Source: Branchiostoma floridae (lineage: Eukaryota; Chordata; Leptocardii; Amphioxiformes; Branchiostomatidae). Taken from it: a DNA stretch of 64,000 bases. The stretch covers positions 23,608,039 through 23,672,038 of the forward strand of contig NC_049986.1 of NCBI RefSeq assembly GCF_000003815.2, written 5' to 3'. Each line of letters starts with the position of its first letter. The stretch's first letter is position 1. Positions 1 through 64,000 of the stretch are shown here, in pieces. The notes beneath the pieces were generated by a model that was not told where the DNA came from, ran no database searches, and saw nothing but the letters and a program-made list of their open reading frames with translations. The translations under genes and the position numbers were made by a program.

Positions 1-414
1 ATACTTCAAAGACATTTCAATATTACTTCGTAACATGATAAACCGCTGACAGCACCATCAAAAGTACTTGTGTACACTACCGAGTGAGGTCCCGAGTGAC
101 TGCCGCAACGGTATAGCGTGACCCGGAAACAGTTGAACCTCGCCCACTAAGCGGACACCCCGAAACCCCCATACGGTGCGTATTTCGGCTTGAAAACAAT
201 GGCGAAACCATAGGAAAAAGCTGTCGAAAATCGGTCAACTTTGACATCAAATATATACTTTCTCGCAAAAGTCCATCGCTTGAGATTCACAAGGCAGATA
301 GAACAACTCGTGGGGATTACGAGGACACCTTTCACAGCCTGATTTAGCCCACCGCAATTTTTTAATCTTTTTTTTATGTGACCATGTCAAGTGCCTCAAA
401 CGGGCGTCCAACAC

Positions 415-440
415 GCACGTCAAGTGAGAGGGGGCCTTTA
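415..440. mobile_element. Relic terminal end of the Harbinger-like MITE family
   Basis: The stretch 415-437 matches the terminal inverted repeat of the complete element at 1057-2112 and is followed by TTA, the same trinucleotide used as target duplication there. No matching opposite end was seen in bases 1-400, so this is a truncated copy or one whose left end lies outside the window. The rest of 1-690 has no gene I recognise. Confidence 0.5.
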
Positions 441-697
441 CATAGTCATATCTCTGAAACGCCGGGGTTTGTTTCACGACTCACTAAGATTTCCTGTACG
501 CTTTGGTACAGAAGACACTAAAGTAAGGAGATTGAAACTGAGTGTTACGGGCAGTTTATCAGGAAAGTTGATAAAGTTGTGTTTTAATACTCTATCTATG
601 TGTAGCAATTTACCAGGCATTTACCCCACTAATTGCAAAGTTAGTATATATAAAGGTAACCGTAGCACCGGTATCATTGCCTGTTATATAAATAAAG

Positions 698-900
698 TCT
701 TTATACCCCCCTCACATTAGGCGAAAATCGATCGGACGACGAGTCTACGAGCTCTAAATTTACGAGGAGGCATGACCCTGCTGCCGGCGAGGAAATGGCA
801 GAGTTCCCCCCTTCCCTTCAGGATCATGCCTCCTCGTAATGTAGAGCTCGCAGACTCGTCGTCCGATCGATTTTCGCCTAATGTGAGGGGGGTATAAAGG
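698..900. mobile_element. Hairpin MITE with about 75-bp inverted arms
   Basis: Bases 699-775 (CTTTATACCCCCCTCACATT onward) are the near-perfect reverse complement of about 823-899, leaving a loop of about 50 bp. There is no coding capacity. The structure is that of a fold-back MITE of unknown family. Confidence 0.75.
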
Positions 901-944
901 GCATTGGATTGTGATATAAATACTTAATAGGTACTAGGGTACGA

Positions 945-1056
945 TGTGGAATTCGAAGGAGGAGCCCAACAGTCTCCTCCCACCGCCTTTACCTCCCCAT
1001 GTCAGGTACCAGTTTTACACCTGGGTAGAGTAAGAACAACCGTGTAAGGTGCCTTA
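945..1056 (-). mobile_element. SINE body, interrupted by a MITE (part 1)
   Basis: Read on the minus strand this holds the common marine-invertebrate SINE body (ACCCAGGTGTAAAACTGG, then GGCGGTGGGAGGAG). The tRNA-like head of the same copy resumes at 2113-2170 beyond the inserted MITE. A related copy with the same GGCGGTGGGAGG body lies at about 51,940-52,090. Confidence 0.6.
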
Positions 1057-2112
1057 AGGCCCCCTCTCACTTGACGTGCGGCACGCTTGCGGCATTGCTT
1101 CGTTCGTTCACTGCGGCACTGCTGTGTTAATTTCGCCGATTTTGTCTTGCACTCACACTGACGTGCGGCACTGTTGCGTTTCTAAACTGAATGAACATGT
1201 TATTGGCAATTGCAGCGTTGTCAATTTATGAAAAATCACTGTAAAATGATGAGAATGCCCAAAAATGAGATTTATAATGAAAAGATTTCCCTTATGATAA
1301 TGAATTATATGATACATATGCTATAAATAACCTTGAACGACTTTTACTGTACAGGAAATGACCCAAATGAACGGACACGAACCATATACCAGATTTGAAT
1401 CGATGTGTACGTTTTGCACCATGTAACGTTATGTGTAATTATGTATGTTAATATGTTTATTCACCAATTTTGCAAATTTTTAAAATGAAAATGCTTGATA
1501 TTTCATACTTATTTTGTATGACGCGGAGTATTTTCATTGTCGGCGGATGGCTTGCCAGCCTATTGATGTCTAAGTCTATCATATGTGTAAAAAGTGAGAA
1601 AAATATGGCCCATCGGTTTGAATGACTGCAATTTTGTATTTTATCGGCGGCAGGCTACCAAAAATCAAAAGATGTATTTTTAAGTTAACTCTGAATACGG
1701 ATACAAGGTAAGTTTTCTGGAATTCGCAGTGTTTTTACTGGATCGAAAACCACTGTAAAATTATTAGAAATGCATCTAAAATAGTTTTTCGGTGATAAAA
1801 GGATGTTTACTTTTGATTCTTGGTGTAAAATAGGCAAAATATATCCTTGATACTGTTTGGGGCATGGTGGCGGCACTGTTGCGGCACCGTTGCGGCACTG
1901 TTGCGGCACTGTTGCGGCACTGTTGCGGCATCTTGCCACTTGCGTTATTTTTAAACTTTTTAAAAAACGTCGCGCTTGCTTGCGGCACTTCTAGGTTTGC
2001 TTGCGGCACCTCTGGGTTTGCTTGCGGCACCTGTAGGTTCCGTGGCGGTACATCTGCGTTTTCGAACGCAGCAATGCCGCAAGCGTGCCGCACGTCAAGT
2101 GAGAGGGGGCCT
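1057..2112. mobile_element. Harbinger-like non-autonomous DNA transposon (MITE), 1,056 bp
   Basis: The termini are inverted repeats starting AGGCCCCCTCTCACTTGACG and ending with its complement, flanked on both sides by TTA (1054-1056 and 2113-2115). A 3-bp TWA target duplication is typical of PIF/Harbinger elements. Joining the flanks without the element gives an uninterrupted SINE, which supports the boundaries. No transposase is encoded. The interior carries many copies of TGCGGCA in both arms, including a short tandem array at about 1867-1930 and three longer units at about 1970-2045. The ORFs here only reflect those repeats. Confidence 0.8.
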
Positions 2113-2170
2113 TTACTCAAGGGCACAGGATTGGTAGGAACTCGGGATTTTAACCCAGGACCCCACTAGT
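2113..2170 (-). mobile_element. SINE head (part 2 of the interrupted copy)
   Basis: On the minus strand it reads GGGGTCCTGGGTTAAAATCC, resembling a degenerate tRNA B box, then TGTGCCCTTGAG, which joins the SINE body at 1056 once the MITE is ignored. Confidence 0.55.
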
Positions 2171-3538
2171 AATAGACATGTCAATTGTAGCAAGCAGGTT
2201 CTAATCTTATATATTCAGCTATTTAGAATGTCCTATTAACCAGATGTTGTTTAAAAGTGTCTGTTAGAAATTTTTGAGGACTTACCTAAATATCCTTAGC
2301 ACGATGTTACACAAGAATATTGAAATTGAAAATGAAAGATTGCTTCTCAGTTGGAAACAGTTTTATTTTACAGTTGTTGTGTAAAAGTCTTACAGAAATA
2401 TGGTTCATCGTAGATAATATTTGCAGTGTTAAGGCACAGCAGGAGGATTTACAGAAACAACAACAATTACAATTCCCTACATTATAAACAGACCAGGGCC
2501 TTAAATGATATCGCTGCCATTTCTCCTACCTTATTCTACTGGAAGAGATTTTCACCACTGATTCTCCGTCTACCTACCGTCATAATGATAAGGTGATGTA
2601 CGTTGTAATGTCAGTTATGTTACAATTTTTCATCAGAATGTTCAAACGTTTAAAAATCTCAGAAATTAAACCTGTTAACAACGGGTGCAAGTGGCAAAAG
2701 GGTAGCTGTAAGAAGACCATACCGCTATCTAAGTGTTTTGGAGAATGTTCATTTCTTTTCAAAGTTTTCTACTCCAATTTACCCCGTTAACAAACAACGG
2801 GCGTCTTGACGCTCTTTTCGGTCAGCATGGAGGCATGGCAGGAATTCATTTGTAATACATCTGGAATGCATCTGTAGTAGAAAAAAGCGCCGATACTTCA
2901 TATTTCATTTACTGAACATGAATTTAGTTTCGTATCGTCCTTTTGTCGCCCTTCTTTTTAATCAACATCAGTATTTCTGCTATAAAAATTAAGAGACATC
3001 AAAGTGGTCTCCATAATCACAATGCTTCAAATAACAGCATTGGAGAAAGACTTGAATGAACAAATATAAGGATGGCTTTGCTGTACATATATTATAAGAA
3101 AAATGTCACGGTTTTCCTTACCAACCCGTGCTTGGAGAATAAGGAGCAGGAATTCTGTAAGATTTTTGACCGGAAAAAAATACACTCCTCTAAAAGCTAA
3201 AATAAGCAACGTTACATAAGCAACCCTTTATCTGTTAGATCAGTACACATCAGCGTAAAGTTACAATCATCTTCTCAAACTGATTTGCTCTTATATCATA
3301 ATATCTTCTCACGTCGACCTGCTGAAGTGTGTGTGGGCGCAGTGACCGTCCGGCCGAAGTCCTCTGGCTTGATATCTTATGTAAAATCTTATATCAAGGG
3401 CAGGCTATGTTTTCAGGTAGCTGGTTGGTTCTGGCTGTTTTTTTCGTCCAGTTGCTTTATGTTAGCTCTAATCTGATAGGCTTTCTCAAGGTTATGCTTT
3501 CTTCCGAAAATAGTTTCATCAGGTTGGTAGAATATAGG
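2171..3538. other. No recognisable gene
   Basis: AT-rich sequence with only short ORFs that have no recognisable protein pattern. A few poly-T and poly-A runs are present. I see no element boundaries. Confidence 0.5.
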
Positions 3539-3636
3539 ATGAAGGAGAATTCTTATTACACAACCCATAGCTACTCACATTGCTTGCGTAAGCAATGTAA
3601 GTACCTACTGGTTGTGTAATAAGAATTCTCCTTCAT
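3539..3636. repeat. Near-perfect 98-bp palindrome
   Basis: ATGAAGGAGAATTCTTATTA at the left is mirrored by its exact complement at the right end, with imperfect pairing continuing through the centre (TTGCTTGCGTAAGCAA). It is probably a very small fold-back element. Confidence 0.75.
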
Positions 3637-3939
3637 CCGTTATGCTTTTTGCTCGCCGATTGGTTGTAGCTGTAATCACAGATGTTGCATAAGCTCGTGT
3701 AGTTCTATAAGACAGGATAACCGGCTTGCTAATTCATCCAAAGCTGTTCTTCACGTCAGCTACGTACGTCGTCATTGTCTTCATCGACAAACCTGGTATG
3801 TGACTTGCAATCTGACTGAAGATTTTTTGTTCCTCCTTTATATCCTACTCTTGGTTCTTGTCTTCATGGTCAGTTAGGTCTTTGATATTCAACCTTTGAG
3901 TCACTGAAGTACTGATAACGGTGGTAAAACGCGTACGGA

Positions 3940-4970
3940 GAATGCGTTAATTTGTTTTTTCATGTGCACCTGGGTTTTGCATGGTTCGGTTAATGTAAAA
4001 TAACTGCTGTAAAGGCTAGGATGTATTGGTTGGTTTGTCATTGTGTTTTTCATATCTGCGGTAAAAGGGTGTGTGTGTTTGTTTGTCTTTCCGGTGTGTG
4101 GAGATGTTTTTCAAGGCTCAGTAAATGTACTGAAGTGCGGGAACAAGATGAATGAGTGAGTCAGTTTGTACTTTCTGTTGTGTAACGTTTTGTCATGGCT
4201 TGGTAAATGTAAGATATCTTCGGTGAAACGGGGGATGAGCTGATTTGTCTTTCGACTGTGCAGAGAAGTTTTTCCACGGCTCAGTAAATGTAACAAACTG
4301 TAGGAACTTATGGTGAGCTACTCAGTTTGTATTTTCTGGCGTGCAAAGTGTTTTTTCCATATGCATTGCTCGGTAATGTAGCGAGCTGTAGGAGCAGTCA
4401 GGGGGAGTCTGTCAGTTTGTATTTTCTGTTTTTTTTTCCATATACATTGCTCGGTAAATCTAACGTGATAGCTGTAAAACAGAGGATGTGCTTTTTTGGT
4501 TGTTTTTCTGTTGCGCAGAGATGTTTTAAAGGCTCGGTGGGGACAATTATGGTGACCCAGTTAGTTTCCTTTTTCTGTTCTGCACAGCTTTTTTTCACAT
4601 GCATCGCTGGGTAAATGTCTGTAAAACGGAGGATGTGTTGGCTCGTTTGTCATTCCGCTGTGAACAGGTGTTTTTATGGCTCGGTAAATGTTAAGTAACC
4701 GCAGTGCGGTAAGACGGAGAGTGCACTGGTTTATTTGTCTTTCTGTTGCGCACAGGCATTTTTCATGACTCGATAACTGAAGAACATTGTAGTCACCTAA
4801 CGATGGATCCTTGTAGATATGTGCATTCTATGATTCTGACAAGTATTTAAGTAGATACGTTGCACAGTGGAACCGCGGAAGATTCCCCAGTTTGTATTCG
4901 TGCCATAGAAAATACAAGGTGAATTAGTTTGTATTTTCTTCGCGTATCTCTTTAGCTCAGTAGATATGTG
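3940..4970. repeat. Degenerate tandem repeat, unit about 80 bp, roughly 10-11 copies
   Basis: The motif GGCTCGGTAAATGTAA recurs in diverged form near 3984, 4116, 4198, 4278, 4366, 4448, 4531, 4607, 4679 and 4765, spaced mostly 72-88 bp apart. Each copy is followed by a GTAAAACGGAGGATG-like segment and a GTTTGTCTTTCTGTTG-like segment. The array ends about 150 bp before the TATA box of the H4-like gene. Confidence 0.75.
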
Positions 4971-5106
4971 TGGCCCAACGTTGGGTCTCTTTCCGCTGTA
5001 GCAGCATTTGTCTGTTTACTGCCATTTACGTGTTTTCGAGTATTTCTGGCTTATTACATGTTTCTGCGCATTATAGCACTATGTCATTTTCCCATTTAGC
5101 TTCCTT

Positions 5107-5114
5107 TATATAAG
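5107..5114 (+). promoter_or_regulatory. TATA box candidate for the secreted H4-like gene
   Basis: TATATAAG lies 440 bp upstream of the start codon. A 3' splice site (polypyrimidine, then CTCCAG, near 5495) precedes the coding exon, so a non-coding first exon starting about 30 bp below this box is plausible. The donor of that exon was not identified. Confidence 0.45.
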
Positions 5115-5546
5115 CAACTGAACAGCGACGACATTTCTGATTCAAGCGTTGTTTTTACATTGTACTCCCCTACTTGTTTTCTTTGCAAAGCCAGCGTGCT
5201 TGCGTTTGTGTTTCTGTTGGTGCATGTGTTGCTAAGCAGCAAGCTATGAATGAAACGTTATTTGTTTTTCAAACGTTTAGCTTACTCTGGCGAGTCTTAT
5301 TTCAAAAGCAATGCCATTTACTCCGGATTGATTATCTTATTGCCACGTTGTTGCTTGGCTAGACTTGCCTACTTCATTGCAGAATTTTGTAAATAAATCT
5401 GATTTTTTTTTACCTGAGTCCTAGATTCCGGTGAGGCGCTACCTACAATATGTCGATGATACTTGACTGACGTTTTCTTTTGTTGTTGTTGCTCCAGATC
5501 TAGGCTGTTTCTCTACTTCATCCCGAAGACCAAGACAGGAGGAAAG

Positions 5547-6086
5547 ATGATTCTGAAAGCCGCGCTGTTCGTCGCCATGGTGATGGTGGTCACCGCAGCA
5601 CCTAAAGATGATCTCGGGGTAAGATTTTTTTTCTTTTTTAATTGAAGCCATCCATGTGAATTTTTTGCATGAAATAGAACCAAATAGATTTTGCCTGAGA
5701 GAGAAAGGTATTTTCATGTATAGATATAATGTAACTTACAAAATGTAAGTTATGTAAGGTTATTTGCATGATGATAAAGATATCTTATGCAGCTGTGGCT
5801 TTCACACTTTTTTAAACAGGAGGACATCGAATTCGACCGCCAACAGCTCCAGACCGCCGACACTAACCAGGGCATCACCAAGCCCGCCATCCATCGTCTG
5901 GTTCGCCGTAGCGGCCTCAGCCACTTCTTCCAAATCTACGGGTCCGGTATGAACTTTATGGAATTCCTGTTGCACGTGATCCACCTCGCAACGAAATTCG
6001 CCATGAACGAAGGGCGCTTTAGAGTTACCTATGTGGACATGGCCCGAGCTCTCGAAGAGAAAGGTTCCCCTAAACCAAGGTTTTAA
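5547..6086 (+). CDS. Secreted histone H4-like protein, 112 aa, two coding exons
   Basis: Coding exons are 5547-5618 (24 codons, donor G|GTAAGA) and 5820-6086 (acceptor TTTAAACAG, phase 0). Residues 1-18 form a signal peptide (MILKAALFVAMVMVVTA) with likely cleavage before AP. A short acidic stretch (KDDLGEDIEFD) stands where H4 has its basic tail. From about residue 42 the protein follows H4: QGITKPAI is identical, then HRLVRRSG for RRLARRGG, FLLHVI for FLENVI, and VTYVDMARALEEKG for VTAMDVVYALKRQG. The whole histone fold is covered, about two residues shorter than H4 in the alpha-1/alpha-2 region, and the terminal GRTLYGFGG is replaced by SPKPRF. An intron and an AATAAA at 6293-6298 set it apart from replication-dependent histone genes. 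Secretion and any function are inferred. A decaying H4 retrocopy is unlikely because the frame, splice sites and signal peptide are intact. Confidence 0.8.
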
Positions 6087-6292
6087 GCCTTCTACTAATT
6101 AAGTGCCTGAAAACGCTTTTTGGATGTATATATGAGCTGATGTAAACGTTTTTTTTTGGATCACAATAATGTGCTTAATGAATGTTCGAGGCTTCTGTAA
6201 TGTGACATATGATTGTTTTCTTTGTATTGTATGTACCGCATATCATCGGTAATGATGAAAACATTCAGGCCCGTTTGTACTGATTAAAAAGA

Positions 6293-6298
6293 AATAAA
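6293..6298 (+). terminator. Polyadenylation signal of the H4-like gene
   Basis: AATAAA lies 207 bp after the stop codon, giving a 3' UTR of ordinary length. Confidence 0.6.
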
Positions 6299-6705
6299 GT
6301 GTCTGACCCAACACGATCACACATATTTCTCAAATGTTGTAGACGTAAATTATAGCGTTTATTCCTTTATATGATTTCAAACAGTGGCCTGCATATACTT
6401 ACTCTTGTGTATACATATAAAACAGATGGGAATTGCTCTGGACCTGTTACATCGTTGTTAACATTTCTCAAAATATGAAGAACCAACCTGTTACGTTTGA
6501 TTCTTGCTGCATGACTAGCGTTAACCAATTTAATGATATCTGATGTGTCCGCCTATATAATCACACGTGTTTCTGTTGGGAAAGATGCAAGCAAAAATAA
6601 AGGACGTCAAACTCAAATGATATCTGAAGCCTGAGGTTTTTGCCTGACAATTCCTCTTGTTATACACGTAATACGCACACACCGTGCCAGTTTGTTCACT
6701 GATAC

Positions 6706-6930
6706 CCCCTTTCCACTAGGACGGCGCTCTCGACGCGCTCTCTCTGCGACCTCAAAATTGAATTCTATGGAAAAGAAACGATTTTTTTTTTTACACTTGG
6801 TGTGTTTTGTTGTCTTCTTAGTCACCCTTTTACGTTTCGTATGAAATACCCAGTGTGAAAGCGAAGGTTACAAATATCCTATTTAGGTCACAGTGAGAGC
6901 GCAGGGCGATCGCCGTCTAGTGGAAAGGGG
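6706..6930. mobile_element. MITE, CCCCTTTCCACTAG family, 225 bp
   Basis: It begins CCCCTTTCCACTAG and ends CTAGTGGAAAGGGG. Subterminal GCGCTCTC/GAGAGCGC and CGGCGATCGCC-like segments also pair. A second, diverged copy is at 48,529-48,762. Confidence 0.75.
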
Positions 6931-7680
6931 CCTGAGCGCTTTTGTACCTAAATATCGAAAATATGGGATATAAGATCGGATACAGGAATAGCAAATAGGG
7001 ATGACTTAACCAAATCGTCAGGGGTAAGATTCTACACATAGGAGAAGTTAGTCACTTTATGAAGTTATTTAGGTTAATGTGCCTTATGATGAGTACAAGT
7101 GCAAGGCACCAACAAACCATTTTCAACTATTTAAATAGAATTTTGAATTCTAACTTTTAAACTACGTAAGATTTGAGCCCCAAAATTGAAATATTCTCCA
7201 AAACAAAACCTTAATGTGAATGGCCTATACAACAATTTTTTTAGCATATTTGCATCACTTTTTCATATTCCTAGTGTTTGTGAACTTGTGACTTCATCAA
7301 AGCCACGTGAGCGTTGAGGTAAAAGAACCCACAAGGAAACAACAACAAAACATGTTGGCAACAATGGCATCCTCGTTTTCACAATGGGTCAATTTATTTT
7401 TACGTTTCCGAAGGAAAACGCTTTGTTTTTGCTCCCGTTTCCGATTTCTTCCGAAATTAGCCAATCAAAACTCAGATTTCGAAATGACGTCATCAATTAC
7501 GCTGAAAATCGTCATGTATATTAATTGAATATTTAACTAACTGTAAATATTTAAGGTTCAAAATGTACAACACTTAACAGTGGGCTGTTGTTTTTTTGGG
7601 GTCCGGCTTTATCCCCTGTACGACAACACGTACGTTACTATGATGTATAAAGCTCACACTATATAAAATTTAAAAAAAAA
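6931..7680. other. No recognisable gene
   Basis: AT-rich sequence without coding pattern. From about 7,600 the sequence begins to match, inverted, the region near 11,040. Confidence 0.45.
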
Positions 7681-7689
7681 ATCGCCATC

Positions 7690-8130
7690 TATTCTTCTTG
7701 TCCCCTTTCTAGACATGTATCTTGTATATACAAGGTTTTTATTTTGCGAACATGATATCGTACATTTGACACTCGGCTTGTTTTAAAAACTCTTTTGAAC
7801 GCGCGGGGCGGTCCGTGTGGGGAGGGGGACATGCCGCAAATTGACAAATATGTCGTAAACGTATATCGGTTCTGTAGCAAAATAACCTATGTGCCATGCA
7901 GGGACGGGATTACACTTAGGAATTCTCCAAGCAGAGGTTGGGTCGCTATAGCATACAGATATAGTAGTGGTCGGGATTTTTTCCGGCTTGGTCTCACAAG
8001 ACATCGAATGTTTTCTTCTGTTTCTTTTCTTGCGATTTTTCCTTTCTTTCCCATCGGAAACGTCTTCGAAAATGTAGAGCTCTATCTAAAGAGTATAAAA
8101 TTTATAATTATTCCATCTTAAGTTATTTTT
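7690..8130. repeat. Inverted repeat, partner at 10,550-10,990
   Basis: The segment around TTCTCCAAGCAGAGGTTGGG (near 7923) through GGTCTCACAAGACATCGAAT (near 7991) is found in reverse complement at about 10,640-10,745, and homology continues outward on both sides. Both copies carry the same short ORF in opposite directions, which is a repeat shadow rather than a gene. Confidence 0.75.
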
Positions 8131-10340
8131 TTATCATCGGATTGCAAAATGGATGCCTCCTAAAAAATTTAATTCAAAACAGACAGAAAAAAGAAGACCA
8201 AACAAACGTATAGTGCAGAAAACGAACAGAAACAAACACTAGCACACCACATATATATACGGAACTATCTCAGGTACGTCACTAGGAAGTTTTTAATCCC
8301 CCTGGACAATGATTTTGCCCCCCTCCCTCGACAACTTGATGCACGACAGGATTGCAGGTTCACGATTTTTTTCAATCACTGACTTTATCCCGAAAGTACT
8401 ATGACACAATAAAGGGAAGCAACCGGGAAGACACAGTTAGATGAAACATTTTGATCCAGTGTTGAAAATGTAAGTCAGACAATGGTCACGACAGGTTTGT
8501 TTCGTTTTATGAACACATAGACCAGAATCTGGACATCGGTACCTCGGTTTGTGTGGACATAATTCATAAACCGGGTTACTGTTTTAGTGGTCCAATATCG
8601 CCCCTCTGTCAGCTTCTAATTCAGACCATAAAAGATGTCTTTATGGAGACACATTGTAGAAGTTCTGAAACTCTTTCGTTTACCAGAATGTTGTTTTAGC
8701 TCACGCTAACAGCCATTCTCAGCCATTGCGTAATCACCTACAATATGGGTTTCTTTATTCGTTCCAACATATTTCCTTATTCTCCATGAACGGTTCCTTA
8801 CACTGAACTTAGAAATCGATACAATCTGTTAGCCTTTTAATAGATGCATCAAAAAGACAAGAAAAAGAATTCTTTCATTCCATAGATTGTTCTTCTAACT
8901 CATGCTAACAGTGCTCCTCTCTTACTGTTCAATCACTTGTAACAGAACACCTCCACACACAGTTTCTAGTGGCACAACAATTTCTTCTTCTCCTCTAACG
9001 TTTTTAGACACTTAAAATTGCGGGACCAGCACAATCTGCTAGTTTACCTCTATGATACCGTCATGATTACAGTTATGATAACGACGAGTTCTTCAGGGTC
9101 TATGTGCTATTTCTTTCCTCTCGTATTCACAGTCTGAGGTAGTGTATAAGGAGAGCTTTGTTTGTAATCCGCACCTAGGCTTCAATACAAAAGACACTGA
9201 ATCTAGGAAATACTAAAAAGCTACGCAGCATCTTGTCAGCAAAGTTGGCGATGCTGTGTCTTCCCCTATGCGATGAAGTATAAATTATGAGATAGAAATT
9301 TTGAAATGATTTCAGGGTGCAAGATAGTCATATTCACCCCGAGTTTGGTAAAATTGCTCAGTTTGAAATTTTAGAGGGTTTATTTCGATATTTTCCCACA
9401 GACGTTGTATAACTTCTTTTAAAGCTAGTTTAGAACAGTTTTCGTGATTAATTGTTGCTGAAATGTGGTTGAGTTGAGTTTATTGAGTTTATTGTTATAC
9501 CCTTTAGCTCATTGAGCTAATCTTACAGGGCTCATTAAAAACACACACAGTACATACAAGTTATGAAATAGATTCGAGCTGTTATGAAATAGATTCGAGT
9601 GGTTATGAAATAGATTCGAGTGGTTATGAAATAGATTGGAGCATGACAGCTGTGTTTACAGTTACAACAACAACAACTGAAATAAGATCCCAGCATAATT
9701 GTGGGCACACCAGGGCCCTTCTCTAGGCATGACATCGTCGTGATTTTTCTACCTTACCCTGCTGGTAGATATTTATATGTAGGGAGGTTTACCCATATTT
9801 ACAGTTACACCGTTGAAATCACATCCAATTACATCAGCCAATCATCCTTAGATTTGTAAATGATGATTTGCGTAATGTTTTCCAATGGCCTTCAAAAACT
9901 TTATTATATAAGTTTTCTAGTTACTTGGATTTTAGCCGACGTCCGTGCTTTACAAGTCTAGTCCAACTACAGTATAAAAAAGCAGCGAGCTTACATGTGG
10001 GTACTGTAATTCTCCTCTCATTATCTTTCAATGTTTTTGATCTTCCTGTTGCAAAATATACGATAATCCCAAAATATAATCATTTAAAACACACAGAAGA
10101 AACAACCGGAACAAACGCCATTACTGGTGAGTTTTTAATCCTTCTGGTCAAGGATTTTGCCTCCCTAAATGCACAATACACGCTAACAAACTCGATAAGA
10201 AACAACAACTGAAGAAGATCTCCCTTGCTGATAACACAAGGCCCTCTCACTCAGTTATTACATACATATAACAACCTGTGAATTTTTTAACCTTCTTACG
10301 TAAGTCACTCTGTAGTTACATCACCCTTTGGTGGCTCGTA
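8130..10340. repeat. Left arm of a large inverted repeat around the H3-like gene
   Basis: Matches 15,600-17,430 in reverse complement over most of its length, for example TCACCTACAATATGGGTTTC at about 8735 against the complement near 17,180, and CCCTTGCTGATAACACA near 10,222 against the complement near 15,735. It contains four copies of a 21-bp unit, GTTATGAAATAGATTCGAG, at 9560-9645, against three in the right arm. No transposase or reverse transcriptase is visible. Confidence 0.75.
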
Positions 10341-10549
10341 GTTGACACTGCATCACAACGCGGTCAAAGTTCATGTGTGCGTACATCTATTTATACAATA
10401 AATGCTATCGTCCCTTCAGATCATGATGTAACCAAATCTACTTGTTGTTGCTGTAGGTTTGGGTCAAACGCACTACACAGACTATTAAGGTCATATCATT
10501 CAATATTGTCAGTCCCAAAAAGTTGAAACATCTAAAAATGACAAATGAC

Positions 10550-10990
10550 CATTGGTGCTATCAATGGACCCATAGTAAACTATAAAAGCCACATTTTCGA
10601 AGACGTTTTCGAAGGGAAAAGAAAGGAAAAATCACAAGAAAAGAAACAGAAGAAAACGTTCGATGCCTTGTGAGACCAAGCCGGAAAATATCCCGACCAC
10701 TACTATATCTCTATACTATAGCGACCCAACCTCTGCTTGGAGAATACCTAAGTGTAATCCCGTCCCTGCATGGCACATAGGTTATTTTGTCACAGAACCG
10801 ATATACGTTTACGACATATTTGTCAATTTGCGGCATGTTCCCCTCCCCACACGGACCGCCCAGCGCGTTTAAAGAATTTTAAAACAAGCCGAGTGTCAAA
10901 CGTACGATATCATGTTCGCAAAATAAAAACGCTGTAGATACAAGACACATGTCTAGAAAGGGGGCAAGAAGAAGAGATGGCGACTTTTTT
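10550..10990. repeat. Inverted repeat, partner at 7,690-8,130
   Basis: Reverse complement of 7,690-8,130, including the CTCTGCTTGGAGAAT segment near 10,730. Homology carries on past 10,990 into the mirror of about 7,600. Confidence 0.75.
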
Positions 10991-11199
10991 ACCTTATATA
11001 ATGAGTGAGCTTTATACGTCATAGTAACGTCAGATTCGAGCTACACTTTTGGAATTTTTTTTTTCATTCACTTAGAGTTCACCGCAAAACAAGGCTCGTG
11101 GAGCCAATCAAAGCGTTTTGGGTTACAATACTGTATTGTGAAGAAAGATGTCTGTTAACAGTAGACTTATTGAACAGTTTCAGATTGTGCCCCAAAACG

Positions 11200-12130
11200 T
11201 TTTTTAAAAAAAACATATCCATGAATGTTACCAGGACATAAAAAGACAGGCAGGCAACGTCACAGTGCTAAAACGTAGTTATGAAAATGTTTTTGTGATC
11301 AATTATGATATATAACGTAGTTCTAGGCAGTGTTTCGCAGGTGTAGTTATAGCTAAAACAACAGGAAATGAAATCCCAGATTGTTGATAAACCAACTCCA
11401 TATTACTGACTGAAATCTTCCAAATGCTTACATCGATGAAGATGAGACATCCAGGTAATAAGATATGCCAAAAAAGCAGTTACTCAAGCAACTGGATATN
11501 NNNNNNNNNNNNNNNNNNNNNNNNNNNNNNNNNNNNNNNNNNNNNNNNNNNNNNNNNNNNNNNNNNNNNNNNNNNNNNNNNNNNNNNNNNNNNNNNNNNT
11601 GACGAAGGATAGTGAATACTATCCGAAACGTCTGAACCGTTTCCAAAATCATATCCAGTTGCTTGAGTAACTGCTTTTTGGCGCTTCCAAATGCTTGATT
11701 TTTACCGCTGATTCAAATTTCCCTCCACCACTTTGACCGTGTGTGTACCTGAAATTCGTCATTTTTTTGTTTGTTTTTACGTCATATTAGTTTGGGCAAT
11801 TGCAATTGTAGGCCTGTCCTAGAGAAATGATGTCAAACAATCAGAATCAAACAATGGAGTCGGACATAATCATCGCGGCAGTACTATTCTAATGTTATAG
11901 AGCCTTAACAGTGCAGTTTTCACTAAAAATTTGAATTTTACAGTTATTTCATATGAATTTTTCAATGTCCGATTGCAAAATGGACGCCCCCTGAGGAGAT
12001 TCATCCAAAACACACAGATGAGCCACAATATCAAACAGAAGTCTCCCCATATGCAGCTCTGGGAAGGTTTTAATCCCTCTGGTCAAGGATTTTGACCTTT
12101 CCCCCCTCCCCCCACTACATGGTCTACATA
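11200..12130. repeat. Inner inverted repeat, partner at 17,430-18,040
   Basis: AGTTCTAGGCAGTGTTTCGC (near 11,320) and ATAATCATCGCGGCAGTACT (near 11,866) appear in reverse complement near 17,905 and 17,640. A diverged third copy of the GATTGCAAAATGGA segment is at about 8,140. The assembly gap lies inside this arm. Confidence 0.7.
11467..11682. repeat. Palindrome interrupted by a 100-N assembly gap
   Basis: GCCAAAAAAGCAGTTACTC at 11,467 is mirrored by GAGTAACTGCTTTTTGGC ending at 11,682. Bases 11,500-11,599 are N, so the loop of this hairpin was not assembled and its real length is unknown. Confidence 0.8.
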
Positions 12131-12950
12131 CTCCACAACTTATTTTCACTTAGATTTCGATGTTAATTCTGTTGTCAGGAATGTTACTAGATTAAAACTG
12201 TGAACTTATCAGGCGTAGACTTTTGATAAACTGAAACTGTAGATACCAGACCCTTTTCGTGCGACATGGCAAAAACGTAGAGCTCTTAATTATCTAATGA
12301 CCATTTTGTGTCGTCTTCATCAATTTCTTTAGTCTTTCTTGACTGTCTTGTATTGTGGTCTAATCCTGAATCTTTAAAGTTTATCTTGAACTTTAATTTA
12401 TCCTCAACCATTTCTTAAGTGTTTCTGAATTATCTCATGAAACAATGACAGGGCCATTGGAGAAAAGACCAAACAAGTTATTTCATTCAAGGATGAATTT
12501 TATTTTTTTCTTGTTCAACATTGCGAGTCCGACCTTCAGTCTGTTAGCGCTGACAGTAAATTACATTGTTGCTAACATAGAAGTTGGTATTATCATCACA
12601 CAAGTTGTGTTACAGATATCCTATGGTAGCAAGTAGATTGTAGTTAAGCTTACATTAAAACAGAAATCAGATTCGATGACAGTCAATAAACATTGTTACT
12701 AACAAAGAAAAACGATTAACAGAAAATAAAGATGACACAGTATACTACTAGAATATTCTTATGATTTGATTTAGATAGACAATAGACAATTCATATCTGT
12801 ACAGGGCCAATACAATTGTAAAATAACTTTCTTATGAATAAAAAAAAATTAAAAAAAATATTACTAGGATCTGAGGGTATGGGGCATATATGAACTGTTT
12901 ACTGTTACATGAGGCGGATCTGGGTTGTGTTACAGTAACAGTGGGTAAAT
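12131..12950. other. No recognisable gene
   Basis: AT-rich, with only short ORFs lacking any pattern. It contains the expected 3' end of the H3-like transcript at its right edge. Confidence 0.45.
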
Positions 12951-12956
12951 ACTATG

Positions 12957-12962
12957 TTTATT
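12957..12962 (-). terminator. Polyadenylation signal overlapping the H3-like stop codon
   Basis: AATAAA on the minus strand overlaps the stop codon (CTATAATAAAC). If it is used, the 3' UTR would be only some tens of bases long. Confidence 0.4.
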
Positions 12963-13990
12963 ATAGGTCGGTGTTCTCTTCGGTGTCCTCTTCGGTGTCC
13001 TCCTCTTTGACCATAGCCAGGTAGGCCTCGCTGGCTTCCTGCAGGGCCATGACCGCTGAGCTCTGGAAGCGCAGGTTGGGATTGAACTCCCGGGCGATCT
13101 CCTGCACCAGATGCTCGAAGGACGGATCTGGGTTGGGCAGCTCAGTCGACGTCTGGTAGGGGTTCTCTGTGACTTTGTACAGAAAATACAGACATGAAAA
13201 ATCCACCCGATCCTGCACAGCAGACTTTTAAAGCCGTTACTCTGACACGGGTATATCCGCAAGCTAGTTTCAAACTTGGCACTGACAGCATGAACTCCCG
13301 CAGCTTAAGGGTTGATACGCTATCTTCCTTCCACCAAAGCTATGATATTTTGAAATGTGTTTTACTTTGGAAAGAGTCAGTAGATTATGTAATGTTTTTG
13401 GGAGTGTGTTAAAGGATTGGCACATGTACTGGACATTCATTTACGTTCAAAGTATCAAAAGAGCTTAGTGGGTTCCCTTACCCGCCTGTTGGTCGATCTC
13501 GACAAACGGTTGGGTTTGAGGGGGAAAATCCTCCTCTGCTGGCTCGATGTTTTCTGGAGAAACATTGGAGAAAGGAAGGAAAATGTTATTCACCATGAAG
13601 ATAATCCAGGTGAGATTTGAGAACAAGATGAACGGGACATACAATTCCCATCCTCTTTACTACCAGGTTGTTGTCCAATTTGAAACATAGAAGAGGCAGA
13701 AATGATATGTTACTTGCAGGAAACAGAGACAACAATACCATGCATTAGGAAGAGAAAAAAAACAACGTTTGACAATATACAAACAGGAACAATTATTCAG
13801 AGGTAGAAGGGGGAGAGAGCAGTGTAGTACACTGCGTAAAGTACATGATAGCGCACACACTGTGAACAGTAGAAATGTTTACAAGCACAGCAGGTGGGAG
13901 ATAACAACTAAACTAACCTGTAGGAGCCGCTTGAGCGGACAGGAGCACCAGGGCCGCCACTCCCCAGGCTAACAGCGTTGTAGGGTTCAT
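12961..13990 (-). CDS. Secreted histone H3-like protein, 118 aa, three coding exons
   Basis: Coding exons on the minus strand: 13,990-13,918, 13,553-13,482 and 13,172-12,961, all phase 1, with donors G|GTTAGT and G|GTAAGG and acceptors ending TCTCCAG and TACAAAG. Residues 1-22 are a signal peptide ([20 protein letters not shown], likely cut before AP). Residues 25-50 are acidic and Pro/Gln-rich. Then comes an H3 fold: [19 protein letters not shown] for FQRLVREIAQDFKTD, and [19 protein letters not shown], which is essentially identical to H3 alpha-2. The chain then ends in [14 protein letters not shown], so H3 loop 2, alpha-3 and the terminal RIRGERA are missing. The basic N-tail of H3 is absent too. 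A 5' UTR exon ends at 15,302 and splices to 14,000. It could pair with the H4-like product; that is inference. Confidence 0.8.
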
Positions 13991-15301
13991 GTTTCTCGGT
14001 CTGGAGAAAAAAGAGAGACCTGAGTCAATTGTTTAGGCTTGTGCCGCATAGCAAACATTAACGACTGGACTAGAAAATGTTTATGAATCGGCAACACGGC
14101 AAAAGCAGCCACTGGAATAAATCTAAAGCTGTCAAAAAAGACCAATCTGAAATAGATTCCAAGGTTTGATGACTGTCAGCTCTGTGGGCGTGGTTGTGTA
14201 ATTAGGGGCCCAGAGTTTTCTACGTAAGCTGATTGAGCGGTCCAACACAAACAGAAGCCTGGCTAATTTTACTGTGTCCCGCATCAGCGTACCCTAAATT
14301 CCACATATTCCTCTCGATTCGGAACCCTATCTCCAGCCAACATGACTAAAATATTTTTCAGATGAGAACTTACTAACGAAATTAAAGTGTAATTCAGAAA
14401 TTTGAGTGAATATACATAAGGAAATACATGGTAACACTATTGAAACAAGTAACAGGCTGAATTCAAGTTTTACATGGGAGTTACATGCACGTGTACGCGG
14501 CTCCAGATGTCTCACTGAGGGACGACTGCGGAGCAAAACATGTCGGTAGCTTCAGAAATAGATCTACTCTACTTTACACTACTGAACCAGGTAAAAAAAA
14601 TAGCACTAGCACTAAAAGCAAAAAAAAAAACGCCGCTACTGTAACGTCTACACAATCATAGGAAGAAACGGACATAATTGCGAGACAATCCGTTGCCTTG
14701 AGCACATTTCAAACACGGAAAGCCGCTAGCTATAGGTGGCCCAAAGAAACGTGTATAATTGAAATAGTAACATCTGACCATCTATCAGATATCATCACAA
14801 CTTGGCCCAAGCACAACTACGCTAAACCCCTGTCCACACACAAACCTGCCACTGGAAACAGTATCTGATTCGTGTTATAACAAGACAAGAAACACTTTCA
14901 CGGCAGAGTCAAACCTACCGCTAAACTGTAGATAAAACCGCTAAACTACGATCTCTTAACTACTTCAAGCTGCCTGTTTAGAGCCTTAACAAACATGCCA
15001 ATGGAAACAATACCTGCTTCAACAAGACAAGACACACTTTGAGCCCTACCCAACATTCAAAATAAAATTCTAGACGAACATAATGAGATTAAGATCTAGT
15101 GAAAAGCACAAAGATACTGGAACAAACGCTTAAAAACATAGAAACAAGTAATGATCTACCAAAAAACTGGCGTCCCTGTTCAGTAAAGGACGCTATCCGT
15201 GACACTCAGGCCAATTTAGAAAGCAGAAAATTAGTTCGAAAAGGAAGCCATCGGCGTCATTCAGATTGATTTAAAAAGCAGAACAGAAGTGAGAAACTCA
15301 C

Positions 15302-15556
15302 CTGGTTTAACTGACGGGCGAAGAAACTGACGAAGTCACTGATGAAGTGAAGACCTCACGGTGAAGATTGAAGACTGTCGAAGAAACGTCCGACGTGGCT
15401 GAAGTACAACAACAGCGTAGAATGCGGAGATGGATCTGCTACTGGGCTTTTCTAGACAGAAGTGGGCAATTATGCAATTTTTTACCTCTCCATACGACCA
15501 ATCAAATTCAAGCTTACATGAGGTGACAAGTAAAAGGTGGGCGCGACATCCAATCA
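15302..15556 (-). promoter_or_regulatory. Promoter and 5' UTR exon of the H3-like gene
   Basis: On the minus strand a good donor (CCAG|GTGAGT) ends an exon at 15,302, pairing with the acceptor TTTTCTCCAG before 14,000. Upstream there are two CCAATCA boxes (15,498-15,504 and 15,550-15,556, inverted relative to the gene), spaced 52 bp. No strong TATA box is evident; the start site, perhaps near 15,430, is a guess. Confidence 0.4.
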
Positions 15557-15599
15557 CGGAAAGCCTTGAAATCATGCCATCTTCAAATTTTTCTCTGCA

Positions 15600-17430
15600 A
15601 TGTGTCGCCTCAGAGTGATGTAACCACCGAAGGGTGATGTAACCACGGAGTGACTTATGTAAGAAGGATTAAAAAAAATTCTCAGGTTGTTATATGTATG
15701 TAATAACTGAGTGAGCGGGCCCTGTGTTATCAGCAAGGGAGATCTTCTTCATTTGTTCAATTTCTTATCAAGTTTGTTAGCGTGTATTGTGCATTCAGGG
15801 AGGCAAAATCCTTGACCAGAAGGATTAAAAACTCGCCAGTAATGGGGGAGCTTCTGGTTGTTTGTTCCGGTTGTTTCTTTTGCGTGTTTTAATTAGTATA
15901 TAATCATGTAATATAATCATATTACATAATGATTATTATATTTTCGGATAATCGTACATTTTGCAAGGAAGATAACAAAATTGAAAGATAATGAGAGGAG
16001 AATTACAGTACCCACATGTAAGCTCGCTGCTTGTTTATACTATAGTTGGACTAGACTTGTAAAGCACGGACGTCGGCTAAAATCCAAGTGACTAGAAAAC
16101 TTACATAATAAAGTTTTTGAAGGCCATTAGAAAACATTACGAAAATCATCATTTACAAATCTAAGGATGATTGGCTGATGTAATTGGATGTGATTTCAAC
16201 AGTGTAAGTATAAATGTGGGTAAACCTCCCTACATATAAATATCTACCAGCAGGGTAAGGTAGAAAAATCACGACGATGTCATGTCTAGAGAAGGGCCCT
16301 GGTGTGCCCACAATTATGCTGGGATCTTATTTCAGTTGTTGTTGTTGTAACTGTAAACACACCTGTCATGCTCGAATCTATTTCATAACAGCTCGAATCT
16401 ATTTCATAACCACTCGAATCTATTTCATAACCATTTCAAAGATTACCTTTAAAAGAAGTTATGCAACCTCTGTGGGAAAATATCGAAATAAACCCTCAAA
16501 AGTTTCAAACTGAGGAATTCTACCAAACTCGGGGTGAATATGACTATCTTACACCCTGAAATTATTTCAAAATTTCTTTCTCACAATTTATACTTCCACG
16601 CAGAGGGGAAGAAACAGCATCGTCAACTTTGCTGACAAGATGCTGCGTAGCTTTTTATTAGTATTTCCTAGCTTCAGTGTCTTTTGTATTAAAGCCTAGG
16701 TGCTCATTAGAAACAAAGCTCTCCTTATACACTATCTCAGACTGTGAAAACGAGAGGAAAGAAATAGCACATAGACACTGAAGAACTCGTCGTTATCATA
16801 ACTGTAATCATGACGGTATCATAGAGGTAAACTAGCAGATTGTGCTGGTCCCGCAATTTGAAGTGTCTAAAAACGTTAGAGGAGAAGAAGAAATTGTTGT
16901 GCCACTAGAAACTCTGTGTGGAGGTGTTCTGTTACAAGTGATTGAACAGTAAGAGAGGAGCACTGTTAGCGTGAGTTAGAAGAACAATCTATGGAGTGAA
17001 CGAATTTTTTTCTTGTCTTTTTGACGCATCTATTAAAAGGCTAACAGATTGTATTGATCTCTAAGTTATGTGAAAGGAACCGTTCATGGAAATAAGTATA
17101 TATGTTGGAAAGAATAAAGCAGAATCCTCAATAAGATGAGGGCGGCAGCCCTAACGAAAGAAGAAAGAAACCCATGTTGTAGGTGATTACGCAATGGCAG
17201 AGAATGGCTGTTAGTGTGAGCTAAAACAACATCCTGGGAAACGAAAGAGTTTCAGAACTTCCACGATCGTGTCTTCATAAAGACATCTTTTATGGCTTAA
17301 TCAGAAGCTGACAGAGGGGCGATATTGGATCACTAAAACAGTAACCCGGTTTATATGAATTATTTCCGCACAAACCGAGGTACCATTTGGCACATAATCA
17401 GACCAAGGACGTTATATAACGTTATTAAAA
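15600..17430. repeat. Right arm of the large inverted repeat
   Basis: Reverse complement of most of 8,130-10,340 with small indels, for example an AT-rich insertion near 15,900-15,940. The inner boundary, near 15,600, lies just upstream of the H3-like promoter. Confidence 0.75.
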
Positions 17431-18040
17431 TCCTTGACCAGAGGGATTAAAACCTTCCCAGAGCAGCATATGGGGAGACTTCTGTTTGATACTGTGGCTC
17501 ATTTGTGTGTTTTGGATGAATCTCGTCAAGGGGCGTCCATTTTGCAATCGGACATGAAAAATCCATATGAAGGAACTGTAAAATTCACATTTTTGGTGAA
17601 AACTGCACTGTTTGGGCTCTGTAACGTAAGAATAGTACTGCCGCGATGATTATGTCGGACTCCATTGTTTGATTCTGATCGTTTAATATTATTTCATTTT
17701 CTGTTGATATATCTATAACTAAAGCCTGACTAAAATCGCGCCCCTAGCGGCCGACCCTACAATTGCCGCCGCTCGAGGAGGGGAGGGGTCATTAACCCCA
17801 GTCAGCGAAAGATTGTGTCAACACTCGTGGAGGGGGTCATTAACCCCAGTCAGCGAGAGATTGTGTCAACACAGGCTATAGCTATAACTACACCTGCGAA
17901 ACACTGCCTAGAACTACGTTATATGTAATGATTGACAAAAACATTTTCATAACTACATTTTAGCACTGTGATGTTACCTGCTTGTCTTTTTCTCTCAAGG
18001 TAACATTCATGGATATGTTTAGTTTGAAAATCAAAGTTCC
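17430..18040. repeat. Inverted partner of 11,200-12,130, with a 48-bp tandem duplication
   Basis: Continues the palindrome outward. At about 17,783-17,876 a 48-bp unit containing GGGGTCATTAACCCCAGTCA is present twice; I did not find it in the left arm. Confidence 0.65.
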
Positions 18041-18049
18041 AAACGTGTA

Positions 18050-18276
18050 GCTCGCTCGCTCACTCACGCACTCACTCACTCACTCACTCACTCACTCACT
18101 CACTCACTCACTCACTCACTCACTCACTCACTCACTCACTCACTCACCCACCTCACTCACACTCACTCACTCACACTCACTAATTCACTCACCCACTCTC
18201 TCTCACTCACACTCACTCGCTCACTCACTCACTCGCTCACTCACTCACTCTCACTCACTCACTCACTCACTCACTC
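18050..18276. repeat. (CACT)n microsatellite
   Basis: About 225 bp of CACT/ACTC repeats with occasional interruptions. Further runs of the same motif lie at 22,930-23,110 (degenerate, other strand), 44,330-44,422 and 60,053-60,305. Confidence 0.95.
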
Positions 18277-18910
18277 CGAGTTAACGTTACACGTGCTAAT
18301 TGACAAAACAACCTTTCAGCAATATTAAACTTCATGTCTCCTTGTCTCATGGTAATTTTCATTGATACAGTTTATTTGAAAAACAAAGTTCCAGAAGAAG
18401 TAGCGGAAACAGAACATCTCGGACACGGGTTCGAGTGGTTTGCGATTCTACTGTATGTAAACTCCGAATGTACGAACAAATCCATCGGTAGCACCCTGTA
18501 CACAATCCTCATTTTTTGAGTTTTTTTTTATACATACAGGTATTGAAGCTTAGGCCAGATTAATGACACGTGGTATATAAATGGACAAGATTCTAGAAGA
18601 AAACTGAAACATTAACTTAACCATGACGGCATAAAGGGAAACTAATTCTATGTGTTTCTGCCGTTTTCAGTGTCTAGAAACTGAAGGATACCCAAACTAA
18701 GATTCTATATTAAAAACATGAAGCAGATAATCCTTACACCTGGTTCGACCCGTTGAGGAAACTTTAAATGAAGAAGCAAATTAAAACTACAGCTTTCTTC
18801 TCCTACCGTTATGGGATGATGATATCATGCAACATTCTATATGGCTATTCTCATCCCATGACCTTTCACCTAAAATGGCCGTCACAACATATCACTGCAA
18901 TTGAATTTTT

Positions 18911-18916
18911 TTTATT
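18911..18916 (-). terminator. Candidate polyadenylation signal of receptor kinase A
   Basis: AATAAA on the minus strand, 155 bp after the stop codon at 19,071. No earlier signal was seen. Confidence 0.45.
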
Positions 18917-19070
18917 GTGGGATATAGTTCATTTTACGTCGTTTCCTTTTCCGGTGCCATGTTTGTGTGTTGAATGTCGCCATATTGCAAGGGATGACTG
19001 GAGGCTCATGCACGCCTCCTAGCGGTGCTCACAAGTACTAGTCGACTTTCTTCTGACATCTACTGCGGTC

Positions 19071-22000
19071 TCAAACCGGAGTTACTGGTGCCTCTGTTGC
19101 AGCCACAGGTGTACTGAAGTAGAAGAAGCCCTGAAGAATTACAAACAAAAGCATTGTATTAATAGTAACAACGACATGCAACATTATCACCATCATCATC
19201 GGTCGACGTGCTTACACACGACGGGGTGATATACCCTTTCGTATGGCTAATTACAAGACGGGGATGCGCCAGGTCTCCGGTCCGGGTGAATGATGTAAAT
19301 TACCATGTGGCTGATACGAGACAGAGGTTCGCCAGGCCTCCATCCGGGTGATTTGAAGTGAACCACCAACTCCAGACAGAAGGACTTGCACCATCGCACA
19401 CCGCACCATCGCACGTGTGGGGGTTCTTTAACGTGCCTGGGGTGTGGCTCTCCCCAGACACGGGACCTCCATTTAACGTCCTATCCGAGGCATTATACAG
19501 GAAAACAATACAATGTAGACGGTGTTGTATAATCTTGGATGTAGCGTAACGGCGATAGGCAGCCAAGTTACCCTATTCAGACAACAGACAACAGCAGAAA
19601 TATCTCACATTGGGGTCTGCCTCCAGTTGCTGTCTGACAGTCGTGGCGTCCGGCCTGGTCTTCTCGTTAAACTTCCAGCACTGCAGCATCAGCTGGTATC
19701 TGGGCGGGAATAGGAAACAGAAGGATAGTCATTATCCAACCCATGACCTTTCCCAATTTGAACTTTTTGACTTGCTACCCTTCTGGAGTATTCTAATGAC
19801 CCGCTCACTTTTTACAAGCAACGCATCCGAGTATGTAAGGACAGGAGTGGGTCAACAGTACCGGAAAGTGAATACCTACCAGTCTGTTTTTTACTTAAAT
19901 GTAAACATAAACTTTGCTTTGCACAGAAAGCCTTTCATTTTAGTAAGGGAATAGTAGATCATCCTACAGTGCGAGTAACCCCTCCCCTATCCTCTCCACA
20001 AACATCAGAGACGTACCTTTCATCTGTGCACAGCTGAGGCCTGGGGAGTCTGAAGTGGTTTTGCAGAGCATCATACAGTCTGTCTGCCCCCTCCATCCCA
20101 GGGTACGGCGTGCGGCCCAGCTGCGCAACTTCCCACAACAGAACCCCAAACGACCAACTGGAAAATAAAATAAAAACCAACGTCAGGCTTTGAGTAATCG
20201 CCACCAGGATATCTTCTCACAACTTACGACCAGAACGATTTACACAAACTAAAACAAGCTAGCTAAGATTGATCCATGCACATGGATTTGGCAAATATAG
20301 ACAGTCTAAACTGTTCGCACTCTGTATTAACATACTCACACGTCACTCTTGTGGGTGAACCTAGCCTCGTTCTTCAGGCCCTCCGGCGCCATCCACTTCA
20401 GCGGCAGGAGGTCTTTACCCTGGGGGAACATGAAGGCAGTTTGTAACTACTAGTGATGTGACGAATTTGTCTTTTTCTGTATAGCCATAAGGATCTCAGA
20501 TGAACAGAAACCAATACTTTAATCTTGATTAGCTTTAATTAGTCTCATTGTCCACTGGATTCTAACGATGCTTTTTATGTAGTTTAACCTACTCCGTCCT
20601 GCCGATGGTACCCCACAGCGTACATGTCCCGAGCCAGCCCGAAGTCCGCGATCTTGGCGGTTCCCTTCCCACAGATCAGGATGTTCCGGGCCGCGATGTC
20701 TCGGTGAACCAACTGGGAACAGATGGAATTCAGGTAACTCAGTATACAGCAGTTTTGGGCATCAATCGTTTCAAATAGATTATGAGAAACGTCTAAACTC
20801 TAAGAAAGAAATTCCTAGATTAGGTATTAGTCCTAATCGCCAAACATAGTACTTCAACCAGGAATCTTCTGGAAGATATGGTAGAACTGATCTTAAACAG
20901 TTTCTCACCCTTCTGCTTGCCAGATGCTCCAGACCGCAGCACACTTCCACCATCATGTTCTCGAAGATGTGCCGTTTGTTGACCAGAACGGTCCTGTTGA
21001 GTTTGGACTCCGCACGTAACGTCCACAGCAGGTGCAGGAGACTCCCGTGTTCGGCATATTCCAGCACCAGTTGGAGCGGACCTGCAGGGAAAAAGAGCAG
21101 GAGCAACTGTGGACTGGACTCATTACAAACTTGACTTGTTTGACCGTTCTCAATAATTTTCGGAATGTTTTTCTTATATAACTGACACTTTTGTGTCAAT
21201 AGGGCAACAATGTATTAAAAGCAGACGACACATAGCAGATGGGAAATGTGTACACGACCCGCAACAATTTCTTGTATTAAATGGGCTCTTCTGTCTACCT
21301 GTCACTTTTGCAATCCTATCTTAACAGCTACACATTAAGGTTCAAACTCGTAAGTCCCAAACCTTCTATAGATCAAATAGCAATGCATAAAACCAACATT
21401 CATGAGTCACGAAGATTTTGTACTGACCGTCTCTAAAGCATATGCCTTTCAGCCCGATGATGTTGTCATGGTTACCACACAACAACATGATGCAGGTTTC
21501 CCTCAAAAGGGCCTGTCTGGTCTGGGGGTCGTCATCGTCTGGATTGAGATTCGTTAGCACATAAAGGAATAAATTGCCCGATAAAACGGAAGGGCTGATG
21601 AAATTCACAATACACAATCTTTTCTATGCAAGTTTTTACCAGTTAAATTAACTTTGTAATCTTAACGAGAAGATGATTTTATGACCACTTCAACTAACAT
21701 AGTAAACTACTAATTAAAAATGAACCACGCGTACGTAAACTTCATTCATAGCAACCGTAGACTTACTTTTGAGTTTCTTAATAGCTACTGTCATATCGTC
21801 TTTTTCAGGATGCGTCAGCGTTGCCTTGACGACATGTCCAAAAGCGCCCTCTCCAAGAAGTTGTCCGCCCTGCAGCCTGCTCCTGTGGATCTCCCGTTCC
21901 TTCAGCAGCTCCATGTCGATACTGCCTGACGAGGAGCCTTCTGTGAACGGCATCATGGCCTGGAATCCAACCAGTATTCTATAAATTTCTAATCTACATA

Positions 22001-22450
22001 AAGTTTATAAGGTTCTTACTAATCACCCATACATTATAAAGGGAATAGGACTTCAAGCTTTGTCCTTTGGGTGAGGTAAGTTTTTATCCTGGATTGTCAT
22101 AGCTTTATGAAGAATAACCTAGAAAATAATCTATTCATATGACTAGGAATAAATTAATCTAACACATTAAATACATATGGTAAATCTAAGTCTATGCAAT
22201 AACATAGTAGGCAGTTGAAAACAAATGTACACACGGCCTTCGTACTTGAATCACAGCACCCACATGATATTAAGGTCAAAACTTGCCTTAAGGTTCTGTT
22301 CGAGTCGGAAGACTTCCGGATCGTCGATGTTGCCGACCCGCAGCCTGTTGTTGTGCCTGTGGAGCAGGAAGATGGCGCCGAGCAGGAGGAGAATCAACCC
22401 GGCTGCTGACAGGCTGATGGCCAGGAGGAGGGAGTCCGGTTCTTTCGGCT
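19071..22450 (-). other. Transmembrane and kinase exons of receptor A
   Basis: The transmembrane helix is about residues 491-513 ([17 protein letters not shown]), followed by [11 protein letters not shown]. The kinase has the P-loop GEGAFG at 574-579, the beta-3 lysine K599 in [15 protein letters not shown] at 700-707, DFGLA at 720-724 and WMAPEG at 746-751. The activation loop has two tyrosines ([10 protein letters not shown]). All catalytic residues are present, so activity is expected. The C-lobe [10 protein letters not shown] and [11 protein letters not shown] are typical of receptor kinases. The tail is short, about 20 residues. Confidence 0.88.
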
Positions 22451-23135
22451 CTGGAAAAGAGTATGCGTTACTTGCTTGGCCTTGTAAATAGGGTTCGCCA
22501 TGTGTACTTCTCCCTTTATATATACATATATAAACGTAACTGCAATCTTGTCTGAAACACATGTACATAATCCATGACACTTAACTCTATGAAGAATGAT
22601 AACGATAACCATGGATATGTCTTCGTGACTATCATCACACTGAGCTAAAGATTCAGTTGTGGCAAATCGGATCAGCTAAAAGATACTCATGGTCGGCTTT
22701 GGTGGAACAACAGAATTCAGAGGCCAGCCTTTGTTATCCATCGAACTTAAAGAACGTCCATGAAAGTGGCTCACCCGGACACCCCTCCCCCTGACAGATG
22801 CAGCCCAGGGTCCGGTTACAGGTCTCCAGTTCGGTACAGTTACAGACCCGGTCACAAAACTCACCGTAAAGGTTATCCTTGCAACCTGAAATATCACAGC
22901 ACGGCATTATATCATTGCAATATACCACATCGAGTGAGCGAGCTAGTGTGAGAGAATGACTGTGCGAGAGTCAGTGCATGGGTAGGTAAATGAGCGAGTA
23001 AATCAGTGAGCGAGCGAACGTTTGTGTGTGAGTGAGCAAGTGTGTGAGTGTTTAAAATGAGTGAGTGAACTTAGTGAGCACCTGCGAAAGGGAGTGTGTA
23101 AGTGAGTTAGTAAGCGAGGGAGCGAACTTGTGAGT

Positions 23136-23173
<38 letters not shown>

Positions 23174-26100
23174 CCTTTAATCCCCTTGCTCCTCGTCTTG
23201 CAGCTTGCAGTTATTTGCCCATAATTGAGTCTGAAGCATCGATACGCCCCCCCCCCCCAAGAAAACAACTGTTGATATAGGATACCTGTTATCGTGATGT
23301 CCACCATGTCGCTGTATTTCACTCCATTGTTTGTAAGAGCTACACAGGCCACGTGACCCTCGTACTCAGGCAGTAGGGAGCTGAGGTGTAGAACAGAAAA
23401 ACTGTGGACGAAAAGGAAAAAAATGTTTTGTACTACGTCACAATATCTCAATTAAACGTATTTTTTTGCTTGTTTCTTTACACTAGTTCTTTATTCTAAT
23501 AAAAAAAACTAAAGTCAGTTGACACTATAGCCCCCTAGTAGGTAGATACGAACCATCAATATGTCGTTTAGCTTTAAGTCAGGAGTTTAGCTGCGAATCA
23601 CGTTATGTGACCATCATCTGGGTAATTTCAAAAGAAGTCTCACTTCTTGCTGCTTGTTACGTTCAGCAGGTTACCAGAAACGTCACTCTTAAATGACCAC
23701 GTGATGTCGGTGACGTCAAGGTTGTTGGCGGTGCAGGTGAGCTGCAGTTCCTGTCCGTACCGCAAGTCGGCCAGTTCGCTGGTTGAAGGGTTGATGCGCA
23801 CTTCCGGGAATACTGATAAAAAAAATCTACTTTAACTGTAATGTCAACACAAAATTATAGCTAGAATAGTTTGATAATGACTAGTACTTCTACCAACACT
23901 GATTAACTTTCAAGTTAAGAAAAAATTGGTGTCAGCTACAACAAATACACGACGTTCCTGGGTAAAATGATGCAGAACTAAGTGAAACGTAATGTGTACA
24001 GCGCATTGGAGAAAAGTTTGCAGAATGTTTTTTCAGCTTTCCATGCAGAGCCCACCTGTGGTGCAGTTCCTTCCCTTCCAGCCAGGGGCGCACCTGCACG
24101 CCCCGTTGAAGCTGTGGCATGAGGCTCCGTTATAACACTGGCAGCGCTCCGCACAAAATCGCCCGAACCGCCCGATGGGACAGGCTAAAAATGGAAAAAA
24201 TGGTTTGGATATCTTATAGCCCAGTGTCGTGATGCGTGATCACATTTTTTATGTATGGACGATTGTCAACGTTTGGGACTGAATCCTTGCCGCAAATAAG
24301 GTATTCACCCAATTGTTCGATGAAATACGAATGGTTATCACTTATAAAGATGGGGGACAAGCCATGACATGGAGGAGAACTGTAGAGCGAGACCTTGCTG
24401 AGATAGGATGCACCTGGGAGGGGTGCAACGAACAGCATCGGATAAGAAACTGTAGAGAACAATAAATGCACGCCTCAGTGGACACTGACATACGACGCAG
24501 TGAATGGAAGTATGCAATTGATTATATGGTTACAGCTTGTTGAAATATGAAGTTTTTGACCCTCATCTAATCGGCGGGCATGTCTAGAATATTGAGCTGT
24601 GGTAGAACAGACAAACAAACAAACGGACAGACAGACAGACAGTCATTTTAAAAATAAAGTAAAATCAGTTGTCCCCACCGTTCACTATGACCTGAGTGCG
24701 GAAGACTTGCCCATTGGTCGCACATTTAATCTCATTAAGAGCAGCATTCTCCTCCCCGACCTAAAACAAGATGCAGAAAGACGTGACATCATCCATTTCC
24801 TCGACAAATACGCTCTGTTGAATCAAAATTCGATTACTTCTCTACATCATATTCCTTAAAGAGGATGTAATTATTTTCCGAAAATATGACATGAACCAAA
24901 ATCAAAATGTCTGAAATAATAACTCGAAATCGCATTCCACATCCGTCACTCGTACAGACGTTACTTTACTACTGAAGCCACGTTTCCGTAAGGTATGCTA
25001 ATCCACGTGGCAAAAGGTCGTATAGAGAGAAGCAAACTTTTGAAAAAAAATTCGCAATAGCAAAGGGAAGAGAGGTGCAGTGCAATTACCTTTACGTTCC
25101 AATACGTGTATTTGACATATGCTGCGCTTTCCTTCAGAGGAAGACGGGTGTAGAAGGGGATCCATGGCCAGTCTTCAAGTGGAAATGTCCTGCATACGAG
25201 AAGACATTTAATTTTCAAACTTAAGATTTTCACAGTCGTCATCACCAGTATATCAATAAGACTACTAACATCACTGTAGTACAAAGATAGTGGATTCCAA
25301 ATGTAAATGGATTCACTAGTCTGGTAATATGTACGTATTACGCATGAACTTGAAACAATATCGATATAAGTGGGCCTACCTCCGCTTGTTTACAAAAAGC
25401 TTAGTGGAGGCCACGGTGTCGGGGTGAGTGGGTTCACAGGAGTACACCGTGTCTGCCGTCAAGTCAAAGTCAAGAAGATTGTCATCAACAGCGAGGTAGA
25501 AATCCAGAATGTCTGTGTGACGACACAACAAAACAAGGTGTAAATCCCCATAGTTTAACGTTACATACTTGATTTCTTGTGAATACAAGAGTTAGTTAAG
25601 TAGTTGGATACGTTTGTAAACGGTTGGATGTTTCAGACAGCATCAGCTACGTTTAGTCACTGCCAGTTTAGACATTTACAAAACTCACCCAGTAGCGTGG
25701 GTCTCAATACCTGGATCCGGATATATACGCGTCTTCGAGGTACTCTTTGATTGATTGTTTGGTTGGTTGATTGATTTACTGTAAATGATAAATAGCAAAA
25801 GGACACTTTTCAGAATATTTCTGATGTGTTGTAGTACCACTCACCACCGCCAGAAGCCGTTTTGCGATCAGTCCTATAGCCGAACGGCGAGAAATTGCTT
25901 TCGTCGTATGTGAACCAGTCGAAAATCTTGATTTTCACAAAGTTCTAAAGAAATGGAAGAAACGGTAGAAAGCCTCCAAATAGCAGTTAGAGTTGCATTA
26001 TTGATTAGCATTTTTTTAATAATAAGACGTCGCCACATATGGTGATTGTACAGATGGAGAGACACATACGTATTTCTTTGGAGTCACAAGCAAGTACGTT

Positions 26101-29100
26101 ATTTTTCCGTAGAATTAAGAGGTCGTATTTCTCTGGGGTCATTGTGTGATAAAAGCATCTTTATACATGGTACTTGGAGTGCTTAGAACGTAGTATAGTC
26201 CGTACTTACCCCAGCTGTGTGGACTGTGAAGTCTTCCTCTGTTTGAGGGATGAAAGTGTTGTCATCGAAAACTGGCTCGTCCTCTGATGTCGAATAGGAG
26301 GGAAAATTTAACACCAGTCAATCCACAGATACTGCTGATTGTTTTAGATAATCGCCTCTATTCGTTTTGAAGGAGAAATTACCGTGCTCAGGTCAACTTT
26401 GAAAATAAGCAAGAAAGACCAATATTTTGACTCCTACGTCCGTCTAAAGTACATATATGCACGACCCCATATCTTCGCCAAATGATTTCACCTTTACAAC
26501 TGGTGCATTACTTAAATTTGTCATTAATTATGCAAATGTGTGGTGGAAGCGGCTTTAATGCAGATTTATTCGCTACGTACAGGTAGACCTGCCTACACTT
26601 CTTACTACTCACTAGTTTCTCTGCTGGTAAAAGTCAAGTTGAATTCCATTGTCCAAAAATCTGTATGGCTGTGGTTGTAGACCACGTGTAGCTGATGCCC
26701 GGTACTGGCCGTGGATAGGTGGAAGGGGGCTACAAATCCTGGGATACATACAGCGTGGTTGGAAAGAGAACTACACTGTCATACTTCTGTATCTTGTATC
26801 ACCCAGTCAATGATTTCTTTTCAGTCAAGTTCATGTACTAGGTTGATTTATATGTTGTTTAAAAGAAATTGTTTCTTATTTTACATGAACATTTATTAAA
26901 TATTTTTGTTATTATTAATGGTGAATGCCAAATTTGTCAATATTGTCACTTAATTTAAAACAAGATAGAAGACGAGTGTCATTTTATTGTTGACTGTTCA
27001 CTGTACAAAGATAAGTTTCCATACTTTCGATATTTAAATAACATTAAAAAAATTACATTCCTCACGCAATTAGACAAACCATGTATTCTAAACCCCACCA
27101 GCAACTACATTTACAACTGTCTTAAGAAGAGAGAAGGAGTTGAACTTGTGCATACTAGTACATGTATCACATCCTACACAAATGGAGAGACTTAGAATCA
27201 CTAGGGAATACATCCTATTCACCTTGACCTGTACTTAGCTTGTTAGAAAGCAAAAACGTACAATAAAGGTCTTCATTCATTCATTCATTAATTTGCTACG
27301 TTTGTGTCGGTATGGTGGCCATGAAAAAGTGACCTTCACAGGGATAACCTGTTCCACTATACCATCCACTGTTGTGGAAAAGGAACAGCTCAATAAATGA
27401 ACAAGATAAATAAATAATTCAACGGTAGATGTCTTAGAATGCTATTTGACATCAATACTAAAACAAAGAAATGCTAAAAAGAAGGAAAGTGCGAACCTTC
27501 CCGAACAGCACAAAACGTGTCGACCAGCCTGCTGTTAGATGATCCCCCGTCGTAAAAAGTCAAAACATCACCGGTGCAGTTGTCAGTTCCTCGCTGGAAG
27601 AATCTATAATCGAAATTGATCTAAAATGGACAATAAAATATCAACTTCTTCCAGATGTGCAAGAAAACTAGAAAGGCCGACATTTGCTTAAGAGCAAATA
27701 CAGCATATTTCAGCCATACCCCTTTCCACGCAACATTGGACTGTTCCAAATCATCCCTGCGCAAAAATGGAACATCCTCTTAACAGTACATTATCCCCCA
27801 AAGTGGACTGGTATTGTGAATTGATTCCAGGTAAAAACAGAGCTTGCTTCTATTTTTCAGAAAATGACAATAATCACACCTTCCATTCAGAAAATTTTCA
27901 TCATGACTGAAAATTGTTGAATGACTTCATGTAATGTCATTAACAATTTTCAGTACGATAACTAGGTGTAAGTTTAAAAAAGTATAAGCTCCTTGTGATG
28001 TGGGTACATTTATTATTGCAGTGAACTTTTTTTATTCAAGTAGGGCATACGATTTAATAATTATCAAGCAGGTGCAGGTACTGTAGGAGCGTTTGTTTTC
28101 TTCAAGCTGTAAAACTGTTAAACTGTTTTACTTTGTATGCAATCAGCCATCGAGCCTATTCTTATTTTAGTTTAACAACTTCCTGCCAGACCCGGAAGAT
28201 ACGATTGAACCTTGTTCGAGGATTTATTTTCGTCTGTCTGGTCAGTCTGTTCATACCCTGGCGCTGAGAGTGTTTTATTGGGCTGAAACTCTGGCAATTT
28301 AAAGTTACTTACAATTTAAATGTTCAAAGTTTATGTCAAACAACAACAGCACTAGGAAATGTGGCCACTATAGACAGGTGGTCACTATAGAGAAAATGCT
28401 GATCTATTGACTAGGAGCCATACGTTATACATGATTTCAGTACACTGATCATTAATCATATAAACATTGCACAGGTAAGCCAATTGTTTAGATGTACAAT
28501 TAAGTTCAAATAATTCTGAAGAGAAATATTGATGAGAAAATAATCATTCTCGCCACTGTCTAACTTATAATTACGTATCAAAACTAAACGCAGATTTTCT
28601 AACTAACGCACCTTTCGCCGACTTCATCAAAGGACCGCCGGCTATCAATCAAACACGGCTGTTGATTAGACTTAGAGTTTCAAACAGTCATGTGCTGTGT
28701 GCCAGTTGACAGCGAACTTCATGCTACGTGATGTTTTACATTGCTTGGACCTTCTTTCCTACAGCGGTGCTTCTACAAAATATTTAGACTGTAACACTGA
28801 GTCCCACATGTTTTATAGAATAGAATTTGACGCAGAACAGCATTTTTTGCTGGGTATTTTTCTTGAAACATGTCCGTGGGAATATCAGCGAGGCGGCGAC
28901 GTAGGGATATCAGACCGTCAACAAAAGTCGCACAGCGGCTAACGGCGCAGCGAAGATACTAGCGCTATAAATAAGCGCTTCAACTAAGGATGGCAACCCG
29001 TACAATATTTTTGTATACTGTTGAGCTAAGTAAAGTTTGTTGTTTATGAGGTTTTAGTTGTCTTTGAAGCTTTGACCCGAAATATTTTAAAGTCAAACTG

Positions 29101-30938
29101 CTGAAGAGAAGTAAGTGACTGCTACGATTATCGTAGATATGGCCCTAAAAAAACTGATAAAAGAAGCCTTCTCAATAGTCTAAAATGCAAGAGCTTCCGG
29201 GGGGGGCTTTCCCCCCCCCCCCCCCCCCACAGTGGCCCTGCCCCTGGACCCCGCCAGGGACAGTCGGCGGCCCCCGGACCCCTGTCCGACGCTTTGAAAA
29301 AATCCTGGCGAGAAGTCTGTACGGCCTGAGTCTTCAAGTTAACGTATTGTGTGGTCCCGCTTATGAATATTAATTAGCCTTCGCTTTCCTCTTCGCTGAT
29401 TGGCTGAACCATTAATTGAATTAACTCTTCCTGCCGGCTAGACGCAGGTGCAGATGTCGGCTCTGTGGGGTGAACGTCCGAAAGGTCATGGCATGGAGAA
29501 CGAAAGAAAACCAATTTCCCCCCAAAAAAGTGCTGTAATTAAGCCTTTTACAGTACTTTATGCCAAAAATTTCACTTGGATCATTTTACCAACTATCTTA
29601 TGCCTATCTATACCAAATGTTACTCATACCAGGGTACAGGGGTGCAAAATATACCGTTATAAGACCGTCAACAACAGTCGCACGGAGCTAACAGCGCAGC
29701 GAAAATACCATCGCTAGCGTTTCAACTTCGGATAACAAGTTATAAGTACTGTTGAACTCAGTAACGTTAAAGTTTGTTTTTAGTTGCCTTTGACGGTTTG
29801 ACCTGAAATAGTGTTACGCTAAACTCCTGAAGAGAAGTTAAGTGACTGCTGCGATTATCATAGATATGCCCCTAAGAACTGATACAATATAAAGCCTTCT
29901 GAATAGTCTAAAATGCGAGAGCCTTAGGCGGGCTTCGCTCCCCCTGGCGGGAACACTGCTATATGCGGGATCATGAGGCCCCGCTTATGAATATTAATTA
30001 GCCTTTGGCCTCCTCTTCGCTGATTGGCTAGGTCTTTGATTCAATTAACTCTCCGGCTGACGCGCACAGGTGTGGCTCTGTGCGGGGTCACGGAAGGTCA
30101 CGTCAGGAGGCCAAAAGAAAACAAATTTCCCCTCAGAAAAGTGCCAAAATTAATCATTTTAAAGTTGTTTATGTCAAAAATTTTACTTGAATCTTGTTAC
30201 CAAGTATCTAATGCCTATCTATACCAAATGTCAGGTCAGTTAATTGTAATGCCAGGGTACAGGTGCCAAAAGTGTCCTTTTTTGGTCAAAAATTGGCCAA
30301 AAATCGCAAAAATAAGCATTTTGTTGCACTGTACACCAAAAGTGTTATTGGATTTATATGAAGGGATTATCAAGGCACATCTGTGTCAAATTTCAGCTCA
30401 TTCGGTTGCAATACCAAGGTACAGGAGCCAAAAGTGTCCTTTTTTGGTCAAAAATTGGTAAAAAAATCGCAAAAATAAGCATTTTGTTGTACTGTACACC
30501 AAAAGTGTTATTGAATTTATATGGGGGCATTATCAGGGCACATCTCTGTCAAATTTCAGCTCATTTGGTTGTAATACCAGGGTACAGGGGCCAAAAGTGT
30601 CCTTTTTTGGTCAAAAATTGGTAAAAAAATCGCAAAAATAAGCATTTTGTTGTACTATACACCAAAAGTGTTATCGAATTTATATGGGGGCATTATCAAG
30701 GCACATCTCTGTCAAATTTCAGCTCATTTGGTTGTAATACCAGGGTACAGGGGCCAAAATATACAGTTTTGGTCTAAAATTGACCAAAAAATCTCAATAA
30801 AATCATTTTAGAGGCAGATATGAAAAAACTGAGAAAAAAGCATCAAGGTATTGGCCCACTCTACCCCTGTGCCAAATTTCAGGTCATTCGGTCCAGGAAC
30901 GGCGGAGATGAATCACTTTGAAGATTTGACAGGAGAAA

Positions 30939-30971
<33 letters not shown>

Positions 30972-32497
30972 AGAAACATTACGAATACAATATATTTCAC
31001 CATACTATGTATGGCTGAAATATAAATATACATTTCTGTTTGCAATATAGATAAACCGAAACATTTGCAGCTACGTAGTGACAGATGTTTCTGTAAGGAT
31101 AATCTGCGTATCAAGAATTGGTAAAGACAGGTCAGTTTTAGCTCTGTACAACGATGTGCCAATAACAGATATCAAGCATTGCACCTGGCACGAGTCACTG
31201 ATTGGTAGTAATGGCAGAGTTAAAAACACAGGTCTTTTTTCTCAATAATGTTAAATCGTACACTTCAGAAAGTACTTACAAAAGTTACAGTGTATCGACG
31301 TATTGCATTACATTCCCTTGGTTCTGCTTGAAGACCGAGTGACTGTCACACAATGTATATAATTGTGTTTGCCATACATAATTATGAGTAAAAATGCAGC
31401 TCTCTATACACTGTGAGCTTACTTTTCCATCTTCATCATCTTTATTACATGTACACACCATTCAAGAATTGTACCTACATGTAGCAATAAACTTTGAATA
31501 GTTACCAGTATAATCCTGCCTGGATCGGTAGTGATGTCCCACTCACAGTGGCCTGACGTCACATCCGCTTTACTTATTATGTGGCCTCGATTTCCGGTCA
31601 GCTGATGCGTACATCCTAATATGGTAAATAAATGTGCGCGACCATTAAAAACTTTGTTTCCAATGACACAAAGTCAGGGCGGAATTGTCAGTAAGGCCAT
31701 GTTGATCTGATTATATGGATGACATCCGCGCTCGCACCAATTTTCGGCCATTTCCAAAAAAAAAAAGTTTTCGACCACACAATAAATTGTGCAAAGCAGC
31801 TGTAAAATGAGCACAAATATTCCATAGATTGAAAAAAGAAAGTATCAGAAAACAGATAACTAATGCCATATATAGAATGCCAAAATGAATCTAAAGTCGA
31901 AGAATAAGATGTGAAAGGACGGAAAGAAAAAAAATCTATTGTTGGTTGGGGGAGGTACCAGTACAGAAAATTCAGGTCCAGAGGATCATGGTATACCATA
32001 CTATGTGTGTTTAGTCCTATGTTCAACCTTCCAGTGGCCACATTGATTTCATACTGAAGGCAACTTTTTTTTTTTGGCCAAACTTTTTTTTTATTCGCTC
32101 GCTCGCATCAGTTTTAGAGTTCCCGGAGGATGTCATCCATATAATCAAATCAACATGGCCTAATCGAACGTGACGTGTCGGTAACGCGTCCGCTACACTG
32201 ACTGTGTGACCGTTGACACCACGAACTAATAATACAACACAGAAGAAAATGGAAGTGGCAAAATAAGCTACAAAACTTGAGTTCAGCACCACTTTGTCCC
32301 ATCTTATCTTACGTTGAATAGAATCAAAGTGGCAAAAAAGAGTAATGAGATGACATGCGGTATTAAACCAAACTAAGCTGAACAAGGACATAACGTTATA
32401 ACATTTAGGGCACGCACTCACCGCCAAGTGCAGGTCGGCAGTTCTGAAGGTAGAAGAGGAGAAAAAGGGCAACAGAGAGGGTCAAGACCCCGTTCAT
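19071..32497 (-). CDS. Receptor tyrosine kinase A (CUB-EGF-Ig-EGF-TM-kinase), 860 aa, complete
   Basis: Coding exons (minus): 32497-32422, 31615-31506, 27620-27497, 26738-26613, 26283-26210, 25944-25845, 25512-25380, 25189-25090, 24760-24679, 24184-24056, 23812-23644, 23401-23286, 22885-22775, 22450-22287, 21959-21767, 21538-21428, 21081-20909, 20712-20593, 20419-20340, 20157-20017, 19699-19609, 19130-19071. Phases are compatible throughout and sum to 861 codons. The first coding exon starts at 32,522 and a non-coding exon ends at 32,912. The product is a type I membrane receptor expected at the cell surface, signalling by tyrosine phosphorylation; the ligand is unknown. Exon sizes match paralogues B and C almost one for one. 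One intron (after 22,287) has a GC donor, AAG|GCAAGT. The C-terminus, TPV, fits a class I PDZ ligand. No single vertebrate receptor family has this ectodomain. Confidence 0.85.
19170..19510. repeat. SINE-like dispersed repeat in the last intron of receptor A
   Basis: The segment with GGTTCTTTAACGTGCCTGGG and CGGGACCTCCATTTAACGTC resembles a repeat frequently seen in marine invertebrate genomes. The family name is uncertain. Confidence 0.4.
22930..23170. repeat. Degenerate GAGT repeat and (TG)n tract in intron 12 of receptor A
   Basis: GAGTGAGCGAG-type repeats followed by a (GT)n run at about 23,141-23,169. On the coding strand of gene A this is an ACTC repeat, at the same intron position as the 60,053 array of gene C. 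Confidence 0.85.
26780..27291 (+). mobile_element. LINE 3' remnant in intron 3 of receptor A
   Basis: The plus strand encodes pieces of the C-terminus of a non-LTR retrotransposon ORF2 ([17 protein letters not shown], then [11 protein letters not shown]), broken by stops, ending in AATAAAGGTC and a (TTCA)n tail. It is inactive and antisense to the host gene. Confidence 0.6.
28912..30250. repeat. Tandem duplication, unit about 750 bp, two diverged copies
   Basis: AGACCGTCAACA at 28,912 and again at 29,661 starts two copies. Shared segments include CTGAAGAGAAGT near 29,100 and 29,828, and TGCCTATCTATACCAAATGT near 29,600 and 30,210. A C-rich run (about 29,209-29,228) occurs only in the first. 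It lies in intron 2 of receptor A. Confidence 0.65.
30250..30975. repeat. 163-bp tandem repeats ending in a (GAAA)n tail
   Basis: The phrase GCCAAAAGTGTCCTTTTTTG starts at 30,265, 30,427 and 30,590, with a diverged fourth copy at 30,753, a period of about 163 bp. The array ends in an (AAAG)n run at about 30,938-30,972. ORFs here repeat with the array and are not genes. Confidence 0.8.
31695..32160. mobile_element. MITE with TAA target duplication, 466 bp
   Basis: It begins GGCCATGTTGATCTGATTAT and ends with the near complement (ATAATCAAATCAACATGGCC), flanked by TAA at 31,692-31,694 and 32,161-32,163. The 3-bp TWA duplication suggests a Harbinger-like family. It sits in intron 1 of receptor A's coding region. 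A one-ended relative lies at about 41,310-41,420 in gene B. Confidence 0.75.
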
Positions 32498-32911
32498 CTC
32501 ACAAGGAGGCTTCAACACGTCCCTGCAAACATAAGAGCAACGATATGATAATTACTTGCAAGGAAAATTGCTGATAGCGAAAGAACTTAAGTATAAAAAT
32601 GTTTACCGTAAGGGCAGGTCACTTTCGTCGTACGCTAACCGATAGTCTTTCAACAGCAGGTTAAGAGCAGTCGAGGATCACATTGTCTAACAAACTCCAG
32701 CTGTCTTGGACAATAAAGGTTGCAGAAGATCATTGCTAACAGTCTGTTCTTCCATAGCTTTCCTTTGCTGAAAATCCAGACAACAAGACATGAATGTGAC
32801 CGACTCTTGAACTGTCTTTTCCCAGTGCGGGATACTTGTCAACCAAACTCCAGCTCCGTTAACCGTATTCCTAACAACATATAAAGCAGAGAAGATGCAA
32901 CCTTGGCTTAC

Positions 32912-33024
32912 CTGTGCTATAAGAAGTTTGCTCGAAGGAGTTGTGTCCTACCCAAGTCTAATAGGTTCAGGAAATACGCCGTTCAGTATTGAACCATTTA
33001 GTTGTGCCGGAGCGCTATTTAAAG
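32912..33024 (-). promoter_or_regulatory. Core promoter and 5' UTR exon of receptor A
   Basis: On the minus strand, CTTTAAATAG (33,024-33,015) lies about 100 bp before a donor (CACAG|GTAAGC) ending a non-coding exon at 32,912. The same TATA-like box with the flanking AAAGAAAG-type context, and the same exon arrangement, occur in gene B, which supports both. Confidence 0.55.
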
Positions 33025-33059
33025 AAAGACCTAATATTCAACGCGGTGGTTGATATATC

Positions 33060-34175
33060 TATTTAAAGCTATGACGTGCCGTTTATTGTGATTAATATCA
33101 TCTACACAAAGACCTAGCGCCGTTATCAGTACTTGATGTTGATAGGCATTGCAGCGTTGTCAGGCAGTCGTTAGAATGGGTACAAAAACAACCAGTTCCT
33201 TGGCACCAACGTAAAGATGTAAAATGGAAGGAACATAAAGAAATCATTGTGACTTTCAAAGGCAGAAATTATATCGGCAGTAGATATCCCTATATCATCG
33301 TGTAGGCAGAATCATCGTGTCTGTACGTACTTAACTTATAGCTGTATGCGTTCTAGAGTATAGCAGCTAAGATGTGAGGGGAGTTCATATTCGTGCGTAT
33401 ATCAAGTCCCTACAAGTTCCGTATTGACATTTGTTTGTTTCAGAGAAAGTACTAGTTGGCAGGGAATTTTTTTTCATGATGACTCATCGTAGTGAAGATT
33501 ATAATATTACTTGTAGAAGCCCCCAAACAAACTTTTTTTCGGCCGCAAAACAGTCCTGCTGCTGTCACTATGCGAGCATACTGGATACCCAAGGATTACT
33601 TGCAACGTTTATCTCGAAACGCAACCTAACTCATAGCCCGTGTTACAAAATATCTCGCTGCCAGAGACTGGTTAATTAGAACCAAATCGTCTAAATTGAA
33701 GGAACTTTCTAAACAAAGCCTGAGTAACAGGGTTCGAACTAGGGGAACCCCCGACCCAACACCAGCAGCGTCTTGTGTAAACACTTACCAATAGCCTGTT
33801 TTCTTTGTTCGTTATCACGTCACTAGAAGGGTTTCAGCCTTACAGGTTACTTGTTATCAGGCACAGGTCACCTGAGAGCACACCAGGTGAGTTACAGGTA
33901 GGGAACGAACAGGTGTGGGGTGGCCGTTACAAACAACAGCCGTTAACACCGGTGCACCTATTGCACGTAGAGGTGTCCTGTCGCTAGCATACCAACTACA
34001 ACTGCACCTATATGGAGCTAGAATTGCTGCCAAGCTAGCAAAAAAACGTAAAACATTAGTATTTGTGTTAGAAATACCTTGATACCGATCTTTTAAGTGT
34101 CATCAATAGACAGATGAATAGAAAAATCAGTATACATTAAGTGTGATGTCTCCCTTTATTGCCACAGGTAATCGA

Positions 34176-34234
<59 letters not shown>

Positions 34235-34710
34235 ATACCATATTATAGTTAACCACATTAAGTTAAAAATACACGAAACTTATATCAAATGGTAATCTAT
34301 TGCCTACCTTTGTCACACAGCTACACATACATGTACAACAACAAGGAATGTGGGATGAAGAACCCTACAGGGGAAGTCACGGTATAAACTCTTCTCAATG
34401 GTCTTGTGGCGTAAACTGTTGCTCAACACTTACCCGTGCAGGTGTGAAGAAATAACAGGTGTGTTTAAGCTCCAGTCTCCCACCAACTGCGCTCTATCGG
34501 CAGTAAGCACTTTGAACCAATATTAGCCCTTCTGATAAGGTATTCATTAAATATGGTGTACTATAACCATGGTTTGATATAACTATCGTCTATATATCAA
34601 AATGCTTGACCATGTGTGGAATACGGCTACACTGAAGTGACTCCAGGGCTGTGCAAATATGTTTTATTTCGTGGCGTTAATAATAACGTATTACCAAATC
34701 CTTACCGGAC
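33060..34710. other. Upstream region of receptor A, no gene seen
   Basis: Holds a block at about 33,735-33,960 that is shared with the region upstream of gene B (48,790-49,010), and a (TA)n tract at 34,177-34,232. No coding pattern was found. Confidence 0.5.
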
Positions 34711-34714
34711 CTTG

Positions 34715-34918
34715 AGGTGGTATCTCACTGCACTTGGTGCACCAGTGTGGCACTGCTGGGTTTGAAAGATTACTCAACGAATTTCAGAGACAAAGAACGA
34801 TTTTTTACGTTTTGTGTAATATAAATCTGTTATCTTCTAAGTCATACAGACAGTGCCGCGAAGAACGAACCCCGTAGTGCCCCACCGGTGCCCCAAGTGC
34901 AGTGAGATATGCCACCTT
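34715..34918. mobile_element. MITE with about 24-bp inverted ends
   Basis: AGGTGGTATCTCACTGCACT at the left end pairs with AGTGCAGTGAGATATGCCAC at the right end. The interior is non-coding. Confidence 0.65.
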
Positions 34919-35072
34919 TAGTGGCGATATTCAAACCAAAATATTATATCATGGGTAGATTCCATTTGGGTAGGGTAATGGATAAAAACAGCTTCATTTA
35001 ATATTGTCTTTAAACACGCACAAAAACATGACAAAATTTGCAATGCATTTACGTTATGGAAATTGATAGCCA

Positions 35073-35078
35073 TTTATT
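35073..35078 (-). terminator. Candidate polyadenylation signal of receptor B
   Basis: AATAAA on the minus strand, about 440 bp after the stop codon at 35,521. It is the nearest perfect hexamer I could see. Confidence 0.35.
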
Positions 35079-35520
35079 ACAGATTCAAGTGATAAACATT
35101 TTGATATGCTTTCATATACACGATGTGCCTATCTTGTCTAAGGATTCTTAATCGGTAATTATAACTGACAACGACAAAGAAATGTCACAGAGAGAATACA
35201 TTTTGTTTACAAAACTGTACAAAGGCCATTTAGTTTAGAGTGTAGAGTGATAGATATAAAGCTGACACATTTTAGCAATGAGTTAGCAATAAACAACATG
35301 ATAAACTTAATTGACAACATCCTGCACGAAATGACATGTGTTTCCAACATCGGGTCTGTTAAGTTACAACCGATGCTGTAGGGCTGACAAGAATAAAGAT
35401 CAGAATTGACCGACAGAGGTAATATAAAATTATTTACATTACATTCAGTGCTTTGAACTAAGTTGGACTGACGGCTCTGACTGAAGCGCCATACAGTCTC
35501 ATACCGGTGTGGCTATGGTC

Positions 35521-38500
35521 TCACACCGGCGTGGTCATTGCCCCGTTTGCGGCGACAGGTATGCTGTAGTAGAAGAAGCCCTGATGGAATAAAGGGAAAT
35601 AGATTAGGAACAGTAACGTTATAGCAACAATGCCTCATTACTCAACAACATAATAAAATGACTGACATCAAGAAATGTCAAGAGCCATCCTACATACAGC
35701 TTTATTTGTTAGTATAAATATCTCACATTGGGATCGGCCTCCAGCTGTTGTCTGACAGTCGTGGCGTCCGGCCTGGTCTTCTCGTTAAACTTCCAGCACT
35801 GCAGCATCAGCTGGTATCTGGGCGGGGAAACAGAACAATACTCCTTATACATTCAGTCTCATTACTTTCTTCATTTCCGAAGTCTTCCTCTGGTATTCCG
35901 AAGACAGATTCACGTCTGACAAGTGACTTTTAGGAAGACGTACAATTTGGAATTGGTCAAAGGTACCTCAAAGTTAATACCGCGCGCCATCTTGTATTTG
36001 ACATAAAATTGGCAAAGGATGTTGCACTGTCTCTTTTTATCTCTTTTTATGAAGCTACCTGTGTCCGAGAGTATTTGTAAATATTGCCCCTCAAATGCTG
36101 TGGAAGACGAGAGTCATTTTATCACTAATTGTTCTTTTTATGATGATATAAGAAACCAACTATTTATGAGTGTATCCAAAATACACGCTTACTTTCCAAC
36201 TATTCCTGACAATGAAAAATCAATCCTACTATTAAAATCAAAGAACCCACACATTATAAAAGAAGTGGGTAAATTCGTCTTCCACTGCCTAAAGAGAAGA
36301 AGTCTAACCCAACAAAACCAGTATAATGTACACTAGCATAGCATATAGTCATAGAATGTAGTTCCTAGCACCTTTGTATTTTCCTTATTTTACATGTTGT
36401 TTGTACCTGCAATTAGCCCTCGGGCAAGAATTTGCAATAAACATATCAATCTATCAACGATTAACTATTCTTAGTAGTTTTTCTCAAGACGCACCTTTCT
36501 TCTGTACAAAGCTGAGGTCTGGGGAGTCTGAAGTGGTTTTGCAGAGCATCATACAGTCTGTCTGCCCCCTCCATCCCAGGGTACGGCGTTCGGCCCAGCT
36601 GCGCCACTTCCCACAACAGAACCCCAAAGGACCAGCTGGAAAATAAACATGGTATTACACGGAGAAGACTTGCATCAGAATCATACGGTTCAACACGATC
36701 GACAGGAGTAATTGCAAATAATTGTTTTTTCTGGGATTCTATCCAAGAATTTGTTCGTTTCTGGTCTCGAGTTTCGTGTCCAATGACACCATAAATACTC
36801 ACACGTCACTCTTGTGGGTGAACCTAGCCTCGTTCTTCAGGCCCTCCGGCGCCATCCACTTCAGCGGCAGGAGATCGTTGCCCTGAGGAAACATTAAGGA
36901 AATTTCACTAATGGTATGTTGATGAACGCCGTCTCTGTTTTTTCTTTTAATTTGCTTATAAAGACGGAGACTGCGTTACCGTCAGCTCTGTGAACTTATC
37001 TTTTACAACGCCGTAGGATATCGAAATGAAGTATATCTGAATAAAGTCAAAGAGAATCCACAGACAATCATCAAAGCTTTCTCTGTGGTAACCTACCCCG
37101 TCCTGCCGATGGTACCCCACAGCGTACATATCCCGGGCCAGCCCGAAGTCCGCGATCTTGGCGGTTCCCTTCCCACAGATCAGGATGTTCCGGGCTGCGA
37201 TGTCTCGGTGAACCAGCTGAGAACAGATAGAATTTGGGTAACTAAATCGTCTGACGTTTTCATCATTTTTTTATCAGTCACTTTCAATAGCTTATGGGAA
37301 ACGTCTAAACGCTTAGAAAGAAATTTCTAGATTAAGGTATTGATTCTAGTCGCCAAACACCGTACTTGTATTGAGCTGGAAATCAAAAGAGATGGTAAAA
37401 GTGATCTTTAAGAGGTTCTCACCCTCCTGCTTGCCAGATGCTCCAGGCCGCAGCACACTTCCACCATCATGTTCTCGAAGATGTGCCGTTTGTTGACCAG
37501 AACGGTCCTGTTGAGTTTGGACTCCGCACGTAACGTCCACAGCAGGTGCAGGAGACTCCCGTGTTCGGCATATTCCAGCACCAGTTGGAGCGGACCTGCA
37601 GGGAAGCAGAGTTAACTGTTGGCTGGATTTATCGAAAACTCAACTGGAACCTTTTCATGTTACTGTTGTTTTCCGCGTTTGTCCGAGATTTAGTAGCGTT
37701 CTGTGTCTGCTCCACTAGATAAGATAACTAATTTGACCCGTAGACAAAGATACAAACTCACCGTCTCTAAAACAGATGCCTTTCAGCTTGAGGACGTTGT
37801 CATGGTTACCACACAACAGCATGATGCAGGTCTCCCTCAGAAGGGCCTGTCTGGCCTGCTGGTCCTCGTTGTCTGGATGAATATTATTTATCTATTTATC
37901 AAGGTTCTCCAATACAGTGGAAGGCATGGTGGAACAGGTGTTTTTTGTTAGAAGGCACATTTTCAAGGACGCCATACCGAAAATATTTACATACATGCAA
38001 GCAATGGGATAAAAAGCAAACTTACATCGTTTATACCTCATTCACTTATTTTCTCTACATGTAGTAAGGTTTTCTAGTTGATGAGTAAATGAGCAATTGG
38101 ACTTAGATCAACGTCGACTACTGCAATGTTTAGCATTGTGTTAAAATTGAATAGCTCTTTTACCTTTCAGTTTCTTGACGGCTACCACTACGTCATCAGT
38201 TTCTGGTTGCGTCAGCGTTGCCTTGACGACATGTCCAAAAGCGCCCTCACCCAGAAGCTGTCCGCCCTGCAGCCTGCTCCTGTGGATCTCCCGTTCCTTC
38301 AGCAGCTCCATGTCGATACTGCCTGACGAGGAGCCTGCTGCAAGCGGAACCAGCGCCTGGAGAAAAGGTAATTGTTCACACAGTTCTGGCAGAAAATACG
38401 TGGTATACCCATGATATATATTTCTAATGTGACTTGTTCAACATAAGTTGACTTTGCAATGACAATAACGGCTAAGAGACAGACAATCGTTAATTTCTGT

Positions 38501-38824
38501 GCTTGATGTGCACACAAAAGAAATGTATTGATTGAGTAAGTGAGATTCAGTTCTGGTTTCAAAATATTGGGATCATCAGATTGCTTTACCATATACGTAA
38601 AATAAAATCAAAGTCTTGCAACTTCAATTTGTCTGAAATAAACATTTTAGCACCACGTACTATTAGATTCTGTTCGAGTTGGAAGACTTCCGGATCGTCG
38701 ATGTTGCCGACCCGCAGCCTGTTGTTGTGCCTGTGGAGCAGGAAGATGGCGCCGAGCAGGAGGAGAATCAACCCGGCTGCTGACAGGCTGATGGCCAGGA
38801 GGAGCGTCTGAGAATCGCCCGGGT
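35521..38824 (-). other. Transmembrane and kinase exons of receptor B
   Basis: The transmembrane exon matches A at nearly every base from the helix to the juxtamembrane DDPEVF. The kinase keeps [26 protein letters not shown] and WMAPEG. The loop between the first kinase strands differs mildly (DNEDQQARQ for DDDDPQTRQ). The donor after the transmembrane exon follows CTAATA, so the last residues read NLI where A and C have NLK. Confidence 0.87.
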
Positions 38825-41800
38825 CTAAAACCAGAGATAATATTTAGCATAAGTTTTACTGCTGGTAGTAGATTCCAGGAAGAATGAATCTTTTCACCTT
38901 TGTCATCTTTGACGCCTTGGTTCACTAAAGGACAGGGTTATCAGAAATCTCTGCTATTGCTCACCTGACTTTCTGACTTGAAGGCTAACAAAAAAGGTTA
39001 GAGTCCTATCAAATATTGTGTATGTAGACATATTCTCTATAGAACGATTGTACAAAGTAACTCACCTAAACATACGTCACCAGAACAGACGCATCCCAAA
39101 GTTCGGTTGCAAATCTCCCACTCGTTACAGTTGCAGACCTGGTCACAGAACTCACCGTAATAGTTGTCCTGGCAACCTGAATCGGTTAAAAAAAATAGGG
39201 CATTTCCTTCCGGGAGGCGGCCATGACACCTGCCAACCTGCCTACCTAGTCCCTCGATCTCCAGGTCGTTGGGGGGACAAGGAAGCCATGAAAATGGAGA
39301 GTTGGCCCTTCTGTCTTCTGACAAGGCAATCAAAAATGGCACACTTCTTCCCTTTACTAATATTTGACCCTTTCAGTCCCATAGATATATGGGCTTTGAG
39401 TTGTTGGGATTCACAGGAACAGTGACAGACAGACAAGCAGAAACAATATATCTGACGATTTTGCGTTGTAAAGTAAAAAGTTGGTTCAGTAAGTCAGCTT
39501 AGATTTTAGTTCTGATGATGTCTGAGCCAAAGGTAATTTTTTCGGAATAGGCAAGCGACGAGGTATTGAATCTTTGGTTGTGTATGAAGAACAGGGAACA
39601 TGTGCAGCTGTTTCAGGTACGGTACTACCTGCTATCCATATGTCCACCTCGTCTGTGTATTGTTCTTCTCCTGCGCTGATTGCCACACAGGTCACGTGGC
39701 CCTGGTACTCCGGAAGCAGGGAGTTGATGGACAGAACAGAAGAGCTGCGGACGGAGGAAAGGAAGGTTATTTTAATGTAAACAAACTAGATCTTAACATT
39801 TGTTTGCATGTCATTCAGCCCTGTATCAGGACACAGTGCCCACAATCCATTTTGAAAAAGGATTGCCTGAAAAACAGGTCCAGGTTTGACCTGAGCTGTA
39901 TTACTCATGGTTAAATAGATAAAGTGAAAGTGAAAAGTGAAATTTCGTTTGTCACGTGACGGAGGTTACATGTGCCCATACAGGCAATTTAAAATGCAGA
40001 TTTAACTACAGGGTCAAAGGTGCTACTCTTTCCAATGTAGGCCAGAGTGCTACAGACAACAAGGTATTAAAGGAGTCCAACACTCTTATATGGCGTTTTT
40101 CTATAATACGAAGAATTTTTTTTATATCAATCAAATGTGGCCACAGGAAATCAAAAATTTCTATCACAAACCGTAATTCTAATGTTCAAAAAAGTTTTGA
40201 CAATGGTGGTGGTTGCTAAGCGTGATTTTTTTCTTCAGGAGGTAAGTCGGTGGTGTACTTTGATGTTGGTAGGGATGGTGGATATATGATTATGATAGTG
40301 TAATATCACAAAGGAAGCCTCACTTGTTATAAAGTGTAATGTTCAGCAAACTCTCGTTGATAACCGTGCCGTCGATGTACCACGTGATGTCTGAGACACG
40401 GAAGTTGTAGGCCGTGCAGGTGAGCTGCAGTTCCTGTCCGTACCGCAAGTCGTCCAGCTCACTGGAAGAAGGACTGATGCGCACTTCTGGGTGCACTGAA
40501 ACAAAGAAGTACCACGTGATGTCAATTACATCAATGTTGCAAGCTGTGCAGGTGAGCTGTAGTTCCTGCCCGTACCGCAAGTCTTCTAGCTCACTGGCAG
40601 AAGGCCTGATGCGAACTTCAGGGTGCACTGAATGAAAAAAAAGCAGATAACGTGAAGGTACAACCGAGCTTAAATCGCGATGGAAACATTACCACCCTCC
40701 CACACAGGGTTGACTGTCCCGGAAATGCCTTCCGATATCAACCCTGCCTTTTCAGCCTCAGAAAACCGGTATGCTTGCAGAAGCGTTTGTTTGTGGCAAA
40801 AGTTAACAAATTTTCAAATTCAAATTAATATTTCTAAATCTAAATTTAAATTCTTTTAACGTTCATGTGTGGAACAAGTTCGTGCTCATGGAAGATTGCT
40901 TTCACTACAAAAGCAGTCAGTCCCCACCTGTGGTGCAGTTCCTTCCCGTCCAGCCAGCGGCGCACCTGCACGCCCCGTTGAAGCTGTGGCATGAGGCTCC
41001 GTTATAACACTGGCAGCGCTCCGCACAGAACCGGCCGAACCGCCCGATGGGGCAGGCTGGGGAAAGAAAAGGCGTTTTAATGAAAACTATTCAATCGTAA
41101 AACCTATATTTAATATATATACATGTAGGAAGTGGAAATTTTATCACAATACCTACTGTTGTGTCCTTTATATATACATATTTTCTAATGATCATTCGAC
41201 TCGAATCGCAAAAAATATCCAAAAGCGTGTGCTAGTGTCAATGACAGATTGATTCCAAAGTGAAAGAAGATGATTTAAAAGAATAGGAATGGAGAATCTG
41301 TTGTTGGTATAACTTTTTTGGGGAACAACTTTTTCATCATTCGCACGCTTGCACCGGTTTTGGTGTTCCTAGAAGGAGCTGCCAGAAGATATCATCCATG
41401 TTATCAAATAAACGTGGCCCTTTGCACAAACTACGCAATACCAAAGCAAAGTGTTCATGTTACCTTTCACGATTACCTCAGTGTGGAATGTTTTGCCGTG
41501 CATCACACAATCAATTTTGTTTAGCCTGGAATTCTCTACCCCGACCTAAAAACAAGACAAAAAAGTGGTTTTTGAAATTTGAAAAAAAAAATGCTTTACA
41601 TTTTACATGCTAAAACTTAGCTTGACAAATACATTTTTTCTACTTGAAAGTGGGATATTAATATTTTGGCCGACAACGCTACGGTAACTGGTATTTTTTT
41701 TTAGATTATTGAATTATGCGAGATGCTATCCATTAAACAGATCTTTTTGGATTATGCTGAAAAGACACCCTGATTTAAAAGTGTGCCAAACATTTATCAT

Positions 41801-42225
41801 TCGAGACGATCGTCGGTACAAACGACCTTTGCCCATATCTAGTGTCACTTTTATGTGACGTTTCGAAGATGTCTGCAAGAGGGACCTAAGGGCTCTTGCA
41901 AATGACAGATCCAGCTGGATATGTACACTGTCCAGGCAGCTAAAATCAGGAGAAATCGCAGCTAAAATCAGGAGAAATCAGACTTATGCGCATGGCATAA
42001 GAAAAGCGGATCCTGCGAAAAGAACTCTGCAACAGACCTGAGTCAGCTTACAGATGTGCCCTTTGTGGCAGGGACCGTGTCATTCTCGTATAGGACTGTT
42101 TAGCCACAGTCAACGCTGTAGGGCTGATGTCAATCAGGATTTTACCATGGTCAATATTGACCGAAGGAGGCCATATATATATCTGTGACGCCAGGCTATT
42201 TATGCGGTTCAAGACCACAGAGACG

Positions 42226-42272
<47 letters not shown>

Positions 42273-45200
42273 ATGACGAGCAAACTCTTTGAAAATTTGC
42301 CCATAATCTTACACTGTAAACTGGTTTAAGTAATATAGATAGTAAATGTAGTAAATTTACCTTAACGTTCAAATAGGTATACGTCATAACTGCGACGTAC
42401 TCGTTTTCGTCCCAAGGTTGGTAATAGTAGAAGGGAACCCACGGCCAGTCTTCGTGGGGAAAGCTCCTGTAAACATGAAGAAAGCTTTTTTTTCAAATTT
42501 CCAATTTTGCCAACCGTCATTCCCAGCATACTAATGTGGATGCTTGTAGTTTCACTCCAGTTGTATACGAAATATAGTGGACTCCGGAAACATGAAATGC
42601 TCCACGGATCATAAAACCTATTACTGTTATAGACCGTGATGAGGGGGGATACAGAGTCAGTCACGTTCGGGACAGTATTTTGAACACTGTAGCAGCGACA
42701 CTTAACTGAGAACCAGCCATACAAAACGTCGGAAGGAGGCTACATGCAGGTTGTGCACCTGATCTGCTAATAACCTGATGAAAGTACGCGCACACACAGA
42801 TAAGTAAGTCAGTCTGAAAATATGTATTCTCCAAGCAGAGTTGTCTGTAGTGGCAGGTTTCGTCTGCCTCCTTCCGCACAGAGACGAGAAAACCATACGG
42901 TATTGTCACCCCGACCGAAACCTCTGCTTGGAGAATGAATAGGGAACATGAGCACAAGGGCCGTAGATGATACTCTGACCTGTGTTCAGTGTTTACAGAC
43001 AGCTGAGCTAGGGCCTGCGTCTCACTGTGGGTTGGCGCACATCTTTTTTCGCGGTCCGTTTCTGGTGTCAGGTCAAAGTCAAGAACGTCCTTGTCGATGG
43101 CGATATAGAATCGCAAAATATCTGGATGACGACAACACAAACAGAAAAACAAAACAAAAATACACAAAATTCTTCAGAATATCGCAAAATGCACCTAAAA
43201 AGTACCTTCGCATTGAATGATCACTCAGTCGATCGTTTGATTGATAGATTCGAGATGCAACAACACATACTTCAGTTCTATGCTGTTGTTTAATGCAAAA
43301 TCAGACAATAGTATGTCAAATGAACATAAATACATAATGAATTAGCATCATTATATTAGTTCTACAGGTACATAGATTACAACAAAGTGCCCTGTATTAG
43401 ATTGCAACAGTGGACAGCTAGAGTGGACGACAATCGAAACCGCACAAAAGAAATTGTCCAAAACTCACCGCCATCAGTCCTATAACCGTACGGCCAGATA
43501 AGATTGTGGTCAAATGTTAACAAGTCGGAGACCTTGATTCGCACGAAGTCCTAAAAAACAACGAGGTATGTACGTAAGAACTTCGTTGTCAAAGAGCTCT
43601 CAAGGGGAAGTTAGTATTATATATGAGTGGGATATATTCAGCCTTAGAAGCTGGTGTGTTGTAGAGAGGGTCGGATGTGCCGATTGTACAAGTCAGAAAA
43701 CAGAAGGTTTAATGAGTCAGCCCCTATAAATATATAGACTCTACCAGCAAACACTTCAAGTTCAAATTGAGACATCAAAAAATTATTGGGTCGACTTAGA
43801 GTGGACGCATGCAACAGCACCGAGTCGACTCCAAGTCATACAAGTTAAATTTGACATGAACAAGATAATGATCAACAACAATGTTCTAAATACGTGGAAA
43901 ACTACCATCGTACGTTGTTTCGTATTTATCATATTGCTTGAAAACGTAGTATTTTTCAATCACCGCAATTGTTTGGGAGTCAAATTCCTCCTCTGTTTGT
44001 GGAACAAAAGTGTTTTCATCGAAGGTTGGCTCATGCTCTGAAAAAAAAGGAAACAAGGAAACAAATTCAAAACAGCTCAAAACCTAAAATACTGCTGATT
44101 GCTTTGGTAGGTTTTTAGAACCCTTTTAACTGTAAAAAGCATAGTTGGAGATACCCCTGGAATCACCCAAATTCCGATGAGTACCAGCTGCATACCATTA
44201 CGATACACGCATATCATTCGACATATAATTGCAGTTGTAAAATGTATTTAAAAGTATGAAGACAGCTCTGTATCTTCATGGCTACCTTGCCCCCCAACGA
44301 CCAGGAGGTCAAGGACTAGGTAGGTAGGTCACTCACTCACTCACTCACTCACTCACTCACTCACTCACTCACTCACTCACTCACTCACTCACTCACTCAC
44401 TCACTCACTCACTCACTCACTCAGGTAGGTAAAAGTATTTGCATACATTTGAAAATCTAAAGACGAGTGGTAGATAAGTGACATATAGATACAGATACAG
44501 AGCTTCAAAGAACGCTTGCAGATAGATGTGCAAAAGTTAGGTGTGACGGGTCGTTCGGTGTAATATAACCAGCTGCTGCCGCGACGCGTGCCTGCGAAGC
44601 TGGTGTGTTACGCCGAACGGCGGTTATACCGGCTATATAGATACAGATACAGATACAGATAACATGTTACATGCCAATGTCCTAGTGATTTTGGCCCACT
44701 TATTGTGAGCGTCTTGTGACTCACCAATCTCCCTGGTGGTAAAAGTCAGATCAAACTCATTTCTCCAACGAGCCGAACGGCTGCGTGCGAAGACCACGTG
44801 TAGCTGATGCCCGGAGCTGACCGCAGACAGATGGTACGGTACTCCAAAGGTTGGCTCTGAAACAAAGGAAAGAAGGAAATACATATATATTCAAAACAGA
44901 TCAAAACCCTGGGTTTCCTGGGGTGGGCTCCACAAAATATGTGTTAACGCACTCAACTGCCAAGGCGCAGGTCAAAGGGAAAGGCCCTAGGCCTTTTGGG
45001 GGCATCCGTCTGTCTCGAAAGACAATGGTGGGCAGACAGGGTTAGTCTCCAAGCAGACCCATCGGTGCCTTAGAGATAATATATCAAAGCTGGCAAAGAG
45101 TATAGCCGGCCAAAGGGAGATAGCCGGCTAAAGGGAGTCAGGGAGACTAAGACAGGGTGGGTTTAAGGCGACCCGTCTGCCTGGCCTGCACTTTGCTTTT

Positions 45201-47000
45201 TTAAGGTGAAGGAGGGGTGTGCACTTCCTTCTTCACCCTCTCGTCCACTGGTGCACTAGTCCTACAGGGGCAACTGTATGACACGTGTAAGACGGCCCCA
45301 GCAGATGCAGCTTTGTTGTTTGGAGTTTCCGTCTCCTAGGAGGACTTCCGACCAAGGATGCAAGGCGTTCCTCCTACCCCTGACTCGTGTGTCATGGCGG
45401 GTGCGTCATGCCCGAACATGCCCCTAAGGCCTGTCACTGCCACAAAGGCACCTCAACTAGCCGCAGCTAGGTACTCATTTACACTTAAGTTAAGTGAGAG
45501 AAGGCCCCTACTCTGTAACTTAATTAGTTAAGTTATTGTCAGTACCATTCTAGCCGTGTTTTGTTTATATCTTAGGGGCCTTCACCTTTGACATATTACC
45601 CGCAATGCACCACTATGCGCATGCGCGGCTGGATCCATGAATACCCTTTTGGGTAAGAAAATCCTGCTCACAATATATGGTAAGTAGGGCTGTGCCAATC
45701 TCCACCTTTCCTAAGGACTTGGGCCACACTACAGATTCTAATACAGCAAAGCATTTGTTCACTGGTAAGCTTTAGGCTATTGCTGTGACACACAATTAAA
45801 AAAGAAAAAAGGGTCTGTACTTATTATAATCGTTATGATCATGTGTGTTTTGTGTTTTAAGCATGCATGAATCTACCTTTTCTATGAGATTGACCCATTA
45901 CCAAAGTATACTTACTGGTAAACCATCGAGATTCCACATTAGTTGACTCAACACAAAATCAGAAAAGTTAGGAGAAGACATGACAGTGACATGTACCGTA
46001 GGAAACTCCACAGAACGTGTCAACAACCCTGCTGTCAGACGAGTCTCCGTCGTAGAAAGTCAAAGCGTCGCTGGTGCACCCTTCAGATCCTCTTTCAAAA
46101 TTTCCGCGATCAAAATTGATCTATGAAAGACAATGGAACATGCCATGTCAACATGAGCTTCTACGGGCAAGTAAAATATAACGTTAACTTTATTGCTTTC
46201 CATGATATGTAACGTTAGGGACAGAAGATTTACATCTGAGTATTGATTGAAACATAAACATGGTACATCTAACTGACTGGTAAAAGGATTTAGGAAGCTA
46301 TTAGTAGGTTTCTTTCACAATATTACTGTTAAAACGTACATTCGAGGAATTGCAAGATCATAGACTCCCGTCCCCGTGGATTTGATTACAGTTCATTTTT
46401 GTCTTAAGCATCATGTAAGAATGTAAAATTGCAACAGAAATTCAGATAAACAAACTTTCAATATTTACCAGAATTATCCTGTCCGGATCAGCAGTGATGT
46501 CCCACTCGCAGAGGTCTGACGTCACATCCGTTTCACTGATTATATACCCTAGCTTTCCGGTCAGCTGGTATGAACACCCTACTGAAGTCAAAGAAATATA
46601 CAATCAAGTTAACATGCACGCTTATAGTAAAGACCATATGCTGTCACAAGATGGTCTAAATTCACAACCCAGCTCATCATTTTCAATGATATTTATCAAA
46701 TTGATAAATAAAGGGAATATGGATTAAAGTATCATGATATGAAAGTTATATGTATAGTGTAAGAAAAACGAACGTTAACAAATACAGAACTGCTTACAGA
46801 ATAGTGCATTGTTTATGTGCCTTTTCGGTAGCTTTTAACTAAAACGTTTTATACTTCAACTAATAGTTCGCTCGCTGTTAAGTAACTAACTGGCTTCATG
46901 TACCGGTTATTCATGTGTACTCACCACCAAGTGCAGGATGGAAGTTTTGAAGGCAAAAGAGGAGAAAAGCGGCCACAGAAAGCGTCAAAACCCTCTTCAT
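35521..47000 (-). CDS. Receptor tyrosine kinase B (CUB-EGF-Ig-EGF-TM-kinase), 862 or 906 aa, complete
   Basis: Coding exons (minus): 47000-46925, 46578-46469, 46120-45997, 44856-44725, 44037-43964, 43550-43469, 43121-42980, 42466-42361, 41545-41464, 41056-40928, 40495-40324 (or 40627-40324), 39744-39629, 39176-39066, 38824-38661, 38356-38164, 37872-37762, 37595-37423, 37216-37097, 36882-36803, 36635-36495, 35817-35727, 35580-35521. All phases are compatible. It is a paralogue of gene A in the same orientation, about 3 kb away from A's promoter, and its exons match A's one for one. The product should be a cell-surface receptor; ligand unknown. The eleventh exon has two in-frame acceptors 132 bp apart, because half an Ig domain is duplicated. 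The C-terminus, TPV, is again a possible class I PDZ ligand. Confidence 0.85.
36010..36450 (+). mobile_element. LINE 3' remnant in intron 20 of receptor B
   Basis: The plus strand encodes the C-terminus of a non-LTR retrotransposon polyprotein: CKYCPSNAVEDESHF, CSFYDDIRNQ and FVFHCLKRRS, a C-x2-C-x-H-x-C arrangement usual after the reverse transcriptase. It ends near AATAAAC. It is truncated at its 5' end and antisense to gene B. Confidence 0.7.
40324..40627 (-). other. Half-Ig tandem duplication with alternative acceptors in receptor B
   Basis: The first half of the Ig exon occurs twice in tandem. The upstream copy (from 40,627) runs HPEVRIRPSASEL to DITWY and then reads directly, in frame, through FFVS into the second copy (HPEVRISPSSSEL). 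The junction TACTTCTTTGTTTCAG is itself a good 3' splice site (exon start 40,495), and the outer site TTTTTTCATTCAG (exon start 40,627) is also good. Both choices keep phase 1 and differ by 44 codons. The short form matches A and C. Confidence 0.75.
41310..41420. mobile_element. One-ended MITE relic in intron 9 of receptor B
   Basis: AAGATATCATCCATGTTATC followed by AAATAAACGTGGCCC resembles the right end of the element at 31,695-32,160. The other end is missing, and the relic nearly touches exon 9 (41,464). Confidence 0.45.
41800..42275 (+). mobile_element. LINE 3' remnant with (ATC)n tail in intron 8 of receptor B
   Basis: Broken reading frames give the cysteine-rich C-terminus of a LINE ORF (YRCALCGRDRV, then remnants of an IGLFSHSQRC-like end), followed by an (ATC)n tract at 42,226-42,271. 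The poly-Met and poly-Asp ORFs on the other strand only read that tract. Confidence 0.6.
42826..42936. mobile_element. Small hairpin MITE, ATTCTCCAAGCAGAG family
   Basis: ATTCTCCAAGCAGAG (42,826-42,840) is mirrored by CTCTGCTTGGAGAAT (42,922-42,936). It ends 44 bp from the 3' end of exon 7 of gene B. The same terminal motif occurs near 7,923 and 10,728, and as ATCTCCAAGCAGATCCTAC at 55,757. Confidence 0.65.
44330..44422. repeat. (CACT)n microsatellite in intron 4 of receptor B
   Basis: About 92 bp of uninterrupted TCAC repeat. Confidence 0.95.
44550..44660. repeat. Inverted copy of the 53.5-kb GTAACACATCAGCTT repeat
   Basis: CGTTCGGTGTAATATAACC is mirrored by GTGTTACGCCGAACGGCGGT, then GGCTATATAGATACAGATAC. 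The second half is the complement of the repeat unit found in tandem at 53,510-53,800. Confidence 0.55.
44930..45600. repeat. Dispersed repeat-like block, family unknown
   Basis: Contains GGCATCCGTCTGTCTCGAAA, TCTCCAAGCAGACCCATCGG and a duplicated TAGCCGGC(C/T)AAAGGGAG phrase (near 45,102 and 45,121). It is GC-richer than its surroundings and non-coding. It looks like mobile DNA but I could not define ends. Confidence 0.35.
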
Positions 47001-47413
47001 CTCGTATCCTGTAAACATAAAAGCCTAAGATGTTTACAATAGAAATAATTGTGATAATGAAAGTCTTATCGCAGAAAATATTATTACAGGGGCACGGTAG
47101 CGGATTGAGAGCATTATTTGGAGAGGTTTCGATTGTTGTACAAAATCTAGACAAAAAAACGGCACATATTATCTTTGTTTACGCGTTGGTCGGTGCTACC
47201 ATAGCCTTGCCCAGCCAACTTAACTTCTACATACAACAGAGCAAGATCTTAAGTTTCATTTTACGGACTGTTTACTTAGTTTTTCTCAGTGGGCTATGCC
47301 AGACACCCGGAAAGATAATTTTTTGTTAATTCCTCCCTTATCCGTAATTCACGTCCTTGAAATAATACTCTACCTACAAGGCCTAAGGAGCAAAGATAAA
47401 GAATATTTCTTAC

Positions 47414-47552
47414 CTGTGTGTAAACTAGATCAGATAATAGCTTAATGTCCTATCAGTACGAGTATAAGACGTGGTCTTACACATTCCGATTCGTTGAGGA
47501 AATAAACTGGTGAGAATCAACCCGTCCAGTAATACCCAAAACCTATTTAAAG
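47414..47552 (-). promoter_or_regulatory. Core promoter and 5' UTR exon of receptor B
   Basis: CTTTAAATAG at 47,552-47,543 (minus) matches the box of gene A. A non-coding exon ends at 47,414 (CACAG|GTAAGA) and splices to 47,008, eight bases before the start codon. Confidence 0.55.
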
Positions 47553-47559
47553 AAAGGCC

Positions 47560-48525
47560 TATTCAGCGCGGTAACTGAAGCATGGTCAGGGGTGTAGCCT
47601 TTCGAAACTTGAGATTGTTTTCGTTGGCACAAGATCATTACATCATTACGGGTACATGCTGTTGCTTGGCGTTACAGGTTGGCCGACACACTTAAGAACT
47701 GAACAAATACTAGTACTGCCAGCCCGCACTGACAAGCATACAAAGCTATAATGAAGGAAGAGAGCAGTAGCAAATATGTCTTCTATAGGCTATAAAGTAT
47801 AAACGTTCAAATTTGTCTATTCTACAATGACTGTGGTTGTATGATAGAATTCCATCGACTTCATTTGCATATTGGATGTAGTGAGGAATTCAAGAAAACT
47901 GGTAGTCTGCACACAGTATACGTAGGATCATCTGTATTAAGTATTATCATTTCATCCCTAAGTGTAGACAGTTTTCGGAACACAAGATTGTTGCTATCGT
48001 TACCGAGTGCTGTGTTGTATACATGTACCACCACCACATTCCGTTTGGACTAGTGATTCAAGTAGTGAATCAAATTCACCAGAAAATTGTTGATCAAAAT
48101 ATCCTCGTGTCGAAATTTGGAATGTTGTCAAATATTTTACTGACCAAATACACTGTACTGGGAGCTTTAGATTTCGCGAGATGTTTACAAAGCGTTTCAA
48201 AAATGTTCCAAAGTACACTACGTAGAAGTATATTGCTTTCTCGTATGTTCATAACGTTATATTGTTTATCATGAATGAAATTAATTATTGATATGGAATT
48301 ATTTGTAACAGAATCTGACCGTCCAAACTGAAGCGTCCCTCTAAATGATGAAATCTTTATTGACACAACAAAAGCACGGCGACTTTCGTAAGGTCTATCA
48401 AAGTTACATATACTGCATCTAAACAGACAAGTGTATACAAATGCAATGTCTACATATATGAATATCTTTAGTTATGAATAAGTCAACGTGTTAAGTGTAA
48501 ATACAAAGATCATCAGAGCTCACTG
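47560..48525. other. No recognisable gene
   Basis: AT-rich 5' flank of gene B. Short ORFs on both strands have no protein pattern. Confidence 0.45.
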
Positions 48526-48528
48526 AAG

Positions 48529-48762
48529 CCCACTTTCCACTAGACAGCGATCGCACTGCGCTCTCACTGCGTCCTAAACCAGACTGTGTAACCTTTGATT
48601 TCCTACTGGGTATATCACACAAAATGTAAAAGTGTGACCGAAAAAGACAAGAAAACACCAAAGGGTAAAATACGTTTTTTCCTGTACAATTCGTTGGGCG
48701 ATCTGTCAAATTTTAGGTTGCAGAGAGAGCGCGGTGAGAGCACCGTTCTAGTGGAAAGGGGG
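48529..48762. mobile_element. MITE, CCCCTTTCCACTAG family (second copy)
   Basis: The left end (CCCACTTTCCACTAG) and right end (CTAGTGGAAAGGGGG) pair, with GCGATCGCACTGCGCTCTCA-like subterminal sequence as in 6,706-6,930. A (TA)n tract follows. Confidence 0.75.
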
Positions 48763-48789
48763 TATATATATATATATATAACAGGGAAG

Positions 48790-49010
48790 GAACGGGGGAA
48801 CCCCCGAGCCAACACCGGCGGCGCCTTAATTGTGTAAACACACCTTTGTTGTTTTCTTTGTTTGGTATCCACGTCACTAGACCGTCACAGGTCACCCGTT
48901 ACCAGGCAGAGGTCAGCCGTTACTAGACAGAGGTCACTTGAGGGCGTTTTCAGGTGATACAAAGGTAGGGCTTTACACGTGAGGAAGTGGCACTGAAAAA
49001 CAACAGCCGA
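48790..49010. promoter_or_regulatory. Upstream block shared by receptors A and B
   Basis: GGGGGAACCCCCGAGCCAAC, GTGTAAACAC, TTTTCTTTGTTTG, CACGTCACTAGA, ACAGGTCACC and AACAACAGCCG recur in the same order at about 33,735-33,960. The block lies 0.7 kb upstream of the A box and 1.2 kb upstream of the B box. It could be duplicated regulatory DNA or simply duplication residue. Confidence 0.45.
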
Positions 49011-49019
49011 TATGGTCCA

Positions 49020-50980
49020 AGGTGATCTTTAGGTGTGTAGCCCTTATTTAATTAGCAAACGTTAATGTAATGTGCCTCTCTTAAAGACTTTTATTCCTAT
49101 TTCCTTACTAGACTGAGGTAAAAGAATAAGTGCCTAAGTTTGGTACCTTATTTAAAGAAAGAGTCACATCTCGACCACGTTACAGAACCCGTCAAACTCA
49201 TAGAAAAGAGCAAAGGTTCTTCCGTGTGTGCGTGGACCAAATATTACAGTACAGTCCTTTGGTGCTGTGACTTAAGACAGCATACTGAGAACAGATCGAG
49301 AAAAAGGCCACAACAACAAAAACAACACGAAATGGACGCAGAGGTATCTCGTCACAGTATATCTCAACTAGTTGTACCCAAATGAGCTAGAAAGGTTATA
49401 CAACCAAATTCAAATTAAACTGTGGTGGCTGAATTTTCGTGTCCTCTATTACAATTATTGTACCTGACACCTCCCCTCTTTCTCTTTATCAATGAATTAT
49501 TATATCAGCATGAAAGCTCATCTGTGTTGATGTAATACATATTGAAGATTATTGAAGAGTATCTGAATCATCACTCCTGAAGAAGGTCGACGGAAGTGCG
49601 ACTGAAAATTCGAGGTGAGAAAAGTTTGTGTTGTATGACAGTGGGAAATCTTTAATATGAATTATTATATCATTATTTCCCTAACTATCCTAATGAATGA
49701 TACAGAAGAGGAGGAGGTAGAGAGAGAAAGAGACAAATGGTGAGAGAGAGACAGCAAATGTTGCAGAATTGAGTATGTTTTAACATTAGTCATACCAAGT
49801 AGTTCACAGAAGCATTTCCTGCATATATAATAACCAGCAGAACTCCTCACGCACCTTTACAAAGTATCATGGAGTGTTCTTCTACGTGTGAACATACCGA
49901 GCGTAGATAACAGCTTCTTTTCTCTTTCCGTGGCGACGTGAGACTCCCTCACACAGTTTTACATTCGGGCAAGGGTTCAAATAGACCGATACTGACTGTC
50001 CTTTGCAACAAGTGGTTCGGTCGATGAGAGAGCGCTTATCATAGTGTCCGTCAAATATTTGCATTTTCATATTGGACCGGTGTGTAGATTTGTTCAAGCC
50101 CCCGGAGCTTGTCTGTGATCATTTAACTAGACGCCGCGACCTACCCGTGGGGAACACTGAGGAATATACCATGTATCCGGCAGTCCGCTGGGACAAATTT
50201 TGGGCTACACCCCTGACGGGCGCCTATGAAATACCCGAGAGCTTATTGTAAACTATGAGTCGCTGAAAAGCAATATCCTCCACACAGTGCCTGCAACTGG
50301 TGCTTGCTTGAGCAGAACAGAGGTCAGAACATTTTCTGCTGCTGTTGCAAGTGTTTCATTAAGTGCAAATTCCCTTCACAAGACCTCTGTCAATATTCAT
50401 TTTGGAAAACTGCCATGTAGTCAGCCTGAAGTGATCTAATAAATGTCAGTCATAGCGCTGATCACTTTTCACATCAAAAGTCTTCTTTCAATATTTATTT
50501 TGTACCACTTATAAAATGTGAGGTGCGGCCGTGCCAAAGTACCACTTTGTGTTATTTTCTCTTTCGGGGAGCTTTTTGTTTTATAGAATGGCTTTATTGA
50601 GAAGTTAACAAATGGCTGATGTCATACTTTACATCATATTAGAATCAACGTACAAGTGTGATAATAAGATCTGGAACCCCGTTTTTTAGTAATAGGGTCT
50701 ATCTAATAGCATGTACATCTCAAACAAGTGCCAGTCTAAGAGACCATACACAAATAAATAGTTATCTATTATAAGTTAGGCCGGTTGATATTCGCCTTCA
50801 CAAGTCTTCTGTCAACATTCATTTCGTAAACTACTGTCTGATCAGTCATTGGGTAAACAAACGTGTGTGGATTTAACCAGACCGAAGTACCCCGTTACAA
50901 ATATTGTTCAATTTTGTGCTTTCCCGATCTTGACAGAAGTAGCCTAGTAGTGTTGACGTGTTAAGAGCTCATGCAGTTGC
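49020..50980. other. Intergenic, no gene seen
   Basis: Between the head-to-head genes B and C. It has an AG-rich stretch at about 49,705-49,760 and otherwise unique-looking AT-rich DNA. Confidence 0.45.
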
Positions 50981-50985
50981 TAGTT

Positions 50986-51109
50986 AGCCTGGGTACCATA
51001 CGGGCAGTAGTTCGCCCCTATGTTCGCTTCTGCTACCCAGCAGAGCAGCGACTGTGTATAGTGTATAGTAAACGCCAGAGCAAACTACTTTCCGGATGGT
51101 ACCCAGGCT
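50986..51109. mobile_element. Hairpin MITE, AGCCTGGGTACCAT ends
   Basis: AGCCTGGGTACCAT at 50,986 is mirrored by ATGGTACCCAGGCT at 51,096-51,109. A relative with AGCCTGGTATCCAG lies at 63,513-63,611. Confidence 0.7.
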
Positions 51110-51319
51110 AGTTGCTAGTAGAGTAACAGAAGAGTTCTGTTTTTACGATGTACCATTATCTTTAACCCCGACGGCCTGGTCGAGATTCGAACCTATACAG
51201 AATTCATTCTGATTCAAAGTTTTCATCTAAAAGCTGGACTTTAAAACCGTTCATTCTCAGGCACTTTCCTTTCGATAAATCCCGTATCGGTTGGGGCACC
51301 TTGCCAACAGCACGACCTC

Positions 51320-51610
51320 AATCACCCCATACAGACCCTCCTATCTACACAAGCAGATGCTGTCATGAGAAACCCCTTACAGACTCTCTCCTGGAAAGCT
51401 TACTAATAGGTAAAACTTTAATACCACCCATAAGCATGTTAACATAGCATGTGGAGCAGGTTGGACTTCCCCATACAGACCCTCCTATTGACTCAGGCAG
51501 ATGCCGTCACAAGAAACCCCTTGCAGACTCTCACGTTGAAAGACTAGATAAAACTATGATACCCCCCATACACACCTACAGGCGCTCGTGTTAACATAGG
51601 GTCACATAGC
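51320..51610. repeat. Tandem duplication, unit about 145 bp
   Basis: CCCCATACAGACCCTCCTAT occurs at about 51,325 and again at about 51,470, each followed by CAGATGC(T/C)GTCA and GAAACCCCTT. Confidence 0.75.
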
Positions 51611-51744
51611 AGGTGGCGTATTGGATTACCGCATACAAAGCCCCATGTATAAACACCCTGTGACGTAAAGGGCACACCTGTAGGGATTCCCCCATGGTTC
51701 TCCCCGCCACTTCCTGGTGCTATTTTCGTCATGAAAGATTCTGC

Positions 51745-51880
51745 GTTACCATGGAGACGTCCGTGTTACTACAGTGACGTTCTTGTTGCCATGGGGACGT
51801 TCGTGTTACCATGGAGACGTCATTGTTTTCATGGATACGACTGTGTTACCATGGATGCGTCTGTGTTACCATGAAGGTTT
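51745..51880. repeat. Minisatellite, unit about 22-24 bp
   Basis: GTTACCATGGAGACGTC recurs about six times with changes in each copy. Confidence 0.75.
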
Positions 51881-51939
51881 TACCAAAATGGAGTCATGAA
51901 ACTTTGTGAGGTCATGTGACGTAACTTCAGGGTGTTTGC

Positions 51940-52130
51940 CCTGGTCGCAAGCCAGAGGTCCTGGGGTCGACTTCTGTTATGCTACCCATCTTGTGCTCTT
52001 GGGCAAAGCACTTAACTCACTCTGACCAGGAGTAAAATTGGCGATGGAGGCAAAAGGCGGTGGGAGGAAAGGGCTTACCAATACCGTATCCTAAACACAG
52101 TTCATAACAACCAACTGCCCCAACCGCCTT
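51940..52130 (+). mobile_element. SINE-like element
   Basis: CCAGAGGTCCTGGGGTCGAC resembles a degenerate tRNA B box. TTGTGCTCTTGGGCAAAGCA and GGCGGTGGGAGG match the SINE that carries the MITE at 1057. Confidence 0.5.
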
Positions 52131-53500
52131 AGAAAGACTACCTTTAACAACCTTTCATATGGTGCAGGATCCATGGAAGAAATGATCAAGTTTTAAAAGT
52201 TGAGAGTCACCTTGAAGAATCAAAATATTGGTAAATGCTCTTTATTCACAACTAAGGAGTGATTCTAAGCTACCTTGGGAAGAACGACATTTGCTGTACA
52301 GTTATAATCATACGATCCAGCTATGTAGCTCTAGTGTTATGAGCTTTGATATCTTTTGTCAGGAAAATATTAACCCAACTTGTAAAGCCGATTTTAACAT
52401 AAAAGGTAAAAGTAGATATGTAGACATTGCTAAGGGCGACATACGGTCGAATTTGCCTCGTCAGGGGGAAACGCATACGGCCCCCGGACAGGCTAGCGTT
52501 CAAAGCAAATAGGCTGTCGTTAATCAATAACCCTAGTACAAACCTGCAGAAACAGACTGAAGTGCCTCCAACCTGAATACTTTATTTCCTGCTGGCGATT
52601 AACGGTGAACAGGTAGGTCTGTGTGTCTGTGTTCGCAGATTTCTCTCGTCTCATGTTGTATTATCTACGCTGTTTAAAGCTCTGCAGCCAGGCATAATTA
52701 CTCTGTATGGGTAGCGCTATTGGGCAAAGCAATGTGCTTTCTTGGTATGAATGTAATCAACAAAAAATCCCACAGCAGGGATCGAGTGGAATCGGTGTTA
52801 AACTGCACAACAGCTTACTGTTCTTTATTCTTTTCATGCATGTGTGTTTTTATGTATTTATGTATGTATGTATGTATGTATATGTGTGTGTGTGTGTGTG
52901 ATTGTGTGACTATGTGTGTGTGTGTGGGGGGGGGGGGGCGTGTGATTGTATGTGAGTGTATGTGTGTGTGTGTTCGTGTGTGTGTGTTTGTGTATGTGTG
53001 TGTGTGTGTGTGTTTGTGTGTAGGAGTGCGTAAGAGAGTTTTTGTTTCTGAATGTGTGTGACTGTGTATATGCAACCCTGTTTATATATATATGTATGTG
53101 TGTGTGTGTTTGCATGCCTGTATATTTGTTGTTGTGCTAGTGTATGAGTCTGGAGAGATTGCTCGTCTGTGTTTCCCAGACGGCTAATCGGCTATATGTC
53201 CATAGTCTCGCAGAAGTAGACTGTACCTTATCTAAGAGCACTTGTAAGAATCAAACTACGCAGATGATCCTCCATAGTGTACTTCCCTATAGTTTCCTTT
53301 TAATACATATTAACAAAAAGAGTATTGGCTCAGGTAAGGTCTGTAGATTGCAGCGCACGGTTTGCCTTTGTCTGCAGACCGCTTCAAACAAACATTGTAA
53401 TATCACCTCACGGCTTGTGTACATACGGGGATTCCCCTAGCGTGTACTATAGAGGTTCCGAATAAACCAACAGCTTACAATCTTACTTTATCTACCCAAT
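52130..53500. other. Intergenic with a long (TG)n region
   Basis: GT-rich microsatellite DNA covers about 52,855-53,110, including a G run at 52,926-52,938. The His/Thr and Val/Cys ORFs here are artefacts of it. Nothing else was recognised. Confidence 0.7.
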
Positions 53501-53509
53501 AGGTATCAT

Positions 53510-53800
53510 TTGGCGCAACACACCAGGTTTTGTATCTGTGTCTACATAGCGTGTATAGCAGCCTAGGCCCTTCAGCTTCTGTATCTATAAAGCCGGTATA
53601 ACCGCCCTTCGACGTAACACATCAACTTTTGTATCTGTATAGCTGGTATAACCGCCTTTCGGCGTAACACATCAATTTTGGTATCTGTATAACCACCCTT
53701 CAGCGTAACACATCAGCTTTTGTATCTGTATCCTTATAAGGCGGGTATATAACCGACCTTCAACGTAACACGCTTCTACATCTGTTCTTGTATGACCGGT
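53510..53800. repeat. Tandem repeat upstream of receptor C
   Basis: Units of roughly 50-60 bp built from GGTATAACCGCC, CTTCGGCGTAACACATCA and CTTTTGTATCTGTAT, about five copies. The array ends some 115 bp before the exon that carries C's start codon. Confidence 0.65.
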
Positions 53801-53975
53801 ATAGATATCCTTTGGCATAACACACCAGAGTCGTATACACTCAAGATCAACCGTAGCTGGTTTATACCATACTGAACGATCCGTCACGCATAACCGTTGT
53901 ATATCTATCTCCAGGTGCAGATATCTAGTGAAGACACCCATCCTGCTCTGGGTACGTCTCTTAACTGTTCTCGAC

Positions 53976-56900
53976 ATGACCATGAACCTTGCCGTCCCTG
54001 TCGCCATTCTTCTCCAGCTCTGTACTGGTGAGTACGAGTCAACAGATGATAGCATCAAAGAACCCACCGCACTTGTCAATAAAAGCAGTGATCCTCTCTT
54101 TGTGAGAGGGTGAAAACCCTAGCAGTCCTATAGCCGCGCATTGGGAACGTACTCTCGTATCGAGGTCATTAGGCACCCATTACAGGTTTACATAACAGAC
54201 CCTTGTGATTTAAACCCGCCAATTTAAGGGTGCTTGAAATTCAGCCCCTGGCTGTATTAAAGCAAAAGACAGGGTAGTCGGACTTCCCAGGTAGCGAGCA
54301 TCTGCCAAGCTAATACCGAATATATGGGTAAATCGTCAGATTGTAACGTTGAATGAATATACCTCTTAGGCTAAGGATATATCCTCCTTTAAGCAGAGAA
54401 TGTTTTCACCTCTAGACAGAGGATATATCCTCCTTTAGGTAGCGGATATTTCCTCCTTCAAACTGATCTTCCTTCAGTTAGATGATGCCAGACTGAGGAT
54501 ATAATCTCCTTTATTTCATCCATCAGAGTAAGGATATACCAGCCCTACCAGGCTGAGTATATATTCTCTCGTGCCTTAGACGGAGTATTTATCCTCAGAT
54601 TTGCTGAATAATTCCAGCTGGACTTGAAGGTAGCACTTACGAGGGGCATTCAATAAGTAATCCACCTGACCCACTTCCAGTTGTCTGATCTAAATAAAAT
54701 TTTGCATGTGTAATGAGTCATATCTCTATGGGTTATGTTGCAAAAAACAGCTCTGACCTAATTGCGGTTACTGATTTACTGGTGTTTGAACTGAGTCAGG
54801 TGTGAAATGGACCAGGTGTGAAATGGAGCAAGTTGAGTGTCGCGGAGTGATCCGGTTTTTGTATTTGAAAGGACGCACACCAAAGGAGACTTTTGATGAA
54901 ATGAAAAAAACTTATGGTGATCATGCCCCATCATATGGCCTTGTAAAACGCTGGCATCCTGAATTCAAACAAGGCCGGAAGTCTGTGGAAACAGCTCCCA
55001 GACCTGGTCGTCCCTCTTCTGCCATTAATGAGGCATCTGTCGGAGGACCAACCTGGGATGTCCTACAAGAACGGTGTCCAGAGCTACATCAAATGATGGG
55101 AGAAATGCAAAACTCTGGGTGGTTCCTATGAAGAGAAAGACTAATAACTGTGCCAAGTTTCATTAATCTCCTGCTATGGGAAATGGGTCAGGTGGATTAC
55201 TTATTGAATGCCCCTCGTAGTTGTTATCATTTGAATGCAAGTTTCTAGAAAATGCCAATAGCAGGTCAATGCCAATAGCTTGACTTAAAGTTGAAAATGG
55301 AATGAAATGGCTTTTCAACTCTTACCTTTGTGCATTTTGAAATTGACGCGTATCCGTATCAACTTCTATTAAGTTTTTTCGTCTCCTACAGTATATTTCA
55401 TAGTCAGTGGTACGAAGTCATATGCATCATATACACATTACGTTATGCCCTTAGCTTATTCAGCTGGATGTACAGATCATCTGACCGGAAAACGTGGCCA
55501 AATATGGAGTGTAACGGATGTGACGTCAGACCAATGCGAGTGGGCCATAGGTGTTGATCCAGACAGGATAATACTGGTAAATATGTGACTCTTACTTTTT
55601 TTGTGTTTTTTTTATTTTTATTTTAATGACGATGGCGTTCTGGCTGTCTGATTTTTTTCCTTTCTTTACCATGATCTTTCTAAGGCTGCAAAGCTAACGA
55701 AGCAGATTTATATCTATAAACGATATAACATGCTTTCAGTTAGTACAAATGATATAATCTCCAAGCAGATCCTACGGCAGCATAAGATAGTATCAAAAGC
55801 TGGCAGAGGAGTGAAGCGAGGAGTGTGTTTTGCTACCGGGCAAATGAACACCTCTTGTCTGACTACACTCCTTGGCCAGTTTGGTACCTATAATAATGTA
55901 GGATCTGCTTGGAGATCACAAATGATATACACATAACGTATCTATATCAGATCAATTTCGACACCTCCGGATTCCGGCGAGGCTCAGACAACTGTACCTC
56001 CGACCTTCTCACGTTTCATGACGGAGACTCTTCAGGCAGCAGGGTCACGGACACGTTCTGCGGAGACCAGAACTGTAAGCATGACAGTCTTACAGTCTTT
56101 TTAAAAAATTCCATATACATCAAAAGCTGCCGAACCGATAGCATGAAAGTCCCATTTGTGTTGGTAAAGGTCATCATGAACAAAATCTAACAGAAAAAAT
56201 CGAACGCGAATTACACAACCAACAGAGTAAAGTGAAGGTTTCGGGGTAAGCCTCTTTTCATAACAGTGTTCATTTGCAGATTTTAGTCTTGTTCATACCG
56301 CCTGGCAGTTCTTTTGCAGATGTTTCTTGACCAAATATGCTAAATGCTTTTGACATATTACCCACGGTGCAACACACTGCACATGCGCACTTCAAACCAT
56401 AAACTACCTTTTAACCCATAAGCGCCACTTTCATTCTGTCCCAGCTGATGAGCTAGGCCGTCTGCACCTGTCCACCGCCAGTACGGGGAATCAGATGCAC
56501 GTTGTGTACACCCGCGGTCATCTGGCAAACAATAGAACGGACTTCCATATCACCTTTACCACAAGAGACAACAGTGAGTATACCGCCCCTCAATGCCTCG
56601 AAGAGACAAATTTTAACTACAATTGACATCACTGTAGATATAGGACAGTACATAACCATGGTCAAATGTTATCTATCTATTGTATTCACATACATTTTGT
56701 GACTATCAACTTTGCTTATATATAGTCAAACCTTAGAATCCCTACGTAATACCGCACAAGTTTATAATCTCACCCCATAGTACATAGTCTCTTCTAGAGT
56801 CTGTTAGTTTCCTAGTATAGATTTCAAACTATACAAAAAGTGCGTTCTTGTATCATATACTGTTGTGGCTAATGATATTTCTCTGTAGCGCAAAAGGTCA

Positions 56901-57579
56901 CTTTAATTAGTTTTTACTTAGATAATATGCCTTCCTGCAGAATGGGATAGAATCACAGACTTCAATGAAGAGTCTTTCGTCAAACAGACGGCACCAGTTT
57001 TTAACCACAGCACAGCGAAGGTAAATATAGAATCTGCTTTGTATGCATTATCACCTTCTAAACTGTTTATAATCGTGTATGTATATGTTCATGATGAGCC
57101 AATTTTGCTTCTGAGTCTAGGGTGGTGCTTAAAACCGATCGGTTCCTGTTAAACGCTCAAATAACAATTACTGATGAAGTCATGATTTACTTTTCTGCAC
57201 TTTTTAGGGTTTCGTGCTGAGTGAGACTAGCATCAGGAATGGCGGAGTAGTTGTAGGTCCCTTAGACTGGGACTACGGCTACAAAACCTACAGCAGAACT
57301 GGTGGTAAGGAAATTATACACTTTTACTTGTCTGAACTTGAAAGTTCATTTGTACTTGTAGAAGTCTTTCTTGAACTGGTTGAACTGTAAAATCCAACAC
57401 AAAATTTGGACTACTTTTTTGACAAACAGCACCAGTCTTTGTCAAGGAATGAACAATTCACTGCTGCCATGACGTCACGTTAGGCAGATTGAACTCGTGA
57501 CTTCGTGAGCAGTGGATCATAGATTGCAGGAAGTCTATGGCGCCCACCGTCTCTGTTCAGGGATGGTTGTAAAGCGCAC

Positions 57580-57620
<41 letters not shown>

Positions 57621-57660
57621 AAGGGACTGTGTGCGTGTGTGCGTGTCTCAGTGTATGTAT

Positions 57661-57715
<55 letters not shown>

Positions 57716-60700
57716 GCGTGTGCGTGTGTATTTAGTATATTGTACCGGAAGTGCCTGGGAAACCAGTGCGGGGAAGGGGGTGAAGTCTGCTGTCTCTGAT
57801 TGTTTTGTTGCCTCGCAGACATCCTGGAGCTGTACGTCACCATCCCAGACTGGGTTATCACCGACTCTGACCTGAATGCACACATCCCCAGGTGTTACTA
57901 CACCTCCGACACGTCTACTGTGCTTTACGGTACAGTGCAGTTCATCGTGCCGGGAGACAGGTCAGCTTCTTATTTTAGTTCTAGATAATATAAGCTCTCT
58001 TTATTACTCGAATTCTCTATCGTCATACACTATGATATGATACATATGATATTTAAATGTGTGTACCTTTTCAGCCAATGGAAGCCGGAGGAATGGCCAT
58101 GGATCCCGTTTAAAAGTTATGAAGAGCTGGAATTTAATAGAACTGACGGAGTTATAAAATACACATTTGATGATGTAAAGGTAAGGGAACTATATGTTCT
58201 TTATCGTAGAAACTTTGTAAACTTTACTCAGCCCATAGAATTCAAAGCATGTTCAGATATTTTGTTCTACAGACTCCGGACATAAACGTAGGTTTAATAC
58301 CGATAATCATGACATAAAGGTGGCTGTTCTATTGATACCTTTTCGTGAAGCTGAAGTTAGATATTGCATTCTAACTTGCACTAGTAATAGTACCAAACTA
58401 TAGCGGAAACTTACCATCGTATATTTTGTTGGCAAAAATACGTCTTTGATTTGAAAAAAATGGTTCGATGAAAAAAAATGGCAGCATATAAAAGTAAGTT
58501 TTAACTTGAACAAAACAGGTTACACCAACTCTATATGACAGTTCACACTGGCAAACCTAAGTGCTGAAGACCTTTTGCATTTTGTTAACAGGTTGGAGAG
58601 CACAATGCTGACCAGAACACCGTGGCATGCGAGACACCTTTGGGAACCCTGGTGACAAAACTCACAGTAACAGGTTAGAAAAGTTCTATCGAAGAATTGT
58701 CGAGCTTCCTTGTATGTAGTCTCTGCAAGACTTCTTAGTGGTAAACTATGGAGAAAAAACATGGTGAACATTTTCTCAGATCATTAGACCATGGATGATT
58801 GCTTGAGATACTGAAAACTAGATACTGCATTGAATGATAAGATATCAAAATGGTTGTTCTCCAGCCTGTTCAATCGGGCGGTTCGGGCGGTTCTGTGCGG
58901 AGCGCTGCCAGTGTTATAACGGAGCCTCATGCCACAGCTTCAACGGGGCGTGCAGGTGCGCCCCTGGCTGGAAGGAAAGGAACTGCACCACAGGTGAGTG
59001 CTGCATGGAAGGCTGGGAAAATGACAATATCATGCACATAATATTTCCCTTTAGTTAATTCTATATTAACATACGAAGTGACGTTGTGGATATGTTGTAG
59101 CTAACATTAATTTTTCTCATTTCTAAGTACACCCGGAAGTGCGCATCAGCCCTTCAACCAGCGAGCTGGCCGACTTGCGGTACGGACAGGAACTGCAGCT
59201 CACTTGCACGGCCTACAACTTTGACGTCATCAACATCACGTGGTCCTACGAGGGTGACGTTTCTGACGTCATACTGAATGTAACAAGCTCCAAAAAGTAA
59301 GTCTTCTATCGGGAGATTTTCTGCATATCCCTACCTTTTTACAATATGGAACTTAACACTTTGACTATTTTAGTCTAAAGGCTATCATGATGATTTAATA
59401 TGGACTTACAAAAGGCGTAAGTCTACTTCATCGATGAATGCCGCTTTTTGCCCATTACTAAAGTCACATGTCCGAAAGATCTCCTGACATAAATTATTGT
59501 GGAAATATGTTGGGTATTGTTTCTTTTTTAGTGACTGTTGAATGAAACATTGTACTTTGAACATTAATTTTTTTGTTACATATGTATCTGTTTTCCGTAC
59601 ATGTACTTTATTTGCACAGTGTCATGAATCAATCTGCAGTAGAATGACTGTAGGGTAGTAGAAATGTTTTTTAAAAAATAAAGAAATACTTTTACATCGC
59701 GATCACTGAACGGCTTAACCGGCCACGTACCTTGCTCCTTGTGAATGTAAAGATCTCACATCTTTTCTTTCCTCCGTTTGCAGCTCTTCTTTTCTATACA
59801 TCAAATCGTTATTGCCTGAGCACGAGGGTTACTTGACCTGTGCTGGCCATACCGACAATGGAACCCTGTACAGCGACACGGTGGAGATACTAATAGGTAT
59901 ATCTTTTTGATAGCGATAACTGTATCTGTGTTAAGCGTACCGTTACGTTTCTGCTATGACTGGCTAATAATGACAAGACGTAATACGAGGAACAATGCGA
60001 TCAGAAACTGGTACCAGTAACCGGTCTTAACATTAGTAACGTAGACACAATTCACTCACTCACTCACTCACTCATTCACTCACTCACACGCTCGCTCGCT
60101 CACTCACGCTCGCTCGCTCGCTCGCTCACTCACTCACTCTCACTCACACGCTCGCTCACTCACTCACTCATTCACTCACTCACTCACCCACTCACTCATT
60201 TACTCATTCACCCAATCACTCACTCACGCACTCTCTCGCGCGCTCACTCACTAACTCACTCACTTATTCACTCACTCATTTATTCACCCACTCATTTATA
60301 CACTTATTGATAGACTGTGTTGAATTGTTCCAGTTTGCGAGGACTGCGCCTGTCAGAGTGAGGGATGTCCGGGTAAGTAACTTTTACGAATTTCCTTTAG
60401 CATTCCAGTTTCAGAAAGGTCTTCATATTATATAGTAGTGATGGCTAGGATCGGAATCTACGATCTCAACTTTACACTGGTGAAACAGTCGACAATGGTC
60501 TAAACATCTCACCCTGAGGACAAGACTTTAATTTATGGGAGCTCGCAATTTGAGTCAACATCAAATGATCCTATTTTCACCTAAAATAGCCTTCCTGAAT
60601 GAAACAAGTTGCCAGAAGTGTTTAACTTACGTTTTTCAGGACCGGACTCCCTCCTCCTGGCCATGAGCCTGTCAGCAGCCGGGTTGATTCTCCTCCTGCT

Positions 60701-63700
60701 CGGCGCCATCTTCCTGCTCCACAGGCACAACAACAGGCTGCGGGTCGGCAACATCGACGATCCGGAAGTCTTCCGACTTGGGCAGAATCTAAAGGTACTT
60801 TTTGTCCTAAATAGTGTGTGGGTGCTATAATTAACAAATCTTCCAGCTCGGACAGAACTTAAAGGTACGTTATTGATGTTTGAGTAATACCAGATGTCTA
60901 TGTAGCCGGATTTGTTTATAACGTCATATCCCTATATGCCATATCATTAGCATCAACGCCAATCTTTAATCCTGACTACGTCGCTTCTATTGTTATGGTC
61001 AAATTGGCATCAACTCCGACTACAATCAGATGAGTAGTGGATGACAATCTCGTAAAAAATCTCATCATCAAGCTAAGATTGTCAACAAGGCTTTATCTAA
61101 GAAATGTGCCTAGATTATAGAATGTTAAACAACGCCAGCAATACGATCTGCAGATTAAAATGGTTATAAATAATCTTGTTGTCATCATGCCTTAGAATAT
61201 TTGTAATTTGCACAGTAAAGTAGTAAAAACTTTCTCCAGGCCCTGATGCCGCTCACAGCAGGCTCCTCGTCAGGCAGTATCGACATGGAGCTGCTGAAGG
61301 AACGGGAGATCCACAGGAGCAGGCTGCAGGGCGGACAGCTTCTGGGAGAGGGCGCTTTTGGACATGTCGTCAAGGCAACGCTGACGCATCCTGAGAAAGA
61401 TGATGTGGTGGTTGCTGTCAAAAAATTGAAAGGTAATTCAGCTATCACTAGTCAAGAATATCAGATAAAAACTTTCATACAATGCAACAGCTTAATTACT
61501 GTTAGTGCAATAATCCTGTAGACTCAATTCTATCAAATGAAAGAGAGAGTCGAGTTTGAAAGGGTACGTTAAAATCCACTCTATGTTTGAAAGAGTACGT
61601 TAAAATCCACTCTATCACTCAGTTTAACATTTTCCATTTAAATATCCAGACGATGACGACACTCAGACCAGACAGGCCCTTCTGAGGGAAACCTGCATCA
61701 TGTTGTTGTGTGGTAACCATGACAACGTCATCGGGCTGAAAGGCATCTGTTTTAGAGACGGTCAGTAAATTCTTTTGACCAATAAACGTTTCTTCCCTGC
61801 ATTCCTTTTTGATCTGTAGAAATGTGACGCCTTGAATGTATTGAGGTTAAGGTGGAACTTTACAATATGTGAATGTGTGATCACGTCGACCGATGATGAT
61901 GATGATGAATACGTGAAAGACGGAGTTAAGTTAGTTAAACCCTTCCCGCGCCAAGGGCAGTGCCCATTTCTGGCGCATAGGGCGGTGCCCATCTCTGTTT
62001 CGTTAGCCCTGGGCCACACACAACGCAAACACTACAGCAGGGGGCTAGTCCACTGGTAGTGGTGTGTGTTCAACTACCATACTCTTTCCCGAATGCTGAG
62101 TGCTAAGCAGAGAAAGCAGCATGTACCATTTTTATAGTCTTTGGTATGACTCGGCCGGGGATCGAACTCACGACCTTCCGAATGCAAGGCGAACACTCTA
62201 CCCACTAGGCCTTTGCACCGTGAAAGACGGAAGGGTCCATCAATACGTAATTTCGGTCGTGTGAACATTCCTGCCTGCTATGCGGCTTTTTAAAGCTTTG
62301 CTAATTGGTACTAACTTCTCAGAGTTCCTCGACGAGGGGGAAAATAACAATGATGATGATTCTAGTGACCTCTATCATCTGCCTTGACAAATGACCCGTG
62401 TTCATTGTGAGTGTATAAGAGCATTTTAAAAAGCAACTGAAAATAACCGTGCAAAAATATTGACTTGGCGGTACAGCCTAGGCCTTGTTATAGTTGCTTC
62501 TGCTCTATTTCCCTGCAGGTCCGCTCCAACTAGTGCTGGAATATGCCGAACACGGGAGTCTCCTGCACCTGCTGTGGACGTTACGTGCGGAGTCCAAACT
62601 CAACAGGACCGTTCTGGTCAACAAACGGCACATCTTCGAGAACATGATGGTGGAAGTGTGCTGCGGCCTGGAGCATCTGGCAAGCAGGAGGGTGAGGAAC
62701 TTTATAAATCTGGTCTGCCATATCTTTTCTCTGCCTCCACATTCCAAACATTTAAAGCTTAAGGCGTGTACGATGTTCATGAGTCCCCGCTCTCGGTAAA
62801 GAATGATACTGACATACTACAGAGTACTCCAATGCCACAAAAATCTAACATCACCTTGACAAAGGCCAACTTTATCTTTGGACTTTCTTTTAAAGTTTTA
62901 GCTTTGTCACCAGCCGTTAAAGTAATTGATTCCTAAATTTGTCGAAGAAGTATAACGACTTAATTTTTGTGACCATTTCCAGCTGGTTCACCGAGACATC
63001 GCGGCCCGGAACATCCTGATCTGTGGGAAGGGAACCGCCAAGATCGCGGACTTCGGGCTGGCCCGGGACATGTACGCTGTGGGGTACCATCGGCAGGACG
63101 GGGTAGGTCGGACTTGGAAAAAAATCATGATTTAGAATCACTGTGGACAATGAGAATAAACGAAGGAAAATTAGATTGGAGTATCTGTCTCTGTTCATAT
63201 ACAGACCCCACAACATTGTAAAAGATGAATGAATCGTTTGGATAGAAATTAAAACAGCATGACGCTTGGGCTCTTTCAGGCGACTGGGATGCATTTTCTT
63301 TTTATTGTGTTTCTTTTGTATGTGCAGGCCTCATGACAATACAGAAAAAATATCATTCACCATTAGTTACAAACTGCCTTTGTGTCTCTCCAGGGTAAAG
63401 ACCTCTTGCCGCTGAAGTGGATGGCGCCGGAGGGCCTGAAGAACGAGACTAGGTTCACACACAAGAGTGACGTGTGAGTATGATAGTACAGTGTATGGAC
63501 AAATATCAGACTAGCCTGGTATCCAGACGTATTATAGCTCCGGGGTCTCTTTTGTCCGCTTCCCGAATACAGAGAGACTCGAGAGCTTCTAACACGGCTG
63601 AATACCAGGCTTATGTCAGAGCAAAGAAATACTGACGCTAGATTGTCAATATTTTATTCGCCAATTCTCTGTGTATGAATCAATCTTCGCTTTCTTTGCG

Positions 63701-63974
63701 GTTTTGTATTATACTAGATTGTTTTGGTCGTAAGTTGTGAGAAGACATAAAATATCTTAGTCGTGATTACCTTAAGCTGAAATGTGGAACCCAGATCCCC
63801 GAATCTATAGTGACATGGGTTTTTATTTTCCAGCTGGTCCTTTGGGGTTCTGTTGTGGGAAGTAGCGCAGCTGGGCCGCACGCCGTACCCTGGGATGGAA
63901 GGGGCAGACAGACTGTATGATGCTCTGCAAAACCACTTCAGACTCCCCAAGCCTCAGCTGTGCACAGAGGAAAG
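53976..63974 (+). CDS. Receptor tyrosine kinase C (CUB-EGF-Ig-TM-kinase), partial at the window end
   Basis: Coding exons: 53976-54027, 55464-55576, 55951-56074, 56445-56573, 56941-57020, 57208-57304, 57819-57960, 58075-58180, 58592-58673, 58865-58993, 59128-59296, 59784-59896, 60334-60372, 60640-60794, 61240-61432, 61650-61760, 62519-62691, 62983-63102, 63394-63473, 63834-63974. That gives 782 codons plus two bases; by analogy with A and B two more exons (about 50 codons) lie beyond 64,000. The coding exon opens at 53,915 after an acceptor (ATCTCCAG), so a non-coding exon should lie upstream. I chose ATG 53,976 because the signal peptide MTMNLAVPVAILLQLCTG follows; 53,928 is in frame but adds residues before it. 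It is head-to-head with gene B. The exon for the second EGF is shortened to 39 bp. Confidence 0.83.
54360..54605. repeat. Array of AGGATATATCCTCCTTT palindromic motifs in intron 1 of receptor C
   Basis: GGATATATCC recurs with changes at about 54,365, 54,421 and 54,446, and more weakly at 54,497, 54,532, 54,557 and 54,585, several copies followed by TCCTTT. Confidence 0.65.
54640..55217 (+). mobile_element. Internally deleted mariner-like transposon, 578 bp
   Basis: Termini CGAGGGGCATTCAATAAGTA and its complement are flanked by TA (54,638-54,639 and 55,218-55,219), the target used by Tc1/mariner elements. An ORF from about 54,823 (MEQVECRGVIRFLYLKGRTP) encodes the N-terminal DNA-binding part of a mariner transposase (PKETFDEMKKTYGD, GRKSVET, RPGRPS), then runs into unrelated sequence and stops at 55,131. 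The DDD catalytic domain is absent. It lies in intron 1 of receptor C. Confidence 0.85.
55757..55916. mobile_element. MITE beside exon 3 of receptor C, with 12-bp flanking direct repeats
   Basis: ATCTCCAAGCAGATCCTAC (55,757-55,775) is mirrored at 55,898-55,916. ACAAATGATATA flanks it on both sides (55,745-55,756 and 55,918-55,929). The interior phrase TAGTATCAAAAGCTGGCAGA is non-coding. The right end is 34 bp from exon 3, within likely branch-point territory. Confidence 0.7.
57576..57735. repeat. (GA)n and (TG)n microsatellites in intron 6 of receptor C
   Basis: A GA run at about 57,580-57,621 and a TG run at about 57,665-57,728. Overlapping ORFs reflect these tracts. Confidence 0.95.
60053..60305. 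repeat. (ACTC)n microsatellite in intron 12 of receptor C
   Basis: About 250 bp of ACTC/GCTC repeats between the second Ig exon and the shortened EGF exon. Confidence 0.95.
60847..60864 (+). other. Candidate 18-bp microexon in receptor C
   Basis: TTCCAG|CTCGGACAGAACTTAAAG|GTACG repeats the last 18 bases of the exon ending at 60,794 and would encode LGQNLK in frame. It has an acceptor-like and a donor-like edge. Its upstream intron would be only 52 bp, which is short, so it may be an unused duplication scar. Confidence 0.4.
61895..62235 (-). mobile_element. tRNA-derived SINE in intron 16 of receptor C
   Basis: On the minus strand the head has an A-box-like TAGTGGGTAGAG and a B-box-like GGTCGTGAGTTCGATCC (about 62,215-62,140), then a body of some 200 bp, ending in an (ATC)n tail at about 61,895-61,910. 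The acceptor stem of the head does not pair well, so this is a retroposon and not a tRNA gene. Confidence 0.75.
63513..63611. mobile_element. Hairpin MITE, AGCCTGGTATCCAG ends
   Basis: AGCCTGGTATCCAG at 63,513 is mirrored by AATACCAGGCT ending at 63,611. It lies in intron 19 of receptor C. Confidence 0.55.
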
Positions 63975-64000
63975 GTACGTCTGGGGTATTTTGGGAGGAG

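Follow-up and report, generated by a model that had tools for sequence, protein, structure and literature searches.

Two convergent amphioxus genes predicted to encode secreted proteins derived from histones H4 and H3

Histones found outside cells are usually held to have leaked out or to have been released with chromatin. A stretch of Branchiostoma floridae DNA of 64,000 nucleotides (64 kb; the window) raises the question of whether proteins derived from histones may also be sent there by way of a signal peptide. A preliminary description of this DNA proposed two closely linked, convergent genes, one related to H4 (gene A) and one to H3 (gene B), each with introns and a signal peptide, whose products would form a dedicated extracellular heterodimer. 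The layout is as proposed: the ATG codons lie exactly at 5547 (+) for A and 13990 (-) for B, the genes are convergent, and their 3' ends are 6.9 kb apart. The introns are also borne out, with two coding exons in A and three in B whose phases are compatible (0 at the single junction of A, 1 at both junctions of B). The features are the following.

5547-6086, + strand: gene A as a whole, two coding exons, 112 aa
5498..5546, + strand: probable part of the 5' UTR of gene A, 3' of a UTR acceptor at the 98.8th percentile
5547..5618, + strand: gene A coding exon 1, predicted signal peptide MILKAALFVAMVMVVTA, with APKDDLG after it
5820..6086, + strand: gene A coding exon 2, an acidic stretch, then the H4-like domain (H4 about 24-95)
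6283..6298, + strand: likely polyadenylation signals of gene A from a motif scan (ATTAAA at 6283, AATAAA at 6293)
13990-12961, - strand: gene B as a whole, three coding exons, 118 aa
15302..15400, - strand: probable 5' UTR exon of gene B; the downstream edge is 15302, and 15400 is a guess
13918..13990, - strand: gene B exon 1, coding part, predicted signal peptide (21 aa), then APT
13482..13553, - strand: gene B coding exon 2, acidic linker with proline, phase 1 at both ends
12961..13172, - strand: gene B coding exon 3, H3 residues 54-106, then an acidic tail
13018..13074, - strand: block of gene B in which every residue is that of canonical H3 82-100 (positions derived from its tblastn alignment)
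12499..12504, - strand: possible polyadenylation signal of gene B (AATAAA, motif scan)

Splice sites were scored with matrices, and each was ranked within the full set of GT or AG sites that the window contains on its two strands. Of the six coding sites, five rank higher than the 96th percentile, namely the donor of gene A exon 1 (GGGGTAAGA, 98.8th; this exon comprises 24 codons and is in phase 0), the acceptor of gene A exon 2 (96.7th), the donor of gene B exon 1 (98.2nd) and the acceptor and donor of gene B exon 2 (98.3rd and 99.6th). The remaining site, the acceptor of gene B exon 3, scores poorly (74.9th); 6 nt further downstream there is a CAG acceptor in the same phase. The 5' UTR intron of gene B is near-perfect, as its donor (CAGGTGAGT, after 15302) and its acceptor (before 14000) both rank at the 99.96th percentile, and exon 1 begins at 14000, just past that acceptor. 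The stop codons are at 6084-6086 in A and 12961-12963 in B. Both genes alike have an A at -3 of the start codon, and their exons are GC-rich, with a GC3 of 0.68 (A) and 0.72 (B) versus a GC content of 0.41 for the window. A second AATAAA near gene B overlaps its stop codon, reading down from 12962.

The spliced models of A and B each carry a classical-pathway signal peptide and cleavage motif by rule-based prediction, with cleavage judged by the requirement for small residues at -3 and -1. The junctions between leader and mature chain read VTA/APKDD in A and AQA/APTEN in B (the slash marks predicted cleavage), in agreement with the A/AP context and the acidic N-termini previously described. 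Mature A would have 95 aa, a net charge of +1 and a pI of 8.4, and mature B 97 aa, a net charge of -21 and a pI of 4.05; neither mature chain contains a cysteine or an N-glycosylation site. A crude rule-based scan of both strands of the 64 kb, which looked for an ATG leading into a signal-peptide-like stretch and then a good donor, returned four exons: those of A and B, one at 12890 (+) and one at 27213 (-). With the latter two exons in 128 kb of strand as the background, the chance expectation of a signal exon upstream of the histone exons is 0.004 for A and 0.013 for B, values that are indicative only, the thresholds having been set after A and B were seen.

Histone parentage was likewise confirmed. 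A phmmer search of the PDB with A gave 92 sequences at E<=1 (best 3.3e-7), and all of the best 60 of these 92 are named H4, one of them also H2A. Exon 3 of B, used in its unspliced 88-aa reading, gave 175 sequences at E<=1 (best 8.1e-13), and among the best 60 of these 175, 59 carry the name H3 and the other is entered as 'histone domain-containing protein'. The same exon matches Pfam PF00125 at 4.3e-9, and A has no Pfam match at E<=10. When typed histones were compared with the window by tblastn, H3 was found at 3.7e-14 and H4 at 6.8e-8, whereas H1, H2A and H2B had no credible relative there (best E values 1.8, 3.2 and 0.16). The alignment score of A is 96 with H4 and 38 with H2A, the next best, and that of B is 144 with H3 and 34 with H2B, the next best. 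With z values of 15.9 (A) and 27.9 (B) over 1000 shuffles per protein, the H4 likeness of A and the H3 likeness of B are far above chance.

A rival reading is that A and B are decaying histone pseudogenes whose frames are open by chance. Neutral simulation gives this reading some room, as no stop arose in 0.30 of 400 runs for B and 0.19 of 400 runs for A, and an open frame on its own is weak to modest evidence that A or B is functional. It is the combination of signal exons with splice sites, composition and pattern of retention that makes the case for functional genes. Intact signal peptides, phase-compatible splice sites of which five in six rank above the 96th percentile, the A at -3 of both ATGs, the high GC3, and the retention in B of hydrophobic residues and of a block at H3 82-100 all argue against decay, which we consider very improbable. 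A and B are very probably real secreted genes of histone origin; gene structure and parentage are read from the sequence itself, and from it we infer expression and secretion.

Divergence is wider in A than in B. B aligns without gaps to H3 residues 54-106 with 33 of 53 positions identical, and this identity is concentrated at 82-100, where all 19 residues match, versus 14 of the 34 other positions in 54-106 (p 7e-6, hypergeometric). Within 54-106, B has kept 19 of 25 hydrophobic residues and one of seven K/R; among the basic residues lost are R63, K64, R69 and R72, which we take to lie near DNA in the nucleosome. The likeness stops at residue 106, inside alpha-2, and an acidic tail continues to the end of the chain, so that, with the helix limits we assume, the end of alpha-2, loop 2 and alpha-3 of H3 are missing. 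The segment kept unchanged, loop 1 and early alpha-2, faces H4 in the H3-H4 dimer. B resembles replication-coupled H3 (H3.1/H3.2) across residues 54-106, including the identical 82-100 with its S87, V89 and M90. Unlike these histones it begins with a signal peptide, carries an acidic linker and tail, has lost six of the seven K/R in 54-106, among them basic DNA-contacting residues, and has a shortened alpha-2 with no loop 2, alpha-3 or N-tail.

AlphaFold2 models were made from single sequences of single exon pieces (A exon 2 and B exon 3). The model of B exon 3 (mean pLDDT 64.3) has two helices, and the first 8 of its 13 Foldseek matches in the PDB are chains of nucleosome complexes at 60-62% identity (probability 0.91-0.99, E 0.016-0.13), an identity that suggests that these chains are H3. 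The earlier designation of B as H3-like is correct as to derivation and too broad as to structure: similarity ends at H3 106 and the model has two helices only, so B retains residues 54-106, about two helices, and not the complete alpha1-L1-alpha2-L2-alpha3 of a histone fold.

A aligns with H4 about 24-95, with 29 of 64 aligned positions identical. Its alpha-1 region is well kept (QGITKPAI.RL.RR.G), and loop 2 and alpha-3 can still be made out, as a loop-2-like RVTY and an alpha-3-like TYVDMARALEEKG. Unlike canonical H4, A has a signal peptide and an intron, an acidic stretch in place of the basic DNA-binding N-tail, and no GFGG C-terminus; R45 and the start of alpha-2 are altered. The loop-1/alpha-2 start is rearranged, with two one-residue gaps in the phmmer alignment and larger gaps in Smith-Waterman and MAFFT alignments. 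Hydrophobic positions are identical in 12 of 27 cases (22 of 27 are still hydrophobic) and K/R in 5 of 13, and these identities indicate that the interface of A is not well kept. The model of A exon 2 (mean pLDDT 65.1; helices 7-13, 21-31, 33-40, 46-60 and 71-80) has histone-like helices at low confidence (mean pLDDT 65) with no significant fold match; none of its 34 Foldseek matches is a histone. Neither the A model nor the B model had a Foldseek match at E 0.001, and VIA-align of the models added little.

Why, then, are relatives of H3 and H4 linked? H3 and H4 genes are often found side by side, and replication-coupled histone genes are intronless. The linkage may reflect nothing more than a single replication-coupled H3-H4 gene pair that was transposed and gave rise to A and B, with the leaders gained separately and the functions now unrelated. 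In both A and B the histone part lies within a single intron-free exon, as in copies of intronless genes. The leaders and linkers of A and B have no detectable likeness to each other (p 0.66 and 0.37, 2000 shuffles), which suggests that A and B probably gained their signal peptides in separate events. S87, V89 and M90 of H3.1/H3.2 are present in B, and SAVM is given as the mark of H3.1 versus AAIG of H3.3 in PMC4510971, so the parent of B was probably a replication-coupled H3. Against such descent, the window has no trace of H2A, H2B, H1 or a histone 3' stem-loop (no Rfam match of any kind at gathering score in the window, and at E<=5 between 5500 and 14100 three weak matches, none to a histone element), and two leaders require two independent acquisitions. 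We regard unrelated functions after common descent as possible and somewhat doubtful. The account of the linkage is compatible with the mechanism favoured below, and our confidences in the two are not exclusive; since descent from a gene pair explains the linkage equally well, the linkage alone is not decisive.

The question of whether A and B are partners can be put to their retained segments. In an extracellular handshake or half-handshake heterodimer, loop 1 of B would meet loop 2 of A and the alpha-2 helices would cross, the matching opposite ends having been lost. The window holds relatives of H3 and H4 only, with no credible H2A, H2B or H1; the RVTY and TYVDMARALEEKG segments of A and the NLRF of B supply loop-2-like, alpha-3-like and loop-1-like elements; and the damaged parts, loop 1/alpha-2 start in A and alpha-2 end, loop 2 and alpha-3 in B, would fall at one end of the handshake, given the geometry we assume. 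However, B lacks alpha-3, and the linkage has a simpler source. Moreover, B is frozen at 82-100 whereas A is identical to H4 at 29 of 64 positions, unlike a co-evolving private pair, in which the divergence of A should have let the interface of B change; it did not. A dedicated heterodimer, the central proposal of the preliminary description, is for these reasons not supported, and pairing of A with B seems unlikely, though the damaged ends would suit a half-handshake.

The constancy of H3 82-100 in B, against the divergence of A, suggests instead that the partner of B is one that does not change, above all native H4, and not A. Loss of basic residues, a net charge of -21 and a frozen H4-facing segment point together to capture and shielding of extracellular histones. 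The mechanism that we favour, tentatively and at somewhat less than an even chance, is that A and B are functional secreted proteins and that B is a small extracellular histone chaperone or neutraliser. Signal-peptide exons would have been placed ahead of copied replication-coupled H4 and H3 genes, giving A and B. B has shed most of the parts that bind DNA and build nucleosomes and retains the loop-1/early alpha-2 segment unchanged. This H3-identical segment may dock on extracellular H4, from released chromatin or as an antimicrobial histone, with the acidic arms of B shielding the basic charge of the histone, and B could thereby limit self-damage or hold the histone for delivery. A, which keeps the H4 alpha-1 surface, may likewise bind H3, or act as a modified H4-like effector. 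As judged from its charge and the H4-facing segment that it retains, binding of B to native H4 or other histones is a serious possibility, only a little short of even. In the review PMC11827605, small polyanions are described as neutralising extracellular histones, and anti-H3/anti-H4 antibodies as rescuing lethal doses in mouse sepsis models.

Several points weigh against the neutraliser mechanism. The identity at 82-100 might result from gene conversion or recent origin, and an isolated loop-1/half alpha-2 may not be stably bound to H4. The exon 3 acceptor of B is weak, the models are of low confidence, and the interface of A is poorly kept. The charges and cleavage motifs also suit a different division of labour, in which a furin-like protease would cut A, as an antimicrobial or other peptide precursor, at RLVRR to free its basic H4 alpha-1 segment, with B as the acidic inhibitor or carrier of that segment. 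A motif scan found one RxxR and one dibasic site in A, both within the H4-like part, mature A is at +1 and mature B at -21, and sebocyte-released H4 is presented as a major antimicrobial of skin secretions in PMC11827605. But RLVRR is inherited from RRLARR of H4, and A has no cysteine and a weak net positive charge; we consider the precursor arrangement distinctly improbable.

The neutraliser mechanism can be set beside two kinds of known system. Extracellular histones acting as antimicrobials or danger signals, such as NET histones and sebocyte H4, resemble A and B in being histone sequence that acts outside the cell. To our knowledge these are ordinary histones with no signal peptide. The term 'signal peptide' has 0 occurrences in the main text of PMC11827605. 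As endogenous neutralisers of extracellular histones that review names clusterin, FSAP, CEACAM8 and heparin. By analogy, these would share the job proposed for B, to bind and shield basic histones. Unlike B, none of the four is histone-derived, as far as we know. Searches of the open PMC literature on this subject, judged by titles and the starts of abstracts, brought up no secreted histone-derived proteins like A or B.

Genes that route histone-derived chains into the secretory pathway would mean that the histone fold has been recruited in evolution for use outside the cell, and would offer a naturally evolved template for countering extracellular histones that are toxic. It is conceivable, though doubtful, that both halves of the H3-H4 pair were turned into secreted proteins in one animal lineage and form an extracellular histone-mimic system, in which a truncated acidic pseudo-H3 would capture native H4 and a pseudo-H4 would capture H3, or the two would pair with each other; these would be histone chaperones that are themselves built from histones and act extracellularly. 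A and B are two small cysteine-free proteins, and the case is directly testable with recombinant products.

Large inverted repeats lie on both sides of gene B, which encodes a signal peptide, an acidic linker and a partial histone H3. Their longest arms measure 458 and 357 nt and are 96% complementary, and their order around the gene is shuffled. This arrangement suggests that the gene is surrounded either by transposable elements or by the product of an inverted duplication. Between gene B and gene A, which encodes a signal peptide and a divergent histone H4-like domain, there is a second arrangement of inverted arms (spacing ~2.5 kb) that looks like a foldback-type element, as well as an assembly gap. 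Elsewhere in the window are a short inverted repeat, which is MITE-like, and a tandem array.

Repeats and assembly gap
699-899, short inverted repeat (62 nt, 97% complementary, copies 77 nt apart)
7675-8060 and 10607-10990, inverted arms (~390 nt, 93% complementary)
8566-12093 and 15624-18030, large inverted repeats
11500-11599, assembly gap (100 N in a row)
18051-18290, long CTCA-type tandem repeat array

The window also contains open frames of Ig-domain receptor tyrosine kinases at three loci, which resemble one another.

Ig-domain receptor tyrosine kinase loci
19576-24000, minus strand
36800-40700, minus strand
59100-64000, plus strand

Kinase or Ig family matches at E<=0.01 were obtained for seven of the eight frames scanned, five of the eight passing a curated cut-off. 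The three loci are a small, local duplicated family.
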